Shown: positions 1 through 64,000 of the stretch, piece by piece | Position numbering within the stretch: the first letter of the stretch is position 1 | Layout: each line of letters opens with the position of its first letter | NCBI GenBank assembly: GCA_011037195.1 | Contig: JAAEAF010000213.1 | Location: 1 to 64,000, forward strand | Source: Triatoma infestans | Lineage: Eukaryota > Arthropoda > Insecta > Hemiptera > Reduviidae | DNA length: 64,000 bases | Direction: 5' to 3' | Position numbers and translations under genes: made by a program | Notes under the pieces: model-generated | What the model was told of the DNA's origin: nothing | The model's input: only the letters and a program-made list of their open reading frames with translations | Databases searched by the model: none

Positions 1-42
1 GAGTAAGAGAAAGTTGTGTGAGTATTTCACACCAGATTTTTT
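1..42 (+). repeat. HINE-like interspersed repeat, 3' terminal fragment
   Basis: This is the 3' end signature of the repeat family found throughout the window. It has the subterminal motif GAGTAAGAGAAAGT, a short hairpin (GTGTGA against TCACAC, slightly mutated here), then CCAGA and a T-run. The rest of the copy lies outside the window to the left. Confidence 0.75.
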
Positions 43-52
43 AATATATATT

Positions 53-59
<7 letters not shown>

Positions 60-83
<24 letters not shown>

Positions 84-964
84 GGCATTAGCTTGAAGCC
101 ATAGCCAGCTTAACTATATAATTAGAACTTATACTTTCCTATTGATGGAATTCAAGAATTTACAGATGGCGCTACATAATTCCACAGTGAGTGACTGGAG
201 AATGGTTCTGTAATTGAAAGGATTGATAATTAATTCCGATACTTTTGAGAACAACACATCTCTTTCATTTGCATATGCAGGACAAATCATAATAATATGT
301 TCCAATGTATCAGTTTCACCGCAGTTCGCGCATGAAGAAGTGATTGAGATTCCAATCCTGTGATAGTAGGAATTACAGAGACCATGATTAACTCTCATTC
401 GGCATAATGTTTTTATCTCCTTCTTCCCCATGTAATGTCGGAAATGCCAAGGTCTATTGCTAACTACAGGATTGATAGATTTATAGACTAATCCCTTATC
501 CGACTTTCTAAAATCGCTTTGCCAATTCTGCCACGCTTTTCTTTTCACTAAGGGCAGCAAATCGCTTTTGGGTACTTTGATGTCACACCTCTCTCCCTCA
601 GTAATTGCTCGCTTTGCCAACGAGTCCGCACGTGCATTTCCCGAAATATTCGCATGCGCCTTGACCCATACAAAGTTGACTGTGCTGCCAGTAGCCTCAA
701 GCTGAAAGATGCAAGTTAGGATTTGACAGATGAGATAGTCAAAGTTAAAATTCCTACTGCATTCACTGAATTTAAGTAGAGCACTTTTGCTATCGGATAA
801 AATTACGAAATTATCCGTATTTTCCAATTTCAAAGCGTACTTTAGAGCTGCGTAAAGTGCATACATTTCCGCGGAAAATATCGTATACACATCTGGCAGT
901 CCAATCATTTCAGCGTGGTCGCTTTTATAATCATACACCGCACAACCAACCCCATTATCCATCT
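60..964 (-). mobile_element. 5'-truncated non-LTR retrotransposon with poly(A) tail
   Basis: A T-run at about 56-83 is the poly(A) tail of a minus-strand insertion. Flanking it, TTAACTTTT at 51-59 and again at 965-973 forms a 9-bp target-site duplication. The insertion therefore runs from the tail to 964 and is a typical 5'-truncated target-primed copy. It contains only the C-terminal RNase H and zinc-binding region of the second ORF. Confidence 0.75.
129..962 (-). CDS. RNase H and zinc-binding C-terminus of a non-LTR retrotransposon ORF2 (partial)
   Basis: An open 277-residue stretch matches the C-terminal part of ORF2 in RNase H-bearing non-LTR elements. Visible RNase H landmarks are the glutamate segment FSAEMYALYAAL (about residue 30), the aspartate segment ILSDSKSAL (about 54), and the C-terminal histidine/aspartate segment WVKAHANISGNARADSLAK (about 98). 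A zinc-binding motif of CxxC...HxxxxC type follows around residues 212-230 (CANCGETDTLEHIIMIC). The first catalytic aspartate region (TDGS type) is missing because the copy is truncated just upstream, so the initial Met is only the first in-frame one. The frame is undamaged, which suggests a fairly recent insertion, but without RT it cannot be autonomous. The clade is uncertain (I or Jockey-related). Confidence 0.75.
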   Translation of the reverse strand: MDNGVGCAVYDYKSDHAEMIGLPDVYTIFSAEMYALYAALKYALKLENTDNFVILSDSKSALLKFSECSRNFNFDYLICQILTCIFQLEATGSTVNFVWVKAHANISGNARADSLAKRAITEGERCDIKVPKSDLLPLVKRKAWQNWQSDFRKSDKGLVYKSINPVVSNRPWHFRHYMGKKEIKTLCRMRVNHGLCNSYYHRIGISITSSCANCGETDTLEHIIMICPAYANERDVLFSKVSELIINPFNYRTILQSLTVELCSAICKFLNSINRKV

Positions 965-973
965 TTAACTTTT

Positions 974-1824
974 ATTAATAAATAGCTTTTCACTCTATCA
1001 ATGAATGAAATTAAATTAATAAAATAAACCATTTATGTATTTAAAAAAAGATTTTCTCACTACCTAGGCAATTTTCTAGTTGTAGATGAAAAAGTTTACT
1101 TCAATCCAGAATATTTACCATTTCCTTATTATCCTCGACTAGGTAGATGTGACCTCAAAACATATTGAAAAGGCACATTACAGCAACAAAGCCTTACCGC
1201 CAAATCTTCCTCTAACTCATTTTTAATAAAAATCAGTATTTTAAATAAAACTGTTAAAGATCTTTGTATTTTTTTTTATTAAATCAGAGGTTCTTCTTCA
1301 TTAAAAACAGGAATTTATTCTCTGAGAAACTTACTTTAAATATTTAAAAAGGTAAACCTTTTAACAGCCTTTTCTAAAGATTGATTTTGCTTCCATTTGG
1401 AGGAAAGAGAAAACGGAAGAAAACCCTGGAGAAGACGAATATACTCCATTCGTCCAACTTAAATAAATGGTTTGTAAAAGCTAAGTAGAGTTAAAGTAGA
1501 GTTGAAAAGTAAGCAGCCAGGAACCAGCTTCACATGGGAAAAATGTACCCTGTTCAGCGTGTTTTTCTTATATCACTTTACAAGCTCAGCTCAAAATGGA
1601 GTTTCTCACCTTTTTTATGTAATGATGATAATCATATTTTTAAATATAAAACATTTTATTTTAATTTCATTATGGAGTGAATACTTTTATAGAAGTAATG
1701 GATGTTGTATGTTTGTAGTGAGTGTGGCTGTAAAGTGAAATTAAAATAAGCTGTAACATTTGTTATAGCGCCCTTAGATGGTTAGAATGTAGTAATCTGT
1801 AAATTGTACAATATATAATTGTTA

Positions 1825-1866
<42 letters not shown>

Positions 1867-2065
1867 TGATGAGGTAGAGACTATCTGTGGATTCGCTAAA
1901 CCCAAGAGGCGCTCATATCAACTAAACCTTCAGACCATACTTGTATTTATGTAACTTAGGCAGTCTCAATTGTTATGTTGTGCTATTATTCGTTTAGTAT
2001 CATTTACTTGGTTTTATATACGTATATGTACAAACCTCTAGGAAACATCAATAGTGCAGTAGTAA
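974..2065. other. No gene recognised; contains a GT microsatellite
   Basis: This AT-rich stretch has no recognisable coding motif on either strand. A 78-codon open frame at 1502-1738 has no familiar motifs and looks like chance. A GT dinucleotide run lies at about 1827-1865. Confidence 0.5.
1827..1865. repeat. (GT)n microsatellite
   Basis: About 19 uninterrupted GT units. It is not inside one of the HINE-like copies, although those also carry GT runs. Confidence 0.9.
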
Positions 2066-2107
2066 TTTTTACTTCCTCTTACTGCAAGTAAGAGGAAGTA
2101 TAGTATT
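2066..2107 (+). repeat. HINE-like repeat, isolated 5' end
   Basis: A roughly 40-bp stub carries the family's 5' palindromic start (CTCTTACT...AGTAAGAG). It ends abruptly in a T-run where the next, longer copy begins. Confidence 0.55.
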
Positions 2108-2112
2108 TTTTT

Positions 2113-3070
2113 ACTTTCTCTTACTTCTAGTAAGAAAAGTATTGTAATCGTGTCAAATTTTCGATATCAAGTTTTCACCGTTTTCGCCGTTCATCCGTTC
2201 TTAGGTCCCCTTAGTCCAAAAAAGTGGTTTTTGGCAAAGAGTCTGTGTGTGTGTGTGTGTGTGTGTGCTTAGAAACTTGAAACTTGATATTTAGGTAATT
2301 ACAATGGGATCTGATAATACGTTATCTGTCAAAATTCCTCAATCGCAAGTACCACTTAACTAGTTTTTTTTTACTTTTTTGCGATTTTCTCAAAAATATT
2401 TTTAACATTTTCTTGAAACTTGGGATATCAACTACACATACAAGGAGCTACAACTTTTATTTAAAACATTTCTCCGGGAAAATTCATTTAAGGGGACTTC
2501 TGGGGGAGGGGTGGGTTAGGTTTTTATCTAAAGTCCTATTTCAGTTTATTAAACAATTCCGCCATATAAATAATGTTAATAAGAATTACATATGCTGTTG
2601 AAATTTCGAGTTTGAAAAAATCGGATAACCGGAAATGCGTTTACTTTACCAGTTTACTAAATGATTTTTTCACTTTTTCGGAATTTTCTCAAAAATAGCT
2701 CCGACGATTTTCTTGAAAGTTCTAATATAAACTAAACATGCAAAGATCTACATAATTTATTTAAAACATTTCTCTGGGAAAATTCATTTAAGGGGACTTT
2801 TAGGGGAGAGGTGAGGTTACATTTTCCTGTAAAGTGATATCACAGTTGATTATACAATTCTGTCATCCAAAGGAAATTAATTAGAAATAAATAGGTTGCT
2901 AAAATTCCGAGTTCCATGAAAATTAGTAAACCGGAAGTGCGCTTTTACTGAACAGTTTTTCAGTTGTCGACGAATTTCGTTAAATTTGGTAACGACTATA
3001 AAATCTGTCATTTATAATTTTGAGAACTGGAGTAAGAGAAAGTTCTGTGAGTGTTTCACACCAGATTTTT
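2113..3070 (+). repeat. HINE-like interspersed repeat, near full-length copy
   Basis: This copy shows both ends of the family and is the best guide to its structure. The 5' end starts ACTTTCTCTTACT and is followed by a palindromic partner (AGTAAGAG in better copies) and a conserved leader containing TGTAATCGTGTCAAATTTTC. A GT microsatellite follows at about 2243-2267. Then come two diverged internal units of about 270-285 bp, each with the phrases GATTTTCT, TTTATTTAAAACATTTCTC and AATTCATTTAAGGGGAC. The 3' end has the inverted copy of the 5' start (GAGTAAGAGAAAGT at about 3030), about 30 bp from the true end, followed by a hairpin and CCAGATTTTT. There is no coding capacity. This layout resembles Helentron-associated non-autonomous elements; the classification is inference. 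Confidence 0.75.
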
Positions 3071-3073
3071 TTT

Positions 3074-3410
3074 ACTTTCTCTTACTCCTAGTAAGCGGAA
3101 GTATTGTAATCGTGTCAAATTTTCGATATCGAGTTTTCACCGGAAAAATCCTTTTTGAGGTTCCCTGAGTCCAAAAAAGTGGTTTTTAGCAAATGGTCTG
3201 TGTGTACGTGTGTGTGTGTGTGTGTATGTGTGTGTGTGCGTGTGTATGTGAACAGCACAACTCAAAAAGGCAAAATCTTGGAGAAAGTTCAAACCGTTGA
3301 AACCATAGAAAGTTGAAACTTAACATTCCGTTTAGGGTCAGTGCTTAACATCTGACAGTAGGTCAGCTGCCAAAATTCCTCAACCGGAAATTTCGTCTGA
3401 AATTTTAAAG
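3074..3410 (+). repeat. HINE-like repeat, 5' portion, abutting the previous copy head-to-tail
   Basis: It starts ACTTTCTCTTACTCCTAG directly after the T-run that ends the previous copy. It keeps the conserved leader and a long GT/GTAT microsatellite (about 3198-3250). Similarity fades after about 3400. Confidence 0.65.
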
Positions 3411-4851
3411 TTTGCTGTTGACTTTGTCGATAAAGATACTAACGAGTTTCCTTGACCATGGTCAACACACATATTATATAGGCCCATCGTTTCTGCGCGA
3501 AACATTTTTTTTTTCGAATAAGTCGAGAAAGTTGAAAGGTCACACTTCCCTCAAGGTCATTTTTACATAGTTTAGGTTCTTTCAACTACATATATAATAG
3601 TGAAACAGTTAAAATTTAATCAACATTCCCGTGTTTCAACTAAATTTATCAATAATAACTATATAAATTGCAGTATCGGAAAGTTGTGGACTCTTTTACA
3701 TCATAATTTTAAGCACTGGGGAGTTCTTCTCCTCACTGCACTCTACATCCGTCCATATATCTTATTTCCCCCTTTTTTTTTTTCAGTAACAAAAATTAAA
3801 GGACCATAAACGCTTCACGATTTCGCTTGCAGAAGCCTTTCTAATTTTTGTGTGTATCGTTCAAATTTTAGTTTATTTATAACAAAAGCGAGAAAAAAAA
3901 ATATATACACAATAACCATGAAGTGAAATGTGCCCATTCTCACAATGAACCACTACAGAGTCACCTAGCAGTTTAGAATACTAAATAGAACATGCTTTCA
4001 GTGTAGGGTTGGTTTCATTGCTGAAATCGAGAGAGCATGGTATTCGATACCCCAGAAAATATCAGTGCATAGAGAGTTGGAACATTATGCAGCCAGTATC
4101 GATACCAACATCATGCTATAGTGGATATTGGGGACGTGTGCATAATTTAAAGTAAATAGTTACATATAGAGAGTATGGGGGCAGGCTGTGTTACCAATGG
4201 AAGTGGTATATGGAGTACTGTTACCATACTCCACCATTTCCCTTTATATTCTACTACAGCTATTTGAATACATATTGGTACAACATACTGCTCCTATATA
4301 CCATGAATCTCCTTTAATAGAGTTTTCACTAATCACCTTTAAAGGTAAAGTTAACATTTCAAATTTGTTAAATAAAACAATAAACTTAATATAACTTGGC
4401 ATTACTATTTAATTATTTGTTAATTTCATAGTATACATTTTGTTTATATTAAAACTAAAAGAATAAAGTAACATGGATACAGATCATATCGTCTCAAAAT
4501 TTACTTTCGAACGAATTCTGTACTATTCATTTCCATTCATTGCAGTTCAAACACAGTTCAGGCTTCCTTCAAGGTTTCCTATTACATTTTCCTTTCAGAT
4601 CTTATAATCCCATATGTAAGAAAAGTGCAAAAGAAGCACTATACTATAGTGCCGCAACGGAGATGCGACATCCTTGACTTGAAGACATAAAAAAATTTGT
4701 TTTAACCCTACTAATTTTGTAAATTTTCAAATATGTCGTCAACTTTTTATTTAATTTTATTTATGCTCCGTACATGGCATATTCCGGAACTAACTTTCTT
4801 ATTCAAATAGAACATTCTTCATTTTTTGCAAATTTGAAAACTACAATTTTT
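3411..4851. other. No gene recognised
   Basis: AT-rich sequence. Short open frames at 3600-3809 and 4188-4394 have no recognisable motifs. I see no further repeat that matches elsewhere in the window. Confidence 0.4.
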
Positions 4852-5368
4852 ACTTTCTCTAACTGCTATTAGAGGAAGTATTGTGATCGTGTAAGATTTT
4901 AAATTGAGTTTTCACCAGAAATACACGTTTTGAGGTCCTCTGAGTCCAAAAAAGTGGTTTTTAGAAAATGGTCTGGTGCGTGGTATGTGAAAATGGTGTG
5001 TGTCTGTGTGTGAAAAGAATATCTCAAAAAAGAAAAGTTACAGGAAGCTCAAACTTCTTATTCCGTTTAGATACGACAACCGCATTAGAAATGAAGATTA
5101 CGGGTAAAATCCATCAATCGGAAGTGCCTCTTTACTGAATGGGTTTTTTCCGATTTTTTGTGATTTTCTCGAAAACGGCTCCAACGATTTTCTTTAACTT
5201 GGCACATCAGGTTGGCACACATATAAAGAGCTACAACTTTTATTTGAAACATTTCTCCGGGAAAATTCGTTTAAGGGCACTTTTTGGGGAAAGGTGGGAT
5301 TATGGTTTCCTCTAATGTACTATTTCAATTCAACAATGTGCTATACAATTCTATCAACTAAATAATAT
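4852..5368 (+). repeat. HINE-like repeat, 5' half of a copy split by nested insertions
   Basis: The 5' start (ACTTTCTCTAACTG), leader and one internal unit are recognisable up to the phrase CTAAATAATA at about 5360. In other copies that phrase continues into TTAATTAGAATTA. Here the continuation is found only at about 16090, after the nested insertions, so 4852-5368 and about 16090-16313 are one interrupted copy. Confidence 0.65.
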
Positions 5369-6011
5369 GGGTTAGTTAACTGCCTATTACGGGTTGTTTT
5401 ATTCTAAAATGAGCTATGGTATATTGCTATGGAGAGTAGCTTCTGATAGTATTCTAGTCTTTAAGCTACAAAAAAAAAGCAATAAGAACATGTTTAGACA
5501 AAATAATAGAGATAGCTGTAAAGCACTGTTTAAAGAGCATTCTCTTCTAACTTTGCCATCTTTGTTTCTTTTCACTAATTTATTGGCTATAAAAGATAAT
5601 ACTAACAATGTGTTCAGAAATGATTTCCAATATGACATAAGAAGCAAAAACAACTTACACATTCCAGTTAAAAGACTGAAAAAATCTGATTTGTCTCCAA
5701 CTATAATCTCTCGGAAAATATATAATAACTTGCCGCATGGAATTAAAGAAATTGGAGAAAAACAGTTCAGAAAGAAGTAGTAAGAAGATTTCTGATACAA
5801 AAAACTTTCTACAGTATTACTGAATACTGAATATTTAGAACACTAGTGGAAGGTTACAGAATTTTGTGCAGACTAAGTATCCCTGGTGGTTATATGTTAC
5901 ATTACATTAATTATAAAGAACAAAGTTTTATTTAGTTAACTCAGTTTCTTTGTACATCACAGCTAGAATTTGTTGACGTGCTTATTGTATTTTTGTAATA
6001 CGTTAAGGCTT
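5369..6011 (+). mobile_element. CR1-like non-LTR fragment, 5' part of the split insertion
   Basis: This 5'-truncated non-LTR fragment carries the RT C-terminal domain and 3' UTR. Its AATA-type tail appears to be the AATAAATAAATAAAT at 16080-16094, on the other side of the Gypsy element that interrupts it at 6012. The insertion sits inside the HINE-like copy that starts at 4852. Confidence 0.55.
5394..5780 (+). pseudogene. C-terminal domain of a non-LTR reverse transcriptase (CR1-like)
   Basis: The 128-residue open stretch has the phrases typical of the region after the polymerase core in CR1-like elements: SYGILLW near the start, then FKLQKK, SCKALFKEHSLLTLPSLFLF, a DIRSKNNL..P segment, and IYNNLPHGIKEI before the end. 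These correspond to the 'kLQKk-R / lFk..iLTLpslyi / yNtR / klyNhLP..ik' pattern of that family. The polymerase core itself is absent through 5' truncation, so this is a dead fragment. Its 3' UTR is cut by the Gypsy LTR at 6012. Confidence 0.65.
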
Positions 6012-6482
6012 TGTAAGAGTCAGCAGTGGAGGTGGTGTTGTGTTTGTTTATGTTTATGTAGTATATTTTATTTTATAATCCCAATGTGAATTTTAGTTAC
6101 CAAGAGACAAAGGTCAGGTGAGAGTGAGGCAGTCAGAGTTCGCAAGTGCTGGTGTGCAGAGCTAGTTCGTACTGAGTGTGATTTGTCCTAAAGAAAGCCA
6201 AGCTTCCCTCTCGCCTACCTGCAGGGCTCTCTGGTCTGCGGCCTGTTGCTGCATACGTATGTATGTAATATACGTCTGTATATGGTAATAGTTTATAGCG
6301 TTAGTAGTATATTTTGAGATATAATTATATTGTAGTTATAGTCAACTAGTTTTAGTCCCAATAATAAGCTTCAATCATATTCAAGTAGTTTTAATTGTCC
6401 TATCCCGGTTGTGACTGTGCGTGTGAGACTCGCCTGTGTATGTGGAGTGTGCGTATGTGCGTGTGTGTGTGTGTATAGGCAT
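6012..6482 (+). repeat. 5' LTR of the Gypsy element, first part
   Basis: It matches 15524-16011 almost base for base. It differs by a few substitutions and by lacking a 17-bp tandem duplication in the TATGTATGTAATATACG stretch. It is cut at GTGTATAGGCAT, which is duplicated at 12321-12332 on the far side of the LOA-like insertion. Separating the two LTR halves by 5.8 kb probably disables promoter function. Confidence 0.85.
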
Positions 6483-6579
6483 TATTATTATTATTCGCGA
6501 AAGGGGAGGGCAAACCCTACGCTATCCAAAGCCCCCCAGGGCCCATATAGCTACCCCTAAAGAATAACAACCACTGGGA

Positions 6580-9500
6580 CTAGAATACAAATCCAGGCCC
6601 AGGATTCAACCATCTAAGTTTCACAACAGACCGAACAAATCGGACCAAAACCTTAAAAGGACACAGCTTAAGATCCTCTACCGACATCCTATTCCGGCCG
6701 AAGTTCCTAAACCTAATCTCCTCACAACCCAAACAATTCGTCATCAGATGCATGGGTGTTTCCTCCTCAGTTTCACAAACTCTACAAAAGGGGTCAGGCA
6801 CAAGTCCCATTATATAGAGATGCCTCCTTAAACCACAATGCCCAGTGAGGAATCCAACCAGATACCTGAGGGAGGTCCGTGAAAGACATCGGACCCCACT
6901 GCTCAAAGCTCCGCCCGGGCCCCCAATGAGCATTTTAGACTGCCGACAACCCACTGCACTCATCCATAAGGATGAGTGCTGTGAGGTCATCCACGTCTGA
7001 AAGCCCGACAAACATGTGTCAGAAGACACACCAACAGCAGGCTCTGGACCAATGAAAGGGAGAGAGGCACCTAATTTGGCAAACCTATCCACCTCCTCAT
7101 TCCCAAAAATTCCCATATGACCTGGAACCCAGACCAGAAGCACATCCTTTAATAAGAAAGATCTTCCAGTCTTCTAGAACATTCCAACACCAATCTGGAA
7201 GTGAAGACACATGAATTAAGCGCCTTCAACGCAGCCTGGCTATCCGAGCAGATACAAACACCTTTTAAATTAGTGTTACGCACCCTCTCATCCAAAATAC
7301 AGCAAAGAATTGCATAAACCTCAGCCTGGAAAACGGTGGCCCACTCACCAAGAGGCGCTACCAAATGATCTCCCGTCTCAAAATAGACGGCAGCCCCAGA
7401 CCTACCATCCATCCTGGAACCGTCCGTGTAGCATCGGAGATAATTCTCAGGAATCACAGCAGACGGACCCAGGGTTAACCAATCTTCCCTAGAAGGCAAC
7501 CTAACCCTGTAGGAATGACCAAAGACAAAAGTTTTCAGATTCCTATCAGAAGGAAAACCTGTAATGGGAATCCTTAAAAGCATCTCACGATAAATGGTAG
7601 AATGACCATATCGCTTACCCTGCCAAAAACCTGCCTGTTTAATTCTATAACAGGCTTTCATTGCCTGGTTTTTCACCTCCACAAAGAGAGGTGGAATCCC
7701 TAACAAAGTCTCCATAGATGCGGTCGGTGTAGTCCGAAACGCTCCAGTCACCGCCAGACAAGCTAAGCGTTGGACTTCTTCCAACAGCTGCCTAGCGGAT
7801 CGTGTTTCAATGCGACGCCACCACACCAAAGCCGCATATACCAATCTAGGTTTAATGACCATGCAATAAATCCAGAACATCATCTTGGGAGTGATTCCCC
7901 AATTCTTACCAACAACTCTTCGACATTGCCAAAAGGAGATTATCGCCTTTTGATGTTGTGTCTTAACATGCTCCGACCAGTTCAATTTACTGTCGAGAAC
8001 TACCCCAAGGAACTTCACTGATTTGCTAACCTGTATGGAAGTACCTAACAACCTAGGAGGTGTAAAACCTACTATCTTCCTTCTATGAGTGAATAGAATT
8101 GCCTGGGTCTTCATAGGATTAATGGAAAGACCCTTATCCTGTGCCCAACAATATACCATATTAAGGGCGCTTTGCATTAGGTCCGAAATAGTGGACAAAC
8201 AGCGCCCTAACAATAAAATGACACCATCATCGGCATATGCTTGCACATAAAATCCCGATGAGTTCAGCCTAACCAAAAGGTCATCCATGACGACGCACCA
8301 CAACTTTGGTGAGAGACAACCCCCTTGAGGGCACCCTCTCCCCGCTTTTACTATCACGGTGCGCCCGCCAAGGGATGCCTGTATAACCCTACTCCTAAGA
8401 TAGACACCTATCCAATTGATTAAGACGGGGATGTATACCTTTTCGAACCAAGGCATCTTCGAGAGCATCAAACGATACTCTGTCAAATGCCCCCTCAACA
8501 TCAAAGAAACACCCTAGGGCATATTCTTTTATTTCCAAAGCAGATTCTATCCTACCGACGAGACAATGCAATGCAGTCTCTGTCGACTTACCCACAATAT
8601 AAGCATGTTGGTTAGGATGGAGTGGATGATCCCTTAATGGGCCATCAGTAATATACCTATCCACCAACCTTTCCAAAGTTTTCAAGAAGAAAGACATAAG
8701 ACTAATGGGTCTAAATGCCTTGGGGTCAGAGTAGTCATTTCTTCCCGGCTTGGGAATAAAGACTACCCTTACTTCTCTCCATAATGTTGGTACATAACCA
8801 AACATCAAACATCCTTTAAACAATCTTAACAATACCTTCGTCAGCACGTCCCCACCCTTTTGCAACAGACAAGGATAAATCCCGTCCGGTCCAGGTGACT
8901 TGAAAGGTGAGAAACTTTGTACTGCCCAACTGACTCTATCCTGTGTGACTACCCCATCTAAGGTGGATACATCTTCAAGGTCCCATCTCCTTCCACACAC
9001 CAAAGACGAAGCAGCATTCAAACCAATATTATCCGGGAAGTGAGTATCAAGCAAAAGCTGCAGTGTCTCCCCTTCCCCCCCTGTAAAGGAACCATCAGGG
9101 TATCGTAGGGTACCTAACTGACTGTCCCTATCCTTACTAAGAATCCGTACCAATCTAGATGATTCCTGGAACGAATTTATATCCTCACAAAAGGATCTCC
9201 AGGAATTCCTCTTGGCTCTCCTCAGAGCATATTTATATGCTCTTTTAATACTGTTATAACTATCCCATGATTCCGAAGAATCAGCAAGGACAGCCTTCCT
9301 GTATGAGCCCCTTACCTGTCTCCTTAGTTTTTCCAACGAAGAGGACCACCAGGGGTTCTTACTACCCTTAACCACCTTGGGAGGACAAGACTCCTCGAAT
9401 GAGGATCTGATATGTTCATGAAGAATACCAGCCTCCCTTTCCAATTCCTCTATACCATCAGGGGCTTCTGATTGGATAGTCAGTTTATCTTCAATAATTC

Positions 9501-10251
9501 TAGAATATAAACCCCAATCCGCCCTCCTAGGATTCCTATAACTAGCCAGGGTAATTGGATCAATCCCCAGACTAAACCTAATCATCCTGTGATCGGAGAT
9601 GGAAGCCTCAGGACTCACCCTCCAATCTTTAATCAGACCACTAAAATTCCTAGAAGCAAGGGAAATATCAATAACCTGTCTTCTAATCCTAGTAACAAAA
9701 GTGGGTTCAGTACCCCTATTCAGGACCTCTAATCGCGTGCCCACCAGGAAATCCATGAGAGCGCGACCCCTACCATTGGTGTCGCTGCTACCCCAGACGA
9801 CATGATGCGCATTCGCGTCACACCCTATTATAATAGGTATGTCATTGGTCTCCGAATACTGAACCAAACCCATGAACTCCTGAGGAGGAGGAGAGGGGCC
9901 ATCATAGGGGAAGTAAGCCGAAGCCACAACTACGTCGCGACGACGCCCACCAACCCCCAGACCAACCCTCACCGCCACCAAGTCCCGACAGCAGAACTGT
10001 CGAAGCAGGACAGCGTCGACACCCCGACTGGCAAAAATACATGCCCTAGGAATGTTCCCGCCATCCGCCACGAACAGTCTGCCATCAACCACACTCAGTC
10101 CTCGAACCAAACCTTTAAAGGCATAAGGTTCTTGTATTAGAATAAAATATGTATGCAACTTAGCAATACAGCGGCATAAGTTAGCCGTTGCATCTTTGCT
10201 ATGCTGCAAGTTAATTTGTATCATCTCTACCCTGTCAACCGCCATAATCAC
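6580..10251 (-). pseudogene. ORF2: endonuclease-reverse transcriptase-RNase H, two frame breaks
   Basis: Read on the minus strand from 10251. First comes an apurinic-type endonuclease (QINLQHSK, the IQEPY glutamate, GCDANAHH, RRQVIDISLAS and the C-terminal SDHRMI), which would nick target DNA. The RT follows, with motif A around CFFDVEGAFDRV. A frame break near 8430 shifts reading to the next frame (7149-8504), which holds GCPQGGCLSP and the catalytic AYADDGV. RNase H follows, with CYTDGS, FQAEVYAIL and ICSDSQAALKAL. A second break near 7150-7160 moves RNase H's last segment (WVPGHMGIFGNEEVDRFAK) and the zinc-binding tail (CRVC...HLMTNC) into a third frame ending at 6580. No large deletion is visible. 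ORF2 begins 127 bp after the ORF1 stop. Confidence 0.85.
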
Positions 10252-10309
10252 AAGTCAACATCGGAAGAGTTAGATCCTAATAAAACACGGGTAGGAAACA
10301 GATAGGTGA

Positions 10310-10376
10310 AAAACAAAACAATAATAATAACAATAATAATAATAGTAATAATAATGATAATAATAATCACCACCTA
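10310..10376. repeat. (ATT)n-type microsatellite between ORF1 and ORF2
   Basis: An imperfect AAT/ATT array lies in the short gap between the ORF1 stop (10379) and ORF2 start (10251). It has the same repeat type as the element's 3' tail. Confidence 0.85.
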
Positions 10377-10378
10377 CC

Positions 10379-11494
10379 TTATTTGCTGCCATCTTGGTCA
10401 GCCCTACCTGTATCCTGCTCCATTGCCTCAGAAGAAGTGGTAGGAGCATCCTCATCTTCCTTCTTCAACCTGATGAAGAGCCTGCCCATCTCAAAGAAAA
10501 GACGGAAGTCAACTTCCTTCAACGCCTGGACAGAAGCATCATCAATCCTGTAAGCCAAGGATACTCCTTTCTCGACTTGTTGTCGATACACGTTCCTCCA
10601 TCGGCTTACGTCCAAATTATTTTGGAAGGCAAGACCTTTCAGCACTTGTTCGCTGGTATGCTTGCCCTCTGGAATAAACATAGAGATCCTAGCCATAGTA
10701 GGGACCTCAGACGCCTTCATAAGCTTGAAGTGCCTTCCCTCCCAACCAGGCTTAACGTTCTCCAACACCCAGTCAAATGTGGCCTGATCAAAGCAGGCCA
10801 GAAGAAACCAGCCCTCAGAGACCATGCCCGACTGAATAAATTTCAGTCTGCATGACTGTTCCTGTATGGCTTTCCTAACGATGGCGAGCATCCCCCTTCT
10901 GATGACAGAAGCGTCATCTTCAGAGAGAGGCTCGGAGGGATCGCTGCTGGTTATGGCCAGAAACAGCTTTCTCTCCGCCTCCGTTATCTTGGGCTTTTTA
11001 CCTGCCGGCTGGATTCCAGGCGGCGTGTCCCCCGGGGTTCTGGATCTTTTTTGAGCCCCAATAGGTATATCCTCAGCTGGTGCAGATGCAGGTTGAGCAG
11101 ATCTCATCCTCTTCGCACGCCTTTGCCTGTATCTTCCACTAAGCTTCTTCTTCTGCTCAGTTGCCTTAGACACCTTACCAGAAGTTGGCTTAGCTTCCTT
11201 TTCCTTCGCAGAGGAATTCGCAGCAGCCGTGGCCGACGCAGAATTGCCTCGCTTCTTTCCTTTGACCACGTGCCATTCATCTCCGCAGGTGGACGAGTCC
11301 TCCGCAGCGACTATTGGCGCGCTCTCCTCCAGAAGCAGGTTCTCCATACTCCTGGAAATACTATCCAGTTTCCCCCCAAGTGCATCCGAGCCCTGGTCGC
11401 CCAACCCTAGATGCACAGAGGAGTTTCCCCCACCACCGATGACCCCCTCCTCTAAGGGGCCCTCGGCTGACGATTTTACTTGATTTAAATCCAT
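10379..11494 (-). CDS. ORF1 protein with DUF4780-like domain
   Basis: An intact 371-residue frame on the minus strand, upstream of ORF2 in the same element. The first half is low-complexity, rich in Ala, Ser, Lys and Arg (basic stretch around residues 120-175, including KKLSGRYRQRRAKR), and is a likely nucleic-acid-binding region. The second half, about residues 175-350, reads like the DUF4780 family found in insect retroelements: SEDDASVIRRGMLAIV, a WFLLACFDQATFDWVLENV segment, then a WEGRHFKLMKASEVP segment leading into MFIPEG. By analogy with other ORF1 proteins it would package the element RNA. No CCHC knuckle is seen. The start is the first Met after the long leader, giving a frame without stops. 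Confidence 0.7.
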   Translation of the reverse strand: MDLNQVKSSAEGPLEEGVIGGGGNSSVHLGLGDQGSDALGGKLDSISRSMENLLLEESAPIVAAEDSSTCGDEWHVVKGKKRGNSASATAAANSSAKEKEAKPTSGKVSKATEQKKKLSGRYRQRRAKRMRSAQPASAPAEDIPIGAQKRSRTPGDTPPGIQPAGKKPKITEAERKLFLAITSSDPSEPLSEDDASVIRRGMLAIVRKAIQEQSCRLKFIQSGMVSEGWFLLACFDQATFDWVLENVKPGWEGRHFKLMKASEVPTMARISMFIPEGKHTSEQVLKGLAFQNNLDVSRWRNVYRQQVEKGVSLAYRIDDASVQALKEVDFRLFFEMGRLFIRLKKEDEDAPTTSSEAMEQDTGRADQDGSK

Positions 11495-12195
11495 AAATTA
11501 AGTTTAAAAAGTTCATCTCCAGAGCTCTCCACCCTCCACGGAGCCTCACAAATTGGGACGCTATAAAGAAGCGCCAGAGCTACCCCAGAGATATAGCGCC
11601 CGGGGATTGTGAGCCAAGGCCCACAATACCCAGGAGCTCACCCATGCGTATTTTACGCTAGCCGATTGACCAGAGCTGGGTTAGGCTCTGGCCGCCTGTT
11701 TAGTGGAGTCCGGAACCAAAGTGGTGTGTTGGACTGCCAGGCCCGCTGAGGTAACTTGCCTCTAGCGTGAACCTGCGCCCTCAACCACCAGGACTTCCTT
11801 TCCCCACGACACAGGTATCCACACACGGCAAACATGTGGGTGGCACCAGCACGTGCCACTGGCGTGTAAAACTGTAATTGTGTAAGTGTTTAATGTTAAG
11901 GCGTTTAGGTGTAAGTGATGCAGTATGAATTCCCCCAGAGGCTCCGCAGCAAAAGAATTCACTGCAAGAGATTCAGGCCGCACATAAATTATGGCGACCC
12001 AAACAGAGGGCGGAAGAAAAGAAAATCTCCACCTACTCACACTCCTAAAGGGAATACCACTGCATTTGTTAGTCTGTAATTGTAGCTGAGGTACGTGGGA
12101 GTGCTAGGTTCCCAAATAGCCCGAGGGCTACCCTCTGCGTTCGCCATCCATCTTGGCCACCTACGCTTCCACCAAAGTGGAGCGCAGATGTTACC
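11495..12195 (-). other. 5' untranslated leader of the LOA-like element
   Basis: About 0.7 kb between the structured 5' terminus and ORF1. It is less AT-rich than the surroundings. Several short open frames (11653-11859, 11762-12040, 12069-12374 minus) overlap each other and show no protein motifs, so I read this as leader with the internal promoter expected for such elements. Confidence 0.5.
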
Positions 12196-12320
12196 AGAGC
12201 CAGCGACGAGGACGCGATGGATAGGCTAGTATGAGGTTCCGCGACGGGATAGCCGTCTCGTGAAACATAGGGAAGTTTCACCCTATGTGAGTACGAATAC
12301 TCCCTCATACCTTTGGCTCC
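12196..12320 (-). other. Predicted structured 5' terminus of the LOA-like RNA (cloverleaf-like fold)
   Basis: Reading the minus strand from the first base of the element (12320), perfect complementary arms are visible. An outer stem pairs 12314-12320 with 12196-12202 (7 bp, one G-U). An 8-bp stem pairs 12303-12310 with 12229-12236. It encloses three adjacent hairpins: 12289-12302 (5 bp, tetraloop), 12265-12288 (8 bp, 8-nt loop) and 12243-12257 (5 bp, 5-nt loop). Together they make a four-way junction. An alternative TGAAAC/GTTTCA pairing competes inside the middle hairpin. It does not have tRNA consensus boxes. Its role (translation, RNP packaging or 5'-end formation) is unknown. Confidence 0.55.
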
Positions 12321-12332
12321 GTGTATAGGCAT

Positions 12333-12398
12333 AGATAGAGTATCTGTCTTTCTATAGAACAAGGCAAGTAGCAAGGGAGAGACAGCGGCCAGCTTACA
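12333..12398 (+). repeat. 5' LTR of the Gypsy element, second part
   Basis: It continues the LTR after the nested element, from AGATAGAGTATC to the terminal CTTACA. It is identical to the last 66 bp of the 3' LTR. Confidence 0.85.
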
Positions 12399-12399
12399 C

Positions 12400-12417
12400 T
12401 GGTGTCAGATAGTGGGG
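12400..12417 (+). other. Primer-binding site of the Gypsy element (tRNA-Leu-like)
   Basis: TGGTGTCAGATAGTGGGG begins 1 bp after the 5' LTR. It resembles the complement of a tRNA-Leu 3' end including CCA, with one extra base. The tRNA identity comes from memory of the general sequence. Confidence 0.55.
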
Positions 12418-12744
12418 GGTGCACTACTACCTAGCCGTAGTACAGCACACTATACGCTCCCACTCGAACAGCGCTCGCCCTGTAGCGCCGAAACGATTGA
12501 GCACTCAGCTTTTTAAACGTTTTCTGTTACAAGGGAATCATATACTTTTATTTAAAAATAAAAATAATTTTTTTTTTTTTTGGGGCATGTTGACGGACTC
12601 GGGCCCATCTAAGATTAATTTAGTGTTCCGAGGTACTAACTAAATCATTCCTAGCTTGTGGGGTATCGTTGGAAAGCTCGCAACGAGCCGGTTGCAGTGG
12701 AACTAATAATATTTCGTACTTGTTATAATTAACATTTCTGAATT

Positions 12745-13629
12745 ATGGGAGACGTAAAAGCTCTAAAGGAGGAGGTGGACCGGTTGAAGGAGGAAGTCCT
12801 CAGAATGAGTCTCCAAAGGGAAGCAGCAAGTTTGCCTGCCAATGAAGCGGGAATCAAACGGGATCTTTCCTTACAATCGCTAATAATGCCATGGGGTGGG
12901 GACATATCAGATAGGTCTTTTGACCAATTTTTGCAGAATTTTTCATTAGTGGCCGAAAGAGGCGGGTGGTCAGAGGCAGATAAAATGATGATATGTTGCC
13001 TCAAACTAAAAGGGGCTGCGGCAGACTGTGTGGCTTGTCGACCGGAACTATTACTACCCTCTGCGACATTTGCTGACTTTGTCAATGTGATTAAAACTCG
13101 TTTTGAGGGAGAGGCCACTCCTGAGCAAAGGCTATTGGAACTTAACTCCCTTGAACAGCTATCAGGCGAAGATGCGCGTCAGTTTGCTGATCGGTGTCGG
13201 CAAGTTGGCGAAAAAACTTTGCCTGTTGCGTCATCGGTGACTGAAGCGGGTTGGACTAGAGCTCAGCTCGAAAGAATCCTTATGGCCGCATACATAAAAG
13301 CGCTCAAAGGGGAACCGAGTCGACAGCTACAGTACGATCCTCCGAATACGTTTCAGGAAGCGGTGGCTCGGGCTTCGCGAATTGAGCAAGTGAGGGTAAA
13401 GTCAAACGCACCTCGGGAAATCTGGGCAGTACAAGGTAGTTCTGGTGTAAGATGGAATAAAGCAGACGAGCCTCAGCGATCAGGAGACATGTGTTTTCTT
13501 TGTGGGAGACCGGGGCATTTTGCCAAGTCATGTGATCAAAGACGAAGGAAGGGCCTTGGGGGAAGTAATCAACGCAGAGAGACGGGTTCCGCTAAAAGGG
13601 GAACGGTCTGTTTTTTTGTGGCCAAATAG
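12745..13629 (+). pseudogene. Gypsy Gag (nucleocapsid) with broken C-terminus
   Basis: A 294-residue frame starts about 350 bp after the primer site. It opens with a short coiled coil (heptads around VKALKEEVDRLKEEV). A Gag capsid-type region follows (FDQFLQNFSLVAERGGW, then FVNVIKTRF and LNSLEQLSGEDARQFADRC). The nucleocapsid CCHC knuckle is at residues about 249-262 (CFLCGRPGHFAKSC). A second knuckle follows but is thrown out of frame by an apparent one-base loss in a T-run near 13610. The frame then ends at 13629. Gag would form the particle and bind element RNA. The protease continues in another frame. Confidence 0.8.
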
Positions 13630-13659
13630 GACACTATGCACGGGAGTGCACTCGACGAG

Positions 13660-14521
13660 CTACCTTAACAAAAATCCGAACGTGTCATATGGGGGAAGCC
13701 TCACACCCAAAAGCGGAGGGCTCGACGGACGGCCCAACGTCGAATGCCCGTTAGAATCCAGGGCCCCTTTCCTGGTGCCAAGTGTGGCATCAGAAATGTA
13801 TAAAGGCGTGACACTTTCAGTACTCGCAGGAAAGCACTGGCTGGAACTACTCGTTGACAGCGGGTCTGAAATTTCCATTTTAAAACAAGCGATTCCTGGA
13901 ATGTCAGTCAGACACTCCCGAATTAAAGCCACAGGGGTGACTGGCAGTACGGTACCAATTAGGGGCGAACAAGAGCTGGAAGTCCTTGTACAAGGGAGCA
14001 AGGTGAACCACACCTTTGCGATCGCTGCGGTAGCCACTCGCGGGGACGGTCTCGTGGGCTGGGACTTAATGGTGAAATTAGGATTAGTTGTAGATGCTGG
14101 CCGAGGTCAGGTTACAATTAAACAAACGAGCCCGTCAGTAGCAGTAATTGTGAATGACGGTAAGAAGGAAGGTTCGTCCCATGGGACGGACAACCAGGCA
14201 ATACAGAGGAGGAACTCTAATAGTTCTCGAGAGAACAGTGGATGCGAACTAGGTGTAAAGGCAGCACGCTGTCAGAAGATACCAAGTCACAGCGAATGTT
14301 TAGTGGAAGGTAAAATAGCCCATGATCTAGAAGGGGACCTTCTTTTAGAACCCCTGATTCCAATCGAAGCGGGTCTGAGGATAGCAAGAAGTCTAAATCG
14401 GGCCGAAGGCCGCCGAATTTGGGTAAAAGTGATAAACCTAACGGGGTCAGATCTGAATGTAGAGAAAGGACAGTGGGTAGCAACAGCCGAGACGATAAAC
14501 TTAGGAAGCGAAGCATATTAA
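13660..14521 (+). pseudogene. Gypsy protease region of pol
   Basis: The frame (open from 13502, productive after about 13640) contains the retropepsin active site LVDSGS at about 13853-13870 and the downstream flap and hydrophobic segments (VTGSTVPIRG, then GDGLVGWDLMVKLGLVV). A Lys/Ser-rich linker leads towards RT. The frame ends with TAA at 14521, while the following RT segment is in a different frame, so a break lies near 14500. Its job would be cleavage of the Gag-Pol precursor. No independent start codon is expected. Confidence 0.75.
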
Positions 14522-14982
14522 ACGTCATAGGCTCCGTAAGCCAGGAATTGGTCCCTCTGGAAAAATTGGAAGCCGAATGTAATAGGAAGTTGAGTCACTT
14601 GCCCGAGGGAGAGCGCGACAAACTGATACAAGTGCTCCGAACGTACCTGCCAGTCTTTCTGGAACCAGGGCCAGAAGGATGCAAATTACCGGTGTATCAC
14701 CGAATTAAGACAACAGAGGAAGGACCCGTTGTAAAGCGCCCGTACCGGGTACCCTATAACCAAAGGCCCATTGTAGAAGAGCATCTCCGCGAAATGCTAG
14801 ACAAGGGGGTAATTGCAACATCGAGCAGCCCTTGGTCTGCCCCTATCGTATTAGTACCAAAGAAAAGTAGGGACGGGACTTGCAAATACCGCTTCTGTAC
14901 TGATTTTAGAGGGCTTAATAAAATCACGAAAATAGACCCCTATCCGCTACCGTTAATAACGGAAACGTTGGAGAATTCTTAG
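14522..14982 (+). pseudogene. N-terminal part of Gypsy reverse transcriptase, truncated
   Basis: It contains the standard entry to Gypsy RT: YHRIKTTEEGPVVKRPYRVP, then VEEHLREMLDKGVIATSSSPWSAPIVLVPKK and the YRFCTDFRGLNKITKIDPYPLP segment. The frame stops at 14982 just before the palm aspartates (YxDD) would appear. The polymerase core, RNase H and integrase are absent, evidently through one large deletion at about 14980-15000. The copy could therefore move only with enzymes supplied by another element. Confidence 0.8.
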
Positions 14983-15508
14983 TAATAACCCTGGCTCAGA
15001 TGAACTTATATGATGTGCGTATGCGAGTGATGGGGGGGGTCGCCCTGGGGGTGGTGAGAGGAAGAATGCAAATGGATCGTCTAATGAAACATTTCACCAG
15101 CTGATTACCACAAAAGGGAGATAATATGAGGCCAACTCATCAACCCATGTTTGCTTGTCGCTAGCCATTGAAGAGTGGAGTAACGGGAGCAGAAGAAACG
15201 TTTAAGCTGAAGGTTGCCTTATATCGCGAGACAAACATGGGCAAAGAACACGTCAATGCGCCAGCGAGGAAGACCATGCAGAACAACATAGTAGGACAGG
15301 AATTGTCCTCAGAATGATACTCCGAACATGATAGAGAGCGAGATGGAGTAATTTCACCAATGAAATACATTGCCACCAACGTTTTACCAGCAGTGGATAC
15401 TGTACCAGGAAGCAGTATCTTACACAGAAGATGGGATCAATGGAAGCCGCGGAGTCAACTGCCTCTCCTGGGATTGAAAGTGGAGCCTCAAGAGAAACTC
15501 CACTTTTT
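14983..15508 (+). other. Residual internal 3' region of the Gypsy element
   Basis: About 0.5 kb between the pol deletion and the polypurine tract. It has no recognisable RNase H, integrase or env motifs. A 76-codon open frame at 15360-15590 runs into the LTR and looks incidental. Confidence 0.5.
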
Positions 15509-15523
15509 TAAAAGGGGGAGTGA
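15509..15523 (+). other. Polypurine tract of the Gypsy element
   Basis: AAAAGGGGGAGTGA lies immediately before the 3' LTR start, where plus-strand priming is expected. Confidence 0.75.
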
Positions 15524-16075
15524 TGTAAGAGTCAGCAGTGGAGGTGGTGTTGTGTTTGTTTATGTTTATGTAGTATATTTTATTTTGTAATCCCAATGTG
15601 AATTTTAGTTACCAAGAGACAAAGGTCAGGTGAGAGTGAGGCAGTCAGAGTTCGCAAGTGCTGGTGTGCAGAGCTAGTTCGTACTGAGTGTGATTTGTCC
15701 TAAAGAAAGCCAAGCTTCCCTCTCGCCTACCTGCAGGGCTCTCTGGTCTGCGGCCTGTTGCTGCATACGTATGTATGTAATATACGTATGTATGTAATAT
15801 ACGTCTGTATATGGTAATAGTTTATAGCGTTAGTAGTATATTTTGAGATATAATTATATTGTAGTTATAGTCAACTAGTTTTAGTCCCAAAAATAAGCTT
15901 CAATCATATTCAAGTAGTTTTAATTGTCCTATCCCGGTTGTGACTGTGCGTGTGAGACTCGCCTGTGTATGTGGAGTGTGCGTATGTGCGTGTGTGTGTG
16001 TATAGGCATAGATAGAGTATCTGTCTTTCTATAGAACAAGGCAAGTAGCAAGGGAGAGACAGCGGCCAGCTTACA
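15524..16075 (+). repeat. 3' LTR of the Gypsy element
   Basis: An intact 552-bp LTR, TGTAAG...CTTACA. Relative to the 5' LTR it has a 17-bp tandem duplication at about 15776-15792 and a few substitutions. It ends at the GCTT target duplication. Confidence 0.9.
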
Positions 16076-16079
16076 GCTT

Positions 16080-16313
16080 AATAAATAAATAAATATTAAT
16101 TAGAATTATATAAGTTGCCAAAATTCCCAGTTTGAAGGAAATTGGTTGAGCGGAAGTCTGCGACTTTACTGAATAGGTTTTTTTTCATTTTTTTGTGATT
16201 TTCTCCATAAAAATGCCGACGGTTTTAAACTCTAATAAGAATTTTATGTGTCAGGAAAATTTGCCATTTCGCAGTAAGAGAAAGTCGTATGAGTGTTTCA
16301 CACCAGATTTTTT
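16080..16313 (+). repeat. AATA tail of the CR1-like insertion and 3' part of the split HINE-like copy
   Basis: AATAAATAAATAAAT at 16080-16094 is taken as the tail of the CR1-like fragment. From about 16090 the HINE-like family resumes (ATTAATTAGAATTA, the GCGGAAGT phrase) and runs to its 3' end: GCAGTAAGAGAAAGT, hairpin, CACCAGATTT followed by a long T-run. Confidence 0.65.
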
Positions 16314-16566
16314 TTTTTTTTTTTTTAATGAAAAATGATACTAAATTAATATTGGGGATTAATATGTTACGCATGCAACATTCATTGGTTTAATGATGTT
16401 TCTTCTCTCACTCTCTTTATACAAAGTGTTTTCTTTTTATTTGCACATTATTATTTACAAATTATTAATGCAAGTGAAATAATAAGAAATTTAATTAAAA
16501 AATAATTGCACGGTTGTACAAAATTATCAACAGTACATATTCAAATTCAGATAAAAGCCAGCCCTA

Positions 16567-16676
16567 ATTTTTTTTTTCATTTAAGGCGCGTCAACATCTA
16601 TGGTCACTGGCGCACGGAGCCTTCTCAGTGCACTGTCAACCTCCGGAGCCAGCCCTTAATAACTTCACCTTTTGAA
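16567..16676 (-). repeat. SINE fragment (family with copies at 36.3, 39.3 and 44.7 kb)
   Basis: On the minus strand this is the 3' part of the SINE: GGCTCCG...GCCAGTGACC..., ending in an A-run (T-run at about 16569-16577). It shares CTTCTCAGTGCACTG and CTCCGGA phrases with the 39.2 kb copy. Confidence 0.6.
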
Positions 16677-16841
16677 CTAATGTTTCTACATATTTTATTT
16701 GCTATTTATTATTGTTAATTGTCTTTTTCTATTGTTCATTACTGTTGTTTAGTTTTTTTGTGTGCATGTTTATGTTCCATTTTGTTATTTCTGCTATTGA
16801 ATTTTAATCGTTGTGATGGTTGGTTCCGCAGAGCTGGAAAG

Positions 16842-17219
16842 CATCAGAGACATTTTCCGTGGTTAGCCTGCTTCATTTTGTGGTTTCGGGCGTTTGCCCA
16901 TCTTTAGGAAGCGTTTTTCAGCCAGTGAGACAACACAGACTTGCACAGAGCAAATTCAGTTTTACACACTGACTGGTGTTTTTAACTGTATTTCATACAG
17001 TACAATACAGTTAAAAATTACAATATAGTTTTTGAAAATTTTTAAATTAAAATATTACAATACAGTTAAAAACACCAGTCAGTGTGTAAAACTGAATTTG
17101 TTCTGTGCAAGTCTGTGTTGTCACGCTGTCTGAAAAACGCATCCTGAAGATGGACGAACGCCCGAAACCGGTCGATGACCACAAAATGAAGCAGGCTACC
17201 ACGGAAAATGTCTCTGATG
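16842..17219. repeat. Penelope-like terminal repeats in inverted (palindromic) arrangement
   Basis: Two arms of about 150-160 bp (16842-16993 and 17058-17219) are near-perfect reverse complements around a 64-bp spacer. Each arm carries the motif set of a hammerhead ribozyme. The right arm keeps it best, while the left arm has lost about 10 bp at stem III. Inverted terminal repeats with hammerheads are known from Penelope-like elements. No RT is present between the arms. Confidence 0.6.
17144..17173 (+). ncRNA. Hammerhead ribozyme-like motif
   Basis: CTGAAGA is followed by a stem II hairpin (GGAC/GCCC with one A-C mismatch and GAAC loop), then GAAA and the short palindromic CCGGT, ending in C at the expected cleavage position. 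CTGAAGA differs from the consensus CTGATGA at the tolerated position. The minimal stem III is as described for Penelope-type hammerheads. Activity is not shown. Confidence 0.55.
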
Positions 17220-17289
17220 AATTTTAATCTTTATGTGTTTTTTTGTTTAAAGTTTTGTTATTATTAGAAGCACGTAAAGAGAGAGAATA

Positions 17290-17605
17290 ATATGCCTTAA
17301 TTTAGCGAATAAGAAAAAGTTGACGTATATGATACTTTTTGGAACGCGGTAAAGTGGCACGTCTGCCTGTGCGTTTATATGCTGAGATATACCTGAATCG
17401 GGTAAATCCACCGTTCTCAATCTTCAAACTTATGGAACTTAAATTTGTATTCCAATCATGCCTTCAAAATATTGTTCACAATACAAGTAGGGTGAGAAGA
17501 TATGATACGGAATTAGATATTTTACTTCATTTTGCTGAAAACCCTAACACATCACTCAGACATACTGTTTTCAAAAGGCACAATTCGACCTGTACAAAAA
17601 CTTAA
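17290..17605 (+). pseudogene. DUF4817-like (helix-turn-helix) remnant
   Basis: The open stretch reads ARLPVRLYAEIYLNRVNPP then FSIFKLMELKF, followed by RRYDTELDILLHFAENPNTSLRHTV. This lines up with the DUF4817 pattern in insect transposon-associated proteins: A-R-..-RLYAE-Y-NR-..-P-...-F-.-L, then a second helical region with ..ENP.TS.R... The expected preceding segment (KVDVYDTFWNAV) is readable in another frame from about 17310, so the copy is frameshifted. The domain is thought to bind DNA; its exact role is unknown. It lies between two Penelope-type terminal repeats but is not a usual Penelope component. Confidence 0.4.
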
Positions 17606-17747
17606 CAGATGCGTAATGTAAAAGGCTTAAGAGAAGGTGATATTGTATATCTAAGTAGTTGTTTTCTTTGACCTGGAGTTTGCAGCTATTCATTATATTG
17701 TCCTTCATTTTTTTTAATGTATGTAGCGCAGTCCACAAAGTATTGAA

Positions 17748-17910
17748 AGGCTTCGAAAGCATCAGAGATATTTTTCGTGATAGCCTGTTTTTTTTTTGTA
17801 GTCATCGATCAGTTTCGGGCGCTCGCCCATCATCAGTATGTTTTGTCAAAACTATGTGATAACAGAGATTTGCCCAGAACAAATTCAGTTTATGCACTAT
17901 TGAAAGAGTA
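17748..17910 (-). repeat. Single Penelope-like terminal repeat
   Basis: It is related to the arms at 16842-17219 in the same phrases (AAGCATCAGAGA, TAGCCTG, TTTCGGGCG, AGAACAAATTCAGTTT). It appears once, without an inverted partner. Confidence 0.55.
17807..17836 (-). ncRNA. Hammerhead ribozyme-like motif
   Basis: On the minus strand CTGATGA matches the consensus exactly. A stem II follows (GGGC, loop GAGC, GCCC), then GAAA. Stem III (CTGAT) is imperfect, and the cleavage-site C is present. Confidence 0.55.
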
Positions 17911-18320
17911 TCTATTATAAAAGACGAAAATCTGCGCAAGAGCTAATTCAATCAAAATCTAGTTTCTTGCAACATCATAAAAAAAGGATTCGACCTAATT
18001 ATTGTTGCTATTTAACAAATCAATTATAGAAAGTAGAAGCGTTATATATTTTATCAATTTTCTTTTGCCCACTAGTATGTACGGCAAAATAAATAATGGC
18101 GGTGGATTTTACATTCTTTGTGGCGCATTATCTTTTGCCTATATTTTCAACAATGGAATGAAAATTCCAAATTTTCTCTTTATAGCTCTCTAATAAAATA
18201 TAAAAAACAGTAAATATTATGTTAGAAATAACATGATTTTTTTTTTATGTTTTTTTAAAAGCTTTTTATTGCACAATTTGATCATTTATAAAATACCTAA
18301 GTAGTGAAAATTATTAAGAC

Positions 18321-18485
18321 AATTCTAAACTTGATTTTTCATAGAAATAAGTAGCCATGGTAATTTAGGCCAATCAGAAAGCTGAACTTATTATGTTGAC
18401 CACGCCCATATTTGGCACCTTCACTTCTACACTGTGATTGGCTAATTATTTATAGCTATTTCTATGAAAAATCTAGTTTAGAATT
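18321..18485. mobile_element. Small inverted-repeat element (MITE-like, about 165 bp)
   Basis: Arms of about 55 bp (18321-18377 and 18432-18485) begin AATTCTAAAC and GAATT-adjacent AAACTAGATT respectively. They share TTTTTCATAGAAATA and GCCAATCA. The middle is non-coding. A clear target-site duplication was not resolved. Confidence 0.6.
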
Positions 18486-20977
18486 ATTTTATTAATTTTT
18501 TTTTTATTTATGTTGTTTTTCATTAGCTGAAAATATTTTTTTGTGTACTCAGTGGATCTCAAAATATTGTAGTATTTCTTGTGAAAATTCAAATTCAAAA
18601 ATTGGCAATACCTTCCTTTTGCAGGAGGAAGAAAAAGTAACACTATTGATTCATAATTTCAAATCCACGGGATGAAATCGGGCCAATAATTGAGAAACTA
18701 TTGTGAAAACATTTGAAAATTCAAAACAAGTTCTATTTCAAAATAATTTTGAAATTTTAATAAATATTTTAATGATAAAATATCATATTATTTTGATATT
18801 TCCTACATTGACTGAAAAATAATTAATTTTTGAAATGAAAGGAAAAAATGATGACCTCATTAAAAAGAACTCCCGAGTGTCTTACAGTTCATCAATTGAG
18901 TATTCTTGTTAGTGCCGAAATACTTGTTGAAATGATAATGAAAGTATCTCTTACCAGATTTTGTTTAATTGGGAAGTAACTGGAAACTTGATTAAAGGCG
19001 ACATTGTACTAAGATGCTGTGGCAGTAAAATATCTCGTGGTAATCATTCTTCTTGACAAATTTGCAGAGGGCAGAATTAATTTCTACCATTTTTTTTTAC
19101 ATTGTCACAATTGAATTCCTTTTATCAATTTCATTTTTTGTTTTATAAATTTTCAATAATTAGTTTTATGATTTTTTTTTTTGTATGGATCTATTTAAAT
19201 CATGTTTATATAATCAGTAAGCTCCTACTTTAGTATAGTGCCATTGGTGCAAGCGGTCCGAGTTCCATTTCTTTGACTGAGCATATGAAAGTGGTAGAAT
19301 CGCATATGCTTACCTTTGCACCGCATATGCTGACCTTTTCAAGAACTACCCCAATCCACCTGTACAGCGGGCTTCAGGTTATTCATTGGACTGATTAACT
19401 GCAATAGACCTGTATTCAGTGATTCAGTTAATCCATAAGAAACTTTCCCATTCTCTACAACCCTCTGGAAAAATCTTTTTTCAATATTAACGTTCACAAC
19501 GCACACACTCCTCTCCGATCCTAAAAAGTACCTGGAGAAGGACACCCATGGTACCATGAAACTTAGAGCAATAAAGAATTCTTTTTTTCTTTAAAACCTC
19601 CTCTGGCCATTGCCGTATAAACATCTCGTTATAATTTTAAGTCCTGACGATTTGAAAACTGTTTGTTTATTTTACTATATGCAAACTCTAACACTCAAGG
19701 GGGCCACAATGGATCTTTTAGTACCTAGTAGACCTTCGTAGACACTTCGAGCTTAATGTAACTAATAGAAGAAATTTGAAGAAAACGAACTTAATGATTG
19801 CTTTTCTATTAAAAGCTTGCGAACCGAAAGACTTAGAAAGATATTCTAACTTCTTTGACAGATTTACAGCAATGATAAAAAAAAAAAAAAAAGAATCTGA
19901 AATGTATCCATAGGTATGTCAGATGAATGCAAGCAACAGTAGTAGACCAGAGCCGGGCATAGTGGGAGGGACAGTCGTGCATGTAAGTTAAATGGTTCAC
20001 ACTCCGGTGGCCACCGTTCATCGTGCACGCTCTCTCAGCCCGTCTCCTTTAGATCTATCGGTGGCCAATATCTTCCTTCCTTTCTCACATACATGTACCT
20101 ACCGCAATTACAATTTACACGACTTCAATTTTCGTCCACAGATATAACAATATGAAAACCTCTTTCATACCATCATCCTACCTTTCACAATTTTGGCTAA
20201 CTGTAAGTATAAGTTTCTGTTATTTTAAGAAAATGTCTAAAACTTTCTAATTTTATCTACGAATACCATACAAACAGCTGAAAACTTTCACATACGAATT
20301 AATACAAGATATCAAGGTACTTTTATCGTGATACTGATTCAATAAATAATAAACTTTAAGTGGAATTATATTACATTCTCTAATCACCCTGTACACTTAT
20401 ACCAACAAACAGATCCAATGCGTCCAATTTAATCTGCTAGTCTCTGCGAAGTTCTATTCCCGAACTACTCACGATTTTGCTCCCAGATGTTTAAAAGTTA
20501 GAAGGGGTTTTAACTTACTTCTGTGAATAAGAAGCGCTACCATAGAGAGGTGTCTCTTCATCTCTTCATTTGTTGCATTCTTCTTATAACGTAATTATTT
20601 GAACCAGATATTGATTAAAAATGCAAGGGAAGAATAGAAAGTACTCAATTACTAGCAGGTAACAGAACAATCAGCAATTGTTCAACAATGTGTTCAGCAA
20701 TGTGTTAGCCGAAAAACCACAGGAAGCTAAAACTTGATATTCTTCGAGAATATAGATTGGCTTGTATATATGAGATATTCGCATGTGAACCCCTGGATAA
20801 TCCTTAGATAAAAAAAAAAAACAGATTCTTATTATGAGCTATTTCACTTATTTTTCTGACCGCTACTATAGCGGCCCCGTTACTTGTCATCTAATCGTAT
20901 ATGAACCTAGGTGCAACAACATACAATAAAGTGGAGGGTCGGTAGAATTGAAGAGGCAGATAGTTACAGGATGTAGT
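18486..20977. other. No gene recognised
   Basis: AT-rich intergenic sequence. A 72-codon open frame on the minus strand at 19339-19557 shows no motif I know. Homopolymer runs are present (for example A-run near 19877). Confidence 0.4.
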
Positions 20978-20990
20978 AAACTGGAAGGTA

Positions 20991-22119
20991 TTATTATTAT
21001 TATTATTATTATTCAAGAAAGGAGAGGGCGAAACCCTCCGCTATCCAAAGCCTCCCTGCGCCCATATAGCTACCCCTAAAGAATAACAACTACTGGGACA
21101 GGAACAAAAGTCCAGGCCCAGGTTTTACCCATCTAAGTTTTACCACGGACCAAACAAATCGCACCAAAACTTTAAAAGGACATAGCTTAAGATCCTCTAC
21201 CGATATCCTATTCCGGCCAAAGGTCCTAAACCTAATCTCCTCACAGCCCAAACAATCCGTCATTAGATGCATGGGTGTATCCTCCTCCATCTCACAGACT
21301 CTACAAAAAGGGTCAGGCATGAGCCCAATTGTATAGAGATGTCACCATAAGCCACAATGCCCAGTGAGGAAGCCAACCAGATGCCTGAGAGAGGCCCGTG
21401 AAAGACACAGGACCCCCCACTCAAAGCTTATAAGGATGAGTGCTGCGAGGTCATCCATATCTGGAAGCCTGACAGACATGTGCCAGATGATACACCAACA
21501 GCAGGCTCGGGACCAATGAAAGGGAGTGAGGCTCCCAATTTGGCAAACCTATCCACCTCCTTATTCCCAAAAATTCCCATGTGACCTGGGACCCAGACCA
21601 GAAACACATCCTCCAGAGAAGAAAGCTCTTCCAGTCTTTTAGAACATTCCAACACCAATCTGGAAGTGAAGACACATTAACTAAGCGCCTTCAACGCAGC
21701 TTGGCTATCCGAGCAGATACAAACACCCTTTAAATTAGTGTTGCGCACAACAAAGAATTGTATACACTCAGCCTGGAAAACAGTGGCCCACTCACCAAGA
21801 GGCACCACCAAGTGGCCTCCCGTCTCAAAATAGACGGCAGTCCCAGACCTACCATCGATCCTGGAACCGTTCGTGTAGCACCAGGAATCAGCCCAGACGA
21901 ACCCAAGGTTAACCAATCTTGCCTAGAAGGTAACCTAACACTGAAGGAGTGATCAAAGGCAAAAGTTTTCAACACCCTATCAGAAGGGAAACCTGTAATG
22001 GGAACCCTTAAAAGCATCTCGCGATAAATGGTAGAATGACCATATCGCTTACCCTGCCAGAAACCTGCCTATTTAATTCAATAACAGGCTTTCATTGCCT
22101 AGTTTTTCACCTCCACAAA
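20991..22119 (-). mobile_element. Second LOA/I-like copy, 5'-truncated
   Basis: It is clearly related to the 3' fifth of the element at 6483-12320, including the same (ATT)n tail (20991-21013). A perfect 13-bp duplication, AAACTGGAAGGTA, flanks it at 20978-20990 and 22120-22132. Several internal deletions are seen, the largest near 21428 where about 50-60 bp present in the first copy are absent. It is a dead-on-arrival truncated insertion. Confidence 0.8.
21090..22017 (-). pseudogene. RNase H and C-terminal zinc-binding region of LOA-like ORF2, decayed
   Basis: Read on the minus strand in several frames: a segment after RT (LLRVPITGFPSDR), then RNase H with CYTNGSRIDGRSG (the usual D of TDGS is N here) and ICSDSQAALKAL, then WVPGHMGIFGNKEVDRFAK. 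The zinc-binding tail CRVCEMEEDTPMHLMTDC is in the last frame. At least three frame changes and deletions separate these parts, so no product is possible. It compares directly with the equivalent parts of the 6580-7500 region. Confidence 0.75.
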
Positions 22120-22132
22120 AAACTGGAAGGTA

Positions 22133-23250
22133 AATAGTGGCACATATACTTTTTCAGGAATGCAGAATTTTAACAGAGCGCGTTGGCATCAGCGGTCTGA
22201 TCAAATATTTTGAGTTTTAATAAAAATTCCTTTTACAATAAACAAATTGAATTCCGCTTGGCTAAGAAAAATATTTACTTACACAAGTTCTATTTTAGAA
22301 ACCACTTTCTGGAAATGTTTCAAGATTATTAACGTACATTTCCAGTAAGAATGCCATGCAACATAATTTTTATTTTTTAATTTAAACCTCTTTCGAATTT
22401 CCCAACCAATTTCCACCTTACTACAATCTAGAAAAAGTGAACTGTACCATTTTAAACTTGCATTCTATACGTTTGTTTATTGCAGTGAATAACTATTTAA
22501 ACATGTCTACTGACATAACTTCCTAATTTTGATTGTTACAAATAATAATTTTCATGTTTTATTTCCTTAATAATTTTCATGTTTTGTTTCTTTTACTAGT
22601 AACTTAATAATTTTAAAATGACTTTATAAAAGAACCATTTTTTGATGCGAGAAATACTTCCTATTAAAATGGCTAATAGGTTCCTTAAGTTTCTTCTTTA
22701 TGCTGTAGTAAATGTAAACTTAAAAGATTTAACGAATTGGTTTTCCTTTTTTCATAATTTTTATATCAGTTGGATCATTATTTCAATAGCAATTAAATAG
22801 TCTTTTTAAAATAGAAATTATATTCTCTAACGTAACTTTAGAAAGAAAAATAAAAATAGAGTGACCAAAACCACAGCTTAATCCTGTTTTAGTAAGCAAA
22901 CAAAAAACAATATTTCAAATGAAAGTTCCATTGTTTCCCCATACTGTTTCCACTGTTTTTTTTTTTTTGTTTTTTTAAGAAGGAAAATTGTGAAATCTCT
23001 TGGGTGAATCCAGTGATATCTTATTCAACAGTATATTCCAGGGTAGGTATTCAAACTGTATTGGTATACTTGAAATATGCAATATTATTTAATTAAAATT
23101 TTAATTTTATAATTTTTTGTGAACCTCCATTTAAATGATCCACGAGCTGCCTCTGGCCATGAGTTTCACAGCTTCAACAATTTTCTTTAAACTTCGCATA
23201 CCATTTACAGGCAGAACATAGGCATATTACTTTTATCAGAATCTTCTTTT
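22133..23250. other. No gene recognised; holds left arm of a long-range inverted repeat
   Basis: AT-rich sequence. The only structure noted is the 90-bp arm at 22583-22672. Confidence 0.5.
22583..22672 (+). repeat. Left arm of a 3.4-kb-spaced inverted repeat
   Basis: It is nearly identical, inverted, to 25883-25974, including TTTACTAGTAACTTAATAA and GAACCATTTTTTGATGCGAG. Only a few mismatches or indels separate them. Confidence 0.7.
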
Positions 23251-23264
23251 AAGGAAAAATTTAT

Positions 23265-25015
23265 CACTTACGACAGAAGGCAAATCTCTTTGGACTGCCG
23301 ACAAATTAGTTCCTTCACCTCTGCGTTGTGAAGAAGGATCCTGGGCTGCATCTGATGAAGTTGAAGCTATTCAGTTTATCTCTTACTTCACAACTGTATT
23401 CACTCCTCTTTCCATTCCAGACGATCCCCAATTCCATGAAACCTTAAAACAAGACTTCTTTTCACGAGACACTCCTTTTCCTCTCACTCTTCCACCTAAA
23501 CCTTTCACTCCGTCTGATGTTCAGTTTACAATAAATCACCTTTATTCAAAAAAGACACCTGGATTTGACCTTATAACCCAAACACATCCTCCGACATCTT
23601 CCAAGTAGTATTCCTCACTACAATCTATAACTCTGTTCTAATAACCACTTATTTTCCAATTCAGTGGAAACTCTCCATAATAAGGCCGAGTCCCAAACAC
23701 AAGAAACCTCAGCTTCTTTGTTCTTCATGCCGTCCCTTAAGTCTCCTTTCTAATCTAGGGAAAATCCTAGAGAAACTCCTTTTAAAGCAAATAAATCCAA
23801 TCCTCGAAACATCAAATATAATACCTGATCACCAATACGGATTCAGACGCCACCACTCAACCATACAACAGTGTCACCGCGTTGTAGACACCATCTCATC
23901 CTCCCTTGAGAGAAAGGAGATTTGCGCTGGAATCTTTCTCGACGTAAAGCTGGCCTTCGACCGAGTTTGGCACCGGAGTATGCTCTGGAAAATCAAGGGC
24001 ATCCTACCATCTACCTATTATCTCATCCTTAAATCCTATCTGCCCGATCGTTATTTCCAAGTATCGATCTCTTTCTTCTCTCCATCGCTCTGGGCAGTAT
24101 CTTCGGATTAACTCTATACAATATACACTGCAATTTCTTACCCGAACTGAACACCCTTCTCACAACCTATGCAGATGACAGTGCAATTCTCTGATCCTGA
24201 TCCGGTAATTTCATATAGAAACCTACAAAGTCATTTAACTGAAATAGAAACCTGGTTAAAAAAAATTGAAATTCCAAATTAATGAAAGCAAATGCCAGCA
24301 AATCACCTTCACATTACGCCGGACCACTTTTCCACGTATATTCTATAACCATGTCCCTCTTCCAACTGTTGATGTCGTCCACTATCTTCGGCTCTATATT
24401 GACAAAAGGTTAACTTGGAATCCCCATACGCGACTCAAAAGACAGGAGCTCACTACACGATCCAGGCTTGTTAAAAGACTTCTCGATAACAGATCACGAC
24501 TTTTATTAGAGAACAAACGACTAATATATACACCGTTTCTTGAACCAATATGGACATTCGGACTTGAACTATGGGGTTCAACCAGGCGTTCAAACCTCCA
24601 ACGTATCTAATCCCAACCATCCAAAATCCTTAGAACTATAGTTAATGCTCCCTATTATGTATCAAATTCAACTATCCACAATGACCTCAATATCCCTTTC
24701 CTTAAAGATATCATCAAAATCCGCTACAGAAAATTTCACAAACCTTTATCCTCTCATTGCAACCCTCTCGTTCATCGACTCTCATCCCGGACACTCTCTG
24801 ATAATCCTCCCAGACGTCTGCGGCGAATGTGGCCTCGTGATCTCTTAATGGATGAAAGTAACTAAACTAGTAAGGAGTGTCACCACTTGGTGACTTCTCC
24901 GCTAGTTTATATTTTGTTTTGTCTTATTTATTTTATTTATTGCTCTCATCAAATTTACTTATGTCAATAAATCTGTCGGTGTAAATATAAATATAATAAT
25001 AAAAAAAAAAAAAAA
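23265..25015 (+). mobile_element. 5'-truncated Jockey-type non-LTR retrotransposon
   Basis: A 14-bp duplication, AAGGAAAAATTTAT, lies at 23251-23264 and at 25016-25029 around the insertion. The 3' end is an A-run (25001-25017) after an AATAATAAA segment. The content is the RT of ORF2 and a 3' UTR of about 170 bp. Confidence 0.8.
23500..24850 (+). pseudogene. Jockey-type reverse transcriptase, frameshifted
   Basis: In successive frames one reads the RT N-terminal region (KKTPGFDLIT), then GKILEKLLLKQINPILE and DHQYGFRRHHSTIQQCHRV. Motif A is AGIFLDVKLAFDRVWH, with K replacing the usual second acidic position. The YADD motif survives as TYADDSAIL near 24170. The region after the core is open from 24266 to 24610: NESKCQQITFTLR, a VVHYLRLYIDKRLTWNPH segment, then FLEPIWTFGLELWGST. 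The arrangement and the PIWTFGLELWG phrase are typical of the Jockey clade. Several stops and a deletion between motifs A and C make it non-functional. Confidence 0.8.
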
Positions 25016-25029
25016 AAGGAAAAATTTAT

Positions 25030-25559
25030 TTATATCAGAGATAACAAGGTCTAAACTATAAAAACTACCATTACAAATTTTGCTGGAGACTTACATTTTG
25101 TACGAGCCATTCTTCAATAGATGTCTCTTTCTTCGTATAGTGAGTACACACACATATATAAATAGTCTCTAAATACCTATGCCACGTATTTATACCAATG
25201 GACGTGGCTTATAAGCCACAATCCACTTGAAATGTATATACAAATAGCGTCCTCTTTGTATAGATGGAAATAATAGTTACATAGTAACATCAATAATCTC
25301 GGAAATTAATTAATTAGCAGGTGAAATACAAAACAATACCTCATTGTTACTAGATCTTGGCAAGTTTTAAGTTCTCACGGACTTCCAAAAATGGCTAAAC
25401 CGCGCATAGGCCCACAGATGGGCCTATGTTCATTGTCATTTTCACAAAAAGCCCCAATAAACGCTCTGTCACACCAGAGTTGCGGTGGTAGCTTTGTAAA
25501 TTGCCACTGACATAAATTGCTAGTGCCTTTTAGGTACTGTTCGTGGGAGTTTGAGGTGA
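25030..25559. other. No gene recognised
   Basis: AT-rich spacer between the Jockey copy and the RT-tail fragment. A short palindrome (GCCCACAGATGGGC) occurs near 25410. Confidence 0.4.
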
Positions 25560-25800
25560 AACGTGGGAGGTTGAGGTGGTAGGATCACATGGAAGGAATG
25601 GAGCAGGGCAGGATACCGAGGAAGTTGTTTACTGGCCATCCGGGAGGAGGAAGAAGTATAGGAAGACCACGGATGCGACGGCTAGACGACGTGGAACAGG
25701 ACCTCAAGTTGTTGGTAGTGAGAAGGTGGAAACGGGTAGCTCAAGAGAGAGGAGTGGAGGGATGTAGTTGAGGAGGCTAGGGCCCTACATGGGCTGTAAT
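25560..25800 (+). pseudogene. Tail of an RTE-like endonuclease-reverse transcriptase
   Basis: The translated stretch reads MEGMEQGRIPRKLFTG then RSIGRPRMRRLDDVEQDLK and VRRWKRVAQER. This matches the post-polymerase tail seen more completely at about 34740-34930 (HVERMPEGRLPRKL, PRLRWLDDVE). Only the last 70 or so residues are present. It sits inside the interval bounded by the inverted repeats at 22583 and 25883. Confidence 0.6.
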
Positions 25801-25882
25801 TCCAAGAAAGAAGAAGAGAAGAGTAGATACTATTCACGCCAAGGTGAAAGTGTTAGCAGTGGCCCAGAACTCCCCCATAGAT

Positions 25883-25974
25883 CCATTTTAATAGGAAGTA
25901 CATTCCTCGCATCAAAAAATGGTTCTTTTATAAAGTCATTTTAAAATTATTAAGTTACTAGTAAAAGAAACAAA
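25883..25974 (-). repeat. Right arm of the long-range inverted repeat
   Basis: Reverse complement of 22583-22672. The two arms could be the ends of a larger element that later received the Jockey insertion. Confidence 0.7.
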
Positions 25975-26125
25975 TTATTTTCATAATAAATATTGATATT
26001 TTTTAATAAACGGTAAACATATTATCATAACTTTTAAAGAAAAAAAAAATTATTACATTATTATCTGAATGTATAAGCTAGTAAGTTATAAAAGATGTTT
26101 TGTGAGGGAGAAACTGAAGGGGGAT

Positions 26126-26150
26126 ATATATATATATATATATATATATA
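26126..26150. repeat. (TA)n microsatellite
   Basis: About 12 TA units. Confidence 0.9.
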
Positions 26151-26557
26151 AAGGGATTTAAGTTAAGTGCAGGGATAAGTATGAGACGAAAGAAACCTTT
26201 AAAAACTTATCGACAGTACGTCTAAAGTAATTGGAATTCCAATATAAGATAATGCTTGAATAATGGTAAATTGAAGTGATCCGTCATATTAAGTGCCTGC
26301 CATTCATAACACATTTCACATTAATCTTTTTAAGACGCCACCGTTCAACAAAAGAGTATAGCAAATAATATTTAAAAAGAAAAGTCGGTGCCCTCTTTTA
26401 TTACAAATATAGTCACAGTAAAAATCCTAATTAATAGTATTCAATATATATGAACTAATTAAAATAAAAAATTACCATTGTTTTACTGATAAAAACTGTT
26501 TAAAATTTTTTCATTACATCAGAGGATGAATATCATTTGGCAACTCACTAAAAAAAA

Positions 26558-26604
26558 AAATATATCTGATGCGAAACACTCATACGACCTACTCTTACAG
26601 CTGT
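26558..26604 (-). repeat. HINE-like repeat, 3' end only
   Basis: On the minus strand: GTAAGAGTAGGTCGTATGAG, then TTTCGCATCAGAT, a mutated version of the family's 3' end. It is the only minus-strand piece of the family in the window. Confidence 0.5.
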
Positions 26605-28809
26605 TAGTACAACTCTGGTTTCTGTAGTTGAGTAGTAAATTTGTTGTTGCTCATGTGATGATTTTTAACTCTCAATTGAACACAACACTCTTCAAATGCA
26701 CAATATAAACAAGCGAATCAAATTCAAATGGTTTAAATTCCATTCTCTTGAAAGAGCAGATTAATTTTGAAACAATTTGTTTGTGCCCGATGAATGTGTG
26801 CTTAGGTCAAAGTTGGAATGGGCTTCTTTGAAGTGTACAGCTCGTGAAATAATAGAGGGAAGAGATATGCTCCTATACCGCAACACTTGTACTCACAATA
26901 TACTATATTTTGTAAACGCCCTCCACATTAATAATAATGTTTGCATTTAACTAACCATTATACAATATATTCCTGGCCTGCTAGATACGTATTTCTATCC
27001 TGATGGAGATTTATTATTTGTAAAAGTTTCTAGATATTCTCTCTCAAACGATTCAATAAACTTTGTCATTTATGAGCATTTTGTTTTTCTTTTCACCTCT
27101 AGTAACCCCAGAAAAAGAATCGTTTATTTCGTATATTTTACAAAAGTAATAACTTCAAAACATCACAACTTTATATTTTATTTTTAGAAAATTACAAACA
27201 TGGAAACACTGCAACCAACACCACAGAGAATAGTGAACATAACGTATACCACAGTGAACCTTTTTATTTTTTAAAAGACCGAATCTCACTATCCTCATCC
27301 ATCATTTAAGAACGGTCGTGAAGAATCTTCCATAACTGCATAATTAAGGAAGAATAGGATAAAATTTGCCTTTTTTTTTTGCAAAAGTTCTGGAAAAAAT
27401 GACATATCCTAAAGAAAGATCATAAATTACATTTTAAAGAAAAAAACTTAGAAACTTAAAATCTTTTCTGACTTGAAAAGTTTCATGATAAGATCAGTTT
27501 TACTTAACTTTACGTGCAAAGGACTTGCAATCTTGAAATAGCACCTGAAAAAATGTAGAGTTAACCCTTGTAACCATTAATTTTTTAAAAAAGAAGTTAC
27601 CAAATTGTTCTAACAATGCTTTCTTTTAATTATATAAAAATGTAAACTGCGTTCCAAAAAGATAAAGAGATGTTTAAAAATTATTAACTAGTTACTATGT
27701 TGCTTCGGTTAGTTTTCTTTTTACTTGTTTTTTTTTCCCTTTTTTTAATATAAGGTAAAAATCGGTGTGCTGTTTCTAGTAAGACCATTTAGTTACAAGG
27801 CTTGGCACAAGCTTTTCCTTTTAGCCTAGCTTTCATAGATATAACCCGAGATAACAATCCAATCCCAGAGTAGAAAATAACTTATTAATATTAATCATCA
27901 CGAAGGATAAACACACTTCTAATCCCTAAGCCCTGAAGCCCTTCATTTTTACACAAAAAGGAAAAAAGTCCTTTAGCGATATAAAAAAAAAAAAAATTGT
28001 TGGTGAGTATAGGATCGAGTAGTAGTAGAGGGTTCTGGTCGTACATAATGTAAGTGGATGGGTACTTGCAGCCCTTCTTCTCAGTCAGCAGTCAGCGCAT
28101 CCCTATCATGTCTACACAGCAAGAGAATTAATTCATTATTAAATGAACAGGTAGATCTCTAGTTACTAACCCCATACTCCTGTTCAATTATTAAAGCCCA
28201 ACATGGTGCAAAAAGGAAAACTCAACAAATCCTGCTAACGTTTTCTACTTGAATCTTTCTCTCTGATATGCGCAGCTTAATTCAAACAATGATTAAACTA
28301 GCTTCCTCTTTGCCCTCAGGGGCCACAGTTAGCTATATTCATCCACATTTTTTTTTAATAAGAAGTTCAGAAAAATTGCTATTTCCTTCTTTCTGTTTGT
28401 TTTTTTTTTTTTTTTTTTTTTTTTTTTCTATTGTTACAAAGGAATTGTTTAAAATATGTTTATAGTAGAATAAAAAGAAAAAATTGATATGAACATACCA
28501 TTACACAACATACCCTTACTTTTTTATTCTACTCACATTCGGTCTAAATATTTTCTTAAAAATTTGCATTTTTGTTTCTCTCACTAATGCATTATAAAGG
28601 GAAGCCTAACATCACAGCTCCCCAGAAATACCCTGAAATAAGTTTGTTATCCCCCAAAAAATGTTTCAAATAAAAGTAGTAAATAAAGAAAAGTGGACGA
28701 GCCACTTCTTTAGAAACTCCGGTGACTCTTCGAGTATTGCAAACAGCTTGACAACGTAATAAATTAATACCTACATTGACTTCATTTCATACCATACGGT
28801 TCGCAGAAG

Positions 28810-29390
28810 CTTTTTTTTTTTTGTTTACGCCATTTGCAAGGCTTTTTCAGCCATCATGTATCTAGCAGTCCAGTATATTGCGGAGTTCTTCTCCATGTCA
28901 TTCATTCCTATAAACTTTTTCGCAGACAATATCCAGGAGACTGGCAGATATTTATATGTCCAGCATCCATCGGCTCCTCCAGGCAGAGAGGGCATATGCG
29001 TGAGTCAACGACACCTATCCTATTGAGGTGAACCTGGAGAATTGTCGTGCCCAGTCAGAAGGTGGACATTGGCTGTGGCTTCTTTTCTTGGCAGGCAAGT
29101 GGGCAGGGGCTGTCTAATCCGTCTTTCCCATCGTTTACTGTCCCACCTTCGTTGACTCTTTCTTCTATTTCACGGCAAACACCTTCTACCTGAGAGCTTA
29201 TGTAAGAGGGGTTAAGAGACTGCCTTTTTTGGCCAAATTGTTGGCTTTTTTATTTCCAGTGGGGGCACAGTGGTTGGGGATCCACTGGAGATCAATCTGC
29301 AGAAGTTATGTGTGCAACTATTTGGATTTAATGAGCAAACTCTTTCTAGCTCGCCAAAGCACACACTTTTTCAACTTACATTTTATACAC
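28810..29390 (-). mobile_element. 5'-truncated non-LTR fragment (RNase H and zinc-binding end)
   Basis: A T-run at 28811-28822 is a minus-strand poly(A) tail. TTCGCAGAAG at 28800-28809 and 29391-29400 is a perfect 10-bp duplication. On the minus strand, RNase H's last segment (LQWIPNHC...KKANNLAKKG) is followed, after frame changes, by RFTSIGSVDSRICPLCLEE and a histidine (DAGHIN) of the zinc-binding tail. Stops are frequent. Confidence 0.7.
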
Positions 29391-29400
29391 TTCGCAGAAG

Positions 29401-30734
29401 ACAATCTTCTGTAAGTTTATAAAAACACTAATACCCAAGGAAGTCATGATTTTTTTGAACTCATTGTATTTGCTTTCTAGCTAAATAAATAATTGTATAT
29501 TTCAATTACCCACTTAAATCTTACTTAATTAATCGATGTGATGCTTTACTAGTAATATAAAAGGAAATAAACAAAATAAAAATTAGGAACACAAAAAAGT
29601 AAAAAAATATTGTCTATAATGTCTATTATACAAAATTAAACGAATTACTCAAATAAATCAGTCATAAAAAAAAAATACAACAATTACCTAAACGAAAACA
29701 GAACACTATATACTCAATTTGTTCAACTAGAAACTTGATACAAAAGTATTCTCTATTTTAAGTTCATAAAAAAACTTAACAATACTAAAACAATAAATAA
29801 ATTTATATTTTCAAATAGATAGCAAATAAATTTTTATTTACCTTTGGATTTTTTTTGAACAAAACGTTTTCGTCCACTGGTTACCTTACTGAACTGAAAA
29901 CAAATTATAATCTGATGATATAAACATCCACAAAGATATTCTCTTGTTGAAAATGTATTTACAGTTCAAAACATAAAAAGTGTGAAATTATTTTTCTATT
30001 CATAAAACCAAAGTATTTTATCTTTAGCCAAAAAAATAGTGAATGAATTAAATGGATAGGCAAAATCAATATTGGTTATATAGATGATATATTGGTCTTG
30101 AACATTTATCTCTGATATTATTACAAAGTTTATCCAATATCTCATCTAATATGGGAATTCTGTTAGCATATAATAATATAGATCATTATTTATCGAAAGC
30201 CACCAATTTATTCAATTTTCATAAAGCAGGAAATTTATCATAATAAAATACATTTAATGGCTTTGAAAAGAGAGCGTACTGATATTATATGAGCACTAGG
30301 AGTTTTGTGGAATTCAATGATATTATCCGTTTGCCCACTTTTCGTCAGAGTAATTCGTCTTGTCGTCAGAGTGATGTGTAGAAGAAATCAGGACTCTCCT
30401 TGTCAGTAAACTAGGTAGAATAGTAATTAAAAAAAATAAATAATAGTGAAATAAAATAAACTTAATTACATCCTTTTTGAGATTATTGCGGCCATGTTGA
30501 CGCAAATACTAAGAAAACGTCTAGTGCAAGCTTATCCTACACAGTACATCATCGGTATCCAGAACCTTACGACGCTTTGCTTTTAACCTATTTAATAGAA
30601 ATATTTAAAACAATTAAAAAAAAACCTACAAATATATTCTAAATAAGATATCATTGAAATTCTTTCGATTATAAGCATTTTTTGTAATATCATTTACAGT
30701 TTTAAAATTGAAAAGGAATGAAGTATGCTCTGCC
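29401..30734. other. No gene recognised
   Basis: AT-rich sequence without recognisable motifs. Confidence 0.4.
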
Positions 30735-31610
30735 CATCACAAGCCCTCTAAAGTGCTATTTCACTTTTTTTATACAATTCTGTCATCTAAATAATATTAA
30801 TTACAATTAAATGTGTTGATGAAATTTCGAGTTTGAACAAAAAATCGGTTGACCGGAAGTGCGTTTTTCCTGAAATATATTTTTCAGTTTCCTGGTATTT
30901 TTTTAACTTTCTTGCGATTTTCTCCAAAATGTCTCAAACGAGACGATTTTCTTCAAACTTGTAATATTATCAACTATGATTCAAATACAATGATCTGCAA
31001 CCTTTATTTAAAACATTTCTGTGGAAAAATTCGTTTAAGGGTACTTTTGGGGGGAGGGGTGGGGTTAGGTTTTCCTCTAAAGTGCTATTTCCGTTTATTA
31101 TACAATTCTGTGGGCTAAATAATATTAATTACAATTAAATGTGTTAATGAAATTCCGAGTTTGAAAAAATTGTATTATCAGAAGTGCGTTTTTACTGAAA
31201 TGTATTTTTCAGTTTTCTGATATTTTCTCGAAAATGGCTCCAATGATTTTCTTTAAACTAGGAATGTGAACTACACATATAAAATGCTACAACTTTTATT
31301 TGAAACATTTCTCTTAGTGAAGTCATTTATGGGGGCTTTTGGGAGAGAGGTGGGGTTATGTTTTCCTGTAAAGTGCTATCATAGTTGATTATACAATTCT
31401 AACATCCAAACAAAATTAATTAGAAATAAATAGATGGCCAAAATTCCGAGATTCAAGAAGTGCGCTTTTACTGAACATTTTTTTTCAGTTTTCGACAAAC
31501 TCCAATGAATTTCATCAAATTTGGTACGCAAACTCTAAATTTGTCAATTACAATTTGGAAAACTGGAGTAAGAGAAAGTTGTGTGAGTGTTCCACACCAG
31601 ATTTTTTTTT
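30735..31610 (+). repeat. HINE-like repeat, 5'-truncated copy with internal units
   Basis: It starts inside an internal unit (AAAGTGCTATTTCA), passes through two more units (phrases TTTATTTAAAACATTTCT, GGGGTGGGGTTA, CTAAATAATATTAATTA) and ends with the standard 3' end at about 31565-31610. With the partial first unit this gives about two and a half units. Confidence 0.7.
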
Positions 31611-32214
31611 ATGTTACTATTGTATCTCAGAATTATCATTTTCATTAGCATTTTTTTTTTTTTTACATTATATATCTACGAAGTGACAAATATAACCTCT
31701 CATATATTAAGTCAGTGGGTGGCAGAATCTTTAAAAAGTGGAACTCTCTTCCAATGGAAGACTTTTCACTAACTTGATGAAACAAACATATATTGTCGAA
31801 CATTATGGACCCAATGGCCTTGTTCAACAATTTTTGGAATATTAATTAAATAACGCATTTTTTTGTCTCACTCTCTCTCTCTCTCTACATAATATATTAC
31901 ATAATTTTTTGTGACATTCGGGCATTAGTAGGAATTTCAATATTACATAAGAGAGGTTTTAAATATCATATTTATGAAGATGGCTTCCTGGTGAAGAAAA
32001 TTAATGAGAATATCCTGTCAGAGAAAGGTTCTTTACCATAATCAAATGATTTAGTAGATATCAAATTAGAAGTTATATTTTTGTAACCCGCGGTGCTCTA
32101 AAGGGTGACATTTCGAGCCGGCATAAATACAAGTTGAGAGTAAGAGAAAATTAAGTATTTTTAACAATTTGATTTTTTTAAATATGTGGATGGGCCCGCA
32201 ATGCTGGATAACAT
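31611..32214. other. No gene recognised
   Basis: AT-rich sequence with a CT microsatellite at about 31867-31886. Confidence 0.4.
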
Positions 32215-32257
32215 CTGGTATTTGATCCGCTATAGCATGCATATTTATAGTTTTCTT

Positions 32258-32287
32258 GACCGGTTTCGGATTTTCATCCATCGTCAG
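32258..32287 (-). ncRNA. Hammerhead ribozyme-like motif
   Basis: On the minus strand CTGACGA is followed by a perfect 4-bp stem II closed by a GAAA tetraloop (GGAT/ATCC). GAAA, palindromic CCGGT and the cleavage C come next. All core positions of the minimal hammerhead are present. Confidence 0.6.
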
Positions 32288-33097
32288 AGTAGACTGAGTT
32301 CACTTCAACTTAATGTTTCTGTTACACTCACACTTATTGGTTGTATATATGTGAGGAGGTTATGAGGTTATGTTACTATGTGTGTGTGTTTAAATGACAA
32401 AGTGGAAATAATATAAATTATGATTAGACATTAGAAAATAGTGTATAATAAATAGCATGTTTTGGAGAATATTTTATAACTAAATTTTGATAGTGTTGTT
32501 AAATACACTCAGTGTTTTATCAAGTCATTTTTATTAGGGGAGGGGGCGATAAGTTATTTCAGAAGTAAACTGAAGAAATGCAATTGACTTGAAAGTTTAT
32601 GGACAGTCAAAAGCTAGTACAACTAATAAATAAATGTAAAATACAAGCAGGTTTAATACTAGAAAATATGTAAGTATGTTGATAAGTAAGAAGGTTGGCA
32701 GCAAACTGCAAATTGGAGATGATATTAAAATAAATGATAGAGGAAATCAAATATATTCGTTTTTACTTATCATGCTTATTTTTAAATGATATTAATTTAT
32801 GTTTAAATTACATTAAGAATATAATATTGAGAGAGATGTGGTGGTATTTGTTAAGGTATTTTTAATGGGACACGGTAGGAGAATTTAGTTATAAAATATT
32901 CTTCAAAACATGGTATTTATTGTACACTTTTTTCTAATGTCTAATCATTATTTATATTCATTCCACTTTTGTCATTAAACACAACACATAGTAACATAAC
33001 CTTATAACCTTCCTACATGTATACAACCAGCAAGTGTGAGTGTAACAGAAACATTGAAGTTGAAGTGAACCCTCTACATGAACTTGGTGAATTTACT

Positions 33098-33127
33098 CTG
33101 ACGATGGATGAAAATCCGAAACCGATC
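33098..33127 (+). ncRNA. Hammerhead ribozyme-like motif, slightly mutated
   Basis: Same core as at 32258-32287 but on the plus strand. Stem III reads CCGAT instead of CCGGT, which weakens its short palindrome. Confidence 0.5.
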
Positions 33128-33169
33128 AGGAAAATTATAAATATGCATGCTACGACGAATAAAATACCA

Positions 33170-33894
33170 GATTGGATTTTTTGTTTAGAAAATCAATGTA
33201 ATCAAGTATCTTAATAACTGCTAAAATACATTGTGTTCAATTTACGATCTCAATATAAATTTTCCTTCATCGCAGGAATGAACAAATAAAACATGAAAAT
33301 TTTAAAGTTCAATAATATCATTTTTAAGAAATACAAGCTTTAGAGATATATTGTAACTTGCCAACTTAATACTGATATGAATATTAATGACCATAAACAT
33401 TAATTTGGGCGATGACAATGGATACTTCAATGTTTGTTATTTTGCCTTATCTATGGTGTACACTCAACCACACTTGCATTTCAGTTTGAATATAGAATGG
33501 GTGTAGTTTGCATTCATTATTTTATATTATTCTATGTTAACAATACATTTGCCAGAATTATTATTTATTATTGCTTTGAAGAATATTTTTCACCGATTAT
33601 AAAGAATTAATTTGAAACTGAAAATAATTAATAATGAAAACTGTTATCATTTCAGCAAAAAAAAAAAACTGAAATTACAAAAATAAATAATTACAGTACA
33701 GGCAAGTGTTTCCATATTAAGACATTTTTGAATTAGTAGTTTTTATTTAATTTAGAATTTCTTTTCAAATTTTTTTTTTTTTTAGATTTTAGATTATACA
33801 ATTTTTTAATACTATACAGTTAAATATTATACAATATTTTTAGATTTTATTTTCAATAGATTTAACATAGATCTATAACACTTATTTGCAGACT
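33170..33894. other. No gene recognised
   Basis: AT-rich spacer with homopolymer runs and no recognisable motifs. Confidence 0.4.
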
Positions 33895-34965
33895 ATAAAC
33901 AGCCGTAAGACAGTGTAAATAGAAAAGAAGCTTTAGCCGATCTAAGGGCACTTGATGTACCAGGTAAGTTAGTTAGGCTAATAGGTATGACGTGGCAAAA
34001 CACGAGATATCAGGTCAAAATACATTGTCTGAGGACTTCATAGTAGATGTAGGCCTAAGGCAAGGGGATCTTCTATCCTGTTTAATCTTCAAACTCTGTT
34101 TAGAACGAGCGGTGCGGGCCATCAGAACGAACCCTGGTGGCACCATTTACAACACATTAACACAAAACTTGGCCTATGCAGACGATGTGTTGATTATAGC
34201 GAGGACTAAAGCAGCCCTGAAGGGATCTTTTCAGGAACTCGAAGAGGCTTGTAAAAAACGTGATCTGCAAATCAACGAAGTAAAGACCAAATACATGCGA
34301 ACTTCGAGAGCCCAGTCGCTTGGGGAAGGGCAAATTCAGTTGAGAGGTCACAGCTTCCCAATGTGCAGCGATTTTAAATATCTAGGGTCGCTCGTAACTA
34401 ACAATAACGATATTACCGCAGAAATCAAGGCGAGAGTATCGGCGGGAAATAGATGCCTGTTTGCGGATCAAAAGGTTCTGCGGTTCAAGGATTTATCCCG
34501 CAAGGCTAAAATAATTGCCTATAAAACTATTATCAGACCCATCGTCACTTATGCCAGCGAAACGTGGGTGCTCAATAAAAAGAACGTAGGGATCCTCGGG
34601 GTCTGGGAGAGAAAAGTATTTAGAAGGATATTTGCGAATAAAAGTGCGTGAATAGCGACTCGAAAAAAAGAATAACTGAGGGGCTTGTTTGGAGAGCCAG
34701 ATATATCGTCCAAATAAAGAAAGGGAGGTTGAGATGGTTGGGACATGTGGAAAGGATGCCTGAAGGGAGGTTACCTCGAAAATTATTAATTGGGAAACCA
34801 GGAGGCACAAGAACTCGAAGGTGCCCTCGACTTAGATGGTTGGATGACGTGGAGTAAGACCTCCGACGGGTTGGTGTGAGAGGTTGGCGCCTCAAGGCCG
34901 TAGTCCGAAACGAATGGGGAAAACTTATTGAGGAGGTCTAGGTCCTACTTTAAGGACTGTTGCAC
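33895..34965 (+). pseudogene. RTE-like endonuclease-reverse transcriptase, C-terminal half
   Basis: A 5'-truncated copy begins in the RT palm (DSVNRKEALADLRALDVPGK). After a frame change it opens from 33992 to 34651 with GLRQGDLLSCLIFKLCLE, the catalytic AYADDVLIIA, KKRDLQINEVKTKYM, FKYLGSLVTNNNDI and RPIVTYASETWVL. A further frame change leads to RLRWLGHVERMPEGRLPRKL and PRLRWLDDVE, ending at about 34940. The motif order is that of RT in RTE-like or related non-LTR elements; clade is uncertain. No endonuclease remains and at least three frame breaks are present. The open 219-residue core implies moderate age. Confidence 0.75.
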
Positions 34966-35117
34966 CGTATAGTAAGTAGTATTTTTCCCCTCTTTATTGA
35001 TCAATATATATTTACAATACACTGATTTTTAAAAATAAGAAAATTACAGTATGGTACATTGTACCGTCTACCGGGAGTTTTAGTTTCGAAATTTCCGAAC
35101 AAACATAAAAATAAACT

Positions 35118-35990
35118 CTAAGATAATAATAATAATAATAACAATAACAATAACAATACTAGTAACCAACTTCTTTACTTGAAAGGACAAAACAAAAAAA
35201 CAGTAAAGGAGGAAGCAAGTCAAAATTAATAATTAAATTCTGTAATCAAATAATTCCTATAAAGTCCTGCTTTCTCAACAATATTGCACAAACCTATCAA
35301 ATTTTCTCCATGTAATGTATCCATCAATGTTTCTTTAGAAATGTTTTCTCTTTTTAAATATTTTTTTCTAAACGATTTCAAAATAGGGCTTACTGCTAGG
35401 AAATGGTAATTATTTTCTATTTCTTTTAGGTTGCATAATGAACATAGCTGAATTTTTTCTATGTCAAATGGTCTGTAGTTTAAGTTTAAAAGTTCCCTTC
35501 TACATTTGATTATTAAACTGATTTCATTTGTTTGTTTTATTTGATTCAATGTAATCTATTTTATTTGATTCAATGTAATCTTCATGATGTGTCCCCTCTG
35601 CTGCCTTTTGTATACAATCTTTAATGATGTTCTCTTTGTACACTGCTACATCTTACACAATTCTTTCCAGGAACTCAAAGAGTTCAAGTTTAAATTTAAT
35701 TTATAATTTATATTTTATCAGCTATTTCCCTCCACTCTTTAAGTCATGACCAATTCTGCTTTATTATTTCTTTTGTTACAATTGTACATAATCTATTATC
35801 TTTATAATTTGAAATTTCATTTTCAATATTACTTATTCTAAATTATTTACTGAAGTGTTTAGAATGTTAGGTTCGTTAAAAGAGTTCTTTATGTTCCAAT
35901 ATTTTAATAGAAACCGCTTTAAAGTATTGATGACATCATCGAATTCTCTACATAACTACTTACAGATTTCTCGACCTTTCTTTCGTATAT
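35118..35990 (-). pseudogene. C-terminal region of a Jockey/CR1-like (possibly Kiri-like) ORF2
   Basis: On the minus strand an open 107-residue stretch (35226-35549) contains the zinc-binding motif CSLCNLKEIENNYHFLAVSP, with the last Cys replaced, then FRKKYLK and HGENLIGLCNIVEKAGLY. Upstream, in broken frames to about 35990, one reads CREFDDVINTLKRFLLKYWN. The same C-terminal domain, in the plus orientation, ends the element at 41540-43440. The 3' end is marked by an imperfect (ATT)n/(GTT)n array at about 35125-35158 on the plus strand. No polymerase core remains. Confidence 0.55.
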
Positions 35991-36289
35991 AATGTTACAC
36001 AAATCAAGATAAATCAAGATAGGGTTAATATTCACGAGTTTTATTATTATCTAATCTCAGGCACAATACTAGCTCAATCGGTAAGACCGAACAGCAAATA
36101 ACATTTTATCCATCTGTTCAACAATAATAATTAAACAATATGCCAGCCCACGAAACTATAATAAAAATTCAGGGATGTTACAATTCATACGAGAAAACTT
36201 CTTATTACAGTTCACAAGGATCTGACGAATTCAAACTTGGAGATTTTTATTAAAAGTTAGATTCAATATAGATAGTGAGAGATCTAGAG

Positions 36290-36500
36290 GCGCCCTCTGT
36301 ACTCTGGTGGTGCACTCGACTTGGAACGTGGAGGTCCTGGGTCCAGCAATGCTGCCCTAGAATTTCTCTGCACCCTCTATAGTCCGGTGATTGGTAGTGT
36401 TGTCTGTAACTGAGAATTGATTAAGCTCTAGATGCCAATAATCTCAAATGTCGATGCACTTCAATTTGAAAACAAAACAAAAATAATTAAAAAAAAAAAG
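36290..36500 (+). repeat. tRNA-derived SINE (candidate), full-length copy
   Basis: The head carries an A-box-like GGTGGTGCACTCGACTTGG and a B-box-like GGTCCTGGGTCCAGC, about 30 bp apart. The body (CTCTATAGTCCGGTGAT..., GATGCCAATAATC...) matches the copies at 39.2 and 44.7 kb, and the tail is A-rich to 36500. The boxes suggest RNA polymerase III transcription. Confidence 0.6.
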
Positions 36501-36989
36501 AGCCCTAGAGTCGAGCCCTGAACAGTAATAAAGAGAAACTTTTGAAGCAAGCGTGGACACCCATTTCCTTCCCAAGTTTTCGGAAAAAGTGATAGGTCTG
36601 CTGTATAGTGTTAGAATATAAAAGTTAGTATATCAAATCTAAAGAAACCGGTTGGTATCATTATCGAAAGAAATCGCAGAAAACTGAAATAAACGATTCA
36701 GTGATGACGCATTTCCGCACCGATTATTTTCAAAAACAGAATTTTGGCATGTAATTCTTACTATTATATTAATGTCAGAATGTAAAGTATATCGAAGTGC
36801 CATAGCTGAAATTTGGTACTCCCCTTAGGCACGGCCGCTTATTTCTGTCTTACAAAATTAAATACATACATAATATAACAAAATAAATTATACCTTATAA
36901 ATGTTAATTGATTATTATGTCATGGAATCGTTTCGGTTAGACGTCGGACAGTTGTCTGTCCTAGTTGGTGGTCTGTAGTTTGTAGTTTG
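36501..36989. other. No gene recognised
   Basis: AT-rich spacer between the SINE and the small non-LTR fragment. Confidence 0.4.
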
Positions 36990-37200
36990 ATTAGAAAACT
37001 GAATACAGTCCTTTCAATAGCCTTTTATTTTCGGGATCTCCAGCTCCTGAATTTGTTCGTTCCGAATGAACCAAGGCGCTTCCCAGGCAATGTGCCGACT
37101 TTATTTTGGAACAATTGTACCTTGTTCATTGCAATCTTATTAGCCCCCATCTGTACAGGGCAGGCGTACGTCAGTCTAGATAATGGAGTCTATGTCTAGA
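36990..37200 (-). pseudogene. Small fragment of non-LTR reverse transcriptase C-terminus
   Basis: On the minus strand YACPVQMGANKIAMNKVQLF then QNKV is followed in the next frame by AWEAPWFIRNEQIQELEIP. This corresponds to the 'ACPvWG.a......lQ..QNK.LR...aPWyvrN..lh.dL.ip' region that follows the RT core. It is frameshifted and about 70 codons long. Confidence 0.5.
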
Positions 37201-38150
37201 TAGTCTAGAGCATTGCGGTTTCAGCGGCGTTCTTTTATTTGTGTGGTGTGTAGTCCAGGTTAGTCTTGTGTCAAGTTGTAAACCAAGGTTATTTTAGGAT
37301 TTCGTCCATTTTTAAAGTTTTAGTTGGATTCATTCTACGAAAGGTAAAAATTTTTGCCAATGGCTTTTGTACGTTTAAGTCTAGTTTCCATTTGTGAAGA
37401 TATTATTTTATTTATAAAAAAATTACCAAAATTGATACTAGACACCAGCACTTACTGGAAATCATTATACAATATGCACCACTATTTTAAGAGCTTACAA
37501 AAATTGCCACCAGATGTGACACTTACCGAGAATTTATTACAGATTTAACACTAATATCGTTCAATTTACAAATCCCAAGAAGTTAAAAATAAAAAAGTTT
37601 AAAATTTTATGTTAAAAATAGAATTTTTAATAAGTTAGTACAGTTATAGGAACTCCACGATTTCATATTTTACATTTTCTATTAAGTGCTGTATCCTAGT
37701 GGATATTGTTGGAACTGGATTTGTTTTAGCTTTTTAGACATTGTACTTTCCACTTTTTTTCTCTAGGTATTTTTCCAAACGATAATACTCAAGACCTTGA
37801 CAGGTTCCCAAGATTCCTCAAGCTTCAGACTTTTCTTAATATGGTAAAATTAAGAATTTTTAAAAAAATATGAGCAAATATGGTTAAAATAAAAGAATTT
37901 TTTCAAATTTTTCATTCACTATTATTTTTAAGTTTTTAACAGAAAGTCTCTAATTTACACTCCATATCTGCGCTAGGTAAAGAGAAATTTTATTAATTGA
38001 TTTTTGATTGTTTAGAAACTAATACTTACTTTTTAATATTTCTTTTTAAAGGCTGCATTTAATTACCACATTTATAATTCGATTCATGGCTTTTATGTAG
38101 ACCATCAATTGCTTTTGTTGGAATTTCTCTTTTTCTCTGGCTTTTTTTTT
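37201..38150. other. No gene recognised
   Basis: AT-rich. A 64-codon open frame at 37354-37548 has no known motifs. Confidence 0.4.
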
Positions 38151-38870
38151 ACCGTCTCTTACTCCTTAAAAGAACTATTGTAAACATGTCAAATTTTTGA
38201 TGTCGAGTTTTCACCGGAAATAAATGTTTTGAGTTCCTCTGGAATCTATAAAATTTGTATTTAGACAAATTCCGTTTAGGTATCAACATGGGTTATCTTT
38301 CAATTCCTCAATCGAAAGTACCACTTTATTGAATAAATTTTTAATTTTTTTGCGATTTTCTAAAAAATGACTACAACTATTTTTTTTAAAGTTGGTAAAT
38401 CAACTACATATCTTTTAAGTGCTACAACTCTTATTTGAAACATTTCTATTAAAAATTCATTGAAGGCAGCTTTTGAGAAAATGGTAGGGTTATGTTTTCC
38501 TATAATTTAGTTTATTATAGTACGATTCCTTCACCTAAATAATATTAATTAGAATTAAATATATTGCCAAAGTTCTGAATTTGAAAAACTCGGTTGTATT
38601 TGCTAAATAGTTTTTCAGTTTACTGCGATTTTCTCCAAAACGTCAGAGACCTATCACTTCCACTTGAAACTTGTTGTTAAGTTTATTTAGGGGGGTTGTG
38701 GGTTAGGAGTAAAGTTAAGCTTTCCCTGAAAAAAATTGGTTTTTTTGAATTATAGATTAAAATTGAAGACAACTAATCATCTAATAAGGCAATTACATTT
38801 GAAGAAACTTTTTATTTGTAACTGTGTAAATTGCAGTAAGAGAATGCATGAGCTTTTCACACCAGTTTTT
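38151..38870 (+). repeat. HINE-like repeat, complete but highly diverged copy
   Basis: It begins ACCGTCTCTTACTCCT (mutated start), then the leader (ACATGTCAAATTTTTGAT), internal units (TTTGAAACATTTCT, ATAATATTAATTAGAATTA), and ends GCAGTAAGAGAATGC...TTCACACCAGTTTTTT. It is older than the 2113 copy. Confidence 0.65.
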
Positions 38871-39208
38871 TGTGCTCATTATGTTTCGCGTTATCCTATT
38901 AAGTAAATACTTTCATGAAATCTTATTTCTATGTTTATTGGCAGTTAACTTCTTGTTCTAAATATAGTAAAGTAATATAGTAATTATTAAAAAAAAATTG
39001 ATCAATTTTCAATTCATATTTATTATTTATTTATTTTTTACTTTTTCCAAGGCGTGTGTCCTTTTTTATTTATTATTATTATTTTATTTATTTATTTTTT
39101 AATTCGATTTTTTATAATTTTTTTTTTTTTTTTTTACATATAACTCCGGATGACGGAATATCCTTTGTAAATTGTATTTCTTAATTTTGTTTATAATATG
39201 TATTAGTA
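38871..39208. other. No gene recognised
   Basis: Very T-rich with TTTATTTA-like simple sequence. Confidence 0.4.
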
Positions 39209-39368
39209 TTTTTTTTTCATCTATGGTCATTGGCGCCCGGAGCCTTCTCAGTGCACTGCCGGCCTCCGGACAGCGTTTTTCGTTACTGACAACACTTTTC
39301 ATCACCGGACGTAAGCTGTAGAGGCTCCCAATACGCTAACCACTTAGCTATTCCCTTCCCTAATATTA
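39209..39368 (-). repeat. tRNA-derived SINE (candidate)
   Basis: On the minus strand the head contains ATAGCTAAGTGGTTAGCG, a very good tRNA A-box. The body follows (CTCTACAGC, GTCCGGTGATG, GGAGGCCGGC, GAAGGCTCCGGGCGCC) and ends in an A-run. The B-box segment present at 36.3 kb is deleted here. Confidence 0.65.
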
Positions 39369-39859
39369 ATAATAAATATTTACTTCCCTTAGCAAATAAT
39401 AAATAAAGGCAATATCAGCTCTGGACCTGAAGCTTCATATAACATATAAGCAGTAAGTTAAAATTGAACTTAATTAAACAATTATCCACATTCAAGTATT
39501 TCTATAAAATTTGAGTTAATTGTTATTTTGAGTAAATTGTATATTAAGAACCTGTATTGAAATATTTCATAGAATTAGATACCTCTGACATATATGAGAT
39601 TTCACTGTTTTTCATCGCAAAAACAAAAACGGCAAGGGAAACAAAATAAGAATAGTCTAAGAGCTGATGACACGTCATAAATTGATATCATGTAGAATTG
39701 TGGAGTTTATCCATGTTCCCCACATTAAGTGCTATCACGATCGGTGAATACTCTTTTATAAGAGTGGCTAGAGCCTCATTCTCTATACGATTTGTAGCAA
39801 CCCTTTTCTGATATTGAATGGAATCAAGCTCAGTAACGTCTTCTTCCTATGTGTACATT
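39369..39859. other. No gene recognised
   Basis: AT-rich spacer without motifs. Confidence 0.4.
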
Positions 39860-40050
39860 TTTGTTCTCCACAAATGCTCTGAACTGCATTATTCTATACC
39901 TAAGATAAGCAGCGAAGGCAACCTTTTACATCTATTAAAATGTTTTCCTGTTACCAAGCTGCTGACTGGTCCACCTGCAAGAAGTTCACTTTCAACCATA
40001 ATATATGTTAGGCCACAATCATCTATAAATTTCCCAATGATTTTGAATTA
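39860..40050 (-). pseudogene. Possible fragment of an uncharacterised repeat-associated protein
   Basis: On the minus strand one frame reads FKIIGKFIDDCGLTYIMVES then ELLAGGPVSSLVTGKHFNRC and KRLPSLLILGI. The pattern (G-KF---GL----VES-LLA-G-V----GKH-NRC-RL) resembles a family of uncharacterised arthropod proteins often found in repeats. I cannot name it or give a function, and this could be chance. Confidence 0.3.
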
Positions 40051-41539
40051 GGCCATCATGATGTACTGCCATCAATTTATCAATTGACTACTTAATTTTG
40101 ACAAGGAGATTTGAGCTATTACAGATGGTGACAATCGTTTGACACTCTGCAGATATTACTAGAGGACACCGATACCAAACAAAAACAATGAGCAATTGAT
40201 ATAATAAAGCTAACTATTGTCCAAAAAGTAGCAAACTATAAGTACCAAAAAGATAACACAGTGTTATCTTGAGAATGACCTGCACTCCCAAGAATGTTAG
40301 AAAAGAATGTCAGTAAATGGATATGTTGAGATTTTCAAGTGTCTCAAAAACGCGAAACCTTACTCAAAAATGTATAAATGAAAGTAGTGTAAATTAAAGG
40401 GATATAATTAAACTTGTAGACATTACACAACAATCAAAGCTGGTCATTATTTCAAATAACTCGTTATTTCATACACATTATTCCAAATATATAATTGCTT
40501 ATAATGGGTGTCTGGTTGCGGTGAACAGATAAAAAAACGCCTGAGGCTCGAACTAGATTTTGTTAATCATAAACAGTGGAACTAACTAGAAGATTTACTT
40601 CTATTGCAATATTCTTTATATTTTCTTAAATATCTTGAAAACGATGCTGGTCGCTAAATTCAACTTTTTAAGTTGGTCGCTGAGACCAACTCTTTAGTTA
40701 CGATGTTTAACCATATACTTCATACATATACACCAGCGAAATACTTCCTTTAAGATAGGAAGGGAAAGTAACAGTTTCACGAATGCTATTCTGATCGAAT
40801 GGTATCTGTAATTACAAGTTTGTTACTAAAAACATTATTAACATCAATGGAAATACTAAAACAAATTATTAATGCTAATACAGAATTTCTTTATAAAACA
40901 TTAAAATAACTGCATGCACTTATGATAGTATATCTGAAATAAAATACAAGAAAAATGAATTTTTGCATACAGCATTTATACTTTTTCTTTATTCACGTTG
41001 TTTTTTTTTGAGAAATTATTAGTTCAATAAGATAAGACACATGTAAAAATCTAATCATAGCTAAGGTGTATCTCATAAAGAGTAACTATCTTTAAATTTA
41101 ATAAGAGAAGGAGCCAATGCAACAATAAAGGTTACAATAAATATGTGATAATCGTACAAACAAAAAGAAAAGTAAAAATTTAATTTTGAAATTATTACTT
41201 ATTCAAAAATAATTTTTTTTTTAAAAATTGAGATTTTTTTTCTTTAATTTGAGAAATAATTGATTTAATACTTAACCATATTCCTAGAAAGCACTAATTC
41301 GCAAATAAAAATACAAGTACTAAGGACTAGTTAATGTCAATTTAATATAATGATTAGTACTTAACCATGTAATTTAGGATCCTGAAAATATTATATTCAT
41401 ATTACATATTTCTTGTGAACGCAACCTTATAAAAGGTTTAATTTAACGCATTTGACTGCACCTACACTTTCACCCAATAAAATGGAATAAGAATGTAATA
41501 CACAAAATAATCTGTATGAAAATGTAAATTTAGATAGAC
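40051..41539. other. No gene recognised
   Basis: AT-rich. A perfect 21-bp palindrome occurs near 40250-40272 (AAGATAACAC against GTGTTATCTT) and a short hairpin near 40672-40692. Confidence 0.4.
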
Positions 41540-43440
41540 CCTTCTCAATAACCGACCTAAATTCAGTGTTACTTAAAGTTAAGGACAATAAAGCTCCCGG
41601 AAAGGACCGAATGCTTTCTGAATTTGTTAAGCATGCCCCAGCAAATTTTCTAAAAATGATATTAAATATTTTTAATAAAATATTTGAGACAGGAAATAGT
41701 TTTGAGAGTTTTAAGGAGTGTACAATATTTCCCTTATATAAAAAAAGGGAACAAAAATGATGTATGTAATTACAGAGGGTTTTCTTTCATAAACTCAATA
41801 ATTGGCAATACTCTGGATTACTTTTAAATATAGGATTCTAGAATTCACAAATGTAATGAAATAATAAGGGAATTCCAAGCCGGATTTCGTCAAAATTACT
41901 CAGCGGTGGACAATATCTTTAATTTAGTAAATCTGGCCAAATTAAGACTTCGGAAAAAAGACAAAAATTATACGCTTTCTTTGTTGACTTCACATCTGCT
42001 TTCGATAGTATTGATCGATACTCTATAATTTGTAAATTGTACGCACTCGGTCTTGCAATCAAAAAAATAATTAAGTCAATCAAAAATTTATTTTGTAATA
42101 TTAGTGCCAATGTTTGGTATAAGAACGGAATCTCTCAAAAGTCTACCTGTGTGGGTGTGAGACAGGGCTGGCTTCTTAACCCAACCCTTTTCTCACTCTG
42201 TATAAATGATTTAGAATTGTACTTGGATGGAGGTGTTTGTTTGCCTAGAGAGTAGAGGTAAAATAAAGCTATTTGCTAATCAGATGACATTGTTCTGATG
42301 GCGATAGACCTGATCTCTTTACAAATGATAATTAATTCGTTAGAACAGTATTGTTTATTGTGGGAATTTAAAGATAAACTTGGTCCAATCAAAGTTTATG
42401 GTGTTCAGGAATGGTGGTAGGGCGGCGGGTAATGAACAATGGTACTTGGGCAAGGATAGGATTGAGGTAGTGAATGAATACAGATATTTGGGTGTCAACC
42501 TCACGCCGACTCTCTCGATGAGCAAGCAGATTGCGGACGTGGTGAGTAAGTCTGGATTGGGTTTGAATACGATTGGCGACCGTTTATGGAAAATAATGAC
42601 GGTTTGCATTTCTTACTAAGCTGAGGGTTTTCAATTTTCTCAGTCGGGCAACGATGTGCTACGGGGCTCAGTTATGGGGCGGTGAAAAGTACGATAGGCT
42701 AGAGTGGCTGTTTCGGCTATTCATCAGGTCGCTATTCGGACTACCACAGTACACACCCATCTCCTTCTTATAAATTGTAACAAATTTAATGCCCATATTC
42801 ATATACACCTTAAAACTACGCTTCAATTATGTCCTAAAATTTTATTGCTTCCAGATCACAGACTACCAAAAGTATTAGCCACACAAGTAATTAAAAACAA
42901 AATATACTGTTTTAGGGAAATTATTACATTAAAAAATTTAATTTAAACATAGTATTGGACGGCTCTAATATTAATAACACAGAACTTGGAAGTGCAGTTT
43001 TAGTCTGATTAGAAAACATATTTACGATAGTATAACAGAACAAAACTTATACTAAACAAACTTAACTCACTTAGAACAGTTTCCGTTATATAAAGAGTTG
43101 ATATTTGACTTCCCCAACAATTACTTAACTGATACAACTTTACCACTAAGCAGCGTCCGATGGATTATAATTTGCAGAGAAGATTTAATAAATTTAAATT
43201 TCAAACACTATAAACAGAAAAATATTAACTGTGAGCTTTGTGGAGATATGGAGCGGGAGGATTTGTTTCATTTCCTGGCTTCTGCCCAGCTCTGGCAGCT
43301 ATACGACATTGTTATTTTCAATATGAATATTTAAGTAGCAATGATTTGTTACAGTATATTAATGGTAAGGATTGGGCTGCACTGATTAATTTTTGTAAAG
43401 CGGCATACAATCTCAGAGCCAAGACTTGACAGGTTAGATC
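41540..43440 (+). pseudogene. Non-LTR reverse transcriptase (Jockey/CR1-like, possibly Kiri-like), heavily decayed
   Basis: A long ORF2 remnant is readable across several frames. It opens with DNKAPGKDRMLSEFVKHAP and FKECTIFPLYKK (41566-41760), the usual RT entry. Then come EFQAGFRQNYSAVDNI and the palm region around 41990 with stops, followed by GVRQGWLLNPTLFSLCINDLE (42037-42255). The catalytic YADD has decayed to FANQ. After the core are KFMVFRNGG and VNEYRYLGVNLTP (42380-42619). The end shows CREDLINLNFKHYK and the zinc-binding CELCGDMEREDLFHFLA (43098-43334). At least five frame changes. The remaining 3' UTR cannot be bounded. Confidence 0.7.
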
Positions 43441-44614
43441 CTGAAGGGAGCTGGGGCACGCCCTTTTTGCCTAGGGCCTCTAATACCTTCTGGGAACAGG
43501 GTGCAAATAGCATTATGGAGCAGGATTGATGGACGCTTGGCTTTCTGGGAGATGTTTTGGTTATATATAAAGTGAATGAACTCGCTTCGCACGTAATATT
43601 TTTGTTATGCGGGTTGAGAGAGTTGTATGTGGTACACTAATTACAGCAGTTTGTATTGTGGGCCACCTTTATTTTGTCTGGCTATATGGGTGCGTGCGAC
43701 TTTGTCGGCCTGCCCTTGTCTCGGAACACTGTTCGTTGAGAGTTGCCTCACATCAGTAAATTTTTATTTTTTTTTTTTTTGTTTATTATAATTTTTCTTT
43801 TTTTTTTTTCTATTACAATGCTTTGATACTGTTTATCTTTGAATTCAGTTTCTTTCTGTTGGTAGAAGTTTATTTTTTTTTATTATTATTATTATCATTA
43901 TGGTTGTGTCTTTTTATTTTTAATTAACCAGCTTTTAGTTTTTTATTTCATTTAACTCCATTCGCACAGTTTAGTTTAATAAGGTGTGACTCCCTCAGAT
44001 GGTGATTACCATGAGGTGATGTCTTTATATATATATATATATTTTTTTTACACAATTGTAAACAAGAGAAAATTTGTATTCATATATAAACTAAAGACTT
44101 TTATGATTACAAAATAATCTTCAAGAAACTTTAATGAAACAACAAATAAATGAAATAATCCTGTAACATGAGAATTATCTCCTAAGCTACTAAGCCGTTG
44201 AAATCACCCTCTGTGAAAGATCCGTGAACTCATCCAGAGATGTGGCTTTCGAAAACAGATCTAGCATTTTTCTCCTAATAGCTAATCTGCAAAGTCTTTG
44301 ATTCAATTAGATTTTAATTCAAAGAATATTTTATTTTTAACGCAGTTGAGGCGTATGGTGCGGTTCTGAATTCGATTCCCTAACCTTGGTTTATATTTCA
44401 TGGTAGAAACATGAAAAATTTAGAGAAGTATGTTCTTTATAGGGCTTGATCATAGGCCATTGTATGTAAACATTCCTGAAAAAATTAGCGTATTTTATTT
44501 TCAACTCATTTTTCGACTTCTTGATCTGCTTCTTTATACAATAAACGCGAATATTGAGCAAATTGTCAAATGATCAAATGAGTCATAACATATTGCCCTT
44601 AGACATTTTCTTCT
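43441..44614. other. Probable 3' UTR remnant, then unassigned sequence with TA microsatellite
   Basis: The first few hundred bases are less AT-rich and may be the UTR of the preceding element. T-rich simple sequence follows at 43760-43930 and a TA run at about 44026-44042. No coding motifs. Confidence 0.4.
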
Positions 44615-44761
44615 TAGGATCCTCTACAGCTTACTGTCCGGTGATGGACAGAGTAGTGTGTAACGAGAGAACACTGTCCGGAGGCCGGCACTGAGAAGGC
44701 TCCGGGCGCCAATAACCACAGCTGTTGACGTGCCTTAAATTAAAAAAAAGAAAAAAAAAAA
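44615..44761 (+). repeat. SINE copy, 5'-truncated
   Basis: CTCTACAGCTTACTGTCCGG, the GGAGGCCGGCACTGAGAAGG block and GGCGCCAATAACC match the minus-strand copy at 39.2 kb. The end is an A-rich tail (44736-44761). Confidence 0.65.
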
Positions 44762-46078
44762 TCAAGGCGATGCATAAACTAAATACAAAATTTTTACCTG
44801 TCAATGCTGGTCAGAACAAAAGTTATACTAAGAGATGTTCTTAGGGTTTTCAATTTCTTCTCTACAATTTAGAGAAAAAATTAGGCCACCGAAATACCAA
44901 ATATCCAGATTTTTATGTGAGGCAAGTTTCATTAAAAAATCTCCAGCGGTTTTAGCAGACAGATTGATATAAATTGCAAATTAACCTCCAATTGTCTTGA
45001 AATGGGCCAGTGTATGAATCGTAAGGGAATAAGTACAAAAATTTGAAATGGACCGACAGGATTATTGTTTTATTTATAAAATAATCAACAAAATTTTGCA
45101 TTTAAAATTAATTCCCTAGAGGGCTCTATTATTATTTTCATCCCAGCGCTCTTTGTAACCTAAATCCAGTTCCGTCACATAAGTTTTTAATTTTTTTAAA
45201 TTCATACTCGTAGGTATGAATTTAAAAAACTTAAATTTGTGTAAGTTCAAATACATATAATCAAAAGGTATATGAATTGCTATGTTTGTCAACTAATACA
45301 GTGAATAAATGTAAAAGAGAAGGATCCGTATCTAGTCTCTGTAGGAGTTGATTATTTTGTTAAATCAAATTAACAACATTCAAACGATAGAGTGAATGGA
45401 ATATTAGACACAGTAGCGGATATCAACAGGATTCTCAACTTCAAATTAACTTTTAACATTATGATTTTAGAATTTTTCTCCATAATTTCTCGAATTACAA
45501 GTAAATAATGAATGTATGATAAATGTAATTGTAATTACAGTGTGGATGCAAAGTTCTATGCGAACTTAAAATACATCCATGAATGGAAAAGTTGCATTAG
45601 ATGGTTCCATTAGATCAGAAAGAAAGCAAACTGTACCGGCAAACCTTCACACAAGCTATACAGCATATCTGGAGTTCTCGCTTCTTTAATGAATTCACTA
45701 TTTTCCAAGAATTTAGCAAATTCATTAGCGCAGTTTAAGTGTTTATCACCTCCTGTCAAACGATATAGCAATTAAAATACATATCCATTGTTACACCATG
45801 ACAAATACCTAAAAAATAAATTTATCGAGATGATAATATTGGTCAAACAAATAGAAAAAAAGACAAACACATCTAGATTCTATCGTAGTTGAATTAACAA
45901 GTTATCCTTTCTTAACAGTTTGCTTTCTATTTCTATTATTCAAATTTTGATTTAACTAGCAGTTCATAACTATTGTTTGTCACAAGCCCTCAAATGAACT
46001 AATAAATAGGCCAAAATTCAGTTGCAGTAAATGTTACACTTCCACCATTTACATGAACGTTGAAATAAGATAAGGTAA
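44762..46078. other. No gene recognised; contains a 16-bp perfect hairpin
   Basis: AT-rich. 45192-45207 and 45214-45229 are exact reverse complements with a 6-nt loop. Confidence 0.4.
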
Positions 46079-46441
46079 TTATGTACAAGCGTGCCCCCAA
46101 GATGGACGACAACTAGCTACAGTAACCTGCTCACTCCCACTCTTATTACACTCATTTCTGATTTACTAATCATTCACATTTCTTTATTTATTTCAATTTG
46201 CATTCATTTTAAAAAATAGACTAAATGTAAGTAAAAACTACGAAACAAATCATAGTTTAACTTCAAACATTGTCCCAAGAAATTGTAGGTTTGAATTAGC
46301 AAAGACTGGTTAATTAATGTGTCATTTAAAATACTTGAATTCAGTGATGAATATTAAACAAGAGGGTTTATATGTGATTGTTCATGTGAGGCGGTTACTG
46401 TAGCTAGTTGTCGTCCATCTTGGGGGCACCCTTGTACATAA
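46079..46441. mobile_element. MITE with 49-bp terminal inverted repeats
   Basis: 46079-46127 and 46393-46441 are reverse complements with a single mismatch in 49 bp. Both ends start TTATGTACAAG and continue through GTGCCCCCAAGATGG. The 265-bp middle is AT-rich and non-coding. Near-identity of the ends suggests a recent insertion. The outermost TTA/TAA may be part of the target site; the superfamily is not assigned. Confidence 0.8.
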
Positions 46442-46773
46442 CATTATAACAATAAATTCACGACAAAGAAAGCAACAGGGTTAAGTAATTAGTTACCGAT
46501 TTTCTGAGAAGTCCCTTTTTCCATTTGAAAGGTCAAGAAAGATAAAAGTTTATTCAATATGATAATATATTATGATGAATTTTTCTATATTGAAAGCAAA
46601 TATCTTAAGTGTCTGATTAATAGTAAAGTCAATTAAGAAAAAATATTTCCAATATTTTTATATCATTTACAGAATTGGGAATGAAAGATATCTCTATTAT
46701 TTACAAAATGATTAAATAACTCACCAGTTTCTGGTATTTTGTCCGTCGTAGCATGCATATTTCTTATATTCCT

Positions 46774-46803
46774 GACCGGTTTCGGATTTTCATCCATCAT
46801 CAG
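46774..46803 (-). ncRNA. Hammerhead ribozyme-like motif, consensus core
   Basis: On the minus strand: exact CTGATGA, stem II GGAT/ATCC with GAAA loop, GAAA, palindromic CCGGT and the cleavage C. It is the best-preserved example in the window. Confidence 0.65.
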
Positions 46804-47597
46804 AGCAAATGTATAAGGTTCTTGTTGAGAGTTCACCTCAACGCATTGTTCCCTCGACACTTGTTGGTTTGTTGATCTATTATGGAGGTTATAAGGCTGT
46901 GTGTGTGTGTGTGTGTGTGTTTAAATGACAAAATGGAATTATTATAAATTATGATTGGACATTAGATAATAGTGCATGTTTTGAAGGATACTTTATAACT
47001 AAATTTTAATTGTAGTTTAAGTATGCTCCGTGTTTTATCAAGTTATTTTTATTAGGGGGGCCTAATAATAATAATAATAGATAAAGTTTGAAGACGATAA
47101 AATTGGAGATGATATTAAAATAATAGAGAAAATCGAATTTATTCTTTTTTTATTTATCATGTTTATTTATAAATGATATTAATTTATGTTTAAATTACGT
47201 TAAGAATATGTTGAGAGAAATGTTAAATAGCATTCTTTAAGGAATTTTTAATAGGGGGCGATAGGAAATTTTGGAAGTATAATATGCAAATATTCTGTAT
47301 TTTAAACGGAGGAAGAAGAAAATTTGGTTTATAGGCTAGTATTTAATAAGAGGTGCCTGCATGGTGCATTTTTTTTTTGTTTGTATATTTGTGAACATAT
47401 ATTTATCTGTTTAGGTGTGGGTAATGACCTTAAAGAGTATGTCTGAGTTATAGTTTATTTGATCATTCATTATATTTTGGTTGATAGTCTTGTGTTTGTA
47501 TATTTTTATTTTTTCGAGAATGTCATTCTCTTTCTTTTGTGGCTTGGTATAATAGAACCATCATTTTTTTTCTATACTTTGTAGTTCGTGTTGTTCT

Positions 47598-47822
47598 TTA
47601 TAAGGTGGTTAGCATAAGTGGAATCGGTTTTGTTGTATTTGTATGAGCGTAGGTGTTCTTAAACCTGTCATTGTGGTATCTTCTGGTCTGACCTATGTAC
47701 GTGCCATTGCATTCGGGGCAAGAGAGTTTGTATATGCCATGTTCGTCATATAGGTCGATTGTTTTAGTACATGTGCACATTTTGTTTACAAGTTTATTGT
47801 TTGCTCTGAATTCTGTTCTCAA
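47598..47822 (-). pseudogene. GIY-YIG endonuclease domain of a Penelope-like element (partial)
   Basis: An open 74-residue stretch on the minus strand contains HGIYKLSCPECNGTYIGQT followed by RRYHNDRF. This is the signature of the C-terminal GIY-YIG nuclease of Penelope-like polyproteins (GIYKL-C--C---YIGQT-R----R). In these elements the domain cuts target DNA for integration. The stretch ends at 47598; the expected tail continues downstream in other frames, with LLLN-like phrases. Without the RT this copy is dead. Its position just upstream of a hammerhead-bearing repeat is the canonical Penelope order. Confidence 0.75.
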
Positions 47823-47870
47823 GCCTAGTTTTTTGAAAAAGTTTGCCAGTTTGTAAGCCTCGTTCCCTAG

Positions 47871-48310
47871 CTTGAAAAAAAATCAAATAACCGGAAGTGC
47901 GAAATTGCATTACGGATTTTTGCGGTTTTTCCCGATTTTCTTGATAACGCACCAACAATTTTCTTTAAACTAAGTATACGCACTATATCCACGGTTCTAT
48001 CACTTTTATTTGAAACATTTTCTTGAAAAATTCATTTAAGAGGAGTTTTAATTAATGGAGTTTGAAGTTTTCTCTGAAATGCTTCATCTATATATTACCA
48101 AATATTAAATATGCTGCTAAAATTCCTTGTTTGAAGAAAATTGGTTGATTGCAACTACGAATTTATAGAATGTTTTTTTTTGTTTCCTATAATTTTTTCC
48201 ATTGTAGGGTTTCATAAACATGGTACAGAATAGAATGACACGGGAGGGGGGCTCTAACCCCGGAGGCAGGTAAGAGAAAGTTGAGCGATATTCACATCAG
48301 ATTTTTTTTC
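47871..48310 (+). repeat. HINE-like repeat, 3' part
   Basis: From ATAACCGGAAGTGCG through an internal unit (TTTATTTGAAACATTTTCT) to TAAGAGAAAGTTGAGCG and ACATCAGATTTTTT. A GC-rich insertion (GGGAGGGGGGCTCTAACCCC) disturbs the end. Confidence 0.6.
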
Positions 48311-49017
48311 ATTTTTACTCTCCACACTAACTTCTTTTTCATTTTGGTGATTAATGTAAAATTATAAAAAAACATGAAACATTTTTCTGTATTTATTATT
48401 ATTATTTTACAAATAAATTTTATTTCTTTCATTTACATAAATTTTATTTAAAATTCCTATTTATTTTAACAATTATGTACAATTTTTTTTTGAAATATTA
48501 TTTCCTATTTATAATCTTACTAATTTCATTTAATTTAAATCATAAATATTATTAGTATGTATACGTTTTTTAATTATTTTATTATTGGTTTATATCGAGT
48601 CTCTTTAAGAATTCAAAAAGATCAACGGAATTCAAGAAAGAAAGAAAGAATTGAAAAAGTACATACATCTCTGCAGGACACCACTTACAAGCCTACATGA
48701 GCAGGTTGCTTATCGGTATTCCATCGCCTTTCCTACTCTTGCCAATTACTTTTTCTCCTCAGCAACCTCTCCTCTTCTTTTTCTCCTCTTACCTCTTCCC
48801 CCTATCAAGCCTGGTAATACCATAAGCATAAGGATAGCAACGCTCAATTGCTCAAGCAGGTTGGCTCGAGAAGAAGAAGTTTCATCACGAGAGCAGCGCT
48901 CACACTCAAGCAGCGTTCGTTCCAGAAGAATATGCCTATAGTCTTGTACATACGACTGACTACCTTGCGGAGGTTGCAAACACGCCTCTCGCCATACTGA
49001 AATTCTACTTATCTCTC
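48311..49017. other. Unassigned sequence upstream of the errantivirus-like LTR
   Basis: AT-rich to about 48650, then a more balanced 370-bp stretch rich in CT and GAA. Its end (AGGAGGAG at 49018-49025) looks like a polypurine tract directly before the LTR. It could be leftover internal sequence of another copy. Confidence 0.4.
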
Positions 49018-49025
49018 AGGAGGAG

Positions 49026-49489
49026 TGTTAATATGACGGAAGCAAGAAGCAGAATAGTTTAGAGACAAAACTGGACAATTTGCATTTAAAAAAGGAAACA
49101 AGAAACCGTTAGAGTACGTCAGTATACTTGGTAAATCCTTTGTAATTCCCCCTTCCCCCCTCGGGAGTAAGCAAAATATATATAAAAGGCAGTTTTTTTA
49201 CTTAAAAAGACGGTCGTATTCACACAGTCGTTTACAGCAGTTCGACAGTCGTACAAATTATAGGACACCTGTTTCACCTTTCTGTTTTTGCAATTCTGCC
49301 GCCGTGATAAGAAGCCTACGCAATCTTCACACGCTCTCTAATCATATATATATTGGACTTATCATTGTTTTTCTCATTCTCAATTAGATTCTCGCTTAAT
49401 TCTCATTTTAATCTCTGTATGTATAAGAACTTCCTATTTGAAATAAATTCATTTTTTAAAAAGTAAATTCTTAGTAAAATTTACATAAT
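49026..49489 (+). repeat. 5' LTR of the errantivirus-like element
   Basis: It runs from TGTTAATATGACGG to TTACATAAT just before the primer site. The last about 190 bp (from CCGTGATAAG) recur at 58925-59112. AATAAA at about 49440 is a possible poly(A) signal. The exact first base (AGTG or TG) is uncertain. Confidence 0.7.
49179..49188 (+). promoter_or_regulatory. Probable TATA box of the LTR promoter
   Basis: TATATAAAAG lies in the middle of the LTR, upstream of the repeated R-U5-like part. Confidence 0.5.
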
Positions 49490-49506
49490 TGGCGCAGTCG
49501 GTAGGA
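49490..49506 (+). other. Primer-binding site (tRNA-Ser type)
   Basis: TGGCGCAGTCGGTAGGA immediately after the LTR matches the site known from 17.6/297-type errantiviruses. Confidence 0.75.
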
Positions 49507-50079
49507 CCACACCCGAAAACGAAATAGTTGTCGAGGTTGCGAAGCAAACAACTCGTTTATACAACATTTCTGTGGTTTTTAAACTTTTATTTCGGAATGC
49601 ACATCCTTCAACATCAAGCGGACCACATACAAACTTGAACCCAGAGAATCAACAGCCCGCAGAGCGAAAGCCAGAGAATTAACAGCCGTAGAGCGAGTCC
49701 CAGAGAATCAACAGCCCGCAGAGCGAGTGCCACCGCAAATGGAAATTCAGCAAAACTAATTCTAATATTATTGTGAGTAACAATTATTGTTATTAAATAA
49801 TTTAAAAGAAAAGAATATAAATTCAAAAAATAATTTCGAAATAATTATAAAAATTTTTATAAATTTAAATAATTGAAGAAACTAATAGAATTATTTAAAT
49901 AGTAATTTTGAATATCGAAAAGTAAATAACAAAATTTTTGTTTTGGAATTTCAACTCAGTAAGTATTTTATTTTTAATTTAATCTTTCATTTTAATTTTA
50001 TTTATTTCATTCTGAAATTATATCTTTGATTAATTGTTTACTTTATATACAATTTACATTCACATATACACACACCAAA

Positions 50080-51118
50080 ATGGCAAGCATGGGAAAACTA
50101 AAACTTATACTAGACTCAATCCCAACATACGACGGAAATCCGAAAACATTAACACAATTTATCCTCAATATTGACGAAATTAATACAATATTAAACACCT
50201 CAACACCAGCCATAACACCAATACAAAAACAAATAGTCTTTTTAAATATAAAGAATAAGATAGTAGGAATAGCAAACGAAAACCTTAGGAACATTAGATT
50301 CACCACCTGGGAAGAATTAAAGATACATTTGATAAACAGCTTCGGAGACAGACAAGAACCCGCTAGTTTAATGTTAGAAATATTGAAAAGAAACCCTTCC
50401 AAAAATGCATTTAATACCCTAAAAGAAATTAAAGAAAAATTTAATTTATTTAGAGCTAAGTAAACCTACTTGACGGCTCCAATCAACAAAAGGAATATTT
50501 AATACAATTCCAAGAACTAATCGTAACAACTAATTTCATAATAGCACTGAGAGACCCATTAAGGAATAACTTAGCCACCCGAAATCCAAAAACGCTTGTA
50601 GAAGTAGAACAATTGCTAATAAACGATTTTCAATATTTACAGAACTCAGATAATAACAATAAAATAGTAAACAGATTACCTAACTTACCACCCACACGGT
50701 TCCCTGGAACATCATTCCCCAGACAACCAATTCTCGTAAAACCCAATAATCGTTTATACAATAGTAACTATCAACAACAAAAAACAATAAGACCCAACAT
50801 AGTAACCTCAACAATGCGACAACAACAAAATTTACCTTCACAAACTTCACAGACCAGACAACAAATAACACAACCTAGAGGACCGAATAATTATTTTACG
50901 CAACAAAATGCGCAATACCAACACAACCAACCGATGAACTACATAGCGGAAGAAATATTCAATAACGAAGATATTATTGACGATAACCCCTTAGAAAAAT
51001 TCGACAATTTCAACCATGACTACCCCTTACAAATAGCACAAAATCCCGAAGAAATTGAAACAGAAGAAAACAATTCTTTTTTAGAGATAGTTCCTTGCAA
51101 CATGAGGAAGAAATCCTA
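50080..51118 (+). pseudogene. Errantivirus-like Gag, one frameshift
   Basis: The first Met in good context is at 50080 (MASMGKLKLILDSIP, following an in-frame GTG/ATG-free leader). The first frame holds an errantivirus-type capsid region: a YDGNPKTLTQFILNIDEI segment, then WEELKIHLINSFGDRQ and the EILKRNPSKNAFNTLKEI segment. It ends at 50463. A frame change there leads into QKEYLIQFQELIVTTNF and EVEQLLINDFQYLQNSD, continuing to 51118. The C-terminal half is rich in Asn and Gln and has no zinc knuckle, which is usual for this group. It would assemble particles and bind RNA. Confidence 0.7.
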
Positions 51119-51129
51119 AATAATTACTG

Positions 51130-52712
51130 CGATTCGAAACTTCCTTTTTTAAATAACAATGACTACTACATCCTAATTGACACCGGATTTCTATAAACTT
51201 AATCAGCAAAAATTACGTACAGAGAAACAAATCAAAATTTAAAATTTTTAATGAACAATTCACATTCACCACAGCTACAGGCAAACACACCGGAAACGGA
51301 TATGTTATGATCAAAATCCAAAACAAAAACATCAAACTGTATCTACACGACTTCCACAAACAATTTAACTTACTAGTAGGACTACCCGCGATAATTGAAT
51401 TAAAGGTGAACATAAATTTCGGAAACAACACTGTAAAAATATTAGACAAACAATACGAACGTAAATACTTCCAGAACCCAACACAAAACGTCAACGCAAC
51501 TGAACCCATTGAAATTAAAATTCGCGCAAACCATCTACACGAAGAAGAAAAGAAAGAATTTTTAAAATTATCAAAGAATTTAACGACATCATTCCTAAAG
51601 AAATTCAAGAACTTACACATACACACGCCATCAAACACGAAATAAAAACCACGGATGCTACAATAAGAAATTCGAAGCCAAGTTACACAACTCCTAGACA
51701 ACAAAATCACACAACCGTCATATTCACCATGGTCATCCCCAGCGTGGATTGTACCAAAAAAATAAGACGCCTCCGGTAAATAAAAATTTAGAATGATAAT
51801 TGATTACCGCAAATTAAATTCAAAAACAATAGATGAAAAATTCCCAGTACCTAATATAACTGACGTACTAGACAAATTAGGAAGAAACACATACTATACA
51901 ACTATAGACTTATCCAGCGGTTTCTACCAAATTGAAATGGATGACAATTCGATCCAAAAAGCAGCCTTTAACACTGACGAAGGACATTTTGAATTTAGGC
52001 GCATGCCATTCGGTTTAAAGAACGCTTCCGCCACATTCCAACGTCTGATGAACTTCGTATTAAAAGAACACATAAATAAAATATGTTTAGTCTATCTAGA
52101 CGACATCATCATATTAGGGACATCACTACAAGAACATATACAAAACATAAGGACAATATTCACTGAATTAAGAAAAAATAATCTAAAAGTTCAACTAGAC
52201 AAATCCGAATTTCTACACAAAGAAGTAACTTATTTAGGCCATATTGTATCAGTAGAAGGTGTTAAACCTGATCCTGATAAGGTAAAAGCAGTACAAGGCT
52301 TCCCTATCCCCAAGACGCCAAAAGAAATAAAAACATATCTCGGACTCCTGGGATATTACAGAAAATTTATACCGAATTTTGCAGAACTAACAAAACCTCT
52401 AACAAAATGCCTAAAAAAGGGAAACAAAATAGATCTGACAGACAAAAACTATTGAGACGCCTCTGAGAAAAGTAAAACCCTTCTAACTAATGCCCCAATC
52501 TTACAGTACCCAGACTTTTCAAAACAATTTACATTAACTACAGACGCCAGTAATTACGCCCTAGGCACTATCCTTAGTCAAAACATAGACGGCAAAGACC
52601 TACCAATAGCCTATGCTAGCGGAACACTAAATACTCACGAAACAAACTACTCAACAACAGAAAAAGAACTCTTAATATTGTGTAGTCGACAAAACAGAAA
52701 TTTTTAACTTCA
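51130..52712 (+). pseudogene. Errantivirus-like Pol: protease, RT and partial RNase H, broken
   Basis: The protease active site ILIDTG is at about 51170-51187, followed at once by a frame break. The following protease and linker sequence is open at 51307-51645. RT is open from 51793: [19 protein letters not shown], then the palm aspartate segment [29 protein letters not shown] and the catalytic [25 protein letters not shown] and [17 protein letters not shown] end the connection. A stop follows at 52453. RNase H begins as [15 protein letters not shown] and reaches [14 protein letters not shown], then breaks off at about 52685, so its second half is deleted before integrase. Confidence 0.8.
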
Positions 52713-52849
52713 TAGTAAAAGACTACCTCGTCCCAAAAATAAATTATTACTGCCTAATAGACAAAGACTTAATATTAACCACAAACGAAATATTAACAAA
52801 CACAATTTACTTAGGACTCTTACAAACTCATCCAATGCGAAAACATTCT

Positions 52850-53695
52850 AACCGATATTGAAGACCCAAACGAGCAACTCTATACTATCAGCAACTATCA
52901 TTTAGGAAAAACCAATCACAGAGATATCATGGAAACTTACCTAAAACTAAAACGGAAATACTATTGGCCCAAACTACATCATGATATACAAAAATACATT
53001 AACAATTGCGAAATCTGTCAAATTAACAAATACGAGAGAAATCCATACAAAATCAATGGCATTCTTACGGAAACCCCAAAATACCCTTTCGATAATCTAC
53101 ACATAGATAATTAACCCTAGAAAATGAAAAATACTTAACCATAGTAGATGCATTTTCTAAATTCGCACAAATTTACCCCCTAAAGACATTGAGCGCTATA
53201 GAAATCACAGAAAAACTGCTACAATAATTTAGCCAGTACCAAATCCCCAATAAAATAATACACAGACTGCGGAACAAAACTTAATAATAATCTTTTAAGA
53301 GAACTTTTAAAACTATACAAAATAAAACCCCACATGACATGTCTTGACAAACCAAAAAGCAACGGAATAATAGAACACTTTCATTCTACGTTAATTGAAC
53401 ATTTACGGATAATAAACCAAAATAAAGAATTTGAAAAAACAAAACTAACAAACAAATTACATTTCGCTATCCTAGCATACAACGATTCAATAAACTCCAC
53501 CACAAAATTCACACCAGTAGAAATCTTATATGGTGCTGACAGAGACAAAAACATTTTTAACACAGGATTCACTATGGACGACTATCTAACAAACCATACA
53601 AACAGACTCAAAATATTACAGAACGAAATTAACAAAATTATAGCGATAGAGAAAAACAAAAGATTTCTAAAACAAGACAAATGTAAAACACCACC
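52850..53695 (+). pseudogene. Errantivirus-like integrase, broken
   Basis: The zinc-binding HHCC domain is readable as YHLGKTNHRDIMETYL, then KYYWPKLHHDIQKYINNCEI with its CxxC. The catalytic core starts at the HID motif near 53098 (stop right after it) and continues as LTIVDAFSKFAQIYP. The second Asp is near 53265 in a TDCGT segment with a further break. The Glu lies in KSNGIIEHFHSTLIEHLR (about 53350-53400). From 53334 the frame is open to 53756, but the last 20 residues belong to another repeat. Integrase would insert the cDNA; here it is inactive. Confidence 0.75.
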
Positions 53696-53698
53696 AGC

Positions 53699-53800
53699 AG
53701 CGCCCGCTCTAGCGGTTACGTCGCCCCGGAAAAAAAGACAAATTGCCGCCCCTTAGAATATATACATTAGCGATCAGAAGTTTGGGATCAGTTAAAAAAC
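53699..53800 (+). repeat. 100-bp direct repeat, left copy
   Basis: It is similar to 56966-57066: GCTCTAGCGGT, AATTGCCGCCCCTT, ATATATxCA, CGATCAGAAGTTTG, GATCAGT. It marks the right edge of the integrase remnant. Confidence 0.7.
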
Positions 53801-54816
53801 TGGGCCTTGAACTACTTCATTATTGTCGATCGTGTCCAATTGAAATTCTTAAAGTTGCTCTTAAATCTGCCACGGCAAGTCCCCAATAGTTTCGTTCGCT
53901 GGTACTTGAATGACGGCAAGTGAAAACCAATATTTTTAATAAATCTATAAGATTCTGGCTGAAGATTTTATCGATGTAAAGCAGCTCACCTCTGAAGATA
54001 TGCTATAGAAGACTTGTGAAGCTTTTGGATGGTTCTGACATTCCTTTTAACTGGGTGGCTCTTGTGAGCGAAATGCTTTTTTCTATAGGAGCGCAGGACA
54101 TCTGGGAGGCGCAGCATGCGGTCGTGGTCTCTAATAACTTAAAAAATCTTTCTCTAAACTGACATCAATGAAGTACTTAACTCTTCATATAACATCCACT
54201 ATAGATTGATATGTCCCTTGGCTAATGGTAGTTCATATGTAAATATTTGGTGCAATATCATTAAAACCAGATTGACAGCTCAAATTAGAGTAGCTAGTGA
54301 TTGTCACCCCAGGATTTTTTATAATGGAATAGCCCATTTATTTGATCCTAAAAGAGTTGCTTTACTTGTGCGGAGGGCAAAAATGATATTATGCACTTTA
54401 TTTTCGAATGCCCTTATTATAAATGTTTGAGAAGGAGGTTGTTAAATAGGTATTTACCTTCAAACAGTACTTATGTTTTTGATAACTTACTAGATATAGA
54501 AAATAAAGAAAAGTTAAACCGCTTATTTTATTTTATCTCTGAGGCTTTGCAGGAAAGGTATACATAGGTTTGTTTGTAAAGGTATTATTTAATACCTACG
54601 AGGAAATCCCTCAAACTCCTTCCCTAAAATAATTTGTATAAATGAATAAAGTATTTTTAAATCATTGTTACTATCTACTTTATTAATCAAGTATTTAATA
54701 TTATTTTATTACTTTGAAGATTAAGCTGTAATGTTTGTAAAGTTGGTATTTTTTGTCCAGCTTTCAGCAGAGGTTAATCTCCTGCTATAGAAATGTATAG
54801 TTTCTTTAGGCAATAA
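53801..54816 (+). pseudogene. Non-LTR element C-terminal fragment with AATA tail
   Basis: Broken frames contain YRRLVKLLDGSDIPFNWVAL, SEMLFSIGAQDIWEAQHAVV, then an open stretch (54206-54430) with NIIKTRLTAQIRVASD. The zinc-binding tail reads NDIMHFIFECPYYKC in another frame, followed by DIENKEKLNRLFYFISEALQ. The 3' end is CAATAAATAAATAAAT at 54801-54816. That is the same tail type as at 16080. The polymerase core is absent. Confidence 0.55.
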
Positions 54817-55394
54817 ATAAATAAATATTGAATGAAATTTTTCAAGAAATGTTTCAAGCATTGGACCAGCCATTTCAAGAGATTTTGAAGCGTTTTAAAA
54901 AATATATCAAATAAGTACAATATTCAATCAAATACCAACAAATGAAATTCCCGTAAATTTTATTGACAAGATTTAGATAAAAGTTCTTGAACTGTATGTT
55001 GGTAGTTACATATAAATGCTTATAAAAATAATGATTATATAGGATGGATTGCTATTTGAATCTATCCTTCAATAGTCTTAAATTTCTCATTTTAACATTG
55101 TTATTACATACGATAATATTAAGATTCGCATCCCTCTATAGCTTCTGGCTGAAAAACAAATGTAAAAAATCTGAACCCTCAAATGAAAAAGAAAGAAGGG
55201 AAAAATATCAGATCAAGCATTATTCCAGAAAAATATCTTGGCAAATAATATGCCAAGAATTATCTTAATAATTTGCGCAAGAAATATAATATAGAAAAAA
55301 GATAAATCAATATTTGAATTTTATTAATATATATTAATTTTCTAGTTTAAAAATGATGTAATGATGAAAATGATGATTTAATTATAATGTACAT
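54817..55394. other. No gene recognised
   Basis: AT-rich. An open frame of 74 codons at 55044-55268 has no known motifs. Confidence 0.4.
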
Positions 55395-55545
55395 CTAAGT
55401 AATTTTTTCAGTTTTTGTGATTTTCTCCATAAAAACACAGACGAATTTTATTAAATTAGGTATATTAACTATAAAGTTTGTCGATTACAATTTTGAAAAC
55501 TGGAGTAAGAGAAACTTGTGTGAGTGTTTCACACCAGATTTTTTT
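55395..55545 (+). repeat. HINE-like repeat, 3' end
   Basis: TTTTTGTGATTTTCTCC, then GGAGTAAGAGAAACTTGTGTGA and GTTTCACACCAGATTTTTTT: the well-preserved last 150 bp of the family. Confidence 0.75.
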
Positions 55546-55548
55546 TGT

Positions 55549-56965
55549 TTTCTAATTAATAAAGTAAGTAATTAAAATTAGTATATTTGTAGTTATAAAC
55601 ATGGCCACCAGATAACAACACCTACTGAGAAATCAATTGTATTTATGGTTATATAGTTTGTCACTAGGTGTCACTACTTCCAAAGATTTTTTAGGAGTCC
55701 ATTGAAACTATTAAAAAAACTTTTTACATCATAGGATGGCGCTGTGATCGGGTGGCGAATTTTGGAACTACGAGTACAATTCTGTATATCTAGAAGCTTA
55801 TGCTTTCTAGCGGCAATTACTTGAACTACTACAAATTCTAGATTAAGTAAGTGCTGTTACCTAGCGGTGAATTCAGAAACTTAATTTTATTCGTTTATAA
55901 CTATTTTTCTTTTTTATTTCAACTAAAATGTAAAATTTGAATTTTTTTTGTTTGTTTTATAAGAATACAGTCCTAATTTTTTAGTATAAACTTCATCTAC
56001 AACAATTACATTCTTAAAGCAGTTAGAAAAAAACAAAAATTTTATATTTGTTCCTTAGCTCTATCTTTTTTTATGTCTTTTATTAATTATTCAATTATTT
56101 GTTAAAGGGGACTAATTGTGACTAAAATTAATTAAGTTATTTTCTCTCTTATTAAGTTACATGTATTTATTATATTTAATACCGATTTAAAATATTCTTC
56201 CAAATAATTGTGAAGGTGTCTATCCTGAACAAATTGTCCTGCAAATTGCCGTCGCAAGCATTGCTATTGGATTGATAGAGAGCTTGCTATATCATACAAT
56301 GCAATTTTATTTAGGTAAATAGTATAATCTTCATCTCCATTATTTATCTGTAATACATGTCTACTAACCGTTATTTTCAAATGAATTATACAATAGAGGA
56401 ATGAAGGGTGATTGTTTTATACCAAATTTCTCTTCCCTAAATCGCGGCAGTAGACTAAATAAATTTAGCGATGTCAAATCTAGATTATGAGGGAAAATGC
56501 AGTCTTTGTCAACAGAGCATCATTTTGATTAGGAACATAATTTTTTTCTTGTACAACCTTTATTTGAATCTTATTTTTCGCATTATTTGTTTGTCTCAAA
56601 AGTTTTATTTTCGAGACTTCATCAATCATCAGTTATTTGTACATTAGAGAAAAGCATATTGCTTATCAGTTATATAAGTGATACTTTAGAGAAAAGCGTA
56701 TTGCTTCTGTTCCTCTAGAAAAATGTGGCAAGCACAAGTGTTAAGAATTTATGTGTAGATAGTATTCAACGTTTAAAGAAAATCGTTGCAGCCAATTTCG
56801 AGAAAATTACGAAAAAGTGAAAAAAGAAATTCAATAAATTCGTCTATCGGATGGATTTTGCCATGTGTTCAATCCAAAAAGTAAATTCTGGCAAATTGAA
56901 TTAATTAACTGGTTTTGTTCTTAATTTGTTTGCAATGTTAAGCCTTTGCACTTCTATGGCTAGTT
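55549..56965. other. No gene recognised
   Basis: AT-rich sequence with several CTAGCGGT/GTGGCG-type phrases but no coding motif. Confidence 0.4.
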
Positions 56966-57066
56966 CAGCGCTCGCTCTAGCGGTCACTTAGCTCCGGACA
57001 AAAAGACCAATTGCCGCCCCTTCATATATATGCACTACCGATCAGAAGTTTGTGATCAGTAAAAAA
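56966..57066 (+). repeat. 100-bp direct repeat, right copy
   Basis: Same orientation as 53699-53800 and about 3.2 kb from it. Confidence 0.7.
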
Positions 57067-57224
57067 ATTTAGTTATTTACTAAAATTCTTTAAAGAAAAA
57101 TATGGTTACATTTTAATAAGAATTTTCCAGTCACGTGATTTATGCATAATACCTCCCCCATTTAAATGACACCTTTTAAAATAAATATTTTATTAACATA
57201 ATATACCTCGAAGGATACCTTTAT

Positions 57225-57520
57225 ACGCCCGGAGCCCTTCTGCGGTTTCCCAGGAGCCTCATTCACGCTTCTATCTAGGAATGGATAGAAGACCAGCATC
57301 TGCGATGGTGGGAAAGAACGCCAGGGCAGAGGCAGGCTAAATTCTTTGTTAAGACATTTACCTACATTCACCAGGGAACTACTGAGTCATAGCCGAAGAG
57401 ATATAAGGATAATAGTGGGTCTACTAACAGGGCATTGCAGGCGGCTGAATAGGCACATACACCATTTACTACAAGCAGAAAACTCGTTATGCCGATTCTG
57501 CAGGGCCGAGGAGGAAACGG
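57225..57520 (+). pseudogene. Zinc-binding C-terminus of a LOA/I-like ORF2 (fragment)
   Basis: One frame reads FTRELLSHSRRDIRIIVGLL, then TGHCRRLNRHIHHLLQAENS and LCRFCRAEEETV before a stop. This is the same domain as VGFLTGHCGLRRHL...CRVCETEEETP in the element at 6580-7143, but clearly a different family. It is a short dead fragment within the material separating pol from env. Confidence 0.6.
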
Positions 57521-57950
57521 TTTAAAAAATATGGTGGTCATGAAAATTTACATCGCTCCGGGAGACCAAAATCACCAACTACAGGTTAGGATAAGTTCAC
57601 TATTTTATGGAATAAAAGAAACAGACGACTCACAGCTCCAAAAATCAGAGGGGAAGTTATTAAAACAAGTTCAAGGCCAATTTCTGTCTCAACTGTTCAA
57701 AGGTGACTTTGTCAAGCGAACTTAATACGAAGAGTTGCAACGCTGAATCCATTATTAAAGGGTGCAAACAAGAAGAAACGTTCAGAGTGGGAAATACAAA
57801 GACTTCTCAGTGAAAGGTTGGAGGAACCTTTCATCAGCTCAGAAAAACTACATCTACAATGCATAATACCCACCGTTATGCACAGAGAGGGCTCGGTCAT
57901 TTTGCAAATAGAAACATTAATTAACGAAAATATATCCTGGCAAAACACTT
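57521..57950 (+). other. Unassigned sequence before env
   Basis: A readable but unassigned stretch (KKKRSEWEIQRLLSERLEEP, LINENISWQNT) lies directly before the env homology. It could be the UTR of the preceding fragment or a diverged part of env. Confidence 0.3.
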
Positions 57951-58890
57951 AATTATCAAAGACATAATAAACCAGCTTGTACTACTGACTATTAACCTAA
58001 TCGAAATAATAAGCGAAATAGAAACTAGCCTAGCCTTTTGTAATCTGAACCAAATACACAGATCTACTATCACTACTAATTACACACCAAATCACTAGCC
58101 ATTGTAAACTAAAAAACGGAGAAATAAGATACTTACTTGAGATCCCAGTTTATGAAACAAATTATAAAACCAATAAATTGTTACAAATAACACCAATTCC
58201 TATTATTAATAATAAAGAAAGGCTTATACTAGACGAAAATAAAGAATTATTAATAAAAAAGGATAATAGTCTATTAATGACTAATAAATATATTAAAGTT
58301 GAAGAAAAGTATTTTTGTAAAACAAACTTCATTGAAGTAGACAAATGTTTAAATAATATAATTATAAATAATAATAATAAAGAATGTAAATATCATAAGA
58401 TAAAAATAGAGAATTTGTCATAATAAAAATAGAGAATGCTAACATTGTAATAATTGTAGCAAAAGAAATGAAGAGCCTAAATATTCAATGCAAGAATTTT
58501 AATAAATATAAACAATTTATTGGAATCTATAAATTTAGAAGAGACAAAAACTGTATTATTAATAATTATCATTTAGAAACTTATAACGTAGCCTCTAAGG
58601 AAATAATTTTTGAAAATATTAACTTCACTTTAAAGAATAACCAATTTAGCAATAAGACAATTGATTTAAAACAAATCAATAAACAAAATATTGTAATTAG
58701 AGAAATACCTAGATTAGAAACTTTAGATTACAGTAATAATAATCATACTATTGTAAATACTTTTATCATAATAATTGTCATTCTTGTTATCTGTATAATT
58801 GTAATCAAAAAATACTTAAATTGTATAAAACAGAAAATAGAAAATTTTGAATTGCAGGAAACACCAACAGGAGTTCCCACGACGCCCTGA
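57951..58890 (+). pseudogene. Errantivirus-like envelope protein, C-terminal half, broken
   Basis: It starts with IIKDIINQLVLLTINLIEII and EIETSLAFCNLNQIHRSTI, a heptad-rich segment typical of the fusion-protein-like Env of insect errantiviruses. After stops it is open at 58178-58423 (Asn/Lys-rich ectodomain with paired cysteines) and at 58468-58890. The latter has a membrane anchor near its C-terminus (TFIIIIVILVICIIVI) and a short Lys-rich tail. The N-terminal part, including the signal peptide and cleavage site region, is not seen. Non-functional. Confidence 0.65.
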
Positions 58891-58914
58891 GTTCCATTAT
58901 GCTACTCTTCGCGT

Positions 58915-59112
58915 GATAATTCCATTACCGTGATAAGAAACCCACGCAATCTTCACACGCTCTCTAATCATATATATATTGGACTTATCATTGTTTTTCT
59001 CATTCTCCATTAGATTCTCGCTTAATTCTCATTTTAATCAAATGTATGATGTGAACGTTCCTATTTGAAATAAATTCATTATTCAAAAAGTAAATTCTTA
59101 GTAAAATTTACA
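58915..59112 (+). repeat. 3' LTR of the errantivirus-like element, 5'-truncated
   Basis: From CCGTGATAAGAAACC to TTACATAAT it matches the last about 190 bp of the 5' LTR. The differences include a small insertion/substitution block near 59040. The promoter half and polypurine tract are gone. Confidence 0.75.
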
Positions 59113-60364
59113 TAATTTACACCAGTCATTCAAAACGTCACACTGGTCATTTTTAAGATCAGTGCCAGTAAGTGCTGGAGTCTAACATTTGAGTTAAAAA
59201 TCAATTTATCAATTTAGCTTGAGGTAGATTTAACTGCAAGAGTTTTGTGTAATTATAAGCTTATAAGAATTAAATTGTAAATTATAATCTTTTAAAGTAT
59301 CTAAATTCATTTATAGTCAACATATTTATTGTAAACAAATGGTGTCCTTTTTCACTATTTCTTAAACTTCTCTCTAAGGCATTAAGCGTTCGTGAACCCG
59401 GTCTACAACCCAAAAACATACATCAACTGCAACTCAACCAACAACACAACAGCGGACTGATTTTACAGTTATTACAGCTTGGCAGAAGCTTTTTTAGTAG
59501 GTAAATTGATTTTGCCGCTTATTATTTTGTATCAAGTGCATAGAAGGGGGGGTGTCGAATGTTTGTTTATCTTTGTAGTCGGATACTATCAGTACAGAAA
59601 GTGAAGTCGTTCTTCACTAATTTCCTGTTCGGTCAGTGAGTAAGAATATTTTCCCGGTTTTCCCAATGTTTGGGTTACCGTCAGGTCATTCCTTCCTTCC
59701 AAAACTTATATCCAGTCACCATCTCTCATCCCTCTTCCCGCCAGCAGCTTCTCAGTTTCTTTCTCCATCTTCTCGCTGGCCTACTTCTCTTCCTGCTTCT
59801 CTGAGGGATTCATGCTTTCAACATTTTCGGCCGTCTTCCTTCCGGCATTCTTCTGAAGTGTCCATACCACACAAATTTTTTTCCTTTTAATCCTCTCTTC
59901 CAGTGTTTATTCGTTAGCACGAACACATCTTAATCCCATTAACTAACTTCCATTTATATCTCCTTCCTTTTTATTTGATACACCTCTCACATTTCAATTT
60001 CCTAAAGTTAAAGTCCTTTTCCTTTGTTCTTTGCCGTTTTCCATTCTATCGTCCAGTATTACTTTTTTAGCAGATGATTTTTTAACGCATTTGGGAAGTC
60101 GGACCACCGTGCAACCCCCAGAAATTCCGAAAGGGACCAATCCTTAGATAGGTTGTCTTCACATTCCAAAAAATTTCAACATTCCGAGACGGATAAATGA
60201 AAAGATGAATGGGGCTAGCCAAAATAATTTAAACCCGGAAATAAACTAATAGCATCATGCAGATGTAGGAAACGGGTAGTAAAATTGTTTATAGAATGCG
60301 TGGGCGAATAGCAAGCTATTCTACACTTTTAGCAATATCATCAAGGTAGTTGAATTAGGGAATA
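59113..60364. other. No gene recognised
   Basis: An 84-codon Ser/Pro/Phe-rich open frame at 59636-59890 lies in a CT-rich stretch and is probably incidental. No repeat shared with the rest of the window was noticed. Confidence 0.4.
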
Positions 60365-60456
60365 ATATAGGTTTGTAAACAGTACCATGTCGCTTGAACT
60401 GGTGAGGTACATTACTAATTGCCTGTTTACTTTAATATTCAAAACACTTATGTTAC

Positions 60457-60634
60457 CTTTGTTTTGTTTTCATTTTCCCTCCTAGCGCTCATAGGCAGGA
60501 AAGTGGATCATGTTTAGCTCCATAATATTCTGTCATTTCGGCTATTGTAATTGCGAAGCAGAATCTCATCATATAAGAGACCAATAGACAAATACAGCAT
60601 TCTAATGATACCACCCACCTTTGCAGTACGCATC
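60457..60634 (-). pseudogene. SLC17-like transporter exon, left-arm copy (frameshifted)
   Basis: On the minus strand the exon is bounded by an acceptor (GTGTTTTCATAG) and a donor (AAAG before GTAACA). It is 178 nt, one shorter than the right-arm copy. It reads IGCVLQRWVVSLECCICLLV, then RFCFAITIAEM and TEYYGAKHDPLSC before a stop caused by the one-base loss. The AITIAEM phrase is closer to the usual SLC17 AITEM than the right copy is. The missing base means it cannot be spliced into a normal protein. Confidence 0.55.
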
Positions 60635-61149
60635 CTATGAAAACACTTTATATAAACATCCTAAGGTTAGATGAAGAACATATCTTAATACAGTAACTTA
60701 CTGAAAAGTAGATATGGAAACTTTATGAAAAGTAAATCTTCCAAGCACTTTAAACAACTTTTTAACATTATTAACAATTAAAAAATTAATTTGTTAATTA
60801 AATAATTATAGTTAATAATTACATGATTGATCATGCAAAAATAAGGGCATTCATGTAAGTCATTCATACTTTACCTAGGAAACGTATGAAAAGTTAGACT
60901 TTTTTTTTTATAAATGCAACGTGAGCAATGTTAATATTGAAAATAATTATACCGTTGCTAAGTGATACAAAATACAAACAAAACCAATAGAAATTAAAAA
61001 CAACAAATTCTCTACTATATTGTCCACTTTAATTCATTCCTACGCCATGAATTCGGCTACTCAGCCATTCTGCGCAGTGCGACCCAGTATAAAAGAACTT
61101 ACGCTGTTCTGGAGATTGATGTTGTTTGTTTAACTGGATATCCATATTC

Positions 61150-61308
61150 AACGTTTCGGACACGTCCGGTGTTCTTCCTCAGGAACTATATAAACAAAAA
61201 ATACAGAAATCCAAAAAAAAATTCCTGTAGAATTTTCTGTGTTTCTGTATTTTGTGTTTATGTAGTTCCTGAGGAAGGACACCAAAGATGTCCGAAACGT
61301 CGAATAAA
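61150..61308. repeat. Palindrome with hammerhead-like cores (Penelope-type terminus, third family)
   Basis: Arms at about 61150-61217 and 61238-61308 are reverse complements. Each has CTGAGGA, a stem II hairpin (GGACA/TGTCC in the right arm), GAAA and the palindromic ACGT. This parallels the palindromic hammerhead arms at 16.8-17.2 kb but with different sequence. It lies in the spacer of the large inverted repeat. Confidence 0.5.
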
Positions 61309-61668
61309 ATTTTAAAAATGAAAAGTTTCTTCTATGGCCCCAGCCAACTAATTTTTTGCTTGTTTATTAACAACGGCCATGTTTTTATATTGTTTATTAG
61401 TTTTATTTTGTTAGTTGGTTTATAAACTAGTGTTTTTATTACAAAAAAAAAATGTTTATTACATTTTTTTTATAGCGCTACAGCTGATCTTAATAGATAA
61501 TAGTAATGATTCCTAAATCTAATGAAAAAACAATTTTTATTGGATTATTTTGCTTAATTTCTAAATCTACATGACAAAAAAACTGAATCATTGTATTTTC
61601 TGGATACTCACTTTAAGAGACAAGTCAATCCAAACTATTGTGATTCTCTTGTTACTTACCTTTCACTA

Positions 61669-61770
61669 AATTGTAATTGTAATTGTTGATGAATTGATTT
61701 ACATTGTAATCGTCTAAGAATTGATTTACATTGTAATTGTTAATGACTTGATACATTGTAATTGTCGATG
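61669..61770. repeat. Minisatellite, unit about 29-30 bp, about 3 copies
   Basis: Diverged units of the type ATTGATTTACATTGTAATTG separated by a short variable part. Confidence 0.7.
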
Positions 61771-62232
61771 CAGTTTTATTCAACAAATGAAGGAGATTTT
61801 TATGTTGTTAATTCGTCCAGAGGAGAACACCTCTTTATCTAATTGTTAATCTCTTTCTATTTCTCGTGGATAATTATAGAAACTTTCACGATAATCATAA
61901 CCAGTTGCTTTTTTTAGTTATTCATGTTGTATATCTAAATAAATGAATAACTAATTTTAAATTGCTCACATTATATTTATAAAAAAGCTAACTTTTCATA
62001 CGTTTCCTTGGTAAAATCTTAATAACTTATGTAAACTCACTTATTTTGGCATGACCAATTCATGTGATTATTAGCTATGCTATATTTATTTAATTAACAA
62101 ATTAATTTTTTGATCTTGTGTTTGGAAGAATTTACTTTTCATGAAGTTTCCACATCTACTTTTCAGTAAGTTACTGTTTTAAGATTATGTTCTTCAGCTA
62201 ATTAGGATGTTTATATAAAGTGTTTTTTATAG

Positions 62233-62411
62233 GATGTGTGCCGCAAAGATGGGTGGTATCAACACAATGCTGTATTTGTCTATTGGTCTCTTATATGATG
62301 AGATTCTGCTTAGCAATTACAATAACCGTAATGACAGATATTCATGGAGCTAAACATGATCCACTTTCTTGCCCTTATGAGGTCAAGGGTGAAAATGAAA
62401 ATACAACAAAG
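62233..62411 (+). CDS. SLC17-like transporter exon (first membrane segment), right-arm copy
   Basis: A 179-nt exon lies between a good acceptor (TGTTTTTTATAG, ending at 62232) and a donor (AAAG|GTAACG). In the frame entering with the last two bases of a codon it reads GCVPQRWVV, then CLLVSYMMRFCLAITITVMT, a His/Asp-rich loop and a CPYE segment, ending in phase 0. This is the pattern of the N-terminal exon of SLC17-type anion transporters (putative inorganic phosphate cotransporters): a PQR motif, first transmembrane helix ending in R-LAIT-, then a large extracellular loop with cysteines. No neighbouring exons are visible here. It may be a duplicated exon or part of an intron-rich gene extending outside. 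Confidence 0.55.
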
Positions 62412-62510
62412 GTAACGTAACTTGTTTTGAATATTAAGGTAAACGGGCAATTAGTAATGTACCTCACAAACTCAAGCGACATGGTATCATTTACAAACCT
62501 ATAATAATAA

Positions 62511-62756
62511 TAACAATAAGACTTTAATTCCAAAATATACATATATGTAATTAAAATTGTAAATTAAATTAAATTTCTATAAAAGTGAATGTAATAAAAC
62601 AAACTATTAATTATATGTACGTAAGTATATAAACTAAACAACAAAATAACTAATAATAAATCAAATTTTTACTTTTTAATAAAATAATGAAAATTCTATT
62701 TTCTATAAATACAAATTTAAATGAATATTTTTTGCAGATTTATTAATCTTTGGAAA
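62511..62756. other. AT-rich spacer
   Basis: Between the large inverted repeat and the RT-tail fragment. Nothing recognised. Confidence 0.4.
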
Positions 62757-62985
62757 CTAGGCCCATTTCTGGGCAAAGGATTTTTCCAGCGTTTTCAAAA
62801 ACTTCTCTATTCTTTTCCTGTTAATGCCAATTTCTATCCGTAGTTCGTCAGTCCATCTTAGATATTGTCGTCCTCTTTTCATTATTTTATCAGTATACAG
62901 TCTGTCACTCTTGTTGTTCTTCTGTTATGAGTTAGTCCTGCCCACTTCCACTTTGTTCTCTGGACAATATCCATCAACCTAAAGA
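62757..62985 (-). pseudogene. Tail of a non-LTR endonuclease-reverse transcriptase
   Basis: On the minus strand: DIVQRTKWKWAGLTHNRR, then after a frame change KRGRQYLRWTDELRIEIGIN and FWKTLEKSFAQKWA before the stop at 62757. This is the 'KWKWAGH.aR..D.RW / kRgrp..RW.DeI / A.dR..W..leeafa.kW' ending of RTE-like and related elements. It is only about 75 codons and frameshifted. Confidence 0.6.
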
Positions 62986-62987
62986 AT

Positions 62988-63225
62988 GACTTTATACAAT
63001 ATTTTTAGTTTTCTCGGAATTTCCTCGAAAACAGGTCCGACGATTTTCTTTAAACTTCTTATGCTAGCCTACATATATGTATTTTATATAAACTTTATCA
63101 GTTTTTTTTTTCATTTTAATCATTTTCCTGGGAAAAAATTGATTTTTTGCGAATTCTGAGGGATTATGCTTTCCTCCATAAAGCCCCATCAATACAATAT
63201 ACGGTTTACCAGCCATTTTTTTTTT
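62988..63225 (+). repeat. HINE-like repeat, internal unit
   Basis: ACAATATTTTTAGTTTTCTC, then CCGACGATTTTCTTTAAACTT, and GGGATTATGCTTTCCTC correspond to one diverged internal unit. No ends are present. Confidence 0.5.
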
Positions 63226-63793
63226 TTTAACTGATTTTAGAGGAGTTTTGGTAGCCTATCAGTTAAGTTTAAATTTAAACCGACGCTTATGGTCATGTGA
63301 GGCACTCTCAGTGACCAGGCCACCCGATGACAAAGCGAGCATTAATGACTGTTTTCTGCTTGATTGATGTTAACCCCATAGTATTTCAATATGTCCTCCT
63401 AAAAAAATAGTCATTAATTTATTTTATATGTTATAAATAGAATATTCTTGGCAGTATACATGTATAATCACTGTAAAAACAAAAGAATGTATTTTAAAAG
63501 CGAATGTATTTTCCAAACGAATGTATTATGTACGTTTATTCACATAAAATTTTTGTTATTGTTGACAATAATAATTGATGAATAGTTATATAAGAAGAGC
63601 TTTATAAATAAAAAGTACAATTTTTGCCTCTAAAATACATATATGTAAATCTAAAATTTCTTTTTAGTGTACAATCAGAGTGAATATTATTTCATTTTCT
63701 GTGCAACCAAAGTGATCTATTTGTGCAATAGAAATGAATTTTTATTTTATGAGCAATCTTTCTAGTCATCTTATAATATTCTTTTGTGTTATT
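63226..63793. other. No gene recognised
   Basis: AT-rich spacer between two HINE-like pieces. Confidence 0.4.
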
Positions 63794-64000
63794 ACTTTCT
63801 CTTACTCCTAGTAAGAGGAAGTATTGTAATCGTGTCAAATTTTCGATATTGAGTTCTCACCGGAAATATCCGTTTTGAAGTCCCCTGAGTTCAAAAAAGT
63901 GATTTCTAGCAAATGATCTGTGTGTGTGTATGTATGTATGTGAACAACATAGCTCAAAAACGAAAAATCGTATAAAGTTCAAACTTGATATTCCGTTTAG
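63794..64000 (+). repeat. HINE-like repeat, 5' end, continues beyond the window
   Basis: A well-preserved start (ACTTTCTCTTACTCCTAG, then TAAGAGGAAGTATTGTAATC), the leader, and a GT/GTAT microsatellite at about 63918-63950. The copy leaves the window at its right edge. Confidence 0.8.

Follow-up and report, generated by a model that had tools for sequence, protein, structure and literature searches.

Why does an exon of an SLC17-type transporter stand twice, in opposite orientation, in a 2.1-kb inverted repeat of Triatoma infestans DNA? The window, i.e. the whole stretch analysed, comprises the first 64,000 nt of one contig (C205:1-64000) from a 941-Mb assembly. An earlier note had proposed either a foldback element that captured a host exon or an inverted duplication. 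We conclude that the repeat probably (at roughly three chances in four) arose by inverted partial duplication within a cluster of SLC17 genes; its left arm would be a degenerate copy of a gene-A-like 5' end, gene A being the gene that begins in the right arm.

Self-alignment placed the opposite arms at 60363-60934 (minus strand) and 61957-62506 (plus strand) in one alignment of 585 columns (82% identity with gaps counted, E 4e-143). The two arms of about 550 bp, each with an SLC17 exon between AG and GT, are therefore as the earlier note had described them, and the exon reading agreed as well: the right copy is 179 nt long and open in one frame, and the left copy is 178 nt long and runs through a frameshift into a TGA. 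Over 540 aligned bases the arms are 87.4% identical (K2P 0.139), and they differ by 44 transitions, 24 transversions and 12 gap events. Their outer ends are sharp; inward, weaker similarity reaches 61027 on the left and 61866 on the right. A palindromic assembly artefact is an unlikely source of the arms, because it would give near-identical arms, whereas these have diverged. In the listed titles and abstract openings of the literature on SLC17 and insect inverted repeats, foldback or gene-capture elements, and partial or inverted duplications, the locus is not named.

The SLC17 identity of the exon copies was examined with a profile. A fly probe gave 787 matches, and the best listed of them, 120 SLC17 proteins of insects, make up this profile. 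Among 2053 window ORFs (at least 20 residues, stop to stop), the profile matched at E<1 only the two exon copies, with E-values of 9.4e-8 and 2.5e-5; the next-best ORF had E=1. Both peptides align to the first transmembrane segment of the profile. In a control for which 4000 shuffles were submitted, the best shuffles reached 5.4 and 6.4 bits, against 26.6 and 19.5 bits for the real peptides; these values come from 2711 listed rows, the two real peptides among them. The translated similarity to SLC17 on which the earlier note depended is thus present, as judged from both profile and shuffles. The exon alone had no match in NCBIfam, PDB or Pfam and no candidate with three common 5-residue words in a protein database that includes insect SLC17 proteins; its 7 pattern matches in viral_contigs and 25 in genome_contigs yielded no confirmed one.

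The search for the exon's parent gene ended at the repeat itself. The arm alignment, the profile matches and the exon joins indicate that the right arm (61957-62506, plus strand) is the 5' end of an intact SLC17-type gene, gene A. Coding exon 1 (62141-62165) encodes MKFPHLLF plus 1 nt and is followed by the donor GTAAGT, intron 1 (62166-62232) is 67 nt long, and coding exon 2 (62233-62411, 179 nt, flanked by TATAG and GTAACG) encodes the first transmembrane segment. Exons 3-6 were located by profile and exon joins on the same strand beyond the window, at contig positions 69247-69789, 91550-91835, 94642-94880 and 108399-108545. The window had cut this long-intron gene after its second exon, so that a normal gene start resembled an orphan exon. 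Joined, the six exons give a 1419-nt CDS of 472 residues with no internal stop, with AG ahead of exons 2-6 and GT behind exons 1-5; the joins of gene A, as those of the paralogous gene C, were placed by hand from splice signals. The protein belongs to SLC17 by similarity over most of its length, both to sialin in PDB (E 6.8e-65, residues 13-458 of 472 aligned) and, exon by exon, to the 120-protein profile. VGLUT2 and VGLUT3 chains also match, and the closest solved chains are sialin 9ayb, VGLUT2 8sbe and VGLUT3 9wix. The NCBIfam model TIGR00894 matches with E 3.8e-88 and 296.1 bits, under its curated cut-off of 626.45, and gene A is therefore not assigned to that model's subfamily.

The tiny first exon was found by comparing four SLC17 loci (genes A, B, C and D). 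ATG-to-donor pieces of the right phase were collected upstream of exon 2, giving 18, 11, 8 and 16 candidates in A, B, C and D, respectively. Each of the six pairwise comparisons contained one above-threshold match, always MKFPHLLF or MKFPHLIF followed by GTAAGT, and exon and donor are present in all four loci. Another candidate for exon 1, at 44597-44762, has relatives that adjoin a conserved upstream block in C and D; it was dropped as a repeat, since related copies lie at 39218 and 16570. If it were exon 1, intron 1 would include the left arm; the role of exon 1 goes instead to the conserved ATG exon at 62141.

Gene A is not alone. The profile was also run on the window together with 100 kb more of C205 and 66 kb of a second contig, C3806; 19 of the 7295 ORFs matched at E<=0.05 and, the left arm and two stray pieces aside, the matches are ordered along the protein. 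Across the genome, 13 places with exon-2-like sequence were found at E<=0.1. Five are on C205 (60.5, 62.2, 127.4, 175.3 and 216.8 kb) and two on C3806; the other six, elsewhere, are weaker. An internal stop is found at only one of the 13, the left arm. Gene C (C3806, minus strand) reads as 469 residues without an internal stop once joined, the model of gene B is approximate, as its exon 4/5 join has no clean GT/AG pair, and gene D was read for exons 1-2 only, up to the contig end. This contig carries a tandem cluster of SLC17-type (sialin/phosphate-cotransporter-like) genes. A duplicate pair named sialin-like and phosphate-cotransporter in a pea aphid duplication study (PMC7475028) agrees with SLC17 duplication in insects. 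The stray exon pieces lie at C205:92792-92902 (inside gene A; weak, E 0.023) and 119626-119727 (after gene A), which suggests that fragmentary copies are common in the cluster.

The left arm (60363-60934, minus strand) has counterparts of both exons and of the intron between them, of the sequence upstream of exon 1 and of 95 bp of intron 2. Its counterpart of exon 1 (60702-60726) has ATA for ATG, so that the translation starts with I, and retains the donor GTAAGT. The counterpart of exon 2 (60457-60634, 178 nt) is flanked by CATAG and GTAACA and holds the frameshift that leads to TGA. With start and frame lost and no further exon detected in the window, the left arm has the features of a pseudogene fragment. 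We take the right arm to be the original position and the left arm the copy, judging from flanking similarity: around the right arm, similarity to the paralogues passes the arm ends, upstream to 61490 with gene C (68% identity) and downstream to 62964 with gene D (where a break of about 570 bp lies in D), whereas the outer flank of the left arm (59901-60362) has no other match in the C205 and C3806 stretches at E<=1e-4. The inverted-duplication half of the earlier alternative is upheld in this form, with the left arm as a decayed inverted copy.

The duplication would have proceeded as follows. A gene-A-like 5' end would have supplied a piece some 550-640 bp long, which reached from upstream sequence over the tiny exon 1, the 67-nt intron and exon 2 to about 95 bp into intron 2 and whose copy came to lie, inverted, about 1 kb upstream. 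This copy has lost both start codon and frame, and is probably drifting as a pseudogene fragment. It presumably arose when DNA repair or template switching duplicated part of a gene, not from a whole inverted gene, and is probably without function. Inverted partial duplications and pseudogene fragments in tandem clusters are the same in being intron-bearing, DNA-level copies beside the parent that lost start and frame and show near-neutral differences, and we found no feature here that distinguishes this case from them. The donor may have been another member of the cluster, because the grouping of left and right arms in the best tree of five loci is weakly supported (62/63; FastTree 0.85); C and D pair at 100/99.

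The differences between the arms are near-neutral. Over 55 codons, right and left differ by 4 synonymous and 13 non-synonymous changes (dN/dS 0.96); for whole genes the ratio is 0.53 between A and C, 0.46 between A and B, and 0.46 between C and B, the model of B being approximate. Polarised by exons 1-2 of B, C and D, the right branch carries 5 non-synonymous and 2 synonymous changes and the left branch 6 and 2, with 2 ambiguous. As the right branch is mostly amino-acid changing, it shows by itself no visible constraint in exons 1-2. Identity between the arms (84.3% in the exon versus 89.1% and 88.4% in the introns; P 0.13) and indels (1 in 179 exon columns versus 11 in 406 flanking columns; P 0.12) do not differ significantly. 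The exon stayed open in 9-39% of neutral simulation runs, depending on the rates used; openness alone therefore proves little, and it is the full gene A that carries the proof. The case that the gene of the right arm is live rests on the intact gene, its splice sites and its start codon as read from the DNA, and not on the count of substitutions on its branch.

A much less likely origin is that a complete SLC17 gene once stood here in inverted, head-to-head orientation and that the left arm is all that remains of it, deletion and transposon insertion having removed the other exons. The divergence between left and right arms on the tree (about 0.15 per site) is not far below that between the right arm and D (about 0.22), so that the left arm would be almost as old as the whole-gene copies, and many transposon-like frames, read by eye, lie to the left of it. 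What speaks against a lost whole gene is that the 60 kb of window to the left of the left arm holds, on either strand, no other SLC17 exon at E<1 among its ORFs, and that the similarity of the arms stops at the same point of intron 2 at which a LINE-like fragment starts in the right arm.

The arms might also be a hairpin-RNA locus, from which a transcript crossing both arms would give long dsRNA and siRNAs against the genes of the SLC17 cluster; we consider this very improbable. The locus is an inverted repeat with gene-derived arms, as such loci are. In the predicted fold of a 2147-nt read-through transcript, 84% of left-arm positions on the plus strand and 90% of right-arm positions on the minus strand are paired with the other arm, the longest helix being 46 bp, and the arm alignment contains 45 perfect 21-nt windows in its 585 columns. 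There is also a precedent: in PMC10317233, Dsim-hp58 of D. simulans is an inverted fragment of CG17385 exon 2, one gene away from CG17385. The present repeat resembles hp58 in being an inverted repeat from an exon-2 fragment near the parent gene, and differs in that one arm is the parent-type gene itself. However, gene A has its start codon (62141) within the right arm and downstream of the left one, so that its normal mRNA need not include the left arm, and a hairpin RNA would need a transcript starting to the left of it. Furthermore, the two copies face away from each other, G:U-compatible differences show no strand bias (21 versus 23 sites), and the exon is no better conserved between the arms than the introns. 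Equally improbable is a nascent cis-regulator, in which occasional read-through from transposon promoters on the left side would produce dsRNA over gene A's start codon and the exon for its first transmembrane segment, with siRNAs that would also hit the tandem paralogues.

The capture of an SLC17 exon by a foldback or Pack-type transposon, the other half of the earlier alternative, was not borne out and can practically be dismissed: palindromes are common in the window, the outer arm ends are sharp and AATAAT stands just outside both arms, but the right arm consists of coding exons 1-2 of an intact six-exon gene and runs on into that gene, and, among the best 40 of 3512 candidates scored in the 941-Mb assembly, the arms have matches at the SLC17 loci of C205 and C3806 and no dispersed copies. 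AATAAT was considered as a 6-bp target-site duplication, a reading that we do not favour. The AAT run by the right arm belongs to a LINE-like fragment, read by eye as a LINE 3' end with an AAT-type tail (62509-62964, minus strand), which lies in intron 2 and abuts the arm; the run is better read as LINE tail because the tail sits at the same point in D, while it is absent in C. In PMC3169594, the Tm1 Mutator/Foldback elements of root-knot nematodes occur dispersed, with composite TIRs and, in most copies, with 9-bp target duplications; the present repeat shares with Tm1 the long inverted repeats flanking a spacer, and none of those three features was found here. A candidate exon-capturing transposon is thereby removed. 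What remains is a natural case of a 5' gene fragment, with the start-codon region and a short intron, reversed beside its parent, with three paralogous loci to compare.

Several other features were seen in the cluster. The LINE-like fragment common to A and D (62509-62964; C3806 about 3739-4820) and missing in C conflicts with the pairing of C and D in the tree; a possible reason is gene conversion among members of the cluster. An antisense open frame (MNDQKATGYDYPEGFYKYLREIERD...) lies just upstream of SLC17 exon 2 at C3806 about 42800-43060 (plus strand); it is open in gene C and broken in A and D, and is found degenerate at about 61600-61940 of the window (minus strand).

The spacer between the arms extends over 60935-61956, and its part 61490-61956 is gene A's own upstream sequence, collinear with paralogue C. 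It also contains a palindromic interspersed repeat (61145-61306, motif CCTGAGGAAG...GAAACGTCG), which alone within the 2.1-kb unit has dispersed copies by the dozen. In the genome search (best 40 of 3512 candidates scored), it accounts for about 95 of the 107 rows, although many places give two rows each. About a dozen contigs have two copies in opposite orientation no more than about 1 kb apart. Rfam gave no match over the window at the gathering threshold; at E<=5 over 60300-62600 it gave 12 matches, all below gathering scores and mostly on the palindrome, which were taken as chance. A hammerhead ribozyme, considered for the palindrome on account of its motif, was dropped, as hammerhead is absent from both Rfam results.

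The repeat at 44597-44762 has relatives at 39218-39331, at 16570-16631 (inverted) and at C3806:6329-6487 and 43196-43367, with a CTCCGGAGGCCGGCAGTGCACTGAGAAGG core and an A-rich end, and relatives stand just upstream of SLC17 genes C and D. By eye we read it as a tRNA-derived SINE, because two of the five aligned copies have a tRNA-like head; ARAGORN found no tRNA genes in the window. The region 49302-59039 is endogenous-retrovirus-like, with gag-, RT-, integrase- and envelope-like open pieces (by eye) and direct repeats of 97% identity over 112 nt. The segments 6012-6475 and 15524-16004 are 99% identical direct repeats, as of an LTR element, and between them Gag/RT-like frames and a LINE-like frame set on the minus strand are seen by eye. 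Further palindromes lie at 32213-33172, 16842-17219, 46079-46441 and 18307-18499. That at 32213-33172 may represent a foldback-type repeat family, since one of its arms recurs inverted at 46730-47005 (77%).
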